64,000 nucleotides of DNA from Vicingaceae bacterium (GTDB lineage: Bacteria; Bacteroidota; Bacteroidia; Flavobacteriales_E; Vicingaceae). The translations under genes and the position numbers were made by a program. A model generated the notes under the pieces. The model did not search any database and was not told the DNA's origin. It saw only the letters and a list, made by a program, of their open reading frames with translations. Positions 1 through 64,000 of the stretch are shown here, one piece after another (position 1 is the first letter of the stretch; each line of letters opens with the position of its first letter). Location of the stretch: contig BPHE01000010.1 in NCBI GenBank assembly GCA_026003395.1, positions 1 to 64,000 of the forward strand, written 5' to 3'.

Positions 1-5
1 TGATT

Positions 6-404
6 TCAATGATGAGGTATCACATGGATTTGGATCAATGTGGAGACAGAATCGTCATAGCTGACACTGACCAACGACTCAAGGGTGTAGTGGTCCTGAC
101 TGCAACGGATGAAATATACCGGATAAGGTTTGGCATGAGGTTGGCTTTTGCCGAAAACGACATCGCCTTTTGACAGAATGTTTTTTAGTTGTCCGGAAGT
201 GAGGTGTAAGCTGTCCACTGCATGGCGGGTATTCGGGGAAATGATTAGCGGAGTGTGGCCAATGGTCCATTTGATGCGGTTTTCGGGCAACCATGGCTGG
301 CGGTCGCGTCCTTTGAAAAGCATCACATACACCAGCACACAACCTATGAAAAATCCGATGAGATAATAAAACAACCGTCTCCAAAAACCTTCCATCATCA
401 TCAT
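6..404 (-). CDS. Small membrane-anchored protein, DUF4258-like
   Basis: 132-residue protein. An N-terminal hydrophobic stretch (about residues 11-29, LFYYLIGFFIGCVLVYVML) predicts one membrane anchor, followed by a soluble domain of about 100 residues. The motif WLPENRIKW after the anchor and the short beta-rich tail resemble small Bacteroidota proteins I associate with DUF4258; this is from memory and not certain. The start codon overlaps the stop of the alanine dehydrogenase gene by four bases, so the two are probably translationally coupled. Function unknown. The run of four methionines at the start leaves the exact start open by up to three codons. Confidence 0.6.
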   Translation of the reverse strand: MMMMEGFWRRLFYYLIGFFIGCVLVYVMLFKGRDRQPWLPENRIKWTIGHTPLIISPNTRHAVDSLHLTSGQLKNILSKGDVVFGKSQPHAKPYPVYFIRCSQDHYTLESLVSVSYDDSVSTLIQIHVIPHH

Positions 405-1618
405 TCGATTGCAGCCAACAATAGGTCAATATCTTTGTAGGGCAGGCCAAATTTTTCTCCCAGATATCGATTGGTCAAAATACCTTTATAGACATAGATG
501 CCGTTGCGGATACCATAGTTGAATTTGGCTCCTTCTTCCACGCCACCATTTTCGCCGAGGTTGATGAGAATAGGAGTGAGCACATGGCTGAGAGCGGTAG
601 ACGAGGTACGTGCCACGCGTGAGGCGAGGTTGGGAACACAATAATGGATAACACCATATTTTCTGAAAGTAGGATGTTCGTGGGTCGTCACTTCGCTGGT
701 TTCGAAGCATCCGCCCTGGTCTATGCTCACGTCGATGATGACGGCACCGGCTTTCATATCCTTGACCATTTCTTCGGTAACGACAATCGGACTGCGACCG
801 GCTTCGGTACGCAGTGCCCCAATGGCAACATCGGCATTGGTAAGGGCCTGGCGAAGCACCGAAGGTTGAATGACAGAGGTGTAGACACGCTGTCCTATAT
901 TGTTTTGTAAACGGCGGAGTTTGTAAATATTGTTGTCGAAAAGTTTCACGGAAGCTCCAACGCCCAGGGCTGCTCTTGCGGCATATTCTCCCACAGTGCC
1001 GGCACCGATGATCACTACTTCTGCAGGGGGAATACCGGAGATGCCCCCCAGCATGAGCCCCTGACCCTCGTTGATATTGCTGAGCAACTCAGCAGCAACA
1101 TGTATGGCCGTGGTGCCTGCAATTTCGGACATAGCCCGGATGATGGGGAAAATGCCTTCGTCGTCGGTGATAAAATCAAAAGCGACAGCCGTGATCTTTT
1201 TTTGCATCAGACGTTTGAGGTAATCTTTGGGTTGAATGGCAATTTGCAAGGCAGAGATAAGAAACTGATTGTATTGCATTTTTTCGATTTCTTCGATGGA
1301 AGGGGGTTCAATTTTAAGGATGATATGGGCTTTGTAAACTTCCTCGGGAGAATAAGCAATGCGTGCCCCTGCTTCGGAATAATCCCTGTCGTCGTAATTG
1401 GCACCTTTGCCGGCACCGGATTCAACAATGATTTCATGCCCATTGTTTATCAATACTTTGACATCTCCCGGAGTAAGTGGTATCCTTTTTTCTTGCAAAG
1501 AAATTTCTTTGGGTATCCCGATAAAGAGTTTTCCTTTTTTGGTTTCTACGGCCAACATTTCGGGTTGAGGCATCATGCCCAACGCCAGTTTTTTCATCAA
1601 ATTTTCTTTTTCTTTCAT
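401..1618 (-). CDS. ald: Alanine dehydrogenase
   Basis: 405-residue cytoplasmic enzyme of the alanine dehydrogenase / transhydrogenase alpha family, which interconverts L-alanine and pyruvate plus ammonia with NAD. The N-terminal signature IGIPKEISLQEKRIPLTP (residues 33-50) carries the substrate-binding Arg/Lys region. KIEPPS (102-107) and the Rossmann motif GAGTVG (205-210) are clear, and a conserved VVIIDVSIDQGG-type segment follows. It is slightly longer than the roughly 370-residue classical enzymes because of an N-terminal extension of about 30 residues, as seen in Bacteroidota homologues. The start overlaps the tsaE stop by four bases (ATGA) and the stop overlaps the next gene, so the three form a tight operon. 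The reaction is a confident family assignment; direction in vivo is unknown. Confidence 0.9.
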   Translation of the reverse strand: MKEKENLMKKLALGMMPQPEMLAVETKKGKLFIGIPKEISLQEKRIPLTPGDVKVLINNGHEIIVESGAGKGANYDDRDYSEAGARIAYSPEEVYKAHIILKIEPPSIEEIEKMQYNQFLISALQIAIQPKDYLKRLMQKKITAVAFDFITDDEGIFPIIRAMSEIAGTTAIHVAAELLSNINEGQGLMLGGISGIPPAEVVIIGAGTVGEYAARAALGVGASVKLFDNNIYKLRRLQNNIGQRVYTSVIQPSVLRQALTNADVAIGALRTEAGRSPIVVTEEMVKDMKAGAVIIDVSIDQGGCFETSEVTTHEHPTFRKYGVIHYCVPNLASRVARTSSTALSHVLTPILINLGENGGVEEGAKFNYGIRNGIYVYKGILTNRYLGEKFGLPYKDIDLLLAAIE

Positions 1619-2037
1619 GGTCTTTCTCTTATTATAATCATTCGTTGTTGGTCCGATTGAATGAAAATATGTATTTCCGCAGCTGTCAAGTCCGGAAAAA
1701 TTTCCATCATCAACTCAGGCCATTCGACGAAAATAAAATTATTTTTTGAAATAATCTCTTCTATGCCCAAATCGATAAGTTCGGAGGGGGATTTTAACCT
1801 GTAAAGGTCGAGATGATAGAGATCTCCCGATGCAGAATCATAGACATTGATAATGGAAAAAGTGGGGCTCGACATAGAGGAAGTCACCCCTAAGGCGCGG
1901 CAAAAAGCTTTGATAAGTGTGGTTTTGCCTGAACCCATTTCACCAAAAAAAAGAAAAATGCGTTGATGGGGAAAAGCTGCCAGGATATTCCGGGCCACCT
2001 CGGATAACTGTTGCGGATTGGAAGCAATAAATTGCAA
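1615..2037 (-). CDS. tsaE: tRNA threonylcarbamoyladenosine biosynthesis ATPase TsaE
   Basis: 140-residue P-loop ATPase that works with TsaB and TsaD to form t6A37 on ANN-decoding tRNAs. The Walker A motif GEMGSGKTT lies at residues 32-40. SSPTFSIINVY (threonine switch region) and the DLYHLDLYRL segment, followed by FVEWPE, are the usual TsaE signatures. Length is normal for the family (about 135-155). It is first in the minus-strand group tsaE-ald-DUF4258-like. A TAATTTAG box on the minus strand at 2064-2071 could be its -7 element. Confidence 0.93.
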   Translation of the reverse strand: MQFIASNPQQLSEVARNILAAFPHQRIFLFFGEMGSGKTTLIKAFCRALGVTSSMSSPTFSIINVYDSASGDLYHLDLYRLKSPSELIDLGIEEIISKNNFIFVEWPELMMEIFPDLTAAEIHIFIQSDQQRMIIIRERP

Positions 2038-2220
2038 AGTATGAAAATTTAAAAAGTTGAGGGCTAAATTAAGCGAAAAAATTGGAGTGAAAGTAAAGAA
2101 ATCGATGAAGAAAAACAGCCGATAAATTTTGTATGGCTTGTTTCTTACAAATGAATGGATGTGAGAGGTATGGAAGGTTCCGGCAACTTCTGCAATAAAA
2201 TCTAAATAAAGACGAAAGAA

Positions 2221-3774
2221 TTAGTTTTTGGGCTCGAGGTAAATGATGGGAATAATCATTTCTTCCATGGAAATGCCTCCGTGTTGGAAAGTGTCTTGGT
2301 AGTATTTGACAAAATGGTTGTAGTTGTTGGGATAGACAAAATAATCATGATTGAGGGCAAAGACAAATTTTTGGTTGATGTGAATTTTTGGCAAATGAGC
2401 TTTTTCGGGTTTGTCGATAGTATAAACTTCTTTTTCGTCGTATGTAAGGGTTTTGCCTTGTTTGTAACGAAGGTTGGTGTTGACATTTTTGTCGCCGATG
2501 ATTTGCACCGGATGTTTTATTTGAACAGAACCATGGTCGGTGGTGATGACGATGGGGACATTGTAGTTTTTGAGCGAGATCAACAAAGATTTGAGAGGCG
2601 AGTTAAGAAACCAGCTTTTAACGACCGATCGATAGGAAGAGGCATCTTTGGCAAGTTCCTTAACAATTTGAGTATCGGTGCCGGCGTGGGATAACATATC
2701 GATGAAGTTGAAAATGATCACATTGATGCGGTTGTTCATCATATTGGGAACTTCCGATACGGTTTTTTCTCCAAATTTATGGTTGAGCACTTTGTAGTAA
2801 GCAATACGGGGGTCGATGCCATAACGTTTGAGTTGTGATTTAAAGAGTTCGGGTTCGTGCATATTTTTGCCTGCATCATCATCGTCATTGACCCAAATGT
2901 CAGGGTAAATTTTTTCGATTTCGGAAGGCATAAGCCCGGCAAAAAGGGCATTGCGGGCATATTGGGTGGTTGTGGGTAGGATGCTGCAGTAGAGGTCTTC
3001 TTGTTCGGTCCAGTAGTATTGGCCGACTTCTTGTTCGAGCACTTTCCATTGATCATAACGCAAGTTATCGATGATAATAAGAAAAAGCGGGCGGTCTTCG
3101 GGCAAAAGAGGCATTATTTTTTTTCTAAAGAGAGTGTGTGAAAGCACGGGAGTGGAATCATCGGGGTCGTTAATCCATTGAAGGTAATTGTTTTGTACCC
3201 AACGGCAAAAAACGTTGTTGGCTTCATTTTTTTGGGCATAAAAAATTTCTTTCATTTCGTCGAGGCCGCTTTCTTCGATGTCCAATTCAAAATACACGAG
3301 TTTTTTGTAGATGTCTTGCCATTCGTCCCAATCGAGACGTGGGGAGAGTTGCATGGAAATTTCCATAAATTGCCGGCGGTAAGAAGCCAGGGATTGTTCG
3401 GCCATGATACGTTTTTTTTCAAGGTGTTTTTTGATGACCGGAAGAATTTGCAGGGGACTGACAGGTTTAATGATAAAATCGGATATCTTGCCACCGATGG
3501 CTTGTTCCATCAAACTTTCTTCTTCGCTTTTGGTTATCATGATAACCGGCAGTGAGGGATAATTTTCCTTAATGATTTGCAGTGAAGAGATCCCGGAAAT
3601 GCCCGGCATGTTTTCATCAAGAAAAATCAGATCGAATTTTTCTTCTTTTAGCTTTTGCAACGCTTCGTCACCACTTTTGACGGGAACAACGCTATAGCCC
3701 TTTTCATTCAGAAATTTGATGTGAGGGCGTAAAAGATCAATTTCGTCATCTGCCCATAAAATTTTTGCCTGCAT
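2221..3774 (-). CDS. porX: PorX-type response regulator with PglZ effector domain
   Basis: 517-residue protein. Residues 1-120 form a CheY-like receiver with acidic pocket DD (9-10), phospho-acceptor Asp53 in LIFLDENMPG, and the switch Lys in FIIKP. A helical linker (about 120-210) leads to a PglZ/alkaline-phosphatase-fold domain with LIIIDNLRYDQW (metal Asp), ILPTTTQYARNALF (nucleophilic Thr region) and TTDHGS (metal Asp-His). This architecture and length match PorX of Porphyromonas gingivalis, which with kinase PorY controls the T9SS and whose PglZ domain is a zinc-dependent oligonucleotide phosphodiesterase. I chose the ATG at 3774 because MQAKILWADDE is the canonical receiver start; the frame stays open to 4038, but that extension is low-complexity and covers the promoter region. 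No kinase gene is adjacent. A TAATTTAG box (minus, 3810-3817) lies 36 bases upstream. Confidence 0.93.
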   Translation of the reverse strand: MQAKILWADDEIDLLRPHIKFLNEKGYSVVPVKSGDEALQKLKEEKFDLIFLDENMPGISGISSLQIIKENYPSLPVIMITKSEEESLMEQAIGGKISDFIIKPVSPLQILPVIKKHLEKKRIMAEQSLASYRRQFMEISMQLSPRLDWDEWQDIYKKLVYFELDIEESGLDEMKEIFYAQKNEANNVFCRWVQNNYLQWINDPDDSTPVLSHTLFRKKIMPLLPEDRPLFLIIIDNLRYDQWKVLEQEVGQYYWTEQEDLYCSILPTTTQYARNALFAGLMPSEIEKIYPDIWVNDDDDAGKNMHEPELFKSQLKRYGIDPRIAYYKVLNHKFGEKTVSEVPNMMNNRINVIIFNFIDMLSHAGTDTQIVKELAKDASSYRSVVKSWFLNSPLKSLLISLKNYNVPIVITTDHGSVQIKHPVQIIGDKNVNTNLRYKQGKTLTYDEKEVYTIDKPEKAHLPKIHINQKFVFALNHDYFVYPNNYNHFVKYYQDTFQHGGISMEEMIIPIIYLEPKN

Positions 3775-3979
3775 AACTTTTTTTGTTTTATCAAACGATA
3801 AAGTTAACGCTAAATTATGGCAGATTCGGATGAATTTGGTAAATTTAAGAAATGGCGTGTTATTTTGAAATGAGAAAGGAAATAAATAATTTATGTAAGA
3901 AAAAGAAGGATGTGTGAGAATGTTCTTTATACGAATCGAATGGGTTTTTTCATTATTTTTGATAGAAATTTTATTAATA

Positions 3980-5689
3980 ATGAAAGAGTTGCGTTTCATG
4001 GCGGTGATAATTTTTGTTGTCTTTGTTATACACTCCATAAAAAGTCAGGTGGTTTTTCAAGTGGATACTTCAGTTAAATATCAAGTTGTAAAAGGTTTTG
4101 GAGGGAGTTTAAAAAGGCACAGCAAGGATTTATACACATCATCGCAGAGTATAATTACCACAATAGAAAATTTGGTTTTTAATGAATTGCACATTAACAT
4201 GATCAGAGTCATGTGTCATCCATCGATAGAGTCGGTGAATGATAATGGAAGCGCCACATATCTTGATACTTCACAATTGGATTGGAGCTATTACGAGAAT
4301 ACCACAAAAGACATTTATGCCATACAACGGGCAAAAACTGTGAGCAACGGAAGAATTGATTATATCATAGGCAGTAACAATTCCGCACCTGCATGGCAGA
4401 AGGCAAACAACAACATTAATTGGGGTGACACCATCCTTTGGTATATGTATGATGAATTTACGGAATATTTGTCGGCTTTTTTGAGAGGCATGAAACACAG
4501 ATACGGCATAACAATAAATGCTATCAGCCCGTTTAACGAACCGGGTATAAAAACTTATTATGAATCATTGACTTCATCAAAACACCAGGTCAAGCAGATT
4601 GTGAAAAAATTGAGACAACGATTGGACGGTTTGGAGAATTTGGGGTTGCTTCATCATGTGGATATTATATCGCCTGATTGTATAGCCGTGAGCGACACAA
4701 CTTATGTAACCCCCAATATTTGGTTTGATATTGGAGATTTATCTGTGAAAAACACCATTTATTATGTTGATTCTGCGTTAAATGGCCTGAATAATGATGT
4801 TTATACAAGAAATAGTTACGACATATTGGGTACTCATAATTATTTTGATGAAAACAATACAGCCGATTGGCAAACATTGAAGCAAATAAGTTACAATAAA
4901 CCTATATGGGTGACAGAAGCAGCAACATTCAATTCCAATGATTTTAGCATTTATGATGCAATCAAACAAGCCAAATGGATACACAGAAGTTTTACACAAG
5001 CCAATGCCCGGGTGTTTATGATGCACACACTTTATGAACCCGTAGTGAATGGTAAAACTTCCGGTTTGGTTGCATGGGATGGAAACACTGTCATCGTGCC
5101 AAAGCGGTATTATGGCTTTAAACAATTTGTAAATTTTATACATCCGGGATATTTTAGAGTAGAAATGACGGGAAATTATCCAAATTTATATGGATCGGCA
5201 TATTTGAGTGACAATGCAGATACTTTGGTAGTAGTTATCATCAATGATTCTCCCAATGATTATACTAATGTATTGGTCAATGTCCCAAAATCGAGTCAAA
5301 AGATACTCCATTATGCTACCTCCGACACAATGAATTTAAATTGCACAAAACTAAATGAGATTAACCCGCCATCAGGTGGGCAGTTTAATGCTCCATTGTT
5401 GAAGCACAGCATAAATACGTTTAAATTAATTCTTGATTCACCTTCCGGTTTGACATTTAAAAACTATGAAACAGATTATATCATCTATCCAAATCCTGTA
5501 AAAGAACAATTTTATATAAAAAACCTAATCGAGAGCACAAATTATGATCTTTATGACAGTTCAGGGAAGCTCATCAAATCCGGTATAATTTATCCTGCCA
5601 AACCGGAAAACATAAACGATATAAAACCCGGCATGTATTATTTAAAAATCAATGGCAAAAAATTGGGGTTATTAAAAATTGGAAATTAG
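3980..5689 (+). CDS. Secreted GH30-like glycoside hydrolase with type A T9SS sorting domain
   Basis: 569 residues from the ATG at 3980, chosen because it gives a compact signal peptide (hydrophobic core FMAVIIFVVFVI ending near KSQ); the frame is open to an upstream ATG at 3914. VVKGFGGSLKRHSKD starts the beta/alpha barrel as in GH30. The likely acid/base is Glu187 in ISPFNEP and the likely nucleophile is Glu313 in IWVTEAAT. A beta-sandwich follows (about 380-480), as in GH30 enzymes. The C-terminus (about 490-569) carries TDYIIYPNPVKEQFYI and ends LLKIGN, a type A T9SS sorting domain, so the enzyme is probably released or attached at the surface through SprA. Substrate could be xylan, glucuronoxylan or beta-glucan; the sequence alone does not tell. 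The gene looks more AT-rich than its neighbours. It faces the DUF5686 gene with a 12-base gap. Confidence 0.82.
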   Translation: MKELRFMAVIIFVVFVIHSIKSQVVFQVDTSVKYQVVKGFGGSLKRHSKDLYTSSQSIITTIENLVFNELHINMIRVMCHPSIESVNDNGSATYLDTSQLDWSYYENTTKDIYAIQRAKTVSNGRIDYIIGSNNSAPAWQKANNNINWGDTILWYMYDEFTEYLSAFLRGMKHRYGITINAISPFNEPGIKTYYESLTSSKHQVKQIVKKLRQRLDGLENLGLLHHVDIISPDCIAVSDTTYVTPNIWFDIGDLSVKNTIYYVDSALNGLNNDVYTRNSYDILGTHNYFDENNTADWQTLKQISYNKPIWVTEAATFNSNDFSIYDAIKQAKWIHRSFTQANARVFMMHTLYEPVVNGKTSGLVAWDGNTVIVPKRYYGFKQFVNFIHPGYFRVEMTGNYPNLYGSAYLSDNADTLVVVIINDSPNDYTNVLVNVPKSSQKILHYATSDTMNLNCTKLNEINPPSGGQFNAPLLKHSINTFKLILDSPSGLTFKNYETDYIIYPNPVKEQFYIKNLIESTNYDLYDSSGKLIKSGIIYPAKPENINDIKPGMYYLKINGKKLGLLKIGN

Positions 5690-5701
5690 ATCAAAAATAT
5701 A

Positions 5702-8134
5702 TCAAAATTCAAATTGTAAAAGAAACTTGCCAAACAAATTGTTTTTCCGGTTTGAATGGGCATAAAACCCCCAACGATAGAAACCTGCAAAGCCGATGGA
5801 GCTGAAGTTGAGTTTAAGGATTCGTTCGATCAGCAGGCCCGATTCAAAAATTCCTTTTGAGGGGATTTTATAAGTGTGTGTTGAAAAGGTAAAAGACGAA
5901 CGAAGATCTCCCATGTAAAAATTCTGAATGATGGCAAGACGAGGATTGAATTTATTGGTGTTCCATAAAATGTCTTTGAAGCGGTGTTTAAACATGGCAA
6001 AAACAAAGCGGTCGGCCAAAAACTCGTTGGGCAGAACGGTTTCCAAGGAGTAATCTGATTGAAGGCCAAAACGGGAGCCATTGTAAGCTGGCATCCACAA
6101 GAAAGTTTCGGGGATAGATCCTATGATTTGACCGACGTGAGCAAATAAGAAGGTTTCCCCCATGAATTTCCATGTTTTTTTATATTTCACCCAACATTCG
6201 TATTTTTCAAACATAGGATTGAAAGATGATTGAAAAAAACCGGTTTGCCAGCGGAAGTGCAATTCGGGGAAAGTAGATCCCTGACTCATAAGACCCGTTG
6301 GAGTTTGTACAAATTTTTCACGGAATTGCCACCGGAGGTGAATACTTGTTTGGTAATAATCATAGAAATTTTGCCAGATATTGCGTACAGATTCAGTCAG
6401 GTATTGGTCAATCCAATAACCTGTAGACCTGTTGATTTGATCGAAACCGGCCGAAAGAGAAGTATAAAATGGCAAGCGAAATTGTACAGCTGACCCCATC
6501 CGTTTTTGATAATCAAAGTTGTTGGCTGAGATTTGACGATAGGATTGGGTTCCGGATTCAAAAAACTTTTTATTTGTGGTTGGATATGGCATGCTGTTTT
6601 CAATTACATCGAAATCATAGAAAATTTTAAGGATAAAATCATGCTTGGGAGCTAATTTCAAAGCGCTTTCCGCACCATATTTCCAACGTTTGTCACCAAA
6701 GGCATAAGCAGCATAAACCATGTTGGTCCATCGGTTTCGCCACAAACCGATACTTTGAAAGCCGATGCCGGCTCTGATTTTTTCGTAGTTGTTGTAACTC
6801 AGGATTTTGTCCAATCTGATACCCAGGTGCTTATTTAAAGGATAAACGGAATTGAGCAAATTTTGCCAGCGTAATACTTGTTCATCCAGTTTGTGGGCTT
6901 TCCCCACACTGTCAATATATTCGTAGGTTCGGCGTTCCTTGGCATCGAGCGAATCTTTTCGCCATTGGTCAAGCAACTTATGGTTGTTCATGGCTTTCTC
7001 GTCCAATACAACGGCTACATCGGAACGGAATTTTTTTTGAATGTCGGGGTTTAGTTCGATTTCGCGGAAATAAGTCCAGGAAACGCCGGTGGGATAAATG
7101 CCGTTTACAGTAATATTGGTAAAATCGATTTTGGCATAATATTGTGAAGGAAACCAAAAACGGTCGGCAATTTTTTGATACTCCTGCTTGATAGATATAA
7201 AGATGTCGTTTGATTTTCTTTCGGCCGGCTCGCAGATAAAATGCACTACCGCAAAATCTTTGGCATGGATATGCATAAACCCTTTGATGGCTTCAAACAA
7301 GGTCCCTTTTTTGGGGAAAAATTGAATGACCCAAAGTGTGTCACCCTTCCGGTCAAACAAAGTGTCGCGCAAAATATAAGCATATCGAGATAAGCTTCCG
7401 CGGCTGATGGGAGACACATAATTTTTTCCTAGCAATGTAAAATAATCTCCGTAAATGCTGAATGATTGCAGTTCGGTAGAAACCATACCAAACAACAAAT
7501 GTTGAAAACCGGAGATACGCGAGGCCAAAACAGTTTCTTGGCTCTTTGCCGGCGGAATATGCATTTTCTCGGTGACGGTTTCGGTGATGAACAGATGTTT
7601 GTCATCAAAAAACTCTTTGGTTTTCAGCCATGTGCTGTCGTCCATAGAAACCGTAGAATCTCGCAATTCCAAAAGAGAGTCGTTGACTGTAACAATGAGT
7701 TTATTGTAAGAAATATATCTGAATGAAGCATTTTTCTCCGGGTCGTTGTATTTTCTTTGTTCGATGGTTTTGGCAATGATGGGAATGGCAGGATTTTCAC
7801 CGGGCTTGACGATGAATTCTTGCAATTGAACGGACGAGGGTATCAAGAATACTTCAATAAATGATTGATGATCATCAATCTCAATCGTTTTTCTTTCGTA
7901 GCCGATAAATTGCAGGTCGATTCGGCGTATAGGTTCAGGGCTTTTCAAAGAAAATTTGCCTTCTATCCCGGTATAGCCACCCAGATTGTTTTTACCGTTG
8001 ATGATAATATTTACAAAAGGTAGAGGTTGCTTGTTTTCGGCATCATAAACAATCCCTTTCAAGGTGAAATATTCTTGTGCAATGGCGCAGTTGAAAAATA
8101 AAAACAATATCCAGAAGAAAGCAATTCTATACAT
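5702..8134 (-). CDS. DUF5686 outer-membrane protein with carboxypeptidase-regulatory-like domain
   Basis: 810 residues from the ATG at 8134; eight extra codons are open upstream, but MYRIAFFWILFLFFNCAIAQ is a clean signal peptide. Residues about 21-110 (YFTLKGIVYDAENKQPLPFVNIIING...) are the N-terminal beta domain shared with SusC-like receptors (CarboxypepD_reg-like). The remainder matches the DUF5686 layout: a mixed region, then many alternating hydrophobic/aromatic strands, ending in an aromatic residue (FGKFLLQFEF) as expected of an outer-membrane barrel. No plug domain is seen, so it is not a TonB-dependent receptor. Function unknown; such proteins are widespread in Bacteroidota. The neighbours do not suggest a partner. 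Confidence 0.8.
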   Translation of the reverse strand: MYRIAFFWILFLFFNCAIAQEYFTLKGIVYDAENKQPLPFVNIIINGKNNLGGYTGIEGKFSLKSPEPIRRIDLQFIGYERKTIEIDDHQSFIEVFLIPSSVQLQEFIVKPGENPAIPIIAKTIEQRKYNDPEKNASFRYISYNKLIVTVNDSLLELRDSTVSMDDSTWLKTKEFFDDKHLFITETVTEKMHIPPAKSQETVLASRISGFQHLLFGMVSTELQSFSIYGDYFTLLGKNYVSPISRGSLSRYAYILRDTLFDRKGDTLWVIQFFPKKGTLFEAIKGFMHIHAKDFAVVHFICEPAERKSNDIFISIKQEYQKIADRFWFPSQYYAKIDFTNITVNGIYPTGVSWTYFREIELNPDIQKKFRSDVAVVLDEKAMNNHKLLDQWRKDSLDAKERRTYEYIDSVGKAHKLDEQVLRWQNLLNSVYPLNKHLGIRLDKILSYNNYEKIRAGIGFQSIGLWRNRWTNMVYAAYAFGDKRWKYGAESALKLAPKHDFILKIFYDFDVIENSMPYPTTNKKFFESGTQSYRQISANNFDYQKRMGSAVQFRLPFYTSLSAGFDQINRSTGYWIDQYLTESVRNIWQNFYDYYQTSIHLRWQFREKFVQTPTGLMSQGSTFPELHFRWQTGFFQSSFNPMFEKYECWVKYKKTWKFMGETFLFAHVGQIIGSIPETFLWMPAYNGSRFGLQSDYSLETVLPNEFLADRFVFAMFKHRFKDILWNTNKFNPRLAIIQNFYMGDLRSSFTFSTHTYKIPSKGIFESGLLIERILKLNFSSIGFAGFYRWGFYAHSNRKNNLFGKFLLQFEF

Positions 8135-8335
8135 TGTGAGGGAGATTAAAAATACCAATTTATTTTAGCGAATAAATAGAAAATTTTTGAAAGAAATGTA
8201 ACATTTCAGCAAAATTTGAAGTTTGCAAATAAGGAAAATTAATTGTGTTAATGGAAATGCTGCTATCTTATACCATCTAAACAATCAAAAAAATTTTAGA
8301 AAAAGCTGAACAATAGTGTTTAATTTTGAAAAATC

Positions 8336-9334
8336 ATGGGAACCATTGTGCAAAACATTAAGCGAACGTGGAATTTTATTTTGTTGCTGTTGTCATATTA
8401 TTTTTCAAAATTTCTAAAAACCCCTATTCTGTTGGGCAGCAAGCCATTTGCCATGAGCATAGAGCCAACCACGGCTTGCAATCTGGGTTGTCCCGAATGC
8501 CCCAGTGGGTTGAAATCTTTCACCCGGCCGACCGGCAATATTGATTTGAAAAAACTTGACGAATGGGCTTCCCAGGTGAAGAATCATGTGTGGTGGGTAA
8601 ATGTGTATTTTCAGGGAGAACCTTTCATACACAAACAGTTTATTGAAATGACCCGATTGCTAAAGAAACACGGGCTATTTGTAAACACTTCATCTAATAT
8701 GCATTTTGTCACGGAAAAGAATGCCGAAGCCATTGTGTTAAGCGGACTTGACAGAATTGTCATTTCGATCGACGGGGCTACTCAAGAAACTTATGAAGCA
8801 TACCGTAAGAATGGAAAGTTGGAAAAAGTGATACAAGGTACCCGGGCATTGGTAAATGCCAGAAAGAAATTGAAAAGAAAAAAACCGGCATTGATTTTTC
8901 AGTTTTTGGTGACATCGGCCAATGAACATGAGATGGAAGATATAAAAAAATTGGCAAAGGATCTGGGGGTGGATCGGTTAAATTTTAAAACACTGCAGGT
9001 GTATGGTTTTGAAAATGGCCATCCATTGCTGCCCAAGAATTTGAAATACAGCAGATATAAACCCGGGCCGGATGGACGTTGGGTGTTGAAAAATCCATTA
9101 CACAACGAATGTTGGCGAATGTGGACGAGTTGTGTGGTTACGTGGGACGGCCGCGTGGTGCCTTGTTGTTTTGACAAAGACGCAAAATATCAATTGGGAC
9201 AACTGACCGGAAATACTTTTGCAGAAATATGGAATGGAGAAAAATATCGCCAATTTCGAAATCAAATTCTGAGAAACAGAAAAAGCATTGACATTTGTCG
9301 GAATTGCTCCGAAGGGTCGCAAGTGTGGGGATAA
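8336..9334 (+). CDS. Radical SAM protein with C-terminal SPASM domain
   Basis: 332 residues. The radical SAM cluster motif CNLGCPEC (CxxxCxxC) is near residue 50 within MSIEPTTACNLGCPECPSG. Residues 1-40 contain a hydrophobic segment (FILLLLSYYFSKFL) that could bind the membrane. The C-terminus has a SPASM-type cysteine set: CWRMWTSC, VVPCCFD and ICRNCSEG, which would hold auxiliary iron-sulfur clusters. Enzymes of this architecture mature peptides or modify small molecules; no precursor peptide or obvious substrate gene is adjacent, so the reaction is not assigned. It stands alone, divergent from the DUF5686 gene across a 200-base gap. Confidence 0.85.
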   Translation: MGTIVQNIKRTWNFILLLLSYYFSKFLKTPILLGSKPFAMSIEPTTACNLGCPECPSGLKSFTRPTGNIDLKKLDEWASQVKNHVWWVNVYFQGEPFIHKQFIEMTRLLKKHGLFVNTSSNMHFVTEKNAEAIVLSGLDRIVISIDGATQETYEAYRKNGKLEKVIQGTRALVNARKKLKRKKPALIFQFLVTSANEHEMEDIKKLAKDLGVDRLNFKTLQVYGFENGHPLLPKNLKYSRYKPGPDGRWVLKNPLHNECWRMWTSCVVTWDGRVVPCCFDKDAKYQLGQLTGNTFAEIWNGEKYRQFRNQILRNRKSIDICRNCSEGSQVWG

Positions 9335-9420
9335 ATTTATAAAAACGCCGGCGTGCCTATCTTTAAAATTTGATTAAGTTTAATAGAAACACAGAAAACC
9401 GGAGAAATACCCAATCAAGT

Positions 9421-9452
9421 TTGACAGGTTTATTTTAAAAAATTTACATTTG
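9421..9452 (+). promoter_or_regulatory. Bacteroidota-type promoter before the PaaE-like reductase gene
   Basis: A TTGACA (9421-9426) is followed after 18 bases by TACATTTG (9445-9452), which matches the Bacteroidota -7 consensus TAnnTTTG. The start codon at 9465 is only 12 bases further on, so the leader would be very short. This is the most complete promoter in the window because both elements are present. Confidence 0.5.
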
Positions 9453-9464
9453 TGGCAAAAAACG

Positions 9465-10529
9465 ATGGAATTTTATCAATTGAAAGTTAAACAGGTGAAG
9501 AAAGAAACACCCGAAGCGGTGTCATTGTTTTTTGAAGTGCCCGAAAATCTCAAAGAAAAGTTTGGTTACTTGCCGGGACAATATGTTACCATCAAAGCCA
9601 AAATTGGAGGAGAAGAAATCAGAAGGTCTTATTCCATCAATACATCCCCTTATACCGACCAAGACATCAGTGTGACTGCCAAGAAAATAGCCAATGGGAA
9701 AATGTCAACCTATCTCAACGAACAAGTTCAGGCGGGGGATTTACTTGAAGTTTCATCGCCGCTAGGAAACTTTACGCCCGAATTAGACCCTCATCGGTCC
9801 GTAACTTACCTTTGTATTGCTGCAGGCAGTGGTATCACACCGATAATGTCAATCATTAAATCTGCCTTGTATGTGGAGAAGCAATCAAAAATATTGTTGA
9901 TTTATGGGAACCGCAATAAAGAAAATACGATTTTTTACAACGAATTAAGCGCATTGCAAAAAGAAAATCCCGGAAGATTCAAAATACATTTTGTGTTTTC
10001 AAGGGAAAAAGGGCAATCCCCTAATCATGAAGGAAGAATCGATCCGGCGAAAGTCGATTATTTCCTGGAAACAGAGGGTATCGACCTTTCTCAAACAGAA
10101 GCATTTATTTGCGGACCTTTTGAGATGACCGAAAACATCAAGCAACATTTAAGCAAGAAACTAGACAAAAAACAAATACACACCGAATTGTTTTATTCAA
10201 AGCCACTGCCTTCCGGAGCCCATCCTGAAGTTGTGCCAAACGGAGAATCGGAAGTGGTGGTGATATTGGACGATATGGAAACTACCATTAAAATGCCCAA
10301 AAAAGGTATATCCATTTTGGATGCTGCCATGGAAGCCGGTTTGGATGTGCCTTTTTCGTGCAAAGGAGCTGTTTGTTGCACGTGTAAAGCAAAAGTGCTG
10401 GAGGGCAATGTGGTCATGGAACAAAACTATGCACTGACAGATGATGAGGTGGATCAGGGTTTTGTGCTGACATGCCAATCGCATCCGGTGAGCGACAGGG
10501 TGAAAATATCTTACGATGATTTGTTTTGA
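9465..10529 (+). CDS. PaaE-like ferredoxin:NAD(P)H oxidoreductase (FAD, 2Fe-2S)
   Basis: 354 residues from the ATG at 9465; a TTG start five codons upstream is possible but falls in the promoter. Order of domains: FAD-binding beta barrel with RRSYSINTS (flavin contact), NAD-binding domain with AAGSGITPIMSII, and a C-terminal plant-type 2Fe-2S ferredoxin domain with CKGAVCCTCKAKV and the distal Cys in LTCQSHP. This is the arrangement of PaaE, the reductase of phenylacetyl-CoA epoxidase, and of related hydroxylase reductases. Bacteroidota carry such reductases without a paa cluster, and the catalytic subunits are not in this window, so its electron acceptor is unknown. It precedes a lipoprotein, a PaaI-like thioesterase and korAB on the same strand. 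Confidence 0.85.
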   Translation: MEFYQLKVKQVKKETPEAVSLFFEVPENLKEKFGYLPGQYVTIKAKIGGEEIRRSYSINTSPYTDQDISVTAKKIANGKMSTYLNEQVQAGDLLEVSSPLGNFTPELDPHRSVTYLCIAAGSGITPIMSIIKSALYVEKQSKILLIYGNRNKENTIFYNELSALQKENPGRFKIHFVFSREKGQSPNHEGRIDPAKVDYFLETEGIDLSQTEAFICGPFEMTENIKQHLSKKLDKKQIHTELFYSKPLPSGAHPEVVPNGESEVVVILDDMETTIKMPKKGISILDAAMEAGLDVPFSCKGAVCCTCKAKVLEGNVVMEQNYALTDDEVDQGFVLTCQSHPVSDRVKISYDDLF

Positions 10530-10562
10530 TGAATTTTCTTATATTCGCTAAAATTATAGCGT

Positions 10563-11021
10563 ATGAAAAACAAATTTTTACATCTGTTTTTACCTTTTTT
10601 GCTTGTTGTGTTTGTCTGGTCATGCAGCAACGGCAATTCGGAGAATGAAATTGATGATACAATGGAAAATGCCGATAGTGTGGTTGTAGAAGAAGAAATG
10701 TTTGTAGATACTTTGCCGGAAGAAGGATTGACGAGCGAACAGGAGTTGGCAAAAGAACTTATAGAAGAACAAAGAAAAGAGAAAGATATTCACAGAAAAT
10801 TTGAAAGTGGGTTGACATTTTGCGATTGTGTCAAAAAACAAGATTCACTCAACAAAAAACTGCTGGATGCCGAAGAAGACAGCGAAATCAGACAACTGCA
10901 AGAAGCCATGAAAAAATTGATGACCGGAGAGTGCAAAGAGTTTTTGGCAACCAATCAAGTGACAAAAGAAGATAAAGAAGCACATCAACGTAAAGTCAAA
11001 GCTTGTTTAGGTGGAAAATGA
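10563..11021 (+). CDS. Acidic lipoprotein of unknown function
   Basis: 152 residues. The N-terminus MKNKFLHLFLPFLLVVFVWSC is a lipoprotein signal peptide with the lipidated Cys at residue 21. A Glu/Asp-rich stretch (about 25-70) is followed by a probable helical domain with two further cysteines (FCDCVKK) and a pair near the end (GECKEF, VKACLGG). I do not recognise a family. A TATATTCG box at 10540-10547 lies 15 bases upstream, so it may have its own promoter. The stop overlaps the GTG start of the thioesterase gene by 11 bases. Confidence 0.7.
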   Translation: MKNKFLHLFLPFLLVVFVWSCSNGNSENEIDDTMENADSVVVEEEMFVDTLPEEGLTSEQELAKELIEEQRKEKDIHRKFESGLTFCDCVKKQDSLNKKLLDAEEDSEIRQLQEAMKKLMTGECKEFLATNQVTKEDKEAHQRKVKACLGGK

Positions 11022-11436
11022 TCAATTGACAAAAGCCCGCAAAATCGTCGGTCATATGCTTGCCAACGATGCTTTCAGCCGTTGGTTGGGGATAGAATTG
11101 AAGGAAATAAAGCCAGGTTATTGCGAATTGTCGATGATGGTGAGAGATGAAATGACCAATGGATTTAAAATTGCGCATGGCGGTATTGCATATTCTTTGG
11201 CCGACAGTGCATTGGCATTTGCTTCGAATGCACATGGACGTATGGCTTATTCGATTCACACAGAAATAGAACATTTGGAAAAAATTCTGGTAGGCGAAAC
11301 CATTGTTGCCATAGCCGAAGAAATTTCATTAAAAAACAAAATTGGAATCTATTCGGTCAAAATACTGCAACAATCATCCCTTAAAGCGATGTTTAAAGGG
11401 ATGGTTTATCTCACCGAAAAAACATGGGATATTTAA
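11011..11436 (+). CDS. paaI: PaaI-like hotdog-fold acyl-CoA thioesterase
   Basis: 141 residues. The hotdog signature GFKIAHGGIAYSLADSALA (about residues 51-69) contains the HGG and Asp used by PaaI-type thioesterases, and MTNG precedes it as in the family. Full-length for the group (about 135-150). The start is a GTG at 11011 overlapping the lipoprotein stop; no ATG occurs before the conserved N-terminal helix, so GTG is preferred. PaaI hydrolyses hydroxyphenylacetyl-CoA and related aryl-CoA esters in phenylacetate metabolism; whether that is the substrate here is inferred only from the family and the PaaE-like neighbour. Confidence 0.82.
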   Translation: MENDQLTKARKIVGHMLANDAFSRWLGIELKEIKPGYCELSMMVRDEMTNGFKIAHGGIAYSLADSALAFASNAHGRMAYSIHTEIEHLEKILVGETIVAIAEEISLKNKIGIYSVKILQQSSLKAMFKGMVYLTEKTWDI

Positions 11437-11496
11437 CAATTTTCAACGAAAAAAAATCTATGCAAATTTATTTATGACGAATTTTGCAATATAAAA

Positions 11497-13323
11497 ATGA
11501 AAACCACTACATTAAAAGACGATATAGTCGTGCTTTTTGCCGGAGATTCCGGCGACGGCATGCAATTGATAGGAGAATTGCTTGGTTATACTTCTGCTTT
11601 GAGTGGGAATGATATCAGCACGTTTCCTAATTATCCGGCAGAAATAAGAGCTCCGCAAGGAACATTGCACGGTGTTTCGGGCTTTCAAATCAGGTTGGCC
11701 GATCATTATATTTTTACACCCGGCGACGAAGCGGATATTTTGGTTGCCATGAACCCTGCGGCATTAAAAACCAATGTCAGAAAATTGAAACCCGGAGGCG
11801 TAATTATATTAAACATCAACTCTTTTGACAAAAAAAATCTCGCTTTGGCCGGTTATGAAATAGATCCCGTAGAAGAACTATCCAAACAATTTAAAGTATT
11901 TCCCATTGAAATTACCAAAATCATCAGGGATCAGGGAAAAGATTCCGGACTTGGCACCAAACAAATTGACCGTAGCAAAAATATGTTTGCATTAGGGCTG
12001 GTGCTTTGGTTATTAAATAAAACCACCGAACAAACAGCCACATTTATCAAAAGAAAATTCTCGGACAAGCCCGAACTACTTCAACTGAATCTTAAAGCCC
12101 TTGAGGCAGGTTATAATTACGGAGAGACAGCCGAATTGATTATAAGCAGAACGAATGTAGAAAAAGCATCCCTTCCGTCGGGAACATACAGAAGTATCAC
12201 CGGCAACCAGGGATTGGCCCTTGGGTTGATTACATCGGCACATTTGGCCGGAACCCAATTGTTTTATGCATCATATCCCATTACGCCGGCCTCGGATATA
12301 TTGCATGAACTTTCCAAACACAAACAATTGAATGTTCTTACATTTCAGGCCGAAGATGAAATAGCCGCCATATCTGCAGCTATAGGTGCATCCTTTGCCG
12401 GGAGTTTAGGAGTAACCGCCACATCGGGTCCCGGAATGGATCTGAAATCCGAAGCACTGGGCCTGGCGGTGATGCTTGAGCTTCCCTTGGTGGTTTGTGA
12501 CATTCAGCGGGGAGGACCTTCCACCGGTTTGCCTACCAAAACAGAACAATCGGATCTTTTATTTGCCATGTTCGGCCGGCACGGAGAAGCACCTCTCCCT
12601 GTTTTGGCAGTATCAAGACCTGCCGATTGCTTTGAAACAGCCATAGAAGCATGCCGTTTGGCCATAGAATTTATGACACCGGTGATTTTATTGTCGGATG
12701 CATACATAGCAAATGCTCTTGAACCTTGGAAAATACCGGATATAGATAAAATACACAGCATAGAAAAAACTGTTTTGCAAGAAAATGAACGGCATTTTGC
12801 GCCATATCGTAGAAATGAAAAAGGGGCAAGGGAATGGGCCGTTCCGGGGGTGCCCGGTAAAGAACACAGAATCGGAGGATTGGAAAAAGAGGATCTCACA
12901 GGCAACATTTCTTATGACCCGGAGAATCATCAACACATGGTTTTGACGCGCAAGAAAAAAATAGAAAATATCGCTCAATATATCCCCCTGCAAAAAGTGG
13001 ATAGTGGGTCCGAATCCGGAAAAATGGCCATTGTGGGCTGGGGGTCGACATACGGCAGTATAAAAACAGCTTGCGAACAATTAAGGAACGAAGGTGTTGA
13101 GGTTTCGCATATCCATTTGCGTTATTTAAATCCATTTCCATCCAATTTGCTGCAACTGTTGAACGGATTCGAAAAAATTTTGATCCCCGAATTGAATACC
13201 GGACAGCTGGCGTTTCTATTGGAATCGCATTTGAAAAAACCGGTTGAGAAATTAAATAAAGTGAAAGGCGTGCCTTTTACGGTTAAAGAAATCAAAGATA
13301 AAGTGTTAAGCATTATACGATGA
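11497..13323 (+). CDS. korA: 2-oxoacid:ferredoxin oxidoreductase, fused gamma-alpha subunit
   Basis: 608 residues. The gamma domain is N-terminal (about 1-190; FAGDSGDGMQLIGELLG). The alpha pyrimidine-binding domain follows (about 205-450; YPITPASDILHEL, TSGPGMDLKSEALGLA) and then domain II (about 490-608; GWGSTYGSIKTA). With the beta subunit it would oxidatively decarboxylate 2-oxoglutarate (or a related 2-oxoacid) to the CoA ester while reducing ferredoxin. Gamma-alpha fusion with a separate beta subunit is the usual Kor layout in Bacteroidota. The stop overlaps korB (ATGA). Confidence 0.93.
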   Translation: MKTTTLKDDIVVLFAGDSGDGMQLIGELLGYTSALSGNDISTFPNYPAEIRAPQGTLHGVSGFQIRLADHYIFTPGDEADILVAMNPAALKTNVRKLKPGGVIILNINSFDKKNLALAGYEIDPVEELSKQFKVFPIEITKIIRDQGKDSGLGTKQIDRSKNMFALGLVLWLLNKTTEQTATFIKRKFSDKPELLQLNLKALEAGYNYGETAELIISRTNVEKASLPSGTYRSITGNQGLALGLITSAHLAGTQLFYASYPITPASDILHELSKHKQLNVLTFQAEDEIAAISAAIGASFAGSLGVTATSGPGMDLKSEALGLAVMLELPLVVCDIQRGGPSTGLPTKTEQSDLLFAMFGRHGEAPLPVLAVSRPADCFETAIEACRLAIEFMTPVILLSDAYIANALEPWKIPDIDKIHSIEKTVLQENERHFAPYRRNEKGAREWAVPGVPGKEHRIGGLEKEDLTGNISYDPENHQHMVLTRKKKIENIAQYIPLQKVDSGSESGKMAIVGWGSTYGSIKTACEQLRNEGVEVSHIHLRYLNPFPSNLLQLLNGFEKILIPELNTGQLAFLLESHLKKPVEKLNKVKGVPFTVKEIKDKVLSIIR

Positions 13324-14360
13324 CACAAGAAGACATTACAACAAAAAATGCCACTATACAGCCCAAAGATTTTGCATCTGATCAAGATGTAAGATGGTGT
13401 CCGGGTTGCGGAGATTATTCCATATTGAAGCAAACTCAAACTATTTTGGCAGAAATTGGAATACCGAGAGAGAACATTGTTTTTGTTTCCGGTATTGGTT
13501 GCAGTTCAAGATTCCCTTATTATCTCAATACTTATGGAATGCATACCATACATGGCAGGGCTCCGGCCATTGCCACGGGAATCAAGCTTGCACGTCCCGA
13601 ACTTTCTGTTTGGATCATCACCGGCGACGGAGATGCTTTGAGTATCGGAGGCAATCATTTGATCCATATTTTGAGAAGAAACGTAAATATACCCATTCTG
13701 TTATTTAACAATGAAATATACGGGCTTACAAAAGGTCAATATTCACCAACATCCAAAGAAGGCATGGTAAGTAAGTCAACCCCCTATGGCAGTCTGGATC
13801 ATCCGTTCAACCCGGTTTTGCTTGCCATGGGCGCTGAAGCAACTTTTGTAGCAAGGACCATGGATCGGGATCCGGCCCATTTGCGTGAAATTCTCAAAGC
13901 CGGACATCTGCACAAAGGATCGGCATTTATAGAAATTTACCAAAATTGCAATGTTTTCAATGATGGGGCATTTGAGATTTTTACCGAAAAAGACACCAAA
14001 CCCTTGTACACATTATTTTTGGAAGAAAAACAACCCTTGGTGTTTGGAAAAAACCGTGAATGGGGGATTCGCCTGGATGGTTATAAACCACAAATAGTAT
14101 CATTGCAAGATTCCGGATTTGGGCTTGATGATCTTTGGATTCATGATAGCCGCGACAGGTATAAAGCTCAAATTTTGGCTACTTTTTTTGATGATCCGCG
14201 CAAAGAAAATGCTCTCCCAAGACCGTTCGGAATTATCTATCAAAGCCAACGCCCTTGTTATGAAGATTTGGTCTATCAACAAATAGAAAATGTAAAAGGT
14301 AAGAACACCAAATCTTTGAAAGAAATTATTTTCGGCACTGCAACCTGGGAAGTTCACTAA
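13320..14360 (+). CDS. korB: 2-oxoacid:ferredoxin oxidoreductase, beta subunit
   Basis: 346 residues. Thiamine-diphosphate binding is shown by TGDGDALSIGGNHLIH with NNEIYGLTKGQYSPTS about 30 residues on (the GDG...N motif). CPGCGDYS (N-terminal) and GIGCSSRFPYY are conserved in KorB. There is no separate ferredoxin domain, so electrons leave through a free ferredoxin or via the alpha subunit partner. The four-base overlap with korA implies coupled translation. It converges on nadE with a 141-base gap in which I see no convincing terminator. Confidence 0.93.
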   Translation: MTQEDITTKNATIQPKDFASDQDVRWCPGCGDYSILKQTQTILAEIGIPRENIVFVSGIGCSSRFPYYLNTYGMHTIHGRAPAIATGIKLARPELSVWIITGDGDALSIGGNHLIHILRRNVNIPILLFNNEIYGLTKGQYSPTSKEGMVSKSTPYGSLDHPFNPVLLAMGAEATFVARTMDRDPAHLREILKAGHLHKGSAFIEIYQNCNVFNDGAFEIFTEKDTKPLYTLFLEEKQPLVFGKNREWGIRLDGYKPQIVSLQDSGFGLDDLWIHDSRDRYKAQILATFFDDPRKENALPRPFGIIYQSQRPCYEDLVYQQIENVKGKNTKSLKEIIFGTATWEVH

Positions 14361-14501
14361 CCGTATTTGTCATCAAAATCAACTTTTTCTAGTGTTTTAA
14401 TGTATTGATTTCGGTTGGTTTTGGACAAGAAAGATGATTAATTTGACAGTGGTCATTTTATAGTTCATAAGATAGCGAGAGACAATCCTGATGGATGGAA
14501 T

Positions 14502-16136
14502 TTATCGCCATTTCGAAACCAGGGGAATTCGTCTGCCCCAACCAAAGGCCTTTTTCGTAACTCTCAATACAGGAGGTGCCTGAAATCTTTTAAATTCGTT
14601 GGCATTGACTTTTTGACAAATTTCATTGACGATGGCAATATCAAGATGATTGTTTTTGCTGATTTCTTCCGGTGATTTTTTATCTTCCAAATAATCTTTC
14701 AGTATCAAGTCCAAGATCTCGTAAGGAGGAAGGGAGTCGACATCTTTTTGTCCCGGGCGTAATTCGGCCGAAGGGGCTTTTTGCAATATATTGTCAGGGA
14801 TGATGTTTTCAAAGTTCCGGTTTATCCAATAGGAAAGGCGGTATACGGTGGTTTTATACAAGTCGCCAATCACACTCAAAGCGCCACACATATCGCCATA
14901 TAAGGTGCCATAGCCAACGGCCATTTCGCTTTTGTTGGTAGTATTGATCAGGATATAGCCATAGCGGTTGGAATATGCCATCAGAATCATTCCTCTGATC
15001 CGGGCTTGTATATTTTCTTGAGTAATGTCAAAAATATCTTGTTGCCATTGCTTCGAAAGTGTTTGGTTGATTTCTTGATAAATAGAGTGAATGGGGAAAA
15101 TGTCATAATCACCTTGTAAATTTCCAATCAACTGCAGGGCATCGTCAATCGAAGATTGTGAGGAGAAAGGAGATGGAAGCAAAATGGCTTTTACATTTTC
15201 TTTTCCAATGGCATGACACAACAATACATAAACCAGTGCAGAGTCGATTCCCCCGCTTAATCCCAACACTGCTTTGCTAAATCGGTTTTTATCAAAAAAA
15301 TCTTTTATCCCGCAAATCAACGCATGATACAATTCTTCTTCTTCACATGAAAAATTTGTGTATTCTCCGGAAAATAATTTAAGTGTATCTGTGTCAATAC
15401 AAGCAGTGCATTCGCCAAATGCCGGTCCTTGCCAGAATAGGTTTTTAGCCGGATACATTATCAGGGATCTTCCGTCAAAAATCAAGTCGGTGTTGGCACC
15501 GGTTTGATTTACATGAATTAAAAGACAATTATGTTCACGTGCATTTTTTGACATCACATCAAAACGCTCTGTAAAGTGTTGGAGGTGAAAAGGACTTGCA
15601 GAAATATTTAAAATAATATCGGGCCGGGCATTTTTAATTAAGGATTGAACCGAATGGTCATATACACATTCTTTTTCTTCCCAAAGATCTTCGCAAATAG
15701 TTACAGCAATGGTCTTATCCTTCCATTGGATAACACCCAGATTTTTTTGAGGTTGAAAATGGCGGTATTCGTCAAAAACATCATAATCAGGCAAAAGATT
15801 TTTTCCGTGAATCATTCTCACAGTATCCTTGGTTAATAAAAATGCGGCATTTATCAAAGGTTTTCCTTTGTTTGGATTATGGGCTGGAGATCCTACAATC
15901 ACAGCATGATCCATGGGAATATGTAAAGCAATTTCGTTTAAGGCCTTGAGGCATTGATCCACAAAATGTTCATATTCCAGGATATCCAATGGAGGATAAC
16001 CGCAAATGGCCAATTCCGGGAAAACAACCAGGTCGCACCCTTGATTGAAAAGATCCAAAGAATGGCGGATAATTTTTGAAGTGTTAACTTCTATATTCCC
16101 AACATGAAAATTTAGCTGCGCAAGACCAATCGTCAT
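14502..16136 (-). CDS. nadE: Glutamine-dependent NAD+ synthetase
   Basis: 544 residues, two domains. The N-terminal nitrilase-like glutaminase has the Glu-Lys-Cys triad at about E41 (FPELAICGYPP), K112 (HGKNLLPDYDVFDE) and C148 (VTICEDLWEE). The C-terminal ATP-pyrophosphatase has the P-loop SGGIDS at 294-299 and the family motifs NTTNKSE and GDMCGALSVIGDLYKT. It amidates deamido-NAD+ with ammonia channelled from glutamine. Monocistronic by appearance, start about 18 bases from the end of the barrel-protein gene behind it. Confidence 0.95.
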   Translation of the reverse strand: MTIGLAQLNFHVGNIEVNTSKIIRHSLDLFNQGCDLVVFPELAICGYPPLDILEYEHFVDQCLKALNEIALHIPMDHAVIVGSPAHNPNKGKPLINAAFLLTKDTVRMIHGKNLLPDYDVFDEYRHFQPQKNLGVIQWKDKTIAVTICEDLWEEKECVYDHSVQSLIKNARPDIILNISASPFHLQHFTERFDVMSKNAREHNCLLIHVNQTGANTDLIFDGRSLIMYPAKNLFWQGPAFGECTACIDTDTLKLFSGEYTNFSCEEEELYHALICGIKDFFDKNRFSKAVLGLSGGIDSALVYVLLCHAIGKENVKAILLPSPFSSQSSIDDALQLIGNLQGDYDIFPIHSIYQEINQTLSKQWQQDIFDITQENIQARIRGMILMAYSNRYGYILINTTNKSEMAVGYGTLYGDMCGALSVIGDLYKTTVYRLSYWINRNFENIIPDNILQKAPSAELRPGQKDVDSLPPYEILDLILKDYLEDKKSPEEISKNNHLDIAIVNEICQKVNANEFKRFQAPPVLRVTKKAFGWGRRIPLVSKWR

Positions 16137-16153
16137 CTACCGGCAATAAAGAT

Positions 16154-16921
16154 TTAGAAGAAAACTCCTAAAAGCAAGGAAAGATAATTTGAATAGGCAT
16201 TGGCTTTAACATCGGATTTGACCGGTTGGTTGTTGGCATCAAGCAGCACCACGCCGTTGTTGTCGAGTTTATAGGTATCAAATTTTTTGGTGAATGTATT
16301 GACGAAACCATTGCTGAATTTTAATCCGATCACAAAATTGGTGTTGCCGGACAAGTTATATTCGGCCCCCAAACTGATGGCAATGGCCGGACGGAAAAAA
16401 TTGGTTCTGGATCCAAAATTTACTTTTGTTTCATTCACAGTGTTTGAAGAGTTGGCTACGGGCTTGTGTTCGAGATTGGCTAAATCTTTAAAATGAATAC
16501 CGACATCCAAACCAAAAGCGGCAAAATAGGTCATATACCCAATTTCATTGGTTCGCATTTTGAGTTGAAATGGAATGTTGATGATTTGATATTTAATATT
16601 ACTAGTAGTGGTGACTTTTAAATTTACCGTATCATCACCCACTGTGCTGACAAAATTGGGATAAGACACTTTCCCTCCTATGTTGAGCACTTCCAATCCT
16701 GTGGCGATAGCATAATTTTTCCCTAAAAAAAAGTCGGTCATCAAACCATAGTTATATCCCATTTTAACACCTTTGCTTTCAACATATTCGTTTGGTTTCA
16801 GCCATGTGACATTTGGGTCAAACTTCAACCCAAAACGGAATTTGCGAAATGCGTCATCTTGAGAATATACAAAACATATGCTCGATAAAAATAAACCGGA
16901 AATCAAAAAAAACTTTTTCAT
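16154..16921 (-). CDS. Outer-membrane beta-barrel protein (PorT-like family)
   Basis: 255 residues from the ATG at 16921; the frame is open 23 codons upstream but MKKFFLISGLFLSSICFVYSQ is a clear signal peptide. FRFGLKFDPNVTWLKP, VKMGYNYGLMTDFFLGKNYAIATGLEVL and alternating strands ending LSLLLGVFF match the small barrel family (OMP_b-brl_2, PorT-like) common in Bacteroidota. PorT itself is a T9SS component, but many paralogues are not, and nothing here decides it. The start lies 52 bases downstream of the TlpA-like gene's stop on the same strand direction. Confidence 0.82.
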   Translation of the reverse strand: MKKFFLISGLFLSSICFVYSQDDAFRKFRFGLKFDPNVTWLKPNEYVESKGVKMGYNYGLMTDFFLGKNYAIATGLEVLNIGGKVSYPNFVSTVGDDTVNLKVTTTSNIKYQIINIPFQLKMRTNEIGYMTYFAAFGLDVGIHFKDLANLEHKPVANSSNTVNETKVNFGSRTNFFRPAIAISLGAEYNLSGNTNFVIGLKFSNGFVNTFTKKFDTYKLDNNGVVLLDANNQPVKSDVKANAYSNYLSLLLGVFF

Positions 16922-16973
16922 AAAAAGATGAATTTTATTCAGGACAAAGATAAAAGAAAAAATTAAAAATGGA

Positions 16974-17480
16974 TTATTCCAATGGTTCACCTTTAGCCAC
17001 TTTTTTGATTATTTCGTAAAGTTCGTATTCGTCACCTTCGGTATAAGAGTTGTGCTGCCAAACAATTTCTTTATTCCCGTTTAACACAAAAGTATGGGGC
17101 ACGTTATTGACATTGAGTGCACGCTGGAAATCTCCATTGGGGTCCAGTAAAATTTCATATTCCCATCCACGACCATTCACATAAGGAGCAACCTTGGCCA
17201 TGTTTCTGGTATCGTCAATCGAAACAGCAATAATTTTCACCCCTGTTTCTTCCTGCCATTCGTCATACAATTCGGCGATGTTATTTAATTCTTTTTTACA
17301 AGGAGTGCACCAGGTTGCCCAAAAATTTATTACAATGGGTTTACCGTTATTGTCAATATCGGATGTGTTGAAAATAGTATTGTCCAACTTTCTTATTTCG
17401 ACCGAAGGCAATGAACGTTTTTGAGAAAACAAAACTTGTGTAGCTAAAACGAATGTTAAAATAAAGAACACTTTTTTCAT
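16974..17480 (-). CDS. TlpA-like periplasmic thiol-disulfide oxidoreductase
   Basis: 168 residues with signal peptide MKKVFFILTFVLATQVLFSQ. The thioredoxin fold carries the active site WATWCTPCKKE, and the cis-Pro segment VNNVPHTFVL is present. Such TlpA/ResA relatives reduce or oxidise periplasmic disulfides, often in cytochrome maturation; no such partner is here. It may be co-transcribed with the barrel-protein gene that follows. A minus-strand TAACTTTG box at 17557-17564 is a possible promoter. Confidence 0.88.
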   Translation of the reverse strand: MKKVFFILTFVLATQVLFSQKRSLPSVEIRKLDNTIFNTSDIDNNGKPIVINFWATWCTPCKKELNNIAELYDEWQEETGVKIIAVSIDDTRNMAKVAPYVNGRGWEYEILLDPNGDFQRALNVNNVPHTFVLNGNKEIVWQHNSYTEGDEYELYEIIKKVAKGEPLE

Positions 17481-17556
17481 AAAACTAAATTTTTGCGGTT
17501 AAAAAGCAATAATAATGCCAATGTTGCATTTGGCAATTTATATTCGATAGGTTTGG

Positions 17557-17564
17557 CAAAGTTA
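17557..17564 (-). promoter_or_regulatory. -7 promoter box before the TlpA-like gene
   Basis: On the minus strand this reads TAACTTTG, an exact match to TAnnTTTG, 76 bases before the start codon. It is part of a 14-base sequence repeated at 33900-33913. Confidence 0.35.
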
Positions 17565-17682
17565 ATCAAATAATAAAGTGCCGATATTTTAAAAATACTG
17601 TAAAATTTAAAAGCTAAACAATTTCTATTGCAATTTTAAGCCGAAAACAAATAATTTGTAATACTTTTACTCTCAAAAAAAC

Positions 17683-18396
17683 ATGAAACTTTCTATATTG
17701 GTTCCGGCCTATAACGAAGAGAACACCATTCAAAATATTTTGGAAAGTTTAATTAATGTCCATTTGGTAAATGGTGTTGAGAAAGAGATAATTGTGGTAA
17801 ACGATGCATCACGGGACAAAACCGCCGAAAAAATAGAAGAATTTTTAAAACGGCATCCGGGACAAAACATCGTTGTGTTTCATCAACCATATAATCAAGG
17901 CAAAGGCGCTGCCATCAGAAAAGCCATAGAATTGGCCACTGGCGATTATGTAATTGTGCAGGATGCCGATTTGGAGTATGACCCAAGAGAATTTAACGAT
18001 CTGCTAAAACCTGTGATAGAAGGAAAAGCCGATGTTGTTTACGGATCGAGATTTATGGGAGGCAACCCGCATAGAATTTTATTTTTTTGGCATACGATAG
18101 GGAACAAAATATTGACATTTCTTTCCAATATGTTTACCGATCTTAATCTCACCGATATGGAAACTTGCTACAAGTTGATCCGGGCAGACATTGCCAAATC
18201 GTTAAGGTTAAAGGAAAACAGGTTTGGTTTTGAACCGGAAGTTACGGCAAAATTGGCAAGGATAAAAGGAATCAGAATTTATGAAGTGGGAATTTCATAC
18301 TACGGAAGAACGTATGAAGAAGGTAAAAAAATAAATTGGAAAGATGGGGTCAGGGCTATTTGGTGTATTTTGAAATATAACATTTGGGACAGGTGA
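17683..18396 (+). CDS. Family 2 glycosyltransferase (polyprenyl-phosphate sugar synthase-like)
   Basis: 237 residues. GT-A fold with LVPAYNEENTIQ at the N-terminus, nucleotide-binding VVNDASRDKT and the metal-binding QDADLEYDP. The C-terminal FGFEPEVTAKLAR and ISYYGRTYEEGKKI are typical of dolichol-phosphate-mannose-synthase-like enzymes. There is no C-terminal membrane anchor, so it would be a soluble or peripheral enzyme making a lipid-linked sugar for surface glycans. Acceptor and donor are not determinable from the sequence. Confidence 0.87.
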   Translation: MKLSILVPAYNEENTIQNILESLINVHLVNGVEKEIIVVNDASRDKTAEKIEEFLKRHPGQNIVVFHQPYNQGKGAAIRKAIELATGDYVIVQDADLEYDPREFNDLLKPVIEGKADVVYGSRFMGGNPHRILFFWHTIGNKILTFLSNMFTDLNLTDMETCYKLIRADIAKSLRLKENRFGFEPEVTAKLARIKGIRIYEVGISYYGRTYEEGKKINWKDGVRAIWCILKYNIWDR

Positions 18397-18463
18397 AAAA
18401 ATGTAAAACCGTAACTATTCATGTAAATTTTACGTAAGATTGTATATTCATCCAAAGTTTGAC

Positions 18464-19105
18464 ATGAAAAAGCAATTGAAAATATGCATAAGTTTATTGT
18501 TGTTTAATTTAATTTGTAACGGTCTTTATTCTCAAAACAACAAGTTTATACCTTATATTTCTTTTGGAGGAGTGACAAGCCAGGTTGAAGGGGACGGTTA
18601 TTCGGGCTTCAACAAGCCCGGGTTTGAGCTGGGTACAGGCGTTGCTTATCATTTATCTGAATTGATGGACATCTCTTTCGAGATAAGGTATATGCAACGA
18701 GGAAGCCGTAAAGTGCCCAGGTTGGATTTGGGGGATACCGATTATTTTTTGATGAGGTTGCATTTTGTGGATGTTCCTGTAATGATGACTTTTAAATTGA
18801 ATAAATTAACACCTTTGGCCGGCGTGTATTGGGGGTATTTGATGGGTAGATACATGGAAGACGAATTGGGGACTATTACGGCGCAAATGCAGGGTTTTAA
18901 AGATTGGGAAGCCGGAGTTTTCATAGGATTGGGTTATCAAATACACGAAAAGTGGAATATTTCTCTTCGATCCGGAAGCTCTGTCACGCCTTTTAGAGAT
19001 TACACAAAACTTGGAACAAATTTTTATTGGTACAACAGGATTTTCAACCGTGGATGGTATAATTTATTTTTAACAACTACCGTGCAATTCAGGTTATTCA
19101 AGTGA
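18464..19105 (+). CDS. Outer-membrane beta-barrel protein
   Basis: 213 residues from the ATG at 18464 (eight codons upstream are open but give a poorer signal peptide); MKKQLKICISLLLFNLICNGLYSQ is the export signal. GFELGTGVAYHLSELMDISFEIRYMQRGS and the final strand FLTTTVQFRLFK, ending in a hydrophobic/basic tail, indicate a small 8-10 strand barrel of the porin-like OMP family. Function unknown. The stop abuts the ubiX gene. Confidence 0.75.
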   Translation: MKKQLKICISLLLFNLICNGLYSQNNKFIPYISFGGVTSQVEGDGYSGFNKPGFELGTGVAYHLSELMDISFEIRYMQRGSRKVPRLDLGDTDYFLMRLHFVDVPVMMTFKLNKLTPLAGVYWGYLMGRYMEDELGTITAQMQGFKDWEAGVFIGLGYQIHEKWNISLRSGSSVTPFRDYTKLGTNFYWYNRIFNRGWYNLFLTTTVQFRLFK

Positions 19106-19110
19106 GAGTT

Positions 19111-19674
19111 ATGAAAAAAAAAGTGATTGTGGCCATTACCGGAGCGTCCGGAAGCATATATGCATCGTTGCTTTTGGATGAATTGGAAAAAAGGAAGGAT
19201 CTTGTCGACACGGTCTTATTGATGAGTAAAAATGCCGAAACTGTTTGGCAGCTTGAATTGGGTAATAAAGATTTTAAGAAATATCCATTTCCACAATATG
19301 CTCCTGACGATTTTTTTTCGCCTACCGCATCAGGTTCTGCCGGATTTGACAGTATGGTTGTTTGTCCATGTTCTATGGGTACATTAGGACGGATAGCCAA
19401 TGGCATAAGCGATGATTTGATTACACGAAGTGCAGATGTGATGCTTAAAGAAAAAAAACAATTGATTTTGGTGCCGCGTGAAACACCATTTTCATCCATT
19501 CACCTGCAAAATATGCTTTTTTTAAGCAATTTAGGGGTAACTATCTTACCGGCCAGCCCTTCATTCTACAGTAGGCCGTCAAATATTAAAGAATTGGCCT
19601 TCACGGTAGTTTCAAGGATTTTGGATCATTTGACTCTGCCACATGAAGGATACAGATGGGGCGAAAATGATTAA
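19111..19674 (+). CDS. ubiX: Flavin prenyltransferase UbiX
   Basis: 187 residues from the ATG at 19111; a GTG at 19102 overlapping the previous stop would add three codons. IVAITGASGSIYASLLL is the FMN-binding N-terminus, VVCPCSMGTLGRIANGISDDLITRSADVMLKE the prenyl/FMN pocket region, and LVPRETPFSSIHLQNM the conserved Arg-Glu segment. It adds a dimethylallyl group to FMN to make prenyl-FMN for UbiD-type decarboxylases. No ubiD is in the window. Confidence 0.93.
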   Translation: MKKKVIVAITGASGSIYASLLLDELEKRKDLVDTVLLMSKNAETVWQLELGNKDFKKYPFPQYAPDDFFSPTASGSAGFDSMVVCPCSMGTLGRIANGISDDLITRSADVMLKEKKQLILVPRETPFSSIHLQNMLFLSNLGVTILPASPSFYSRPSNIKELAFTVVSRILDHLTLPHEGYRWGEND

Positions 19675-20936
19675 ACGATCATACCGGCGGCTACCGTGTT
19701 GTAGGTGGCTTCATCAATTAAAATAAAACTACCGGTTTCGCGATTTCGGTGGTATTTATCGGTCATTAAAGGAGCGGTTGTGCGTAAAGAAATCTTGGCA
19801 ATATCGTTCATCATGATGTTTTTATCTGATCCGTTTCTTTCAAGAGTATTGATGTTCAATTTGTAAATGATGTCTTTAATTACACATCTGACCTCGCGTG
19901 TGGTGTGTCTCAAGATATATTTGCCTTTTTGCATCATTGCTTTGCTGTCGAACCAACAGATCATGGCTTCTATATCTTGTGTGACCACCGGTTGGTTGTT
20001 GATACGTACAATCATATCTCCTCTCGAAATATCCAAATCATCTTCGAGCGTGATAGTGACAGACATATTTGCAAAAGCTTCATCAATCTTTTTTTCTGCA
20101 AAATATATTTCTTTGATTCTTGATTGAAGGCCGGAAGGCAGAACAACCACCTCGTCGTTGACACGAAAAATTCCTGAAGCTATGCGTCCGGCATAACCAC
20201 GGAAGTCGTGAAATTGATCTGATTGAGGACGAATGACATATTGTACCGGAAACCGCCCATCGATCAGATTACGGTCGCTTGAGATGTGAATGTTTTCCAG
20301 CAAATACATCAAAGTTGGTCCTTGATACCACGGCATATTTGCAGATCGTTCCACCACGTTGTCGCCATTGAGTGCAGAGATAGGTATATAATGTATATCT
20401 TTTACATCCAATTTTGCCCCGAATGCTTCCAGGTCATTTTTTATTTTTTCAAATTCTTCCTCGGAATAATCAACCAAATCCATTTTGTTTACACAATAAA
20501 TGATGTGTGGAATTTGTAATAACGAAGCAATGTATGAATGTCTGTATGTTTGCTCAACCATTCCTTTGCGGGCATCAACCAAAATCAAAGCTAAATTGGC
20601 AGTGCTGGCACCGGTTACCATGTTTCGGGTATATTGAATATGTCCGGGAGTGTCTGCAATGATAAACTTTCTGCGAGGAGTGGCAAAATATCGATAAGCG
20701 ACATCAATCGTAATGCCTTGTTCGCGTTCGGCTTTTAAACCGTCGGTGATCAAAGCCCAGTTAATTTTTTCTTCTCCCCGTTTTTTACTGGCAGCTTCGA
20801 CAGCTTCTAATTGGTCTTCAAAAATGGCTTTGCTGTCATAAAGCAAACGGCCAATAAGAGTACTTTTACCGTCATCCACGCTACCTGCTGTTGTAAATCG
20901 CAGCAAGTCCATATTCAGGTAGGAATTGGAGTTCAT
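19671..20936 (-). CDS. cysN: Sulfate adenylyltransferase, GTPase subunit
   Basis: 421 residues. EF-Tu-like GTPase with G1 GSVDDGKSTL (residues 18-27), G3 DTPGHIQY and G4 NKMD, then two beta-barrel domains. It drives APS formation from sulfate and ATP with CysD. It is the unfused form (no C-terminal APS kinase), consistent with the separate cysC nearby. Unusually, it is cut off from cysD by a methyltransferase gene on the opposite strand. A minus-strand TAATTTCG box at 20950-20957 lies 13 bases upstream, suggesting that cysN has its own promoter. Confidence 0.95.
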   Translation of the reverse strand: MNSNSYLNMDLLRFTTAGSVDDGKSTLIGRLLYDSKAIFEDQLEAVEAASKKRGEEKINWALITDGLKAEREQGITIDVAYRYFATPRRKFIIADTPGHIQYTRNMVTGASTANLALILVDARKGMVEQTYRHSYIASLLQIPHIIYCVNKMDLVDYSEEEFEKIKNDLEAFGAKLDVKDIHYIPISALNGDNVVERSANMPWYQGPTLMYLLENIHISSDRNLIDGRFPVQYVIRPQSDQFHDFRGYAGRIASGIFRVNDEVVVLPSGLQSRIKEIYFAEKKIDEAFANMSVTITLEDDLDISRGDMIVRINNQPVVTQDIEAMICWFDSKAMMQKGKYILRHTTREVRCVIKDIIYKLNINTLERNGSDKNIMMNDIAKISLRTTAPLMTDKYHRNRETGSFILIDEATYNTVAAGMIV

Positions 20937-21011
20937 GTTGTTTTTTCTGCGAAATTACGGAGTTTTATCATTGAAAGCAAAAAAGTAATAATTTCGTTGA
21001 AAATTACAAAG

Positions 21012-21701
21012 ATGAAACATGAATTTGAGAGAGTCATGTCATATTATGAATGGCGAAAACAACATGTCAATCCTCTTTTATACACATACTTTAACAGTGG
21101 AAATTTGTATATCATTCACAGCAGGGAAAGGCAATTGCTTTCTCTTTTAAAGAAAAAAGGGTATACTCAAACAGACAAATTGAAATTATTGGATTTTGGG
21201 TGTGGAACGGGTGGGGAAATTAGAAGGTTTATACAATATGGGTTTTTACCGGAAAACATAACCGGTGTGGATATATTGCAAGAAAGAATTGACACGGCAA
21301 GGAAGCTTTGCCCTTCCGTTCAATTTTATTGTAAAAATATATTGGAAGCAGAGTTTGAAGAAAATTCATTTGATTGTATCTCTCAATTTACAGTTTTTAG
21401 CTCTATACATCCGGATTATCACCAGGCAATTGCAGACAAATTGATAAGATTGTTGAAGCCGGGAGGTTGTATTATTTGGTATGATTTTCATGTTGCCAAA
21501 AAGTCAAACCATTTGTTCCCCATAAAAAAACAACATATTCGGCAATTATTTGGAAGGCATTGCGACATTGATCTAAAGAAAATTACACTTTTACCCCCTT
21601 TGGCAAGAAAACTTGCTCCGGCATCGATAGATTTATGCCACTTGTTAGAGAAAATGAAAGTTTTAAATACCCATTATTTGGGCATATTTATAAAAAGTTA
21701 A
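21012..21701 (+). CDS. SAM-dependent class I methyltransferase
   Basis: 229 residues from the ATG at 21012; the open frame extends upstream through the antisense of cysN but that part is not protein-like. Motif I is LLDFGCGTGGEIRRF, with VDILQERIDTAR (acidic loop) and LLKPGGCIIWYDFH (post-I region). The substrate is not evident; similar enzymes occur in polysaccharide loci. It lies in reverse orientation between cysD and cysN: it starts 75 bases from the cysN start (divergent) and its end overlaps the cysD end by four bases (convergent). TAATTTCG at 20989-20996 is a possible -7 box. Confidence 0.8.
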   Translation: MKHEFERVMSYYEWRKQHVNPLLYTYFNSGNLYIIHSRERQLLSLLKKKGYTQTDKLKLLDFGCGTGGEIRRFIQYGFLPENITGVDILQERIDTARKLCPSVQFYCKNILEAEFEENSFDCISQFTVFSSIHPDYHQAIADKLIRLLKPGGCIIWYDFHVAKKSNHLFPIKKQHIRQLFGRHCDIDLKKITLLPPLARKLAPASIDLCHLLEKMKVLNTHYLGIFIKS

Positions 21702-22606
21702 AAGTAACCCTGACGTTTCCTTTCTTCCATGGCGGCTTCACTTCTTTTATCGTCGATACGGCTGCCACGTTCTGTTACACGTGAGGAAGCCACTTCTTGT
21801 ATGATATCTTCGAGTGAGGTGGCTTTGGATTCGACGGCACCGGTGCAGGTCATGTCCCCGATGGTTCTGAAACGTACTGTTTTTTTCACAACTTTCTCAT
21901 CCGGTTTAAGTTGTATGTATGGGGAATAAGCATACCAAATGCCATCTCTCAAAAAACAATCTCTTTCGTGTGAAAAATAAATTGATGGGATTTCGATGTT
22001 TTCCGACAGAATGTATTGCCAAACATCCATTTCAGTCCAATTGCTGATGGGGAAAACGCGGAAATGTTCCCCAAGATGTTTTTTCCCGTTGAATAGATAC
22101 CAAAGCTCGGGACGTTGATTTTTGGGGTCCCATTGCCCAAATTCGTCGCGGTGCGAAAAGAAACGTTCTTTTGCCCGGGCTTTTTCTTCGTCTCTTCGGG
22201 CACCTCCGATTAAGGCATCAAATTTATACTTTTCGATAGTATCAAGCAAGGTTACGGTTTGAAGTGCGTTACGTGAGGCATAATATCCTTTTTCTTCCAC
22301 CACACGTCCGCTGTCAATACTTTCTTGAACCGAACCCACAATCAGATTTACTTTGTATTTTTCAACCAAACGATCTCTGAAATCGATGGTTTCGGGAAAA
22401 TTATGGCCCGTGTCGATGTGTACCAGTGGAAAGGGAATTTTGGCAGGCCAAAACGCTTTTCTTGCAAGATGAAAGCAAACGATACTGTCTTTCCCTCCGG
22501 AAAATAACAATCCGGGGTTTTCAAATTGAGCCGCAACCTCTCTGATAACATAAATGGCTTCGGCTTCGAGCTCTTTTAAATGGGTCAGTTGATAATTTTT
22601 ATTCAT
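21698..22606 (-). CDS. cysD: Sulfate adenylyltransferase, small subunit
   Basis: 302 residues. PP-loop motif SGGKDS at 36-41 (GLLFSGGKDSIVCFHLA), plus IDTGHNFPETIDFRD and GGARRDEEKARAKER, as in CysD. Together with CysN it makes adenosine 5'-phosphosulfate. The start overlaps the cysC stop by eight bases, so it is expressed with cysC and probably lysS. Confidence 0.95.
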   Translation of the reverse strand: MNKNYQLTHLKELEAEAIYVIREVAAQFENPGLLFSGGKDSIVCFHLARKAFWPAKIPFPLVHIDTGHNFPETIDFRDRLVEKYKVNLIVGSVQESIDSGRVVEEKGYYASRNALQTVTLLDTIEKYKFDALIGGARRDEEKARAKERFFSHRDEFGQWDPKNQRPELWYLFNGKKHLGEHFRVFPISNWTEMDVWQYILSENIEIPSIYFSHERDCFLRDGIWYAYSPYIQLKPDEKVVKKTVRFRTIGDMTCTGAVESKATSLEDIIQEVASSRVTERGSRIDDKRSEAAMEERKRQGYF

Positions 22607-23201
22607 GATACTGTATCAATGGCCATACAAAGTTCAAAAAAATATTTATACATTCTTCAAAATTACGATTTTCTGTATCAATAATCAAGTCGGGATTGGT
22701 TGGTTCTTCAAAGGGTTGGTCAATTCCCGTGAAATTTTTGATTTCTCCGGCTCTTGCTTTTTTGTATAAACCTTTCACGTCTCTTTTTTCACAGGTTTCT
22801 AACGATGATTTTACATAAATTTCTTTAAAATCTGCAGGCCCGATAATTTCTTTTGCCATTTGACGTATCTCGCGGGTAGGACTGACAAAACAATTGATGG
22901 TAATAATACCGCAATTGATAAACAATTTGTTGATTTCGGCAATTCTTCGTATGTTTTCTTTCCGGTCTGCTTCTGAAAAAGAAAGATTTTTATTTATTCC
23001 GCTTCTAATATTGTCTCCATCCAATACTTGCGTCAGATATCCATGTTCGAACAATGATTTTTCAAGAGCAAGTGCGAGAGTCGATTTGCCGGATCCCGAC
23101 AAGCCCGTCATCCAGAAACATACGCTTTTTTGCTTTAACATGGCTTCCTTTTGATGTCTTTGAATCATCTGGTCAAAAACAGGGAAGATGTTTTGTTGCA
23201 T
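22599..23201 (-). CDS. cysC: Adenylylsulfate kinase
   Basis: 200 residues. Walker A GLSGSGKS at 33-40, DGDNIRSGINKNLSFSEADRKENIRR (APS-binding region) and VSPTREIRQMAKEI, as in CysC. It phosphorylates APS to PAPS, used for sulfonation or assimilatory reduction. The start is four bases after the lysS stop. Confidence 0.95.
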   Translation of the reverse strand: MQQNIFPVFDQMIQRHQKEAMLKQKSVCFWMTGLSGSGKSTLALALEKSLFEHGYLTQVLDGDNIRSGINKNLSFSEADRKENIRRIAEINKLFINCGIITINCFVSPTREIRQMAKEIIGPADFKEIYVKSSLETCEKRDVKGLYKKARAGEIKNFTGIDQPFEEPTNPDLIIDTENRNFEECINIFLNFVWPLIQYHE

Positions 23202-23205
23202 AGTA

Positions 23206-24723
23206 TCAATTGTTTTTTTCGGGTTTCATTTGTGGGAAAAACAATACATCCTGAATGGAGTGTTGGTTGGTCATAATCATGGTGAGACGGTCGATACCGA
23301 CGCCAAGACCGGCTGTGGGTGGCATACCATATTCCAATGCACGTAAAAAATCTTCATCAAGCATCATGGCTTCTTCATCTCCTCTTCGGGCCAACTCCAA
23401 TTGTTCTTCAAATCTTTTTCTTTGATCGATGGGGTCGTTGAGTTCGGAAAATGCATTGCAGATCTCTTTTCCGTTACAAATCACTTCAAACCTTTCGACC
23501 AAGCCGGGTTTGCTTCTGTGTTTTTTTGCCAGAGGCGACATTTCAATAGGATAATCTGTTATAAAGGTTGGTTGTATCAATTTGGGCTCACAATATTCTC
23601 CAAAAATTTCGTCGATAATTTTGCCTCTGCCCATGGTTTTATCTACTGAAACTTTCAGTTGTTTGGCCACTTCTCTGAGTTCTTCTTCATCTTTATTTTC
23701 AATGTCAATCCCGGTAAAATGCCTGATGGCTTCATACATCGTAAACCTTTTCCACGGCCTTTGAAAATCGATGATGTTATCGCCCACCTTTACCTTTGTG
23801 TCGCCATGAAGAGCCACAGCAACTTTTTCGATCATCTCTTCCACCAAATCCATCATCCAATAATAATCTTTATAAGCAACATATAGCTCAACCTGAGTGA
23901 ATTCGGGGTTGTGAAAGCGGCTCATGCCTTCATTTCTGAAATCTTTTGCAAATTCATATACTCCGTCAAAACCGCCCACAATCAATCTTTTAAGGTATAA
24001 TTCGTTGGCAATTCTCAAATACAGGGGAATATCAAGCGTATTATGCCATGTTTTAAAAGGTCTGGCAGAGGCACCACCATAAATGGGTTGAAGAATCGGA
24101 GTTTCAACCTCTAAATATCCTCTATTGTTTAGATATTCACGAATAGTATTGATTAATTTGGTGCGTTGCACAAACACTTTTTTGACATGAGGGTTGACAA
24201 TGAGGTCTACATATCGTTGACGATAGCGTTGTTCGGGGTCTGTAAAAGCATCGTGTACATTACCTTCGCTGTCGACTTTTACAACAGGAAGTGGTCTCAA
24301 TGATTTGGCCAACAGCTTGAGCTCGGTTACGTGCACCGTAATTTCTCCGGTTTTTGTGGTAAACACGTAGCCTTTTACGCCGATGATATCGCCTCTGTCC
24401 AAATGTTTTTTAAACACCTCATTGTACATGGTTTTGTCTTCACCCGGGCAGATATCGTCACGCGAAACATAAATCTGGATGGAGCCGGTAGAATCTTGAA
24501 GCACCCCAAAGGAGGCCTTGCCCATCACACGTTTGCTCATAAGACGGCCGGCCAAACTGACATTTTTGTAAGAAAGTTTGTCTCTTTCATAATTTTTTAA
24601 TATATCCTCTGCATAGGCATTGACAGGAAACGTTTCTGCAGGATAAGGATCAATGCCCAAATCAATTAATGCCTGCAAGCTTTGCCTGCGGATAATCTCT
24701 TGTTCGGATAATTGTCTTGACAT
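23206..24723 (-). CDS. lysS: Lysyl-tRNA synthetase, class II
   Basis: 505 residues. The N-terminal OB-fold anticodon-binding domain (about 50-150; [22 protein letters not shown]) is followed by the class II catalytic core with motif 2 [18 protein letters not shown] and motif 3 [14 protein letters not shown]. Normal length. It appears to head the run lysS-cysC-cysD on the minus strand, with only four bases to cysC. Confidence 0.96.
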
Positions 24724-24951
24724 AATGAATTTTTAATGCGGCAAAATAACATAAATTTATTGATTGTGTAAATTTTAAAATGAGGTTGATGAGGACATTT
24801 TTTGTATTTGGTTTAAAAAATAAAAATTTGAAAATTAAATAAATCTGCAATAAAAGATGTGGAATATCGCGATCAAAACACTTTATAATGACTAAAACAA
24901 AAAAATGCCATATTGTATTAAAAACGTCGTAAATTCGCAGTTTAAAATTTA

Positions 24952-26088
24952 ATGAAATTTATGCGTGAAATCAGAATGGTTGATTTAATCAGCCAATACA
25001 AAAAGATTGAGGACGAGGTTAATCAGGCGGTTATCAATGTCATGAACCGGGCCGCATTTATCAAAGGGCCGGAGGTTTATTCTTTTGAAGAGAATTTGGC
25101 AAAATACCTGAATGTGAAACATGCCATCGGGGTTGCCAATGGCACGGATGCTTTGCAAATAGCGATGATGGCGCTTGACTTACAGCCGGGTGATGAGGTA
25201 ATTACGGCAAGTTTCACCTATGTGGCAACCGCCGAGGTTATTGCATTGTTAAAGTTGACACCTGTGCTGGTCGACGTTAACGAAGATGATTTTACGTTGG
25301 ATATTGAGCAGGTAAAGAAAGCCATCACACCCAAAACCAAAGCCATCGTGCCTGTGCATCTTTTTGGACAGAGTGCAGCCATGGAGGAATTGATGGAACT
25401 GGCAGACAAGCATGGGTTATATGTCATTGAAGATAATGCACAAGCCATTGGTTGTGATTATTTTTATAAAAATGGACAATCTAAAAAAACCGGCACGATC
25501 GGTCACATAGGTTGCACCTCATTTTTTCCTTCAAAAAATCTCGGATGTTTTGGTGATGGTGGAGCAATTTTTACCAATGACGACCATTTGGCACAAAAAA
25601 TAAGAATGATTGCCAATCATGGACAGAGCAAACAATATTATCATGATATGATTGGTGTGAACTCACGATTAGATACCATTCAAGCAGCCATTTTGGATAT
25701 TAAATTGAAGCATTTGGACGAATACAACCATCTTCGTCAAAAAGCAGCCGATTTTTATGACAAAAAATTTTCAGGTCATTCTCACATAATAACACCAAAA
25801 AGAAACAAACATTCCAAACATGTTTTTCATCAATACACCTTGCGAATTACAAATGGGCAAAGAGATCAGTTGAAAACCCATTTGCAGGAAAAAGGCATTC
25901 CGTCTATGATATATTATCCCGTGCCACTTCATCAACAAAAAGCATACAGGGATGCAAGGTATGAAGAAGGTAATTTCCCGATAACGGAGCGTTTGTGCAG
26001 AGAAGTTTTATCTTTGCCTATGCATACCGAATTGGATCAAGAACAATTGAATTATATAACTGATTCGGTGCTGGAATTTTTTAATTAA
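24952..26088 (+). CDS. wbpE: DegT-family PLP aminotransferase, WbpE/WlbC-like
   Basis: 378 residues. Substrate and cofactor motifs GTDALQIAMMAL, EDNAQAIGC and the PLP Lys in FFPSKNLGCFGDGG are intact. The start MVDLISQYKKIEDEV matches WbpE/WlbC, which transaminates UDP-3-keto-GlcNAcA at C3 with glutamate. The specific role is inferred from the neighbouring wbpD-, wbpB- and wbpA-like genes. It heads the sugar operon; TAAATTCG at 24930-24937 resembles a -7 box. A second ATG three codons in (24961) is an equal alternative start. Confidence 0.88.
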   Translation: MKFMREIRMVDLISQYKKIEDEVNQAVINVMNRAAFIKGPEVYSFEENLAKYLNVKHAIGVANGTDALQIAMMALDLQPGDEVITASFTYVATAEVIALLKLTPVLVDVNEDDFTLDIEQVKKAITPKTKAIVPVHLFGQSAAMEELMELADKHGLYVIEDNAQAIGCDYFYKNGQSKKTGTIGHIGCTSFFPSKNLGCFGDGGAIFTNDDHLAQKIRMIANHGQSKQYYHDMIGVNSRLDTIQAAILDIKLKHLDEYNHLRQKAADFYDKKFSGHSHIITPKRNKHSKHVFHQYTLRITNGQRDQLKTHLQEKGIPSMIYYPVPLHQQKAYRDARYEEGNFPITERLCREVLSLPMHTELDQEQLNYITDSVLEFFN

Positions 26089-26097
26089 TTTTTAAAC

Positions 26098-27414
26098 ATG
26101 AAAATAACTGTAATAGGAACCGGATATGTAGGATTGGTCACGGGAACATGTTTGGCCGAGACAGGGAACCAAGTTTTGTGTGTAGATATTGACGAAGAAA
26201 AAATAAAAAAATTAAAAAGCGGCATAATACCCATCTACGAGCCACATTTGGATGTGATATTCGAAAGGAATCAGAAACAAGGACGATTGAAATTTACTAC
26301 TTCTTTGCAAGAGGGAGTAGATCATGGAGAGGTGATTTTTTTGGCCTTACCCACACCACCAAAAGAAGATGGATCGGCGGATCTTAAATATGTGTTGGAA
26401 GTTTCCGAACAGATTGCCCATTTGATGAAATCATATAAAATTATCGTTAGTAAAAGCACAGTTCCGGTTGGTACGGTAGAAAAAATCACCAATTTAATCA
26501 AAGAAATTACCCAGGTTCCATTTGATGTGGTGTCAAATCCGGAGTTTTTAAGGGAAGGTTTTGCTGTAGATGATTTTATGAAACCCGACCGCGTGGTCAT
26601 AGGTACATCCTCTGAAAAAGCCGCCCAAATTATGAAAGATTTATATAAACCTTTTGTCAGGCAGGGTAATCCGATATTGATTATGGATGAAAAATCGGCG
26701 GAACTAACCAAATATGCGGCCAACGCTTTTTTAGCCACGAAAATCACATTTATGAATGAAATAGCCAATTATTGCGAGAAAGTCGGTGCAAATGTCGATA
26801 ATGTCAGAATCGGCATTGGTTTGGATGAACGTATCGGAAAAAGATTTTTATTTCCGGGGGTGGGGTATGGTGGCAGTTGTTTTCCCAAGGATGTAAAAGC
26901 ACTCATTCAATCGGGTCAAGAACAAAATATCCGGTTTAAGATATTGGAGGCGGTTGATGAGGTAAATAACAGACAGAAGCAAGTTCTTTTAGACAAAATC
27001 GAGGCTTTTTTTCAAGGAAATATTGAAGGGAGAAAATTTGCAGTATGGGGATTGTCTTTCAAACCCGATACAGACGATATAAGAGAAGCTCCTTCATTGG
27101 TTATTATAAAATCTTTGATCGAAAGAGGGGCTAACGTATCTGCATATGACCCTGAAGCAATGAATAATGTGAGAAAAGAATTGGGTGATATTATTCATTA
27201 TGCACAAGACATGTATGAAGCTTTGGAAGGGAGTGATGCTTTGATTATAGTGACAGAATGGAATGTATTTCGCACACCCGATCTTGATAAAGTGAAAAGT
27301 TTGTTGAAACAACCGGTAATATTTGACGGAAGAAATGTATTTGATTGGAATGATATGCAAGGTAAAGGATTTTATTATTTTAGCATCGGACGTAAAGCTG
27401 TAATACCTCAATGA
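26098..27414 (+). CDS. ugd: UDP-glucose 6-dehydrogenase
   Basis: 438 residues. N-terminal GTGYVGLVTGTCLAETG binds NAD, SKSTVPVGT and NPEFLREG are family motifs, and the catalytic Cys is in PGVGYGGSCFPKDVKAL. C-terminal Rossmann-like UDP-binding domain with WGLSFKPDTDDIREAPS. It oxidises UDP-glucose to UDP-glucuronate. Its stop overlaps the UDP-xylose synthase start by four bases, consistent with a two-step UDP-xylose route. Confidence 0.93.
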   Translation: MKITVIGTGYVGLVTGTCLAETGNQVLCVDIDEEKIKKLKSGIIPIYEPHLDVIFERNQKQGRLKFTTSLQEGVDHGEVIFLALPTPPKEDGSADLKYVLEVSEQIAHLMKSYKIIVSKSTVPVGTVEKITNLIKEITQVPFDVVSNPEFLREGFAVDDFMKPDRVVIGTSSEKAAQIMKDLYKPFVRQGNPILIMDEKSAELTKYAANAFLATKITFMNEIANYCEKVGANVDNVRIGIGLDERIGKRFLFPGVGYGGSCFPKDVKALIQSGQEQNIRFKILEAVDEVNNRQKQVLLDKIEAFFQGNIEGRKFAVWGLSFKPDTDDIREAPSLVIIKSLIERGANVSAYDPEAMNNVRKELGDIIHYAQDMYEALEGSDALIIVTEWNVFRTPDLDKVKSLLKQPVIFDGRNVFDWNDMQGKGFYYFSIGRKAVIPQ

Positions 27415-28396
27415 AACGGGTTTTAATCACAGGTGCTGCCGGGTTTATCGGATCTCATTTATGTGAAAGATTCCTGAATGAAGGGTTTCATGTGATTGCC
27501 ATGGATAACCTGATCACAGGAGATCTGAAGAACATAGAAGCCTTTTTCCCACACCCTCACTTTGAATTTTATTTTCACGACGTTACAAAATTTGTACATG
27601 TTCCCGGGATTTACATTATATCTTGCACTTTGCTTCTCCCGCAAGCCCTATCGATTATTTGAAAATACCTATACAGACACTCAAAGTAGGATCGCTTGGC
27701 ACACATAACCTTCTTGGGTTGGCAAAGGCCAAAAAAGCAAGAATATTAGTGGCATCAACTTCCGAGGTGTACGGCGATCCGCTTGTTCACCCTCAACCGG
27801 AAACTTATTGGGGAAATGTCAATCCCATTGGCCCGAGAGGCGTATATGATGAAGCCAAACGCTTTCAGGAAGCCATTACTATGGCATATCATCGTTTTCA
27901 CGGACTCGAAACACGTATTGCACGTATTTTCAATACGTATGGCCCGCGTATGCGATTGAATGATGGCAGGGTTTTACCTGCATTTATTGGGCAGGCGCTG
28001 AGAGGTGAAGATCTCACTGTGTTTGGAGATGGATCTCAGACCCGATCATTTTGCTATATCGATGATTTGGTGGAAGGAATTTATCGTTTATTGATGAGTG
28101 ACTATCCTTATCCCGTCAATCTGGGCAACCCGGATGAAATCACGATAAGAGAATTTGCCGAAGAGATTCTGCGATTGACAGGCACAAATCAAAAAATTGT
28201 GTTTAAACCTTTACCGGAAGATGATCCCAAACAAAGGCAACCGGATATTTCGTTGGCAAAAAAAATATTGGGATGGGAGCCCAAGGTTTCACGTGCCGAA
28301 GGACTGAAAATGACGTACGAATATTTTAAAAATCTGCCAAAAGAAGAGCTTTATAAAAGAGAACATAAAAATTTTGAAAAATATATTTACCGATGA
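27411..28396 (+). pseudogene. uxs: UDP-glucuronate decarboxylase (UDP-xylose synthase), broken by a 1-base frameshift
   Basis: The frame from 27411 encodes the SDR N-terminus (LITGAAGFIGSHLCERFLNEG) up to [10 protein letters not shown] and then goes out of frame at GGG (27606-27608), ending at 27662. The rest continues in the -1 frame to 28396: [23 protein letters not shown], catalytic YDEAKR and [10 protein letters not shown]. One extra G in that run would restore a full protein of about 328 residues (reading [15 protein letters not shown]). All later motifs are preserved, so the break is recent or an assembly error in a G run. If functional, the enzyme converts UDP-glucuronate to UDP-xylose. 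ATGA overlaps at both ends place it firmly in the operon. Confidence 0.85.
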
Positions 28397-28980
28397 ACGA
28401 TCAAAAGAAATATTTTGCCCATCCTACGGCAGTTATTGACGAAGGGTGTGAAATTGGGGAAGGTACCAAAATCTGGCATTTTTCACACATTATGCCTCAA
28501 GCCAAAATTGGAAAAAATTGCAATATAGGGCAAAATGTGGTAGTATCACCGGGTGTGGTTTTGGGCAATAATGTCAAGGTGCAAAACAACGTATCTATTT
28601 ACACGGGTGTGATTTGTGAAGATGATGTTTTTTTGGGGCCTTCTTGTGTGTTTACCAATGTCATTAACCCGAGGAGTGCCATCAATCGAAGAAACCAATA
28701 TCTGTCTACCATTGTAAAAAAAGGGGCTACAATCGGTGCCAATGCCACGATTGTATGTGGCCACAATATAGGTGAGTATGCATTTGTTGGTGCAGGAGCC
28801 GTGGTTACAAAAGAAGTTCCGCCTTATGCCCTGGTGGTTGGTAATCCGGCAAGGCAAATAGGGTGGATGAGCGAATTTGGGCACCGTTTGTATTTTGATG
28901 AAAAAGGATTGGCTACATGCCCGGAAAGTGGAGAAACATACATTTTGGAAAATAATCAAGTAAAGAAATTAATCCCATGA
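28393..28980 (+). CDS. wbpD: WbpD/WlbB-like N-acetyltransferase
   Basis: 195 residues with left-handed beta-helix hexapeptide repeats ([43 protein letters not shown]). [11 protein letters not shown] and [24 protein letters not shown] match WbpD/WlbB, which acetylates the 3-amino group of UDP-GlcNAc3NA with acetyl-CoA. It overlaps its neighbours on both sides by four bases. Confidence in the exact step comes from the complete set of pathway genes around it. Confidence 0.9.
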
Positions 28981-30011
28981 GCAAAATAAAATTTGGAGTA
29001 ATTGGTCAAGGACATATTGGCAAACGCCATGCAGAAATGATCAGGAGAAATCCCGATTGCGAACTGGTAGCCGTTGCCGATGTGTTGCCACCTGAAGAAT
29101 TGGGACTTACGGATATAAAAGAGAAATTTTACACGGATGCAACAGAAATGATCAAACAACATCCCGAAATAGATGTGATTAATGTTTGTACGCCAAATGG
29201 CTTGCATGCAACCCATGCACTTCTGGCACTTGACCATAAAAAACATGTAGTGGTTGAGAAACCTATGGCTTTGACAAAAGCCGATTGTGAAAAAATTATC
29301 TACAAGGCGCTTCAAATGCATAAACATGTTTTTTGTGTGATGCAGAACCGTTATTCTCCTCCTTCGGTATGGATTAAAGAAGTAGTAGAAAAAAAGATAT
29401 TGGGAGATATTTATATGGTTCAAATCAATTGTTATTGGAACCGCGATGAAAGATATTACAAAAAAGGAGGATGGAAAGGCACAGCCACTCTCGACGGGGG
29501 TACTTTGTTTACGCAATTTTCGCATTTTATCGATATTATGTATTGGTTGTTTGGTGATATCAAGGATATTGAAGGGAAATTTGCCGATTTTAACCATCAG
29601 ACAATGACGGAGTTTGAAGATAGTGGTATTGTCAATTTTAAGTTTGTCAATGGAGGAATTGGATGTTTGAATTATAGTACTGCTGTGTGGGATAAAAATT
29701 TGGAAAGCAGTATGACCATCATTGGTAGTAAAGGCAGTGTCAAGATCGGGGGGCAATATATGGACAAAGTGGAGTATTGTCACATTGAAAATTATCAAAT
29801 GCCCGAACTGCCTCCAACCAATCCGGCAAATGATTATGGACATTACAAGGGATCGGCCAACAACCATGGATTTGTGATACAAAATGTGGTCGATACATTA
29901 AAAGGCAATACTTCCATGACGACCAATGCTCTTGAAGGATTGAAGGTCGTTGATATAATTGAAAGAATTTATGAAATAAGAAATAAAACTTTTCAAAAAA
30001 ATCAAAAATGA
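28977..30011 (+). CDS. wbpB: WbpB/WlbA-like Gfo/Idh/MocA oxidoreductase
   Basis: 344 residues. N-terminal Rossmann fold [16 protein letters not shown], then [15 protein letters not shown] and [16 protein letters not shown], the catalytic EKP motif. The C-terminal domain includes [17 protein letters not shown] and [15 protein letters not shown], as in WlbA/WbpB. These enzymes oxidise C3 of UDP-GlcNAcA, giving the keto group used by the aminotransferase. ATGA overlaps with both neighbours. Confidence 0.9.
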
Positions 30012-31300
30012 TTTACGATAAACTCATCAACAAAGAAGAAAAACTGGCTGTTATAGGGCTGGGATATGTGGGACTTCCGATAGCCCTAGAATTTGCCAAA
30101 AAAATTAAAGTGATTGGTTTTGACATCAATGAAGAAAGAATCAAAATGATGCAAAACCGAATAGATCCCTCTCACGAGCTTCCCTCAGAAGCTTTCGATG
30201 GCTGTGATATTGAGTTTACTGCTGATACCGGAGTTCTCAAACAAGCAAAATTTTTCATAGTGGCAGTGCCCACACCTATCGACGAGCATAAGCTGCCCGA
30301 CTTGAAACCTTTGCTGTCTGCTTCAAAAACCGTAGGAGAATGCTTGAAAAAGGGTGATTATGTGGTTTTTGAATCGACAGTTTACCCGGGCTGTACAGAA
30401 GAAGATTGTGTGCCGGTTTTGGAAAAATTTTCAGGGCTTAAATTCAAAGAAGATTTTAAAGTGGGATATTCTCCCGAGAGAATAAATCCCGGAGATCAGG
30501 TTCATACCTTACCTAATATCATAAAAGTGGTTTCGGGATGCGATGATGAATCTTTGGATCAAATAGCCAAGGTGTATGAGATAGTGGTAAAAGCCGGTGT
30601 ACATAGGGCTCCTTCGATCAAAGTGGCAGAAGCAGCCAAAGTAATCGAAAACACTCAAAGAGATGTGAACATTGCATTGATGAATGAATTATCCATAATA
30701 TTCAACCGCATGGGAATCAATACCTATGATGTGTTGGAGGCAGCAGGCACCAAATGGAATTTTTTAAAATTTTATCCGGGATTGGTGGGAGGACACTGCA
30801 TAGGAGTAGATCCTTATTACCTGTCATATAAAGCCAAAGAATACGGTTATCATGCACAAATAATCAATGCGGGAAGATTTGTTAACGACAGCATGGGGCC
30901 GTATATTGCCAAACAAACGGTTAAAAAAATCATTGCATCAGGAAAAGACATCAGGTTGTCAAGAGTTTTGGTAATGGGGGCTACTTTCAAGGAAAATGTC
31001 AGTGATATAAGAAACTCAAAAGTTGCTGATGTGGTCAATGAATTAAAATCTTTCGGCGTGAATGTGGAGGTTGTCGATCCGCATGCCGATCCAGAAGAGT
31101 TAAAACATGAATATGGATTTTCGTTGGTAGAAAAACCGGGTGAAGGGTATGATGCCGTGATTGTGGCCGTGGCTCATGATGAGTATAAAGATTTAAATGA
31201 AGAGTATTTCAAAAGTTTATTGAGCGAAGGCGGTTTATTGGTTGATGTAAAAGGTATATACCGCGGCAAAATTAAAAATACACCTTATTGGAGCTTATAA
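30008..31300 (+). CDS. wbpA: UDP-N-acetylglucosamine 6-dehydrogenase (WbpA/TviB class)
   Basis: 430 residues. NAD-binding AVIGLGYVGLPIALEFAKK, ESTVYPGCTEE, and the catalytic Cys in LVGGHCIGVDPYYLSYKA. The GGHCIGVDPYYL form separates it from the UDP-glucose enzyme (GGSCFPKD) encoded earlier in the operon and places it with UDP-GlcNAc/ManNAc dehydrogenases. C-terminal MGATFKENVSDIRNSK domain present. It would make UDP-GlcNAcA, the starting point of both the WbpBED branch and a 4-epimerase branch. Confidence 0.9.
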   Translation: MIYDKLINKEEKLAVIGLGYVGLPIALEFAKKIKVIGFDINEERIKMMQNRIDPSHELPSEAFDGCDIEFTADTGVLKQAKFFIVAVPTPIDEHKLPDLKPLLSASKTVGECLKKGDYVVFESTVYPGCTEEDCVPVLEKFSGLKFKEDFKVGYSPERINPGDQVHTLPNIIKVVSGCDDESLDQIAKVYEIVVKAGVHRAPSIKVAEAAKVIENTQRDVNIALMNELSIIFNRMGINTYDVLEAAGTKWNFLKFYPGLVGGHCIGVDPYYLSYKAKEYGYHAQIINAGRFVNDSMGPYIAKQTVKKIIASGKDIRLSRVLVMGATFKENVSDIRNSKVADVVNELKSFGVNVEVVDPHADPEELKHEYGFSLVEKPGEGYDAVIVAVAHDEYKDLNEEYFKSLLSEGGLLVDVKGIYRGKIKNTPYWSL

Positions 31301-31302
31301 AA

Positions 31303-32376
31303 ATGAAGAATTTAAATAATCAATATCAAAAAAGAATTCTTATTACCGGAGGTGCCGGATTTATTGGATCGCATGCCGTAAGGCACTTCGTAAAAAAATT
31401 CCCGGAATATCTGATCGTCAATCTTGATAAATTGACCTATGCGGGCAATTTGGAAAATCTGAAGGATATTGAGGATTATTCTAATTATGTTTTTATCAGG
31501 GGAGACATCAAAGATTTTGATTTGGTAAAGAGTATATTTGATAAATATCAAATAGATGCGGTGATTCATCTTGCCGCCGAATCACATGTTGACCGGAGCA
31601 TCATGAATCCTTTGGAATTTATGAAAACCAATGTTGAAGGAACACTGGTTTTATTGCACAATGCCCTGTTGAGTTGGGAAAAAGATTTTACAAACAAATT
31701 GTTTTATCACATCTCTACCGATGAAGTATTCGGATCTTTGGGACAAGAGGGATATTTCAGGGAAGATACCAAATATGATCCACGCAGTCCTTATTCTGCT
31801 TCAAAAGCATCGTCCGATCATTTTGTCAGATCCTATTTTCACACTTATGGATTACCTGTGATCATCACCAATTGTTCTAATAATTACGGACCTTATCAAT
31901 TTCCGGAGAAGTTAATTCCTTTGATGATTCACAATATTTTGAAACGAAAACCATTGCCTGTCTATGGTACCGGTGAAAATGTCAGAGATTGGCTATGGGT
32001 TGGTGATCATGTGGAGGCCATGGATATTGTTTTTCATAAAGGCACTCCCGGAGAATCATACAATATAGGAGGAAATAATGAATGGAAAAACATTGATTTG
32101 GTACGATTGATTTGCCGTTTGACAGATGAAAAAATCAATCCTGATACGCCCTCCGAAAATCTTATCACGTTTGTGACCGACCGTAAAGGGCATGACTTGC
32201 GTTATGCCATTGATGCTTCTAAAATCAAAAACGAACTTGGTTGGAAACCATCAATGGATTTTGAAGAGGGTTTAAGAAAAACAATTGATTGGTATCTTGA
32301 AAACAAAGATTGGGTAGAAAGAGTCACTTCCGGCGAATATTTGCATTATTATGAAAAGAATTATCATCATCGATAG
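31303..32376 (+). CDS. rfbB: dTDP-glucose 4,6-dehydratase
   Basis: 357 residues from the ATG at 31303; a TTG start inside the previous gene would add five codons. ILITGGAGFIGSHAVRHFV, NLDKLTYAGNLENL, AAESHVDRSI, ISTDEVFGSLG and the catalytic YSASKASSDH are diagnostic of RfbB. RfbA, RfbC and RfbD are not in the window, so the final dTDP-sugar is unknown; these genes may lie elsewhere. Confidence 0.92.
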   Translation: MKNLNNQYQKRILITGGAGFIGSHAVRHFVKKFPEYLIVNLDKLTYAGNLENLKDIEDYSNYVFIRGDIKDFDLVKSIFDKYQIDAVIHLAAESHVDRSIMNPLEFMKTNVEGTLVLLHNALLSWEKDFTNKLFYHISTDEVFGSLGQEGYFREDTKYDPRSPYSASKASSDHFVRSYFHTYGLPVIITNCSNNYGPYQFPEKLIPLMIHNILKRKPLPVYGTGENVRDWLWVGDHVEAMDIVFHKGTPGESYNIGGNNEWKNIDLVRLICRLTDEKINPDTPSENLITFVTDRKGHDLRYAIDASKIKNELGWKPSMDFEEGLRKTIDWYLENKDWVERVTSGEYLHYYEKNYHHR

Positions 32377-32378
32377 CA

Positions 32379-33347
32379 ATGAATCTTGAATTTTTTAATG
32401 GTAAAACCGTATTGGTTACCGGTTGTGCCGGCTTTATCGGATCTCATTTGGTAGAACGTTTGGCTGCTGCCGGTGCCAATGTGGTGGGGGTTGATAACTT
32501 ATCCCGTGGGCAGTTAGACAATATTCGCCATCTTATTGATAAGGAAAAAATTAAATTTATCGAGGGGGATATTCAGGATTTTTCTTTGATGATGTCTGTT
32601 ACCAAAAATTCAGAAATAGTTTTTCATCAAGCAGCTCTCGGATCGGTCAATGCTTCCATACAAAATCCTCTGGAAACACATGCGTCGAACAGCACCGGGT
32701 TTTTATGTTTATTGGAAACATGCAGACAAAACAATGTTTCGAAATTTATTTATGCGTCAAGTTCTTCGGTATATGGTGATTTAGAAACAGAAGTAAAAGT
32801 CGAGGAACAGGTGGGAAATCCTCTATCTCCCTATGCTGTCACAAAATTAACTGACGAGATGTATGCAAAAGTATATGCCGGTTTGTATCCAAATATGCAA
32901 ATCACCGGTCTCAGATATTTTAACATATTTGGACCAAAACAAAATCCCAATGGCCCATATGCCGCGGCTATACCGATTTTTATTACGGCAGCTTTAAAAA
33001 ACAAACCTGTGGAGATATATGGAGATGGTTTACAATCCAGGGATTTTACTTATGTGGAAAATGCCGTGAATGCAAACTTGCTGGCAGCAATGAAGAAAGT
33101 GAAAAGTGGTGAAGTATACAATGTGGCTTGCGGCGAAACTCATACCTTGCTGAAAGTATTGTCTATTATTGAAGAAATAACAGGAACCAAAATACAAAAA
33201 AAATTTTCACCTCCGCGGCAAGGAGATATACGATACTCACTGGCTTCCATTCAAAAAGCAAAAAGCGAATTGGGCTACTCGCCTCAAACCGGTTTACATG
33301 AAGGGCTTAAAAAAACGATTGATTGGTTTGAAATGTCTTTAAGATAA
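32379..33347 (+). CDS. NAD-dependent nucleotide-sugar C4-epimerase (WbpP/TviC-like)
   Basis: 322 residues, extended SDR. VTGCAGFIGSHLVERLAAAG binds NAD, YASSSSVYGD and YAVTKLTDE give the Ser and Tyr-x-x-x-Lys catalytic residues, and FNIFGPKQNPNGPYAAAIP is the substrate region seen in UDP-GlcNAc(A) 4-epimerases. Paired with the TviB-like dehydrogenase two genes upstream, it could produce UDP-GalNAcA. A plain UDP-glucose 4-epimerase role is less likely given the length (family about 338) and motifs. Its last nine bases overlap the converging yqeY-like gene. Confidence 0.82.
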   Translation: MNLEFFNGKTVLVTGCAGFIGSHLVERLAAAGANVVGVDNLSRGQLDNIRHLIDKEKIKFIEGDIQDFSLMMSVTKNSEIVFHQAALGSVNASIQNPLETHASNSTGFLCLLETCRQNNVSKFIYASSSSVYGDLETEVKVEEQVGNPLSPYAVTKLTDEMYAKVYAGLYPNMQITGLRYFNIFGPKQNPNGPYAAAIPIFITAALKNKPVEIYGDGLQSRDFTYVENAVNANLLAAMKKVKSGEVYNVACGETHTLLKVLSIIEEITGTKIQKKFSPPRQGDIRYSLASIQKAKSELGYSPQTGLHEGLKKTIDWFEMSLR

Positions 33348-33788
33348 AAGCGTTTTTAGAATTTCCGATATTTTTTTCCCTTCTGCACGTCCGGCAAGTT
33401 TTTTGGTTGCAACGCCCATTACTTTGCCAAAATCTTTTGCTGAGGTTGCTCCGATTTCTTCAATGATTTTTTGCAATTCGGACTTAATTTGATTGTCATC
33501 CAGTTGTGCCGGTAAAAACTCTTCAATAATTTGGGCTTGTTTGATTTCTGTTTCTGCCAAATCTTCCCTGCCTTGAGATCGGTATATTTCAGCAGATTCT
33601 TTACGTTGTTTTACTAACTTTTGTAAAATTTTAATTTCTTCATCATCTGAAAGTTGGGCACCGGCACCTTTGTTGGTCATTTCTAAGGTCAAAGCAGTTT
33701 TTATGGCACGTAAGGCATCCAAACGGTCTTTATCTTTCGACAACATGGCATTTTTGATTTCACCGGTAATTTGTTGCGTAATTTTCAT
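33339..33788 (-). CDS. GatB/YqeY-domain protein
   Basis: 149 residues, the usual length of stand-alone YqeY proteins. LDALRAIKTALTLEMTNKG, DEEIKILQKLVKQRKESAEIY and DFGKVMGVATKKLAGRAEGKKISEILK are family hallmarks, related to the tRNA-binding tail domain of the GatB amidotransferase subunit. Its molecular role is not established. A minus-strand TATTTTTG box at 33817-33824 lies 28 bases upstream. Confidence 0.92.
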   Translation of the reverse strand: MKITQQITGEIKNAMLSKDKDRLDALRAIKTALTLEMTNKGAGAQLSDDEEIKILQKLVKQRKESAEIYRSQGREDLAETEIKQAQIIEEFLPAQLDDNQIKSELQKIIEEIGATSAKDFGKVMGVATKKLAGRAEGKKISEILKTLLS

Positions 33789-33816
33789 TTTGCAATGATT
33801 TTTTTATATGAATCGA

Positions 33817-33824
33817 CAAAAATA
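33817..33824 (-). promoter_or_regulatory. -7 promoter box before the YqeY-like gene
   Basis: Reads TATTTTTG on the minus strand, an exact TAnnTTTG match, 28 bases before the start codon. No clear -33 element is visible. Confidence 0.35.
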
Positions 33825-34039
33825 AGAATAAAAACTACAGAAACAGGAATATATTACCATAAGAAAATCGGCTGTTCTTTTTTGGAAGCCAATTTAAATG
33901 GTTTGGCAAAGTTCAATAATATACCGATAAATTTAAAATCCATGTGTTAGCATGGTTCATTCATTAAGATTTTGATAGTCATAACGGTCATGTTTAAATA
34001 CATATCATTATTCTCACATTGTTTGAAAAAAATCATTCC

Positions 34040-37000
34040 TTACCTCACTACAGTGATGGTGCCCTTTTGATTGATAATTTCACCATTGGATAAAACAGCT
34101 TTCAGGTGGTAATGGAAGATGCCATTATTTACGGGTTTGCCTCTAAATGTACCATCCCACGATTGGCTTGGGTCATTGGTGATAAATACGCGTTCGCCCC
34201 ATCGGTTGAATATTTCCCAAGTCATTTCTTTGATGCACAAGCCGTGCACTTTGATTGTTTCATTTCTCCCGTCTCCGTTAGGACTGAAAATATTTGGAAC
34301 AAATATTTCACCGCAAATAGTTTCCACTATAATGACTACACATGCTGTATCAAAACAAGAAGGACTATTCATAACTTTAGCACAATAAGTCATTGTGGAT
34401 GGAGGCGATGCTACAGGATTGGGGCAGTTGAAACAACTTAGATATGTTGCAGGGGACCATAAATAGGAATTGCCACCACCGGCAGAAAGTTGAACACTTT
34501 GCCCTTTGGTAATGACTGTATCCGGGTTAGCATAAGCATTGGGTCGGGGTGTAACATTTATATTAATAACTGCGGTATCAGAACAACTACCATTGGAGAC
34601 AACTAAAACATAAGAATTATTTGTTGCAGGTTGAACAACAATTGAAGAACCTGTGCCAATGATTTGGCCATTTTCAAACCATTGATAATTTCCGTTGCCA
34701 TTGGCATATAAATGCAATGTATCTCCTTGGCAAACATTTGTTTTTCCGGCATAAATGGAGGCATTGGGAGTGGGGTCCTGACCGATGGTGATTTGAATGG
34801 AATCTTTACAACCATTGGCATCAGTAACTACAGCCCAGTAATTTCCGGGAGGAAGATTGTTTGCAGTATTGCCATTTTGAGGTGGAGATGTATTCCAAAC
34901 CACCTGTAGGTTTCCTGTTCCTCCCGATGCACTGATTGTTGCACTGCCGTCGTTGGTCGAACCGCAGGAAACATTTTTGATGTTGACAATGGTGATATTG
35001 ATAGGTTGCGGGTTATTGATGGTGAGGGTGATAGTATCGCTACAACCGGCAGAATCACTTCCGATGATTGTATAGGTTCCGGGTGAAAGATTGCTTTGAT
35101 TAGGCCCACTAAGGTTGCCCGGTGTCCAAGAGTATGTGTAGGGGGGAGTTCCTCCTGACATCGAAACAGTGGCAGATCCTGTTTGTCCATGGCAAAGAGG
35201 TTGTGTGATATTGTTTATTGAAAGTATGACCGGAGGACATCCACCTCCGCCACCGCCCCCTGAACCCGCACAAATGGGTACGGATGAAGTATCGTTAATT
35301 AACAGGGTAGTTCCGGACGCATCGACCAATTTGATAGGGAATTGGTTAGGGATAGGAATGGTATCACCTGTAGCGAAATTTTGCCATACAATCACATTTT
35401 GAATACAACCGGGAGGAATGTTATTGCATAAACCAAAAAAACAGTTTGTGCAATCTTGAATGGTGTCGGGTTGTTGCCAGGTGAAAGGTCCTTGTCCTCC
35501 GGTTGCAATTAAATTGCCGTTAGTATCTTTGCAAACAGTTACAGGAGCGCAACTATTGACCGTAACTATGATAGAATCTGTGCCACAAGGCAAGGTATAG
35601 TATATAGTATGCGTGCCAACGCCTGCTGCTTGCGGATTAAAAATTCCTGAAGAATTAATACAACCACCGCATGAAGCCGACCAGCTACCTCCGGGAGTGA
35701 AAACTTGAAGAGTGTCGGAAGGTTGATTGATACAATAAGAAGAAGGTTGGCAGATGGTGGCATCACAACAAACTGCGGCTTGGGGCATGCAGGCATTAGC
35801 CGAAATGGATTGAACATACCCTGTGCGAGAATTGCTGTTTTGATTACCGGTAGAACCGGCACAAATCACTTCACCATTATTGTTAACCTTAACATCATAA
35901 ATGTTGAAATTTACCGGGTAACTGGCAATTAAATTTAAATTTTGGTCAAACTTGTGCAGGGCCGTAGTTGAACCTACGTAAATAAACCCGCAACTGTCGA
36001 TATCAATGCCGCCGCATCCCACTTGATTACCCCCAAAACCCGAAATAAAAGACCCACCGGGAATGTTTGCCGTTGCAACAACTGTGGCATTATTAAAAGT
36101 CCTTTTTTGCAATTGATTGCCCCGATGAACAAACACATATCCGTTAAAATATGCCAACGCCATGATGCCGGTGTTATTATAGCGGTAATTTTCGCATTTA
36201 TATGCAAGGTCAATTCCATTGGACACATGAAAAGGAAAAGAGTTTGATCCGGGTGTACAACTGCTGTTCAAGCTTTGATGAATGTAACCTATCGAATCGT
36301 GCGTCAAAAAATAATATTTTCCGTTTTTGCACGAAATGATCGATCTTACTTCTTGTATATTTGGCGATGTTTGTGATAATGGTGCACTGTTATGAACTTG
36401 AATGGAATTAATCAAACTCCCATTGTTTGTATTAAAATGATGTATCATAGGCAATGGAGACCCGGAAGCAGGTCCGCCTGTTCCTCCAACAATCAATTGT
36501 GTTTGGTCGCAGTTGAATGCAATACTCCATAATTCTGTGTGGGAAAATACAGGTCCTACAGATGATTGATACCACAAAACAGTTCCTGCTGAATTTAATT
36601 TCAAAATCTGAGCAGCAGTTCCTTGAGTAACATAGCTATTTCCGGCCAAGTCCGTAGCAAAAGTTCCTAACCATGAAGTCGTGTCATAAGGAGTATTATA
36701 GACCCATTGCAAAACACCTGCCGGAGAATATTTAATGATTTGCACAGGAGATGTGCCTCCTTTTATATATACGTTGCCTGTACCGTCAGTTTCGCACTCC
36801 CACACACAATCCCAATTAGTTGAAGGGAAGTTAGGTGTCTGAACCCATGGGTCTATGATCAATGGTTCTTTTACAGGAATTGATAAGTCAAAAAAGAATT
36901 GATCGTTTTCGCGGATAAATTTTATAGGTATTTTATGATGATTAGATGCAAAATAAGCAACCGGTTGATGTTCGATAATGTCACCAAATTTTGATTTGAC

Positions 37001-37651
37001 TGTAATACTCCCTTTTTTTAAATAAGCAGGGTTGGAATATGTATATTTTATGTCGGAAATCTTGGCGTCTTTATGGCAATAAAATGTATATTTTATGCCG
37101 GATTGAGGGTGAATCTCGTATATCAAATCTATTCCTTTGTAAATGTTTGAAATTTTTATTTTTCGATAAGAAGGGACAAAATTGATATGCTTCAGATTAC
37201 CGTTTTTGTCGTAATATGAATAACTGTGATAAAAATTATCTTTTTCAAGAGGTGTGATGGATGCTTCTTCTGAAGCATTCAGCCATTGCAAGATGATATA
37301 ATCGTGCTCAATTTTTATATTGTTGTTTTCTTCATATTTATCTTCTTCTTCCCTGTCGCTGTTTATTTTGAATTCTTTTTTGAACAAATCAATGACGACT
37401 TTATCTTTAAAGATGAAAATTCTTTCACTTGAACCTGCATAAACAAAATTATTTTGTTCAAAAAAGGGGAAATAAGAAGGGTCCTTAATGGAAAACTGTC
37501 CTTTGTTTTCCACAAATGTTTTTTCTTGATGGTAAATGTTTGTCCACGAATTGGCATGCAGCGTAAAATGTTTTGATAATAGATTTGATAATAGGATAGA
37601 AAAAACTAGAATTTTTAATTTTAAAATGAAATTCCTTTTCCTCAATTTCAT
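34040..37651 (-). CDS. Giant secreted protein with SprB-type repeats and type B T9SS sorting domain
   Basis: 1203 residues. A signal-like hydrophobic N-terminus (LKILVFSILLSNLLSKHF) is followed by FVENKGQF, the start of a beta domain typical of large Bacteroidota surface proteins (DUF7948-like), then beta-propeller-like repeats (about 270-620). Residues about 809-960 hold two SprB-type repeats (ITQPLCHGQTGSATVSMSGG; IKNVSCGSTNDGSATISASGG), and about 960-1112 two Ig/PKD-like modules. Residues 1113-1203 (CGEIFVPNIFSPNGDGRNE...NRWGERVF...WDGTFRG) are the gliding motility-associated C-terminal domain, so it is a type B T9SS cargo. It lies 11 bases behind a second such gene and is likely co-transcribed. 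Probable role: surface adhesion or motility. Confidence 0.88.
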   Translation of the reverse strand: MKLRKRNFILKLKILVFSILLSNLLSKHFTLHANSWTNIYHQEKTFVENKGQFSIKDPSYFPFFEQNNFVYAGSSERIFIFKDKVVIDLFKKEFKINSDREEEDKYEENNNIKIEHDYIILQWLNASEEASITPLEKDNFYHSYSYYDKNGNLKHINFVPSYRKIKISNIYKGIDLIYEIHPQSGIKYTFYCHKDAKISDIKYTYSNPAYLKKGSITVKSKFGDIIEHQPVAYFASNHHKIPIKFIRENDQFFFDLSIPVKEPLIIDPWVQTPNFPSTNWDCVWECETDGTGNVYIKGGTSPVQIIKYSPAGVLQWVYNTPYDTTSWLGTFATDLAGNSYVTQGTAAQILKLNSAGTVLWYQSSVGPVFSHTELWSIAFNCDQTQLIVGGTGGPASGSPLPMIHHFNTNNGSLINSIQVHNSAPLSQTSPNIQEVRSIISCKNGKYYFLTHDSIGYIHQSLNSSCTPGSNSFPFHVSNGIDLAYKCENYRYNNTGIMALAYFNGYVFVHRGNQLQKRTFNNATVVATANIPGGSFISGFGGNQVGCGGIDIDSCGFIYVGSTTALHKFDQNLNLIASYPVNFNIYDVKVNNNGEVICAGSTGNQNSNSRTGYVQSISANACMPQAAVCCDATICQPSSYCINQPSDTLQVFTPGGSWSASCGGCINSSGIFNPQAAGVGTHTIYYTLPCGTDSIIVTVNSCAPVTVCKDTNGNLIATGGQGPFTWQQPDTIQDCTNCFFGLCNNIPPGCIQNVIVWQNFATGDTIPIPNQFPIKLVDASGTTLLINDTSSVPICAGSGGGGGGGCPPVILSINNITQPLCHGQTGSATVSMSGGTPPYTYSWTPGNLSGPNQSNLSPGTYTIIGSDSAGCSDTITLTINNPQPINITIVNIKNVSCGSTNDGSATISASGGTGNLQVVWNTSPPQNGNTANNLPPGNYWAVVTDANGCKDSIQITIGQDPTPNASIYAGKTNVCQGDTLHLYANGNGNYQWFENGQIIGTGSSIVVQPATNNSYVLVVSNGSCSDTAVININVTPRPNAYANPDTVITKGQSVQLSAGGGNSYLWSPATYLSCFNCPNPVASPPSTMTYCAKVMNSPSCFDTACVVIIVETICGEIFVPNIFSPNGDGRNETIKVHGLCIKEMTWEIFNRWGERVFITNDPSQSWDGTFRGKPVNNGIFHYHLKAVLSNGEIINQKGTITVVR

Positions 37652-37662
37652 CTTGTTGAATT

Positions 37663-40600
37663 TTAACGTATTAAGGTAATTGTTCCTTTTTGTTCTTCGA
37701 TTTTTCCATTGATAAGTATGGCTTTTAACCTATAATGAAACACTGCACCATTCATTAATTTTCCTTTGTAGGTACCATCCCATGCTTGTTGGGGATCTGA
37801 AGTGTAAAATACTTGTTCTCCCCAGCGGTCATAGATTGCCCATTCCAGTTCTTTAATGCAATAACCGTGTACTTTTACGACATCATTGAGTCCGTCGCCG
37901 TTTGGACTGAAAATGTTTGGTACGAATACTTCTCCGCATTCAATTTCTATTACTACTCGTACGCAGGCCGTATCCTTACATCCATTGGCGTCTGTAACCG
38001 TTACGCAATAATCGGTGGTTTTATCCGGCTTTGCAGTAGTTGAGCTGCAAGTATGACAAGAAAGACCATCGGTGGGAGACCAGCTGTATTGCACACCACC
38101 TCCGGCACCAATGGTTGCCTCGCCGATTTGATTAATCACGGTATCTCCCCAAGCAACGGCAGTCGGGTTGGAATTGACAGTCACACTGATTACGGCGGTG
38201 TCTTTACAATTTCCATTGCTTACAACGACACTATAGCTGGTTGTTTGAGATGGAGACACAGTGATACTGTTGCCGGTTTGTCCGGTATTCCAAAGATATG
38301 TATTACCTCCGCTTGCAGTCAAAGTGGTAGATGTTCCTTGACAAATGAATGTATTGCCGTTGATCTGTGCGTTTGGTTTTGTGTTGACCGTTACGGTTAC
38401 AATCCCCGTGGTTTTACATCCATTAGAACCGGTAACGGTAACCGAATATTGTGTCGTTTGTGATGGATTTACAGTAATAGAGGAAGTATTAGAACCATTA
38501 TTCCACTGATAGGAAGCACCACCTGATGCAATTAATGTAATACTATCTCCCTGGCAAATATTGGTGTCCGGTGTAAGTTGAATGTTTGGTTTAGAATTTA
38601 CTGTAACCATCACGCTGTCTTTATTTTTACACCCGTTAGCATCTGTGATGGTGACCGTATAGTATCCGCTCCCTTGAGAGGTGATATTGTAAATTTGAGT
38701 ATTTTGTTGGTTGTCCGAAAAATTGTTTGGACCACTCCAAATGTATGCGGTTCCATTGCCTGAAGCATTAAGCAACAAAGTGTCTCCTTCACAAACATTT
38801 GCAGGTGAAGCTGAAGCGTTGACTGAGGGCAACGGATTGACAGAAATGTTCAAAGTATCGCTGTCGCTACAGCTGCCGGCGGTTACGGTCAGAATATATG
38901 TGCTGTTTGTAGAAGGATTAATTATCAAAGTGCTTGAAGATCCTGCAGGGCTGCCATTTTCCAGCCAGCTGTATGATCCGGTTCCCCCGGCTATTAAATG
39001 CAGAGTGTCACCACTGCAAATAGTTGTTTTGGAGCTGAATATAGAAGCAACAGGAGGATTAGTGATGGTAACATTGACTGTGGCGCTATTGCTGCATCCA
39101 TTAGCATCGGTAACTGTCAACGTATAATTTCCGGCATTCGAAGCAGTGACATTGTTGATGGAGGGGTTTTGTTGGTTGCTGGAAAAACCATTAGGTCCGG
39201 TCCAAGTATAATTTGACATTCCGGAAGGACCACCATTCAATTGCAACGTACTTCCCGTACAAACCGGAGAATTACTGCTTGCGGTCACAGCAGGCAGAGA
39301 GTTAATGGTGACATTGACATTGGCAGAATTAGAACAACCATTGGCATCGGTAATTGTAACAGTATAGGTGCCGGAATTCGCAGTTGTTACGTTGCTGATG
39401 GATGGATTTTGTTGTGTGCTTGAAAAACCGTTGGGTCCTGTCCAATTATATGTAGCGCCGGCAATCGAATTCACAGTTAGATTTAATGTTTGTCCTTGAC
39501 AAACAGGGCTGTTGCTTGAAGGAGTAACACTAGGAAGAGGATTTACCGTGATGGTAATGGGTGTTCTGGTTGTGCTGACACAAGAAGGATTCGATTGTAA
39601 GGCAGCTTCAACATAATAAGTTGTAGTGGACGAAGGCGAAACAGTAAGTGGAGTGCTGCCTAAATTTGTTCCTCCTGTAGAAGAGGTGTAAACATTATAA
39701 ACAACTCCTGTGGTTGGGTTGGTTACGGTAATAGTGGTTGATTGACCCGCACATATAGGGTTAGGAGTGGCATTGACATTTGGTGCGGCAGGAGGCACAC
39801 AAGGTGTGACTAAGCAATGTACATTTGTTGTTGGGTTTAAATTGTTGACAATCGGGCTGAATGTTGATTCACTACCTATGGTATAGGAATTTTGATTGGC
39901 TGTTTGTAATGATATTGTATAATTCGCTGTGCCCGGATTTAGATTGGTATGATTGCAGCCGCTGGCAGATGTATTGATTTGACCGGAAGGATCCGTCCTA
40001 ATAACGTTATAATTAAATCCGGACATTTGTTGATCGGTCATAGCCATATAATATCCTTGATCAGCAGCCAGACCGCCTTCCGGTAAGATAGAAGATAATC
40101 CTATAGGAGTATATCCTTTGCCAAATATTAATCCACCAGTAGAACTATTGATTTTTAATATCATAGAGTAGAAACTAAAACTTAAAGCTTCAATGCGCCA
40201 ACCAATGATACTATAGTTGCCGTCGGAGTTTTCCATAATATCTTGAATGACATGTGTTATTGGAGGAAAAGACGAACCATTGATACGTCTTCCCCATTGA
40301 AAAGATGCAGTGTTGCCCGTTCCCTGAAAGCGTGCAATAAAAGCATGGATGTCGTCATAACCTCCGGTTAATACATTTCCATTAGAAAGTGTAATAATGC
40401 TGTTAAATTCTTGCGATGTTGAGTTACCTGCTCCAAATCTATGAATATAAATATTGCTTCCATTGGATTTGTTAACTTTCAAAATAATACCATTTCTTGG
40501 ATAATCACCATCGCTATTCAAGGTACCACTGCCTTCTGAAGATGTGCCCACTAAAATATATCCATCCGACACTTCGGCGCAATCATTCAAATAATGTTCA

Positions 40601-41199
40601 TCCGGATTGGGCACATTGACAGTCCAAACCCTGCTCCATTGGGTAGTTCCGGAGGAATTGACCTTAACGGCAAATAAACTGGTTGTGTCGACAGTAGAAG
40701 GACTGACACCATCCCAAAAATAATCTACACCACCCACAGCCAAAAAACCACCATCAGAGGTAGGAATCACTGCATTGAAAAATTCATTGGATGTCTTATT
40801 GCTATTGATATCGGGTAAAAGATATCGTTTGGCCCAGGTGACGTTTCCCAAATTGTCTAATCTCACCAAAATCGCACCTCCGGATGATGATTGCCCACAT
40901 ACTATAAAACCTCCTCCTGAGACATTTTTAATATCGGTAAAAGTAGTGGCAATACCGCCTGTATATGATTTTGCCCAAACGACATTTCCCTGATTGTCTA
41001 GTTTGATGACATTTCCAAAATATGGAAGAAAACTTGCGTTTGTGCCTGCAATGACAAAATCGCCCAATGGTGTTTCGACCATTCCGCCTGCAATGTCAAA
41101 ATTTGCCACATCATAACTTACCCGGAATGTAGCTTGCCCTAGTAATATAGAAATGTTTAAAATGCAGTAAAAACAAATGAAAACATAATTTTTTTTCAT
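37663..41199 (-). CDS. Giant secreted protein with Ig-like repeats and type B T9SS sorting domain
   Basis: 1178 residues. Signal peptide MKKNYVFICFYCILNISILLGQ. Residues about 25-450 are propeller-like repeats (GDFVIAGTNAS, GNVVWAKSYTGG, GGFLAVGGVDYF). Residues about 470-1085 hold eight Ig-like modules of 70-85 residues, each with a Cys-Q/E-G motif and ending in TVTVN-type strands. Residues 1086-1178 (IECGEVFVPNIFSPNGDGLND...YDRWGEQVF...WDGTYKG) are the type B T9SS sorting domain. No enzymatic motif is seen. The modular structure suggests an adhesin or surface filament. The companion gene behind it has a very similar tail, so the pair probably arose by duplication of the C-terminal part. Confidence 0.88.
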   Translation of the reverse strand: MKKNYVFICFYCILNISILLGQATFRVSYDVANFDIAGGMVETPLGDFVIAGTNASFLPYFGNVIKLDNQGNVVWAKSYTGGIATTFTDIKNVSGGGFIVCGQSSSGGAILVRLDNLGNVTWAKRYLLPDINSNKTSNEFFNAVIPTSDGGFLAVGGVDYFWDGVSPSTVDTTSLFAVKVNSSGTTQWSRVWTVNVPNPDEHYLNDCAEVSDGYILVGTSSEGSGTLNSDGDYPRNGIILKVNKSNGSNIYIHRFGAGNSTSQEFNSIITLSNGNVLTGGYDDIHAFIARFQGTGNTASFQWGRRINGSSFPPITHVIQDIMENSDGNYSIIGWRIEALSFSFYSMILKINSSTGGLIFGKGYTPIGLSSILPEGGLAADQGYYMAMTDQQMSGFNYNVIRTDPSGQINTSASGCNHTNLNPGTANYTISLQTANQNSYTIGSESTFSPIVNNLNPTTNVHCLVTPCVPPAAPNVNATPNPICAGQSTTITVTNPTTGVVYNVYTSSTGGTNLGSTPLTVSPSSTTTYYVEAALQSNPSCVSTTRTPITITVNPLPSVTPSSNSPVCQGQTLNLTVNSIAGATYNWTGPNGFSSTQQNPSISNVTTANSGTYTVTITDANGCSNSANVNVTINSLPAVTASSNSPVCTGSTLQLNGGPSGMSNYTWTGPNGFSSNQQNPSINNVTASNAGNYTLTVTDANGCSNSATVNVTITNPPVASIFSSKTTICSGDTLHLIAGGTGSYSWLENGSPAGSSSTLIINPSTNSTYILTVTAGSCSDSDTLNISVNPLPSVNASASPANVCEGDTLLLNASGNGTAYIWSGPNNFSDNQQNTQIYNITSQGSGYYTVTITDANGCKNKDSVMVTVNSKPNIQLTPDTNICQGDSITLIASGGASYQWNNGSNTSSITVNPSQTTQYSVTVTGSNGCKTTGIVTVTVNTKPNAQINGNTFICQGTSTTLTASGGNTYLWNTGQTGNSITVSPSQTTSYSVVVSNGNCKDTAVISVTVNSNPTAVAWGDTVINQIGEATIGAGGGVQYSWSPTDGLSCHTCSSTTAKPDKTTDYCVTVTDANGCKDTACVRVVIEIECGEVFVPNIFSPNGDGLNDVVKVHGYCIKELEWAIYDRWGEQVFYTSDPQQAWDGTYKGKLMNGAVFHYRLKAILINGKIEEQKGTITLIR
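39061..39540 (-). repeat. Two tandem, closely similar 80-residue Ig-like modules
   Basis: Residues 554-633 and 634-713 of the giant protein repeat each other closely: both contain SSNSPVC, WTGPNGFSS, QQNPSI, NVT and VTDANGCSNSA or ITDANGCSNSA in the same order. The neighbouring modules are much more diverged, which points to a recent duplication of this unit. Confidence 0.75.
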
Positions 41200-41412
41200 A
41201 TATTTATATTTAAATCAGAAGGTAAATTTAACCTTTTTTTAAATCATCCGTAATTTTTTTAAATATCAATGCAGGATTAAAAAATGCTTTATTGACATTA
41301 TGAAAAATATGTGCATATCATTAACAAAAGGAGATTTTAACCAATAGCAATTTATTAGGATAAACCGAATGAAAAATTTAAGTTAATTTTACCGCCTCAA
41401 TCAAAGTGAATT

Positions 41413-43692
41413 ATGAAAAACAAAAGAAAGGAACAAGATGCATTGGACTATCATTCACAAGGGAGGCCGGGTAAAATAGAGGTAGTTCCGACTAAACCAT
41501 ATAGCTCACAGCGCGATTTAAGTTTGGCATATTCTCCGGGAGTCGCTTATCCTTGTTTGAAGATTGCCTCAAATGCCGAGATGGCTTATAACTACACGGC
41601 AAAAGGCAACCTGGTTGCCGTGATCTCTAATGGTACAGCAGTTTTAGGGCTTGGGGACATAGGACCATTGGCTTCCAAACCGGTTATGGAAGGTAAGGGA
41701 GTATTATTCAAAATTTTTGCTGATATTGATGTTTTTGACATTGAAATCGACGCCAAAGACGTAGATAAATTTGTTGAAACGGTCAAAGCTATAGCTCCCA
41801 CATTTGGAGGAATTAACCTTGAAGATATTAAAGCTCCCGAATGTTTTGAAATAGAAAAACGCTTGAAAAATGAACTCAACATTCCAATCATGCATGACGA
41901 TCAGCATGGAACCGCCATCATTAGTGGAGCAGCATTGATTAATGCTCTGGAACTTGCCGGAAAGAAAATAAATAAAATCAAAGTGGTGGTAAATGGAGCC
42001 GGTGCTTCTGCTATAGCTTGTGCCAATTTATATTTACAACTGGGTGTTGAAAAGGAAAATCTGATAATGTTGGACAGTAAGGGCGTGATACACGTTGACA
42101 GGGAAGATATCGATCAATATAAAAGGGCCTTTGCCACGAAAAATACCAAATTAAAGACATTGGAAGATGCTATCAAAGATGCTGATGTGTTTCTGGGATT
42201 GTCTAAAGGAAATATTTTAAACAAAAGCCATTTGGATAAAATGGCAAAAAATCCCATCATTTTTGCATTGGCCAATCCTGATCCGGAGATAGGATATCAT
42301 GAAGCGCTCAAATATCGTAAAGATGCTATTGTTGCCACCGGCAGAAGCGATTACCCCAATCAGGTGAATAACGTTTTGGGATTTCCGTATATTTTTCGCG
42401 GAGCATTGGATGTAAGGGCCACCACCATCAATGAAGAAATGAAATTGGCTGCAGTAAAAGCCATTGCGGAATTAGCCAAAGAACCTGTGCCCGAAATTGT
42501 TAATAAAGCATATGGAGAAAAAAACCTGGTTTTCAGTAAAGAATATATCATTCCCAAGCCTTTGGATCCAAGGTTGATCCTGAAAGTTGCCCCTGCAGTT
42601 GCCAAAGCAGCCATTGAGAGTGGCGTGGCTCAAATGCCGATTAAGGATTTCGACAAATATATTGAGTCGCTTAATCAACGGATGGGATTAGACAATAAAT
42701 TGATCAGGAGCATTATAAACCGTGCCCAAAAAGAACCTAAACGGGTAGTTTTTGCCGAAGCCGATCATCATAAGATTTTAAAAGCTGCTCAAATTGTCAA
42801 AGACGATGGCATAGCTTTTCCCATTTTGTTAGGTAACGAGAAACGAATTCAGCAATTGATTAAAGAATACAATCTGGAATTGGACGGTGTCCCCATTATT
42901 GACCCGCGCAGTGATGATCAAGAAAAGGTTAGAGAAAAATATGCCAAAATTTTGTATGAAAAAAGAATGAGAAAAGGCATCACTCTTTGGGAAGCAAGGC
43001 AATTGATGAGGGAAAGAAATTATTTTGGGGCAGCCATGCTTGCCAATAATGACGCAGATGCCATGATCTCCGGGCTTACCAGAAATTATCCCGCCACCAT
43101 TCGTCCTGCTTTGCAGGTTTTAGGAAAAGACGAAGGCGTTAATAAAATAGCAGGAATGTATGTGATTATAACAAAAGAAGGTCCCTATTTTCTTGCCGAC
43201 ACAACAGTCAATTTCAATCCGACGGCAGAAGAAATAGTCGATATTACGTTGCTTGTAGCCGAAATTGTTAAAAAGTTTGAGATCCAACCCAGGATCGCTT
43301 TGCTGTCGTATTCCAACTTTGGATCTTCTGATGGAGAAGAAGCAATAAAAATGAGCAAAGCGGTGGAACTGTTACACAAAAATCATCCGGATTTGATTGT
43401 AGATGGTGAGATTCAAGCAAATTTTGCATTGAATCAAGATTTGCTCAAAGAGTTGTTTCCTTTTTCCCGTTTGACCAATAATCGCCCCAATACTTTAATT
43501 TTCCCCAATCTGAGCGCCGGTAACATTGCTTATAAATTAATGCAGGAAATGGGCAAAGCCGAAGCAATCGGGCCAATATTGTTAGGATTAAAAAAACCAC
43601 TCCATATTCTTCAGTTAGGAAGCTCTGTGCGTGAAATCGTCAACATGGTGGCTATTGCTGTGACTGATGCTCAAACACGGTTAAATAAATAA
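41413..43692 (+). CDS. maeB: NADP-dependent malic enzyme with phosphotransacetylase-like domain
   Basis: 759 residues. N-terminal malic enzyme domains: [30 protein letters not shown], and the metal/substrate segment [16 protein letters not shown], then the NADP fold [18 protein letters not shown]. The C-terminal part (about 430-759; [39 protein letters not shown]-like [15 protein letters not shown]) is the phosphate acetyltransferase-like domain typical of MaeB, usually regulatory rather than catalytic. It decarboxylates malate to pyruvate with NADPH. First gene of a tight run ending at tonB; 7 bases to ruvA. Confidence 0.95.
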
Positions 43693-43699
43693 CAAAATT

Positions 43700-44281
43700 A
43701 TGTTTGCCTATATTTCCGGTAAAATTTCAGAGATATTTCCCAATTATCTTATCATCGATTGTCAAGGTGTGGGTTATTTTGTCCATATTTCCCTTCAAAC
43801 CTACTCAAAACTTCAAAATACACAACAAGCTCTTATATACACTCAGTTAATCATACGTGAAGACGCACACCTTCTATATGGTTTTGCCACCAAAGAAGAG
43901 AAAGAACTTTTTAACCTCTTGATCGGCATTTCGGGCATTGGGCCGTCCACAGCCCTGATAATGCTTTCATCCCACTCACCCGATGAGATCAAACAGGCCA
44001 TATCAACCGGAAATACTTCTCTCTTAAAAAGTATCAAAGGCATTGGGGGAAAAACAGCTGAAAGAATCATTGTCGAATTAAAAGATAAAATCGGCCATTT
44101 TTCTAAAACGGGAGAAAAAATTGCAATTGTACATAATAAAAATCGTGAAGATGCGTTAATGGCTCTTGTGGGGCTAGGATTTAATAAAACGGCGGCAGAT
44201 AAGGTTTTAAGCAAGTTGTTTGCCGAAAATCCGGAATTGTCCACAGAAGAGGCAATTAAAGCGGCCTTAAAACAGCTTTAG
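43700..44281 (+). CDS. ruvA: Holliday junction branch migration protein RuvA
   Basis: 193 residues. N-terminal OB fold (MFAYISGKISEIFPNYLIID), two helix-hairpin-helix motifs (LLIGISGIGPSTALIML and SIKGIGGKTAERIIVELKDK) and the C-terminal RuvB-contacting domain (EDALMALVGLGFNKTAADKVL). With RuvB it moves Holliday junctions. It lies seven bases before sprA, an arrangement also known in other T9SS-containing Bacteroidota. Confidence 0.95.
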   Translation: MFAYISGKISEIFPNYLIIDCQGVGYFVHISLQTYSKLQNTQQALIYTQLIIREDAHLLYGFATKEEKELFNLLIGISGIGPSTALIMLSSHSPDEIKQAISTGNTSLLKSIKGIGGKTAERIIVELKDKIGHFSKTGEKIAIVHNKNREDALMALVGLGFNKTAADKVLSKLFAENPELSTEEAIKAALKQL

Positions 44282-44288
44282 AAAAAAC

Positions 44289-47200
44289 ATGAATTCACGC
44301 GGTATTTATCATATAACATACCTTGGTAATTTATTGCTCTTTTTGAGCGTTTTTACATTTTTTAAGAATACCGGTGCATTTGCTTCTGTCATCAAACTTC
44401 CTGCAGATAGTCCGCAAGTGGACTTGCCTTATCCATTCAAACCCGACCAATGGGGTGGGATTTATTTAAACCAACCTTCTAATATCAAAACAGAGATCAT
44501 TTATAATCCTGAAACAGGCACTTATGAATATCAACAAAAAATTGGCAATCAATATTATCGGTATCCAACTTATTTCAATTTCGAAGAATATCTCAAATAT
44601 GACTGGGAAAAAAGGATGCAGGCCTATTGGAAGGAGAAAAAAGAAAGTGAAAGTATCAATGAAAAAAATACACAACCGTTTGCACCATCCATAAAAGTTG
44701 AAAATGAAGCATTCGACAGAATATTTGGAGGCGACAAAATAGAATTAAGACCTACGGGAATTGCTGAACTTTCTTTCGGTTTGAACACCTCCCGAAGGGA
44801 AAATCCAGCTTTGCCGGTAAGACAAAGAAAAGTTACCACTTTTGACTTTAATGAAAAAATTCAAATAAACCTTATCGGTCAAATTGGGGACAAACTTAAA
44901 ATTTCTACCAGTTATAATACCGAAGCCACTTTTGATTTTGAAAACCAAATGAAAATAGAATATACGGGTTATGAAGATGAAATCATACAAAAGATTGAGG
45001 CCGGAAACGTGTCTTTACCTACGAAAGGTTCTTTAATCACAGGAAGTCAAACATTGTTTGGTATTAAAACAGCATTAAAATTTGGCAGATTGACCGTAAC
45101 CACTGTTTTATCTCAAGAGAGAGGCGAAAAAAAAGAAATTGAGATTTCCGGGGGAGCTCAGGTGCAGACCTTCGAAAAATCCGCTTCCGATTACGAATAC
45201 AACAAACATTTTTTCTTGTCGCAATTTTTCAGGGATCAATATGAGCAGGCATTGGCAACACCTCCATTGGTAAACTCAAGAATCAATGTTACGCGTGTTG
45301 AAGTTTGGGTGACAAATGTCAATCGATCTACCGAAAATACAAGAAATATTATTGCTTTTCAAGATTTGGGGGAGGGAAATCCTGCTAAAATTCACCGAAC
45401 AGATTTAATAGCAGATAATAATCCCAATGAATTTCATGCCGACAATAATGCAAATAATTTGTATTATAACATCTCCCAAGGGTATGCCAATGCCCAGGAT
45501 ATCAGAGGATTTTACAATGCCATTCCGGCTTTGAATAACTTGGGCTATAATAACGGCATCGATTATGAAGTTTACGAAAATGCAAGGATGTTATCCCCAA
45601 CAGAATATCAACTTAATCCCCAATTAGGGTATATCTCATTAAGTTCACAGCTGGGAGACGACGATATTTTGGCTGTGGCTTACCAGTATACATATAATGG
45701 GAAAACCTATCAAGTAGGTGAATTTTCCACTGACGGTATTACCGGAAAAAATGCCATTTACTTAAAACTGCTGAAAAGTACGGTATTGAATACAAAGATT
45801 CCCATGTGGGACTTAATGATGAAAAACGTATATGCGATTGGTGCCTATAATGTTAATCCTTCGAATTTTCAACTCGATATTTGGTATTTAAATCCTTCAA
45901 CGGGATATAACATCCCGTTTTTACCCGAAGGATCATTAAAAGGACAGCCACTGATCATGGTAACCAATCTTGACCGGCTGGATCAGGTAAATACACCCGG
46001 ACCTGACGGAAATTTTGATTTTATTCCCGGAGTTACCATCAATCCCCAAACCGGTAGAATCTACTTCCCTGTATTGGAACCATTCGGTAAAACCATTCGT
46101 CAAAAACATAGTGCCGGAGAACAGGCCTTGGCCGACAAATTTGCTTTCGATTCTTTGTATACCACAACACAATTGCTAGCAAAATTAGATGCCGTACATA
46201 ACCGATATACCATCAAAGGTAAATATACATCGTCTACCAGTTCGGAAATATCGTTAAATGCCATGAATGTGCCACAAGGATCGGTTGTAGTTACGGCCGG
46301 AGGGACCAAATTGACGGAAAATGTCGATTATACCGTTGACTATAATTTGGGTCGTGTAAAAATTATCAATCAAGGCATATTGGAGTCGGGACAAACCATT
46401 AAGGTTTCACTAGAAAGTAATGCTATGTTTGCCATTCAAACCAAAAATTTTATTGGCTCAAGGTTTGATTATAAAGTAAACAAAGATTTCTATTTGGGAG
46501 GTACGATTATTAACCTTACCGAACGTCCGTTGACACAAAAGATCAATATTGGCTATGAGCCCATCTCCAATACCATCGTTGGTGTAGACGGGAATTATAC
46601 CAAGGAAGTGCCTTTATTGACAAGGTTGGCAGACATGCTTCCTTTTTATTCCACCAAAGAAAAATCAACAGTTACTGTTCAGGGAGAGGCCGCTTATCTT
46701 ATTCCGGGAAATTCAAGAATTATCACCAAAGAAGGGGTTGCTTACATTGATGATTTTGAAGGTAGTCAAACAACCATTGATCTTACCCAGGCAATAAGGT
46801 GGAAGCTTGCTTCTGTGCCTCAAAACCAACCGGATTTGTGGCCGGAAGGAAATTTGTTTAACGATTTGAATGCCGGGAAAAATCGGGCATTGTTGGCTTG
46901 GTATCAAATTGACCCTCTGTTTTGGCAAAACGACAGCCGTACTCCGGAACATATTAAAGCTGACAAAGACATGCAATCCAACCACTATATGCGAAAAGTG
47001 GATCAAACTGAAGTGTTTCCCAACCGATCTTTAAGCAACAATGTGATAACAAATATTCAAACGCTTGATTTGGCGTTTTATCCTGATGAACGTGGTCCAT
47101 ATAATTTTGATGCGTTGCCTACACCTTTTTCTGCAGGTGTAGACCCCAATACCGGCAAATTGGTAAATCCTGCATCGCGTTGGGGCGGTATCATGCGGGA

Positions 47201-50200
47201 TATTCAAACTACAGATTTTGAATCATCCAATATCCAATACATTCAATTTTGGTTAATGGACCCTTTTGATCCTGAAGATGGAGATCCCAATCATCCCGGA
47301 GGAGATTTTTACATTCATTTGGGAAGTATTTCCGAGGATATATTGCCTGACGGTCGCAAAAGTTTTGAGAACGGATTTCCGACCAGCCCGGTAGTGACAA
47401 ATGTAGATACAACTGCCTGGGGGCGTGTGCCCACGACTCAGACACTTGTTTATGCTTTTGACAATGATCCTCAAACACGCAAATATCAAGATGTAGGATT
47501 GGATGGTTTAAATGATACAGAAGAACAAAGTTTCTTTCAGAATTTTATCAACAATCTTACACCTGCTGCATTACAAGCCCTCAATGGAGATATTGCATCA
47601 GATAATTATCACTACTACAGAGGGTCTGATTATGATCAGGCCAAGTTGAACATACTTGAGCGATACAAAAGATTTAACGGATTACAAGGAAACTCTCCAA
47701 CCGATGAGGATTCTCCCGAGAGCTATCCTACTTCATCGACTGTGCAACCGGACGTTGAAGATATCAATATAGACAACAATCAAGACAAAAAAGAAAATTA
47801 TTATCAATACCGGGTAAGAATTACGCCCCAGGATTTGCAACCCCAAAATGTAGGGAAAAATTACATAATCAGCCATATCGTCGGTGAAGCCCAAACGCCA
47901 AACGGCACAAGAAAGGTTAATTGGTATCAATTCAGAATCCCTATATTCAAACCCGAGAAAACGGTCGGAAATATCTATGATTTTAAATCTATACGATACA
48001 TCCGGTTGATTACAAAAGGTTTCAGCAAACCGGTTGTGATGCGTTTTGCCACTTTTGAATTGGTCAGAGCTGATTGGAGACCTTATCAATATTCACTTCA
48101 ATCGGATGGCGAATACATACAAAATGATGAAGATGACACCGAGTTTAGTATTGGGGCCTTAAATATCGAAGAAAATGCCGACAGGTACCCTATTCCATAC
48201 GTTATCCCTCCGGGTATTCAAAGACAAATCACACGATCTGCCAATGCAGCCAATTTGATTCAAATGAACGAACAAGCTCTCACGTTAAGAGCATGCAATC
48301 TTAAAGATGGCGATGCAAGGGCTGCGTTTAAAAATGTTACTGTTGATATTAGACGTTACAAAAGATTGAAAATGTTTACCCACCTCGAATCTTTAATCAG
48401 TAATGAAATTTTAAATGATAATGAAATATCGGTATTTATTCGTTTAGGTACAGATTTCGAAGATAATTACTATGAATACGAAGTTCCACTGAGAGCAACT
48501 CCATGGGGTAAAACCATCGATACAGATATTTGGCCGGAATATAACAACATGGATCTTGAACTTCAAAAGTTGATCAATGCAAAATTGGAAAGAAATTTGA
48601 AGCTACTCGACCCAAACTCGGGTGTCAGCATACATCAGCCATATACGGTTATTGATTATGATGATAATCATAAAAAAAATAATTATATTCGTGTAAAAGG
48701 AAACCCAAACCTGGCCAATGTTAAAACAATCATAATCGGTGTCAGAAACCGCAGGAAAGCCGGAGATAATTTGAATGACAACGGACAGCCTAAGTGTATT
48801 GAAGTTTGGGTGAATGAGCTTAGGTTGACTGATTTTGACAACAATGGCGGTTGGGCCACTACGGCTCGTGTCAATGCCAATATAGCCGATCTCGGTACAG
48901 TTTCACTTTCCGGCATGATGAGTACTCCCGGTTGGGGTAGTTTGGATAAAAAACTTAATGAAAGACAACAAGAAACAAAACAACGCTACGATCTATCTAC
49001 CAATGTGGATCTGGGAAAATTCCTACCTGAAAATTGGAATGTCAAAGTGCCGTTTTTTTATGGAGTTTCCGAAGAAGTAATACGTCCCAGATTTAATCCA
49101 TTAGATCCTGATGTTGAATTTAACAAATTTTTGTCGGATGCAGAAACCCCACAAAGTGTGAAAGATTCGGTTAAACGAAGAGTGGAGACATACCAAAAAA
49201 TCAGAAGTTTTAACTTTACCAATGTACATAAAGAAAAAGGCAAGAACAGCAATAAATCTCATTTCTACGACATAGAAAATTTCTCCTTGAATTATGCTTA
49301 CAGCGAAAACTTTATGCGTGATATAAACACTGAATATGATTTCAAGAAAAATTACAGAGGAGGCATAGCTTATAGTTATTCAACCAAAGCAAAAAATTAC
49401 AAACCGTTTGAGAAAATTGAGATTGTCAAAAAAAGCAAATGGCTCAAACCCATCAAAGAATTTAATTTTTATTTGATTCCAAAACAATTTGGTTTTACCA
49501 CCACTTTTGATCGTAGTTATCAAGAAAGAGAAAGAAGAAATAACACGGGTTTTGATGTGCAAATGCCGGCATTTTATCAAAAAAGCTTTTATTGGCAAAG
49601 GTCTTATAATCTTACACACGACTTTACAAAATCGTTGAAATTTAAGTTTGATGCACAAGCCAACTCGGTTATTGGCGAGCCTCAGGGACGAGTGAATAAG
49701 GACTATAAGGAAGAATACCAACAATGGAAAGATTCTGTGTATAACAGCATTCAAAATCTTGGTATTATTACTCAATACCGTCATAATTTGTCTCTTGATT
49801 ATACGCTTCCTATCAATAAGTTTCATGGCTTGGATTTTATCAATGCCAATGTGCGGTACAACGGAAATTATGATTGGAAAAGAGCCCCCATCAATGCCGA
49901 TAGTTTGGGGCATACAATACAAAACTCCAATCAACAACAGTTAAATGTTCAATTAAATTTAAATACTTTATATAACAAATGGAAATTTTTAGAAGATATC
50001 AAAAACTCACGTCCTAAACCACCCCAACCACCCAAGCCACCTGCCAATAAGAATGACACCGCCAAAAAAGAAAAGAAAAAGCCCGAATGGAAAGGGGCAA
50101 AATTTGTAATCAATGTACTGACATCGGTAGAAAATTTTTCGGTTAGTTATAGTGAAGACAGAGGCACAATGCTGCCGGGTTGGGGTAGAAGCACACAAAT

Positions 50201-51470
50201 CATAGGAATGGATCCTTCTTTTCAGGCCCCCGGGCTGGCATTTGTTTCGGGTTGGCAGGACCCTCAATTTGCACAAACTGCAGCCAATAACCAATGGTTG
50301 GTTGATCGGGGTGCGTTGATGTATACATACAACCGGACCATGTCGAAAAATCTTGATTTTAGAGCGTCGGCCAAACCATTGAAAGCCCTCAGAATAGATT
50401 TGAACGCCAACAGAAGGTATGGAGAAAACTACACACATCAATTTTTTTGGGATGATCAGACCAACCCGGCCAACCCGGGATATAATTTCAGCACGCCACC
50501 AAACTATACGGGAAATTTTAGTATGACTTTCATAGCTATCAATACGGCATTTGTAAAAGATGACAAGAAAAACGGATATAATTCGCAAGTGTTCCAAGAT
50601 TTCTTAAAATACCGTTCAATCATTTCACAAAGATTAGGTAGCAGTCATAGCCAATCTTATCCTTTGGGCGACTATTATGCCGGATATGGTCCTACACAAC
50701 AGGAAGTAATGATTTATGCATTCAGGTCGGCTTATGGAGGGAAGGATCCCAATAATGCTTTACTCGACAACTTCCCTGCAATCCCTCTACCAAACTGGAG
50801 AGTAAATTATTCGGGACTTACACAATATCCATTCTTCAGGAAATATTTCAGGAGTTTTAGCATAAATCACGCATATCGCAGCAGTTACAATATCAACTCT
50901 TTTACTGCCAATCTATTGTATACAGAAAATGGAAATGGAGAACCGGTGACCACAGATGCAAATAATAATTTTGTCAACAAATTTCAAATTCAAACCGTAA
51001 GCATATCCGAACAATTTTCTCCGCTTGCCGGCTTTGATGCTACGCTTCAAAACAGTTTAATTCTTAAAGTTGAGTATAAAAAAGACAGAAACATATCATT
51101 GTCGTTAAACAATAATCAAATTACCGAGATCAAAGGACAGGAATTTGTCATCGGAACAGGTTATAAGTTCAAGAATTTGAAGTTGCCATTCAAAACAGCC
51201 AAACCTATTGTGAGCGATTTTGATTTAAGGGCAGATTTTTCTATAAGATCAAACAATAACCTAATTCGCCAAATTGTAGATGAAATAACCCAAATTACCG
51301 GTGGTCAGAGAGTATTTACCATTAAAATTACAGGAGATTATAAATTAAGCGACAAATTGACACTACGTTTATATTACGATAAAGTAAGCACTACCCCTTT
51401 CATATCTACAACCTTTCCTACAGGAAATACAAATTTCGGATTTGCTCTCAGATTTATGCTCAATCAATAA
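44289..51470 (+). CDS. sprA: Type IX secretion outer-membrane translocon SprA (Sov)
   Basis: 2393 residues, close to the length of Flavobacterium johnsoniae SprA. A hydrophobic signal (LGNLLLFLSVFTFFKNTGAFA) is followed by DLPYPFKPDQWGGIYLNQPSNI and FEEYLKYDWEKRMQAYWKEK, typical of the SprA N-terminus. IELRPTGIAELSFGLNTSRRENPALP and later GVDGNYTKEVPLLTRL, YIDDFEGSQTTIDL and YSPSTKA-like strands are conserved in the family. The C-terminus ends in a barrel strand (FGFALRFMLNQ). In the known structure SprA is a very large single-chain barrel that exports T9SS cargo. A lysine/proline-rich insert (about residues 1906-1935, PPQPPKPPANKN) is unusual. The gene is complete and in frame throughout. 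Confidence 0.95.
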   Translation: MNSRGIYHITYLGNLLLFLSVFTFFKNTGAFASVIKLPADSPQVDLPYPFKPDQWGGIYLNQPSNIKTEIIYNPETGTYEYQQKIGNQYYRYPTYFNFEEYLKYDWEKRMQAYWKEKKESESINEKNTQPFAPSIKVENEAFDRIFGGDKIELRPTGIAELSFGLNTSRRENPALPVRQRKVTTFDFNEKIQINLIGQIGDKLKISTSYNTEATFDFENQMKIEYTGYEDEIIQKIEAGNVSLPTKGSLITGSQTLFGIKTALKFGRLTVTTVLSQERGEKKEIEISGGAQVQTFEKSASDYEYNKHFFLSQFFRDQYEQALATPPLVNSRINVTRVEVWVTNVNRSTENTRNIIAFQDLGEGNPAKIHRTDLIADNNPNEFHADNNANNLYYNISQGYANAQDIRGFYNAIPALNNLGYNNGIDYEVYENARMLSPTEYQLNPQLGYISLSSQLGDDDILAVAYQYTYNGKTYQVGEFSTDGITGKNAIYLKLLKSTVLNTKIPMWDLMMKNVYAIGAYNVNPSNFQLDIWYLNPSTGYNIPFLPEGSLKGQPLIMVTNLDRLDQVNTPGPDGNFDFIPGVTINPQTGRIYFPVLEPFGKTIRQKHSAGEQALADKFAFDSLYTTTQLLAKLDAVHNRYTIKGKYTSSTSSEISLNAMNVPQGSVVVTAGGTKLTENVDYTVDYNLGRVKIINQGILESGQTIKVSLESNAMFAIQTKNFIGSRFDYKVNKDFYLGGTIINLTERPLTQKINIGYEPISNTIVGVDGNYTKEVPLLTRLADMLPFYSTKEKSTVTVQGEAAYLIPGNSRIITKEGVAYIDDFEGSQTTIDLTQAIRWKLASVPQNQPDLWPEGNLFNDLNAGKNRALLAWYQIDPLFWQNDSRTPEHIKADKDMQSNHYMRKVDQTEVFPNRSLSNNVITNIQTLDLAFYPDERGPYNFDALPTPFSAGVDPNTGKLVNPASRWGGIMRDIQTTDFESSNIQYIQFWLMDPFDPEDGDPNHPGGDFYIHLGSISEDILPDGRKSFENGFPTSPVVTNVDTTAWGRVPTTQTLVYAFDNDPQTRKYQDVGLDGLNDTEEQSFFQNFINNLTPAALQALNGDIASDNYHYYRGSDYDQAKLNILERYKRFNGLQGNSPTDEDSPESYPTSSTVQPDVEDINIDNNQDKKENYYQYRVRITPQDLQPQNVGKNYIISHIVGEAQTPNGTRKVNWYQFRIPIFKPEKTVGNIYDFKSIRYIRLITKGFSKPVVMRFATFELVRADWRPYQYSLQSDGEYIQNDEDDTEFSIGALNIEENADRYPIPYVIPPGIQRQITRSANAANLIQMNEQALTLRACNLKDGDARAAFKNVTVDIRRYKRLKMFTHLESLISNEILNDNEISVFIRLGTDFEDNYYEYEVPLRATPWGKTIDTDIWPEYNNMDLELQKLINAKLERNLKLLDPNSGVSIHQPYTVIDYDDNHKKNNYIRVKGNPNLANVKTIIIGVRNRRKAGDNLNDNGQPKCIEVWVNELRLTDFDNNGGWATTARVNANIADLGTVSLSGMMSTPGWGSLDKKLNERQQETKQRYDLSTNVDLGKFLPENWNVKVPFFYGVSEEVIRPRFNPLDPDVEFNKFLSDAETPQSVKDSVKRRVETYQKIRSFNFTNVHKEKGKNSNKSHFYDIENFSLNYAYSENFMRDINTEYDFKKNYRGGIAYSYSTKAKNYKPFEKIEIVKKSKWLKPIKEFNFYLIPKQFGFTTTFDRSYQERERRNNTGFDVQMPAFYQKSFYWQRSYNLTHDFTKSLKFKFDAQANSVIGEPQGRVNKDYKEEYQQWKDSVYNSIQNLGIITQYRHNLSLDYTLPINKFHGLDFINANVRYNGNYDWKRAPINADSLGHTIQNSNQQQLNVQLNLNTLYNKWKFLEDIKNSRPKPPQPPKPPANKNDTAKKEKKKPEWKGAKFVINVLTSVENFSVSYSEDRGTMLPGWGRSTQIIGMDPSFQAPGLAFVSGWQDPQFAQTAANNQWLVDRGALMYTYNRTMSKNLDFRASAKPLKALRIDLNANRRYGENYTHQFFWDDQTNPANPGYNFSTPPNYTGNFSMTFIAINTAFVKDDKKNGYNSQVFQDFLKYRSIISQRLGSSHSQSYPLGDYYAGYGPTQQEVMIYAFRSAYGGKDPNNALLDNFPAIPLPNWRVNYSGLTQYPFFRKYFRSFSINHAYRSSYNINSFTANLLYTENGNGEPVTTDANNNFVNKFQIQTVSISEQFSPLAGFDATLQNSLILKVEYKKDRNISLSLNNNQITEIKGQEFVIGTGYKFKNLKLPFKTAKPIVSDFDLRADFSIRSNNNLIRQIVDEITQITGGQRVFTIKITGDYKLSDKLTLRLYYDKVSTTPFISTTFPTGNTNFGFALRFMLNQ

Positions 51471-51479
51471 AAATTGATT

Positions 51480-51487
51480 TATATTTG
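51480..51487 (+). promoter_or_regulatory. -7 promoter box before gcvH
   Basis: TATATTTG, exact match to TAnnTTTG, 26 bases before the gcvH start and just after the sprA stop. The flanking 19 bases are almost identical to those around the box at 55700. It suggests gcvH-vanZ-tonB can be transcribed separately from sprA. Confidence 0.45.
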
Positions 51488-51513
51488 CAGAGTTAATTAT
51501 AAAACCATTTAAG

Positions 51514-51894
51514 ATGAATATCCCTGAAAATTTACGTTATTCTAAGGACCATGAGTGGGCCAAAATAGATGGAGAATACTGTATAGTGGGTATTACCGAT
51601 TTTGCCCAAAGCGAATTGGGTGATATTGTTTATGTAGATGTAAATACTGTTGGTCAGGCATTGAAAAAAGAAAGTGTATTTGGGAGTGTTGAGGCGGTAA
51701 AAACTGTCTCAGATTTGTTTATGCCGGTGTCGGGTGAAGTGGTTGAGTTTAATGAACAATTGGAAAATAATCCCGAACTGGTGAATAAAGATCCTTATGG
51801 TGAAGGATGGATTATTAAAATAAAAAATTTTAACGAAGGGGAATTCAATGAATTATTAACCGCCGCAGAATATAAAGAATTGATTGGCGGTTAA
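51514..51894 (+). CDS. gcvH: Glycine cleavage system H protein
   Basis: 126 residues. [34 protein letters not shown] is the H-protein start, and the lipoylated Lys is in [25 protein letters not shown]. The NPYGEGW-type segment is [11 protein letters not shown]. It carries the aminomethyl group between GcvP, GcvT and GcvL, none of which is in the window. Linkage of gcvH to sprA is seen in other Bacteroidota. Confidence 0.96.
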
Positions 51895-51909
51895 GTTTTC
51901 ATTGTATGT

Positions 51910-52239
51910 ATGAAATTAGTGGCAATTGCATATAGTATTTTGATCTTGATTGTATCTGTCATTCCCGGCAATCGTCTTCCTGAAATTGAGGTTCAATGGT
52001 TCGATAAACTTGTACATTTTTTAATGTACGGCATTTTAATATTTTTATGGGGCAAAGCATGGCCTTATGAACATTTAAGGTTCTATTACTTTTATTTGAT
52101 AATGTTTGGATTTTTATACGGATTTGTAATTGAAGTTTTACAATATTTCCTCCCGGTGGGACGTTATTTCAGTATTGGTGATTTGGGATCAAATGCTTTA
52201 GGTTTGATTACCGGAAGTGTTATTTTAAAAAAATTGTAA
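51910..52239 (+). CDS. VanZ-like membrane protein
   Basis: 109 residues, four predicted membrane segments: LVAIAYSILILIVSVIPG, LVHFLMYGILIFLWGKA, FYYFYLIMFGFLYGFVIEVLQYF and LGSNALGLITGSVIL. VIPGNRLPEIEVQWFDKLVHFLMY and EVLQYFLPVGRYFSIGDLGSNALG match VanZ-family proteins. Its function in Bacteroidota is unknown; it sits 15 bases after gcvH. Confidence 0.85.
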   Translation: MKLVAIAYSILILIVSVIPGNRLPEIEVQWFDKLVHFLMYGILIFLWGKAWPYEHLRFYYFYLIMFGFLYGFVIEVLQYFLPVGRYFSIGDLGSNALGLITGSVILKKL

Positions 52240-52262
52240 TTTTACGCTTGAAATAAAATTTT

Positions 52263-52982
52263 ATGGAACCAAAAAAAACAGAAAGAGCCGACTTGGAAAA
52301 AAAGCGATCGCTTTTTTTCGAAATCGGTTTGGCAACATCACTACTTTTGGTGTATCTGACTCTCAATTATCGTGTTGCTGAGGGTGGTATGGCAGATTTG
52401 GGAGAAATCACTCAAGTAGAAATTGAAGAGGAGATTATTCCTATCACACAACAAAACGAGCCGCCCCCCCCACCACCTCCACCCCCTCCTCAAGTTGAAA
52501 TAATAGAAATTGTCGAAGATGACAAAGAAATCGAAAACGAGGTCGAAATACAAGATGCCGAAGCCGATCAAAATACAGAAGTACAAGTGGTGGAAATGCC
52601 TCAGGAGGAAATAAAAGAAGAAGAGATTTTTACCATTGTTGAACAAATGCCAACACTACCGGGTTGTGAAAATGAACCAAACGAGCAGGCCAGAAATGCT
52701 TGTACACAACAAAAAATTTTCGCACATTTTGCCAAAGTGCAACGTTATCCTCAAATGGCTAAAGAAGCTGGAATACAAGGTACGGTGTTTATAAGTTTTG
52801 TTGTGGATCGAAATGGGGAAATTTCCAAAATAGAAGTATTGAAGGGTGTGGCCGGTGGTAAAGAATTGGAAGAAGAAGCCATCAGAATGGTAAAAAGTTT
52901 ACCAAAATTTAAACCGGGAAGGCAAAGAGGTCAGCCGGTATCCGTTCGATATACTGTCCCAATTAAATTTGTTTTACGATAA
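52263..52982 (+). CDS. tonB: TonB-family energy transducer
   Basis: 239 residues. One N-terminal membrane helix (about 18-35, FFEIGLATSLLLVYLTLNY) follows a short cytoplasmic stretch. A Pro-rich and acidic periplasmic spacer comes next (PPPPPPPPPP, then Glu-rich EIVEDDKEIENEVE). The C-terminal TonB domain (about 150-239) has YPQMAKEAGIQGTVFISFVVDRNG and RQRGQPVSVRYTVPIKFVL. It would transmit proton-motive force to outer-membrane receptors. A C8 tract (52464-52471) lies in the Pro-rich region. Last gene before a terminator. Confidence 0.93.
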   Translation: MEPKKTERADLEKKRSLFFEIGLATSLLLVYLTLNYRVAEGGMADLGEITQVEIEEEIIPITQQNEPPPPPPPPPPQVEIIEIVEDDKEIENEVEIQDAEADQNTEVQVVEMPQEEIKEEEIFTIVEQMPTLPGCENEPNEQARNACTQQKIFAHFAKVQRYPQMAKEAGIQGTVFISFVVDRNGEISKIEVLKGVAGGKELEEEAIRMVKSLPKFKPGRQRGQPVSVRYTVPIKFVLR

Positions 52983-53000
52983 TTTACATTTGTTTATTAA

Positions 53001-53035
53001 AAAAAGGACTGTATGACAAAATGCAGTCCTTTTTT
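53001..53035 (+). terminator. Rho-independent terminator after tonB
   Basis: AAAAAGGACTG (53001-53011) pairs with CAGTCCTTTTT (53024-53034) around a 12-base loop and is followed by more T. The A-rich left arm means it could also work on the minus strand. It closes the maeB-to-tonB run. Confidence 0.82.
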
Positions 53036-53177
53036 GTTTGTTGCACATGCAACCGACAAAATTAAATTTCGCACCTTTTTTATTAGATTCTTGCTTTTAT
53101 TTCAAACCATTAGGTTTGTCGAATAAATTATTAAAATCTATTTTTCTACTTAATTCTGATGTTTGTGCAATTCTCAT

Positions 53178-53185
53178 TACATTTG
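53178..53185 (+). promoter_or_regulatory. -7 promoter box before cysS
   Basis: TACATTTG, exact match to TAnnTTTG, 37 bases before the cysS start and downstream of the tonB terminator. A TTTG at 53162-53165 is too close to be a standard -33 element. Confidence 0.4.
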
Positions 53186-53222
53186 CAAAACTTTAAAATG
53201 CTCAGACAAAAAATAATGTTGG

Positions 53223-54689
53223 ATGAAAAGGGAAATTAAAATCCATAATTCATTAACGAAAAAAAAAGAAATTTTTAAACCGATCAATCCACCGTACGTG
53301 GGGATGTATGTATGTGGCCCTACTGTCTATAATGAAGTGCATATTGGAAATGTAAGGACATTTATATGTTTTGACGTTATATATAGATATTTGACGCATT
53401 GCGGTTTTAAAGTCAGGTATGTTCGCAATATCACTGATGTAGGACATTTGCAAAACGATGCCGATGAAGGAGAAGACAAAATTTCGGCAAGAGCAAAATT
53501 GGAGAATCTCGAACCCATGGAAATCGTTTGCAAATACACCCGAATCTTTCACCGGATAATGGATTTGTTCAATGTATTGCCACCAAATATAGAGCCAACC
53601 GCCACAGGCCATTTGATAGAACAAATAGAATGGGTAAAAAAAATTTTGGATTCGGGATTTGCCTATGAAGTTAATGGAAGTGTATATTTTGATGTTGTCA
53701 AATACAATCAAAAGTATCCCTATGGAGAATTGTCGGGAAGAAATATAGAAGAATTATACACACAAACCCGCGAATTGGAAGGTACGCACGAAAAAAAGTC
53801 ACCCTTGGATTTTGCGATCTGGAAAAAGGCATCTCCTTCGCATATTATGCAATGGCCATCACCATGGGGAAAAGGATTTCCGGGCTGGCACCTGGAGTGC
53901 AGTGTCATGAGTACAAAATATCTAGGAGAGACGTTTGATATTCATGGTGGAGGAATGGATCTGAAATTTCCTCATCATGAATGTGAAATCGCCCAAAACA
54001 TTGCGGCTTGTGGTAATAAACCGGCCAATTATTGGATTCATGCCAACATGCTTACGATCAACGGACAAAAAATGAGCAAATCTTTGGGCAATGCATTTAC
54101 GGTTACAGAATTGATCACCGGCGACCACCCATTGTTAGAGAAAGGTTATAGTCCTATGGCTGTAAGGTTTTTTATTTTGCAATCGCACTACTCTTCCACA
54201 CTCGATTTCTCCAACCAGGCACTACAAGCAGCAGAGAAAGGATTTGAACGGCTCTCGGCATCATATCAGTCAATCTCTAATTTGTCCATAAGTGATAAAA
54301 CATCATTCGATTTGGATGACTTGATGGAAAAATGTTATCAAGCCATGGATGATGATTTTAATACTCCGGTGGCTATTGCCCATCTTTTTGAATTGTCAAA
54401 AAAAGTAAAAGACATTAAAGATGGAAAAGAATCCGTTTCGCAAGCGGATAAAGAAAGGTTGCAGAAATTTTTCAAAGCATTTTTCGAAGATATTTTAGGT
54501 TTGAAATTGGAAAAACAAGAGACCGGCAAATTTTTGCCCGAAGTCATAAAGATTTTGATTGATATCAGAAATGAAGCGAGAAAGTCAAAAAATTTTCTTT
54601 TGGCCGATCAAATCAGAGATCGTTTGAAAGAATCCGGAATTTTGCTTAAAGATGGGAAAAATGAAACAACCTGGGAATTTATTCATTAA
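53223..54689 (+). CDS. cysS: Cysteinyl-tRNA synthetase
   Basis: 488 residues, class I. MYVCGPTVYNEVHIGNVRTF holds the zinc Cys and HIGH-type motif (HIGN). The zinc site continues with GWHLECSVMS and GGGMDLKFPHHECEIAQ, and the KMSKS loop is KMSKSLGN. The C-terminal DALR-type helical domain is present. Full length. The start of the M28 lipoprotein gene lies inside its 3' end. Confidence 0.96.
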   Translation: MKREIKIHNSLTKKKEIFKPINPPYVGMYVCGPTVYNEVHIGNVRTFICFDVIYRYLTHCGFKVRYVRNITDVGHLQNDADEGEDKISARAKLENLEPMEIVCKYTRIFHRIMDLFNVLPPNIEPTATGHLIEQIEWVKKILDSGFAYEVNGSVYFDVVKYNQKYPYGELSGRNIEELYTQTRELEGTHEKKSPLDFAIWKKASPSHIMQWPSPWGKGFPGWHLECSVMSTKYLGETFDIHGGGMDLKFPHHECEIAQNIAACGNKPANYWIHANMLTINGQKMSKSLGNAFTVTELITGDHPLLEKGYSPMAVRFFILQSHYSSTLDFSNQALQAAEKGFERLSASYQSISNLSISDKTSFDLDDLMEKCYQAMDDDFNTPVAIAHLFELSKKVKDIKDGKESVSQADKERLQKFFKAFFEDILGLKLEKQETGKFLPEVIKILIDIRNEARKSKNFLLADQIRDRLKESGILLKDGKNETTWEFIH

Positions 54690-55686
54690 AATATTATTGA
54701 CAACCCTGATATGGGTTGCTTGTAATCAACAACCGGAAAAAGAAAAAAATAAAACTACCGTTGAAATTCCCGCAAAATCAATAAAAAAAGAAGAAAAGAC
54801 ACAAATTAAAAGATTCGAATTTAACGTCGACAGTGCCTATGAATATATAAAAATACAAGTGTCTTTTGGACCCAGGGTTCCCGGTACATTATCCCATGAA
54901 AGATGTAGAAATTTTTTGAGAAAAAAATTAAAATCTTTTGGATTTATAGTTGAAGAACAAACAGGCGAAACTTATACATTTGACAATACGAAGCACAAGT
55001 TGTATAACATATTGTCGCGCTACAAACCGGAGTTAAACAACCGTATCTTACTTTGTGCCCATTATGATACGCGTCCATTTGCGGATAAAGACAGTCGGGA
55101 TCGCAACAAACCCATTGAAGGAGCCAATGATGGTGCCAGCGGTGTGGCGGTTATACTTGAGATTGCCCGGCAAATTTCATTGATCCAACCCGCAATTGGA
55201 GTAGATATCGTGTTTTTTGATTTGGAAGATTATGGGCAACCGGAGCAAACCATGTTAGCGCCCAAAGAAAATACATGGTGCTTGGGAAGTCAGTATTTTG
55301 TAAAAAATTTTCCTTGGAATGAAAATAAACCTGTAGAAGGAATATTGCTTGACATGGTGGGAGCCGAAGATGCCGTATTTCCCAAAGAAGGTGTATCTAT
55401 GCAATACGCATCCGGACTTGTGAATGAAATTTGGAAAACCGCCCGACTTTTAGGTTTTTCCAATTATTTCATCAATGAAATGACTTCCGGCATCACCGAC
55501 GATCATCTATATTTAAACCGGGCCGGCATACCTACTGTCGATATCATTCATATAAATCCTTATACCGGACAGTTTGGCAATTTTCATCATACACACAGAG
55601 ATAATCTTTCGATAATCAGCAAAAAAACATTGGAAGCAGTAGGGCAAACTCTGATAAGTTTTATTCTATCGAGAGGTATTGCATAA
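54661..55686 (+). CDS. M28-family zinc peptidase / glutaminyl cyclase-like lipoprotein
   Basis: 341 residues from the ATG at 54661 (an ATG at 54652 is also possible). KILLTTLIWVAC is a lipoprotein signal with lipidated Cys near residue 20. Zinc ligands and catalytic acids: LCAHYDTRPFAD (His), EGANDGASGVAV (bridging Asp), FFDLEDYG (Glu/Asp) and FHHTHRDNLS (His). The acidic DLEDYG and the DGASG context resemble the glutaminyl-peptide cyclotransferases of Bacteroidota within M28. Such an enzyme would modify N-terminal Gln of exported proteins to pyroglutamate, fitting a cell that exports many proteins whose mature chains begin with Gln. Aminopeptidase activity is the alternative. It overlaps cysS by 29 bases. 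Confidence 0.83.
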   Translation: MKQPGNLFIKILLTTLIWVACNQQPEKEKNKTTVEIPAKSIKKEEKTQIKRFEFNVDSAYEYIKIQVSFGPRVPGTLSHERCRNFLRKKLKSFGFIVEEQTGETYTFDNTKHKLYNILSRYKPELNNRILLCAHYDTRPFADKDSRDRNKPIEGANDGASGVAVILEIARQISLIQPAIGVDIVFFDLEDYGQPEQTMLAPKENTWCLGSQYFVKNFPWNENKPVEGILLDMVGAEDAVFPKEGVSMQYASGLVNEIWKTARLLGFSNYFINEMTSGITDDHLYLNRAGIPTVDIIHINPYTGQFGNFHHTHRDNLSIISKKTLEAVGQTLISFILSRGIA

Positions 55687-55699
55687 AAAAAAATTGAAT

Positions 55700-55707
55700 T
55701 ATATTTG
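55700..55707 (+). promoter_or_regulatory. -7 promoter box before the collagen-like gene
   Basis: TATATTTG, exact TAnnTTTG match, 44 bases before the start codon. The 5' flank AAATTGAAT nearly repeats the flank of the gcvH box. Confidence 0.45.
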
Positions 55708-55751
55708 CATATAAATAATTAAATATCACTTTAATAAAAATATCTACAACT

Positions 55752-57239
55752 ATGAAAACTAAGTTACACTTTTTGGGGATTTTATTATTTTGGGGGGCGT
55801 TATTTCCATTGTTTGCACAAAATGTGCCGGGAAATATCAATTATCAGGTAGTAGTGAGGGATCTTAACGGATACCCGCTTGTGAATCAAACGGTAAATTT
55901 GCGTTTTTCGTTCTATCAAGGAGACCCTAATCTTGGTATTTTGGAATACCAAGAAGAGCACACAGGATTAAATACCGGCAATTTGGGTTTGATCAATGTG
56001 AAAATTGGTTCCGGTACGTATTTAGGTGGTAGTTCGACCTCATTGAATGGTATCAATTGGTCTAGCGCAAACATTTGGCTGAAAATAGAAGTCGATGACG
56101 GAAATGGTTATCAAAGCATAGGGTCAGACCGGCTCATCAGTGTTCCATATGCATTTTATTGCGAGAATACTTCTAATACCGTTGTGGGACCGACCGGTCC
56201 GACAGGTCCAACCGGAGCACAAGGTATTCAGGGACCAACCGGTCCGACAGGTCCAACCGGAGCGCAAGGTATTCAGGGACCGACCGGTCCGACAGGTCCA
56301 ACCGGAGCGCAGGGTATTCAGGGACCGACCGGTCCGACAGGTCCAACCGGAGCACAAGGTATTCAGGGACCAACCGGTCCGACAGGACCTTCTCCTTCTA
56401 ATTCTACAGAAGCCACTTTGCTAAAGGTATGGTCTACGTTGGGTAATGCCAACATAAACCCCGCAACAAATTTTCTTGGGACCACTGACAATAATCCTTT
56501 GATATTGAAAGTAAACGGAACTGAAAAAATGAAAATAATCTCACCTTCCGGATTGATATCTATGGGCTATAGTTTTACACCGGAGGCACAATTGCATGTG
56601 AGAAGAAATAATTCAGTTCCCAATAGTGTTTTTCAATTGGGGAATATCAATCAACCAAATTATGAATGGGTTTTTGATGTTGATAACTCGGGCAATTTTT
56701 CTTTAAATAATGAAAACAATGGAAGTCCTTTTGGTGTTATGAACGTTGCTTCTTCTCCACATTTTAATATGGGTTTATACAGTCCGCCCGCAGCTTTGAA
56801 TGAATCGCGTGTTAGAATAAATGCAAAAAATTCATCCAATGCCCTGCAAATTGACAGCGGTCACTTTAAAGCCACAGGTCCTTCTGTAATTTTTTCACAG
56901 TCCTTTAATTCTTTTTTAACACCACCGGCTGTGAACCTCATGAATGCAAATGACGTGAAAGGGGTAATCAATCATTCATTTTCAACAAATGTTTCCTCTT
57001 CATCCACTGCAGTATATGAAGGTGAAATTAAATTTTCCAAAACATACAATACATCTCCAACAGTCATCCTGACACCGGAATTTTCAACAATTTCTGCAAG
57101 TGACATTTTAAATTATTCAATACAATTAACCGATGTGCAGCCCGGTTATTTTAAATATTCCATTATATATCGAAACGCAACTCTTATCAATATATCTATT
57201 AGTGGATTAATTAGAGTACATTATTTTGTCATCGAATAA
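55752..57239 (+). CDS. Secreted collagen-like repeat protein
   Basis: 495 residues. Signal peptide [23 protein letters not shown]. Residues about 24-140 form a beta domain ([19 protein letters not shown]... [11 protein letters not shown]) widely found at the N-terminus of Bacteroidota surface proteins. Residues 146-213 are 22 Gly-X-Y triplets built from a 15-residue unit [15 protein letters not shown], a bacterial collagen-like stalk. About 421-495 ([13 protein letters not shown]...[11 protein letters not shown]) resembles an H-type lectin-like beta sandwich; this is tentative. There is no recognisable T9SS sorting domain, so its route to the surface is unclear. It is followed, 12 bases on, by a small type B T9SS cargo gene. 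Confidence 0.8.
56187..56390 (+). repeat. Tandem 45-base collagen-like repeat, 4.5 copies
   Basis: Four full units of 45 bases (56187-56366) and a partial unit (to 56390) encode [15 protein letters not shown]. The copies differ only at a few third positions (for example gcacaa versus gcgcag), showing recent expansion by slippage or unequal recombination while the frame is kept. Confidence 0.92.
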
Positions 57240-57251
57240 AATTTTGTGAGC

Positions 57252-57983
57252 ATGAAAAAACAGATAGTTCTCACATATAAAATAATATTCTATGCTTTAA
57301 TGTCAGGATTCCCGTTTGTCAACTTGTTTTCCCAAAGCTTGTTGTCAACATTTGGAAAAACCCAAACTGTAAATAATCGCTTGTACACATACAGTGTGGG
57401 AGAAGCTGTTGTTTTTACGGGGTCTGTGAATAATGTCATACTGACGCAAGGATTTCAACAACCCAAAATTGGAGATTCTTTGCAAGTGAATGTAATCATC
57501 CAACAACCTACATGCCTTGACGCAACCGACGGAAGCATACTTTTGGAGATTCCCGGTTGTAACTCGTGTTATGTTGTGTGGGTAGACAATAATGACACAA
57601 CAAAATACCGGCAGAACTTGCCTCCGGGGGAATATGTGGTAATGGTTTACGGAAATGCCGGTCAATGGCAGGATACCATTCGTCTAAGTCCTCAATTTGA
57701 AGGACCTTGTAACATTATAGTTTATAGTGGATTCTCTCCAAACTTCGACGGAGTGAATGACGCATGGATTATTGAAAACATAAATTTATATTTGCCTAAT
57801 AAGGTAGAAATCTATAATCGTTGGGGAGTGAAAGTTTGGCAAGGTCAAAATTATGATAATAAAACCGTGGTATGGAGAGGAGAAAATATTGAAAATGGAA
57901 AAATTTTACCTCCGGGAACCTATTTTTATCTAATAGAAATATCAAATCAAACTTTAAAAGGATGGGTACAACTAACAAAATAA
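57252..57983 (+). CDS. Small surface protein with type B T9SS sorting domain
   Basis: 243 residues from the ATG at 57252 (a GTG two codons upstream is possible). Signal peptide ending near VNLFSQ. Residues about 30-75 (YTYSVGEAVVFTGSVNNVILTQGFQQP) are a motif common at the start of T9SS cargo proteins. About 84-145 (IIQQPTCLDATDGSILLEIPG...NLPPGEYVVMV) is one SprB-like repeat. Residues 153-243 (SGFSPNFDGVNDAW...NRWGVKVWQG...LKGWVQLTK) are a type B sorting domain. The passenger is therefore very small, about 120 residues. Its end overlaps the PorP/SprF gene by 22 bases, consistent with a cargo and its dedicated PorP partner. Confidence 0.85.
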   Translation: MKKQIVLTYKIIFYALMSGFPFVNLFSQSLLSTFGKTQTVNNRLYTYSVGEAVVFTGSVNNVILTQGFQQPKIGDSLQVNVIIQQPTCLDATDGSILLEIPGCNSCYVVWVDNNDTTKYRQNLPPGEYVVMVYGNAGQWQDTIRLSPQFEGPCNIIVYSGFSPNFDGVNDAWIIENINLYLPNKVEIYNRWGVKVWQGQNYDNKTVVWRGENIENGKILPPGTYFYLIEISNQTLKGWVQLTK

Positions 57984-58897
57984 AAATTAAGGACAAATAT
58001 GTTTTAGCCCTTATATTTTTTGCTTTCAGCGTTATTTTAAAAGCGCAGCAGGTCCCATTATACAACCAATACATTTTCAACCCATTGGAATTAAACCCTG
58101 CTTATGCAGGGACCCGTAACACATTAAGTGCGGTGTTGATTCACCGTAGTCAATGGACAGCTTTAGATGGTGCACCAAGAACTCAAAATTTAGCCATTCA
58201 TTCACCATTTAAAAAAGAAAATATGGCACTAGGAGGGTTGATTACCCATGATGCCATCGGACCTACCAACAGCTTTAAAATAGGAGGTATCTATGCTTAC
58301 AAAATTAAGGCAGGTAAAGGACAATTAGGGTTGGGACTCAGAGCCGGAATTCACTATATACAGTTTGATTGGAATAAAATTTCATACAAAGACCCCATGG
58401 AACCAACGGCAAGTGTGGGTAAAACATATGATATAAACCCGGATTTTTCATTTGGTATATTTTACAATACAAATTCCTTTTTCACCGGCCTGGCTTTTGA
58501 TCAGTTATTTCCTGCCAAATTAAACTTTACTGATTCTTCTTCAAAAGAAAATCGTTTATATCGTCATCCCAACTTTTTAATAGGTAAAGCATTCAAATTG
58601 GATGAAGAAGTGATTTTTCGCCCTTCACTTTTGATTCGTTCGGTTGAGCAAATTACCGGAACAGCCGATTTGAATATAAGTTTTTTGTTTTTCAACCAAA
58701 TTTGGTTTGGTTTTTCGTTAAGAAGTGGATATGGCTTAGCCCTGCTGACCGAATATCAATTCTCCAATGGCCTACGGGTTGGGTATTCGGTTGACAGACC
58801 TTCTAATAACTTAAAAGGTTATTCAGGGTTAACTCATGAGATTTTTGTAGGTTGGGATTTAGTTAAACAAAAGACTGCAAATCCAAGGTTTTTCTAA
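57962..58897 (+). CDS. PorP/SprF family T9SS outer-membrane protein
   Basis: 311 residues. Signal peptide (YVLALIFFAFSVILKAQ) then QQVPLYNQYIFNPLELNPAYAGTRNTLSAVLIHRSQW, the PorP/SprF signature. Barrel-type strands follow (FSFGIFYNTNSFFTGLAFDQLFP; LRVGYSVDRPSNNLKGYSGLTHEIFVGWDL). SprF-type proteins are needed to secrete or attach the type B cargo encoded beside them. The gene overlaps the small type B cargo gene and is followed one base later by the PorE-like gene. Confidence 0.92.
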   Translation: MGTTNKIKIKDKYVLALIFFAFSVILKAQQVPLYNQYIFNPLELNPAYAGTRNTLSAVLIHRSQWTALDGAPRTQNLAIHSPFKKENMALGGLITHDAIGPTNSFKIGGIYAYKIKAGKGQLGLGLRAGIHYIQFDWNKISYKDPMEPTASVGKTYDINPDFSFGIFYNTNSFFTGLAFDQLFPAKLNFTDSSSKENRLYRHPNFLIGKAFKLDEEVIFRPSLLIRSVEQITGTADLNISFLFFNQIWFGFSLRSGYGLALLTEYQFSNGLRVGYSVDRPSNNLKGYSGLTHEIFVGWDLVKQKTANPRFF

Positions 58898-58898
58898 G

Positions 58899-61220
58899 AT
58901 GGGCTTACAAAATTTTGTGATTTTTATTTTTATACATTTTCTTTTGAATCAATATAATTTGTATTCATTCAATGATGATAAAAATATTGAAAAGGCACTT
59001 CATCTCCAACAACAACATCAATATTTTAGAGCAGCCGCCATTTATCAAAAAATTCTGAAAAAACAACCGGAAAATATCGATGCATTAAAAGGTTTAATTT
59101 TATGTTACATAAAAACAGGTAATTATCTTGAAGCATTACCTAAATTACAAACCCTGACAAAGTTGACGGATGATAAGGAATGGAAGTTTAGATATGCCCA
59201 AATATTGAAAATCACCGGAAATCTTGCCGATGCCAAAAATCAGTTAAACCTGATATTACAAAAATATCCCGGAGATTTGATGACCGAATTGTTTCTCCGG
59301 AGATTGAACGAAATGGAAAAATGGGATATTGACCCTCAATGGTTTAGCATTCATTATGATGAATGGATCAATAGTATTTATCATGATTATGCTCCGGTAA
59401 TGATTGACAATTCGATTTTTTTTGTTAGCAATCGTCCGTTTGATCTGATAGAGTATTTGAAAGATCCAAACGGAAAATTTTATTATAGCCATATATTTCG
59501 TCAGGTTAAATCAAAAAAAAAGATAAAACCTTTAAAAGGAGAGATTAATGGATTATGGCATACCGGTCCAATGACCTATGCTCCGGCAACAAAAAAGATA
59601 ATTTTTAGTAAAATTTCACTGGATATTAAAAACCAACAAAGGGTTTATAAGCCACAACTCTATGAAGGAGAATGGTCAAAAGGCAAAATTGTTAATATTC
59701 GTCCATTGCCTTTCATCAACGGAGAGTATTCATTTACACATCCCGCTCTTAGCAACGATGGTAAAATGCTTGTGTTTTCTTCTGATATGCCCGGAGGTAA
59801 AGGAGGTATGGATCTCTGGTATTCTGTATTTGAAAATGGTCAATGGTCGCAACCGGTAAATTTGGGGGATAGCGTTAACACCCAAGGAGATGAGGTTTTT
59901 CCATATTTGTTTCAAAATTTTTTGTATTTTTCGTCTAACGGTTGGCCCGGTGCAGGAGGTCTGGATATTTTTAGATCAACAATTGTCAATAATAAAAGTT
60001 GGTCAACTCCAATAAATATGCGAACTCCGTTAAACAGTAAATTCGATGATTTTGGCATTTGTTTTATCAATGACTCCACCGGATATTTTAGTAGTTCCAG
60101 ACCCGGAGGGCTTGGTTTCGATGACATTTACAAGTTTACTTTCCATGGAATTCAATATACTCCTTACACAGATATTCAAGGTATTGTGGAATTCTATAAA
60201 CTTCCTGTGTCCGGTTTAAAATTACAATTGTTGGATGTCAATGAAAACTTATTGGACTCAACCACAACCAACCAAGAGGGTTACTTTTCTTTTTCCCATG
60301 TTACACCGGATGTGGACTATTTGATAAAAATAAACATCGATGAAGGCAAATTACCTAAAAATAAGAAAGATAAGAATATTTATCTCTTAAACACCAAAAA
60401 AGAAAAAATTGCCAAAGGGGATGAGTATAAATCAGGATATTTTAGATTTAAAGCACTAAGCCCTAACCAGGCAGATAAATTGCCATTATTGATAGAAAAA
60501 GACGAGGATTTATTGACAGTATCAGTTTATGGACAGGTTTATAAAATACTTCCGGGAGATTACAATAAAAAAGTTGATGTTTTAATAGAAGATCAAAAAG
60601 GAAATATTTTAGGTAAAATAAAAACTGACGAAAAAGGGAAATTTGTGTTTGAGAATCTTCCTCCCGATATAAAATATAAAATTAAATTGATGAATGAAGG
60701 AGAAGATTTAAAAGTTATTATTACCGATGAAAAGGGAAATATTTTAGATAGGTTAACAAAGCTTAAAGATGGAACATTTGAATATGTTAGGTTAGACCCC
60801 GATCAAAGTTTCATAACATTGTTAAATGAAAATGATGAGGTTATAAAAATAAAATTTAAGGAAAAATTTGTCATGTCGAAAATTTACTATGAATATGATA
60901 GTTGGGAAATTACCCCGGAATCTGCCCAAATATTGGATAAATTGGCCGAAATTCTTAAAAAGAATGAAAACATTAAGGTAACTTTGGGTTCCCATACCGA
61001 CTCAAGAGCAAGTGATAAATATAATTTGGATCTTTCTAAAAAGAGAGCCGATGCAGCAGTAAAATATTTGATCAGTAAGGGTGTGGATCCGTCAAGAATC
61101 AAAGGAATTGGATATGGTGAATCACAACCGGTGAATCATTGCGTTAATGGTGTTGAATGCAGCGAAGAAGAACATGCAAAAAACAGAAGAACTGAAATTA
61201 TCATCGAAACAATTAAGTAA
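58899..61220 (+). CDS. PorE-like protein: TPR, beta-propeller, carboxypeptidase-regulatory and OmpA domains
   Basis: 773 residues. An N-terminal signal-like hydrophobic segment (FVIFIFIHFLLNQYNLYSF) precedes TPR repeats (about 28-130; YFRAAAIYQKILKKQPENIDALKG). A six-bladed PD40-type propeller follows (about 150-410; FSSDMPGGKGGMDLWYS, YFSSNGWPGAGGLDIFRS, YFSSSRPGGLGFDDIYK). Carboxypeptidase-regulatory-like beta domains occupy about 425-640, including the repeated DEKGN-type turns. The OmpA peptidoglycan-binding domain is 657-773 (GSHTDSRASDKYNLDLSKKRADA...NRRTEI). This domain order is that of PorE of Porphyromonas gingivalis, which anchors the T9SS to peptidoglycan and binds PorP. No lipobox is seen, unlike some homologues. 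It would tether the adjacent PorP/SprF. Confidence 0.88.
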   Translation: MGLQNFVIFIFIHFLLNQYNLYSFNDDKNIEKALHLQQQHQYFRAAAIYQKILKKQPENIDALKGLILCYIKTGNYLEALPKLQTLTKLTDDKEWKFRYAQILKITGNLADAKNQLNLILQKYPGDLMTELFLRRLNEMEKWDIDPQWFSIHYDEWINSIYHDYAPVMIDNSIFFVSNRPFDLIEYLKDPNGKFYYSHIFRQVKSKKKIKPLKGEINGLWHTGPMTYAPATKKIIFSKISLDIKNQQRVYKPQLYEGEWSKGKIVNIRPLPFINGEYSFTHPALSNDGKMLVFSSDMPGGKGGMDLWYSVFENGQWSQPVNLGDSVNTQGDEVFPYLFQNFLYFSSNGWPGAGGLDIFRSTIVNNKSWSTPINMRTPLNSKFDDFGICFINDSTGYFSSSRPGGLGFDDIYKFTFHGIQYTPYTDIQGIVEFYKLPVSGLKLQLLDVNENLLDSTTTNQEGYFSFSHVTPDVDYLIKINIDEGKLPKNKKDKNIYLLNTKKEKIAKGDEYKSGYFRFKALSPNQADKLPLLIEKDEDLLTVSVYGQVYKILPGDYNKKVDVLIEDQKGNILGKIKTDEKGKFVFENLPPDIKYKIKLMNEGEDLKVIITDEKGNILDRLTKLKDGTFEYVRLDPDQSFITLLNENDEVIKIKFKEKFVMSKIYYEYDSWEITPESAQILDKLAEILKKNENIKVTLGSHTDSRASDKYNLDLSKKRADAAVKYLISKGVDPSRIKGIGYGESQPVNHCVNGVECSEEEHAKNRRTEIIIETIK

Positions 61221-64000
61221 GTGGATCCCATTGGGATTGCTTTTTGTTTTTTTTCAAATATTTCTTAATGCTCAGAATGTCAATACTGCATTTTCTGCAA
61301 ATGATATTTATTTTAAATCGATCAATTTAAATGAAGGGTTATCTCAAAGTACAATCAATGATATTATTTCTGATCGTTATGGAAATGTTTGGATTGCTAC
61401 ACAAGATGGTTTAAATCGTTTTAATGGCATTTCTTTTAAAACATATTTCCATACAATAAAAGACAGTGGATCTATTGCGCATAACCACATACAAAAGCTG
61501 GCTTTGATAAATGATTCTGTTTTGTTGATCGCTACCCAGGCCGGACTAAATATCTATCAACCTTTTGGAGATCGTTTTGAACTATTAAAGTTAGAGGGAT
61601 TTACTCACAATTCATTTACTGCTGTTGAAAACGAATATCCGTTTATATGGTTGGCTTCAGAGAATATTATTTTGCGGTACAATATTAAAAACGGTAAAAA
61701 ATACATTTTCAATATTCCTGAAAATAACTTGATTCATTGTTTAGCATTGGATGCGCATGGTAACCTGTGGATTGGCTGTGAAAATTCCGGACTTTATATT
61801 TTGAAAAAAAATACTTCTATCCCCCAAAGAATCCTGTCAGATTTAACCGTCAATCACATAGTGCATCATCATGATGATACCTATGTTGCCACCAACAAAG
61901 GGCTGAAAATTTTCAAAACTAAATCATTTATGTTGCTCAATATCCCTGAAAAATTTCAATTTTTGAAAAATACTCTCTTAACTTATATATATCCTGACTC
62001 CGAAAATGCCTTATGGATTGGAACCGACGATAGGGGTCTGTTTCACTTGCAAGAAAATAAGGTTGATCATTACAAGCACAATCCCTTTGTTAATTACACG
62101 ATTAACAGCAACCATATCAATAAAATTTACAGAGATAAATTTGGCATATATTGGATTGCCACTGACAATGGAATGAATTATTTCGATCCTTATAAACAAT
62201 TCTTCAAAAGAATTACTCATAACCCATTGGATATATATTCTCTATCCAACCCAATTATTTGGTCTGTTTATAAAAAATCCGATACCCTTTTGATAGGTAC
62301 AGACAAAACATTAGACATTTTTGTGAATAATCAAAAATCGGCATCGTTGACATTACCTTTCGAGAAACTACGAAAAAGTATTTTTTGTATTGCGGACATA
62401 AAGGGAGTTTTTCATATAGGTTGTGAAGATGGTGTATATGTTTTGTCTCCCGGGAAAAGAAGTTTATTGAAAAGCCGCACATTTTACGATATCAAAAACA
62501 GGGTTTACTGTATTCTGCCGACAGGTAAAGGAATTATTTTTGGTACACGCAATGGTATATTTTGGTATTCATATGAACAGAAAAAATTGTTTTATCATCT
62601 GTTGAGTGAAAATTTACAAGATAAAAAAACCGAAATAATCAGAACTATTATCCCTGTTGATGATACAACATTTTATGCCGGCAGCGATCAACATGGTATT
62701 TTTAAAATTACCATTCAAGAAAAAAAACTTTCTGACAACCCCATTGCATATTCCTATGCCTGGGAATATGGTAGTGATACTTTTAACCTTAATAATCCCA
62801 CAATTTTATCTTTATATTTTGACAAGGATAACCGTGTTCTTTGGGCCGGAACCTATGGTGGCGGTATCAATAAAATATATACAGATAAAAATAGAGTCGA
62901 ATATATTACATCTGCCGAGGGGCTTGCCAATAATGTTATTTATGGAATTTTGAAAGATGATAAAAATAATATTTGGGTCAGTACCAACCGGGGAATTTCC
63001 AAAATTGCCTCAAATGGCACCATACAGAATTTTTACGAATCTGATGGGTTACAAAGCAATGAATTTAACACCGGTGCATATTTTTATGATCGAATGTCCA
63101 ATACACTTTATTTTGGCGGTGTATCGGGCGTAAGTTTTTTTAATCCGGATCAAATACAAATAAACCCCTTTCCTCCGGAAATATTGCTCGACAGGATTCT
63201 TCTTTTTAACAAACCGATTCAATGGAACAACCCTGTTGTTGAAAAAATTGATTCAACTGTTCATCTAAAATTCCCCAGCCATCTTAATGTTTTTTCTTTG
63301 GAGTTAACAACCATTCATTTTTCATCACCATCAAAAAATGTCATTCAATACCGTTTAGAACCTTTTGATTTGAGTTGGTTGCAAACCGGTAGTCATGCCA
63401 CCATTACATATACGAACCTTGATCCGGGCACTTATCACCTCAAAGCAAGGGCTGCCAATAGCGATAATGTATGGACGGATGAAAAAGTTATAGCCATCAT
63501 TACAATTCTACCTCCATATTGGCAAACCTGGTGGTTTAGAATTTTAGCGGCCATTGTGCTTTCGGGTCTTGCCTATGTGATTTATTATATTCGTGTTAAA
63601 AACATCGAAGCTCAAAAGGCATATCTCGAAAAACTGGTACAAAAAAGAACCGCCGAAATATCACTACAAAAACAAAAAATAGAAGAACAAAAAAAATTGC
63701 TGGAAGAAGAAAAGAAAAAAGTAGAGAATTTGTTATTGAACATATTGCCTGAAGAAACAGTAGAGGAATTGAAAACTAAAGGCAAAGCGGCTCCCCGGAG
63801 CTATCGAATGGCTTCTGTTATGTTTTGTGATTTTAAAGGATTTACCCAAATCGCCGAGAAGTTACGCCCTAAAGATCTGGTAGCACAGCTCGATGCATTT
63901 TTCATCAAATTTGATGAAATTATTAGTAAGCACAATTTAGAAAAGATAAAAACTATGGGAGATGCTTATATGGCGGCCGGAGGCATTCCCATACGCAATA
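61174..64000 (+). CDS. Receptor-type class III adenylate cyclase with sensor propeller (partial, runs off the right edge)
   Basis: 942 codons are open from the ATG at 61174 to the window end with no stop. Residues 1-34 give a signal peptide or anchor (WIPLGLLFVFFQIFLNAQ). A two-component-regulator propeller follows (about 45-690) with repeats such as GLSQSTINDIISDRYGNVW and WIATQDGLNRFNG, then a Y_Y_Y domain (about 700-780). One membrane helix (about 784-805, FRILAAIVLSGLAYVIYYI) leads to a Glu/Lys-rich coiled coil (about 812-845) and a class III cyclase domain with metal Asp886 (VMFCDFKGFT) and Asp930 (KTMGDAYMAAGG). Lys at the first purine-selecting position (IKTMGD) favours ATP over GTP; the second position lies beyond the window. 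The start overlaps the PorE-like gene by 47 bases. Expected topology: periplasmic sensor, cytoplasmic cyclase. Confidence 0.85.
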   Translation, partial: MQKTEELKLSSKQLSKWIPLGLLFVFFQIFLNAQNVNTAFSANDIYFKSINLNEGLSQSTINDIISDRYGNVWIATQDGLNRFNGISFKTYFHTIKDSGSIAHNHIQKLALINDSVLLIATQAGLNIYQPFGDRFELLKLEGFTHNSFTAVENEYPFIWLASENIILRYNIKNGKKYIFNIPENNLIHCLALDAHGNLWIGCENSGLYILKKNTSIPQRILSDLTVNHIVHHHDDTYVATNKGLKIFKTKSFMLLNIPEKFQFLKNTLLTYIYPDSENALWIGTDDRGLFHLQENKVDHYKHNPFVNYTINSNHINKIYRDKFGIYWIATDNGMNYFDPYKQFFKRITHNPLDIYSLSNPIIWSVYKKSDTLLIGTDKTLDIFVNNQKSASLTLPFEKLRKSIFCIADIKGVFHIGCEDGVYVLSPGKRSLLKSRTFYDIKNRVYCILPTGKGIIFGTRNGIFWYSYEQKKLFYHLLSENLQDKKTEIIRTIIPVDDTTFYAGSDQHGIFKITIQEKKLSDNPIAYSYAWEYGSDTFNLNNPTILSLYFDKDNRVLWAGTYGGGINKIYTDKNRVEYITSAEGLANNVIYGILKDDKNNIWVSTNRGISKIASNGTIQNFYESDGLQSNEFNTGAYFYDRMSNTLYFGGVSGVSFFNPDQIQINPFPPEILLDRILLFNKPIQWNNPVVEKIDSTVHLKFPSHLNVFSLELTTIHFSSPSKNVIQYRLEPFDLSWLQTGSHATITYTNLDPGTYHLKARAANSDNVWTDEKVIAIITILPPYWQTWWFRILAAIVLSGLAYVIYYIRVKNIEAQKAYLEKLVQKRTAEISLQKQKIEEQKKLLEEEKKKVENLLLNILPEETVEELKTKGKAAPRSYRMASVMFCDFKGFTQIAEKLRPKDLVAQLDAFFIKFDEIISKHNLEKIKTMGDAYMAAGGIPIRN

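Follow-up and report, generated by a model that had tools for sequence, protein, structure and literature searches.

At the end of the window, the 64-kb stretch of DNA analysed here, is a tightly packed run of genes encoding a fibre protein, a small T9SS type B cargo, a PorP/SprF-family outer-membrane protein, a PorE-like anchor and a receptor-type adenylate cyclase (Table 1). The source genome belongs to an uncultured Bacteroidota lineage and comprises 2.54 Mb in 33 contigs; copy numbers given for it come from searches across these contigs. The initial annotation had described the last four of these genes. On rechecking the open reading frames, its coordinates, overlaps and gap all proved correct, and its family assignments (type B cargo, PorP/SprF, PorE-like protein and propeller/Y_Y_Y/class III cyclase) were upheld by Pfam and NCBIfam.

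Table 1 Genes of the unit and domains of the cyclase. Positions are those of the window unless the contig is named.
Feature	Position	Strand	Basis or remark
Fibre protein gene	55752..57239	+	Pfam/NCBIfam; single copy; probably heads the unit
Small T9SS type B cargo, 243 aa	57252..57983	+	CHU_C, TIGR04131
PorP/SprF-family outer-membrane protein, 311 aa	57962..58897	+	PF11751, TIGR03519
PorE-like anchor, 773 aa	58899..61220	+	Domain matches
Receptor-type class III adenylate cyclase with HD domain, 1281 aa	61174..64000, to contig base 65019	+	
Cyclase: Reg_prop β-propeller, periplasmic, residues ~40–700	61291..63273	+	PF07494; limits approximate
Cyclase: Y_Y_Y domain, residues 716–775	63319..63498	+	PF07495
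Cyclase: transmembrane helix, residues ~788–808	63535..63597	+	Hydropathy
Cyclase: start of catalytic domain, including D886, D930 and K926	63799..64000	+	PF00211, residue table
Cyclase: HD domain	Contig 64510–64797, past the window end	+	PF01966

The cargo and PorP genes overlap by 22 bases, a single base separates PorP from the PorE-like gene, and the latter overlaps the cyclase gene by 47 bases. Upstream, the fibre gene ends 12 bases before the cargo start. Alternative starts are a GTG at 57246 for the cargo and an in-frame ATG at 61147 for the cyclase, the second of which would extend the overlap with the PorE-like gene to 74 bases. Beyond the cyclase come atp genes in convergent orientation, separated from it by a terminator-like hairpin. 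The unit looks like fibre–cargo–PorP–PorE–cyclase. The 47-base overlap is shared by genus g4 but is due to conserved coding sequence for the PorE C-terminus, and we discarded it as special evidence; among the spacing features, only the general tight packing counts. A scan for Bacteroidota-type promoters gave no match a short distance upstream of the cyclase, though it is powerless to exclude one; across the window, exact matches were no more frequent than expected by chance.

The cargo matches CHU_C (82.3 bits) and TIGR04131, the T9SS type B family (48.1 bits against a cut-off of 35), and has an orthologue in locus L087 with 38% identity. Directly 3′ of it is the gene of its cognate PorP/SprF protein, an order retained in relatives. 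This protein scores 222 bits with PF11751 and 218 bits with TIGR03519 (cut-off 90.55) and is one of 18 PorP copies in the genome. The cargo is predicted to be secreted through SprA/Sov; the genome encodes SprA, at positions 44289–51470 of the same window. The third protein is composed of TPR repeats, a PD40 propeller, a carboxypeptidase-regulatory-like domain and a C-terminal OmpA domain of the peptidoglycan-binding type, and there are many further PorE-like matches elsewhere in the genome. As its score falls below the NCBIfam T9SS_PorE cut-off (315.5 against 600 bits), we name it only PorE-like. A lipobox cysteine is absent from it and, by motif, from all 34 orthologues (0/34).

Binding of PorP and of peptidoglycan has been established for the PorE of Porphyromonas gingivalis only (PMC9143113, PMC7192894). 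A PorE–PorP–type B complex has been shown in that species, and wall-anchored adhesin operons of type B substrate, SprF and PorE have been proposed for Flavobacterium johnsoniae (PMC9143113, PMC12618676). The cassette described here resembles both. With the PorE–PorP–PG1035 complex of P. gingivalis it shares a type B CTD cargo, a PorP-family barrel and a PorE-type TPR/propeller/CRD/OmpA protein; its gene order is identical to that of F. johnsoniae operons such as Fjoh_3952-3951-3950, for which adhesin anchoring to the cell wall is the proposed role. It differs from these systems in its tiny cargo, in the MAT_N-like fibre gene before the cargo and in the receptor adenylate cyclase after the anchor, and the anchor itself departs from known PorE in having no lipobox and in scoring under the family cut-off.

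Encoded at the head of the unit, by a gene with a single copy in the genome, is a protein with a signal peptide, a MAT_N-like N-terminal domain, a collagen-type stalk (GPTGPTG) and an H_lectin-like end. The N-terminal domain is called MAT_N-like because its score falls below the NCBIfam Bdello_MAT_N cut-off (46.8 against 60 bits). Of 19 related loci with long cyclases, 16 have a gene with such an N-terminus upstream of cargo or PorP; this count leaves out genus g2, and two of the remaining three loci are cut by an edge. The fibre genes of these relatives carry varied other domains (collagen, S74 chaperone, depolymerase C-terminal domain). None was found in the nine readable g2 and short-form loci (0/9), some of which are cut by an edge, and a fibre–cargo–PorP–PorE set is present without the cyclase in L266, L268 and L272. 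The fibre gene is probably the first member of the unit. The mosaic adhesive trimer (MAT) fibres of Bdellovibrio (PMC10769870) likewise join a MAT_N-type N-terminus to collagen, S74 or depolymerase-type C-termini, albeit with scores here below the family cut-off; Bacteroidota are unmentioned in the text of that paper.

The last gene encodes the only PF00211 cyclase of the genome. Following its periplasmic propeller, Y_Y_Y domain and single membrane helix is a long signalling helix in the predicted structure, leading to the catalytic domain (mean pLDDT of the model 81.6), and both sequence and model place the protein among the class III adenylate cyclases. Present are the residues to which individual catalytic roles are assigned in this class: the metal ligands D886 and D930, the adenine-selecting K926 and D999, and the transition-state residues N1006 and R1010, of which D999, N1006 and R1010 are encoded just past the window end. 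Across 136 relatives D886, D930, K926, D999 and N1006 vary little or not at all; R1010, the transition-state arginine, is kept in the protein of the window and replaced in nine short forms. We infer from the sequence that the product is cAMP.

Attached C-terminally is an HD domain with the complete metal motif H-HD-D (H1115, H1147-D1148 and D1206), conserved in essentially all of the 136 relatives. The model of this domain (pLDDT 94.8) is closest to YpgQ-type hydrolases, followed by PDE4 and PDE5, with no match below an E-value of 0.001, and its sequence matches are weak. A paralogous cyclase in one genus is immediately followed by a separate gene for the HD domain, which speaks for the two activities belonging together.

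Among solved bacterial structures, the nearest come from mycobacterial cyclases such as Rv1625c/Cya (PDB 4p2f, 7yzk), with which the catalytic domain and its metal and adenine-selecting residues are held in common; here a periplasmic propeller/Y_Y_Y receptor replaces the six-helix membrane anchor, and the C-terminal HD domain is added. The same arrangement of Reg_prop propeller, Y_Y_Y domain and one membrane helix is found in the hybrid two-component receptors of Bacteroidota, the output here being cyclase and HD domain instead of kinase and DNA-binding domains. These receptors and the cyclase bear a family resemblance. Relatives of the cyclase occur in two forms, a long one with propeller and Y_Y_Y domain, and a short one of ~515 aa with a single N-terminal membrane helix. 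The short forms have no periplasmic sensor, yet they retain the operon. Those of the order constitute one clade on a cyclase-core tree and, at loci with an intact PorE, are paired with a longer PorE of ~1100 aa.

The order to which the genome belongs is represented by 46 genomes, all of one family and from 16 genera, and the cyclase was found in 45 of them. PorE is the next gene upstream in 36 of the 43 genomes in which that side is readable; the remaining seven have a PorE remnant (G031, G033 and G034) or a different gene (G002, G003, G011 and G041). Each of 15 genera includes at least one linked genome. Within the order, PorP precedes PorE in 35 of 35 cases and the cargo precedes PorP in 30 of 32, and PorE and cyclase are separated by a median of 4 bases, eight of the pairs overlapping. 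Between genera, the genes in the PorE, PorP and cargo slots are homologous in 80%, 70% and 56% of pairs, against 8% one slot further up and 12–14% downstream, from which we conclude that the unit has been held together while its surroundings changed. That a receptor cyclase belongs with the cassette, as the initial annotation suggested, is thus borne out by a linkage kept in 15 of the 16 genera while flanking genes turn over.

A survey of relatives for a cyclase beside PorP–PorE, which the same annotation had proposed as its check, gives this positive result inside the order and a negative one outside it: in the class and in named genomes, PorE lies upstream in only 2 of 79 readable cyclase–HD loci (L165 and L224), a difference whose p-value ignores the relatedness of the genomes. 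Six changes of the linkage state are seen on a cyclase-core tree of 82 rows. Owing to these few changes and to the near absence of linkage outside the order, the association is seen to be old and inherited in this lineage and not general in Bacteroidota. On comparative sequence grounds the layout is not chance but a real, old operon. The cyclase is conserved more widely within the order than the cassette. It is kept where the cassette PorE has been lost (G002, G003, G031 and G033) or lies elsewhere (G041).

Many genomes have orthologous cyclases with the same propeller and no adjoining PorE. Other settings are behind ferritin and RNase R genes, behind YfiR, TPR and SpoIIE genes, or divergent from porZ. 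Six orthologues without PorE lie behind a YfiR/HmsC-like gene, a TPR gene and a HAMP/SpoIIE gene; the YfiR-like neighbours of these six loci point to envelope signalling or sensing. The porZ neighbourhood, found in nine Bacteroidales loci, was rejected as a T9SS link, as porZ is divergent and two genes lie between. Likewise set aside as an outside example was the PorP near the cyclase in L145 and L146, where an unrelated gene intervenes, which by eye we take to be riboflavin-synthase-like.

Taken as a whole, the locus may encode, as one operon, a surface structure anchored to the wall together with a signalling enzyme of its own, a reading that falls just short of an even chance. In such a system the small type B cargo would exit through the T9SS translocon and be held at the surface by its PorP, which the PorE-like protein would tie to peptidoglycan, and the cargo–PorP–PorE complex would probably display the fibre protein. 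Located in the inner membrane, the receptor would use its periplasmic propeller and Y_Y_Y domain to sense something in the periplasm, most likely the condition of the wall-anchored complex or the nearby envelope. Its cytoplasmic part would then make cAMP, and the attached HD domain would probably remove a nucleotide product. A surface state read out as cAMP is plausible. A stricter version, in which the wall-anchored fibre–cargo–PorP–PorE complex directly switches the cyclase and HD domain and so turns surface contact or display into a cAMP signal, by a YfiB–YfiN-like logic built from unrelated parts, is somewhat unlikely. Sensing of PorE through the propeller cannot be a full explanation, because orthologues live without PorE and because the sensor-less cyclases of ~515 aa keep the operon.

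These same observations weigh against the surface-structure model as a whole: orthologues with the same propeller do without PorE, the cyclase outlasts the PorE of the cassette, and the operon accommodates sensor-less short forms, nine of them without the transition-state arginine. The output side adds to this, given the weak match of the HD domain to phosphodiesterases and the composition of the two CRP-like proteins (PF00027) of the genome, neither of which has the residues corresponding to E72 and R82 of the E. coli cAMP pocket. With the usual cAMP contacts missing from both, CRP as the target of cAMP is unsupported.

The main rival is simple co-expression, in which the enzyme would be a general envelope- or nutrient-sensing cyclase that is wanted under the same condition as PorE and whose ligand is unrelated to PorP–PorE. 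Such an arrangement is well possible, if on balance doubtful. It would account for orthologues widespread in other settings (ferritin/RNase R, YfiR/TPR/SpoIIE, porZ), for the survival of the cyclase beyond PorE in some genomes and for its broader conservation in the order; a four-gene order with near-zero gaps maintained over 15 genera, despite exchanged neighbours, exceeds what most co-regulated pairs need. The tight operon structure would also suit a feedback on display, in which the cyclase would follow the secretion of cargo or fibre and tune expression of the unit, sensing no outside signal. A precedent exists in P. gingivalis, where the small T9SS CTD protein PorA feeds PorXY–SigP expression control (PMC7712824), but PorA works via two-component signalling instead of a cyclase, the unit here encodes no regulator, and the genome has no cAMP-binding regulator with the usual pocket (two CRP-like proteins checked), all of which makes feedback improbable. 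Least probable is an accident of gene order, a neutral synteny that has not decayed. Although the linkage has been inherited with few changes on the tree, and broken several times with no loss of the cyclase, flanking genes were exchanged over the same time (8–14% homologous pairs, against 80/70/56% inside) and the gaps remain at a median of 4 bases.

The favoured surface-structure model has a logic akin to that of YfiBNR of Pseudomonas aeruginosa (PMC4887326, PMC4655355), which likewise couples an OmpA-type outer-membrane/wall protein to an inner-membrane nucleotide cyclase with a periplasmic sensor. YfiN is a GGDEF diguanylate cyclase, whereas the enzyme here is a class III adenylate cyclase with an HD domain, and neither the four genes nor those flanking them within the window are YfiR-like. 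Membership in YfiBNR is ruled out by the PF00211 domain in place of GGDEF and by the absence of YfiR from the operon, and we use the likeness as a working analogy. The PorA–PorXY–SigP pathway of P. gingivalis (PMC7712824) resembles the unit in that a small surface T9SS CTD protein feeds a signal to the cytoplasm; it differs in using a sensor kinase and a sigma factor, in that PorA is able to arrive at the surface independently of the T9SS machinery, and in having no PorE–cyclase unit.

In the open-access full texts searched, no literature was found tying a native adenylate cyclase to the T9SS. The cyclases mentioned in T9SS papers are apparently two-hybrid reagents. The cargo–PorP–PorE arrangement is already known, and the attached receptor adenylate cyclase–HD protein is, on these searches, a new addition to it. 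In Bacteroidota, the studied route for sensing placement or contact of T9SS surface proteins is PorXY–SigP. The conserved operon suggests a so far undescribed route by which surface state is reported to the cell interior, and the sole PF00211 cyclase of the genome, positioned behind a wall-anchored T9SS display complex, offers a concrete place to seek such signalling.

Propeller/Y_Y_Y-type receptors with HisKA_2 and SpoIIE outputs are also encoded in the same genome. A general rule that propeller sensors accompany PorP was rejected, as only 1 of 31 non-cyclase Y_Y_Y proteins in sampled relatives lies near PorP. The genome of the window and G074 each hold one further case of a propeller sensor near PorP.

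The cassette comprises a small type B T9SS cargo, PorP, a PorE-like protein and a receptor-type cyclase with a C-terminal HD domain (cyclase-HD). Some 6 kb further upstream, still inside the window, are the T9SS translocon gene sprA/sov and, following it, gcvH.

Coordinates of sprA/sov and of loci (L-numbers) carrying other T9SS-associated genes
Feature	Sequence	Coordinates	Details
sprA/sov (T9SS translocon)	window	44289-51470	2393 aa; TIGR04189 2653 bits
HisKA_2 receptor locus	L274, own genome, contig C8	283-7601	
SpoIIE receptor locus	L273, G074	4662-9311	
SpoIIE receptor locus	L269, G074	4314-9694	
Cargo-PorP tandem repeat	L275, own genome, contig C17	5074-17500	units about 4.5 kb

Encoded elsewhere in the same genome is a second propeller/Y_Y_Y receptor, with a HisKA_2 kinase as its output; its gene shares an 11-base overlap with that of a type B cargo (1117 aa), after which comes a PorP gene. 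In G074, a genome from another family, the cargo, PorP and PorE genes have two more genes downstream, first one of 464 aa and then one for a propeller/Y_Y_Y receptor, with spacing of only a few bases. This locus shares its sensor type with the window cassette, but the output differs, being a SpoIIE phosphatase in G074. In each unit of the tandem repeat on contig C17, a gene for a large type B cargo is combined with one for PorP and one of 120 aa.

Orthologous cyclase-HD genes also occur in other settings. Preceding them in six loci (L154, L155, L157, L158, L184 and L228) are YfiR/HmsC-like, TPR and HAMP/SpoIIE genes, and in nine loci of Bacteroidales-type genomes (L206, L209-L211, L213, L214, L217, L219 and L222) cyclase-HD is divergent from a gene set containing porZ, which is two genes away. 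The pair of cyclase and HD exists both fused and split: in L127-L131 and L133, a paralogous propeller-cyclase without HD has a separate HD gene (about 193 aa) directly downstream. Beside the short, propeller-less cyclase in L117 (genome G031), L120 (G034) and L121 (G033), PorP is lost and PorE mostly so, the sole PorE left being C-terminal remnants just upstream of the cyclase.
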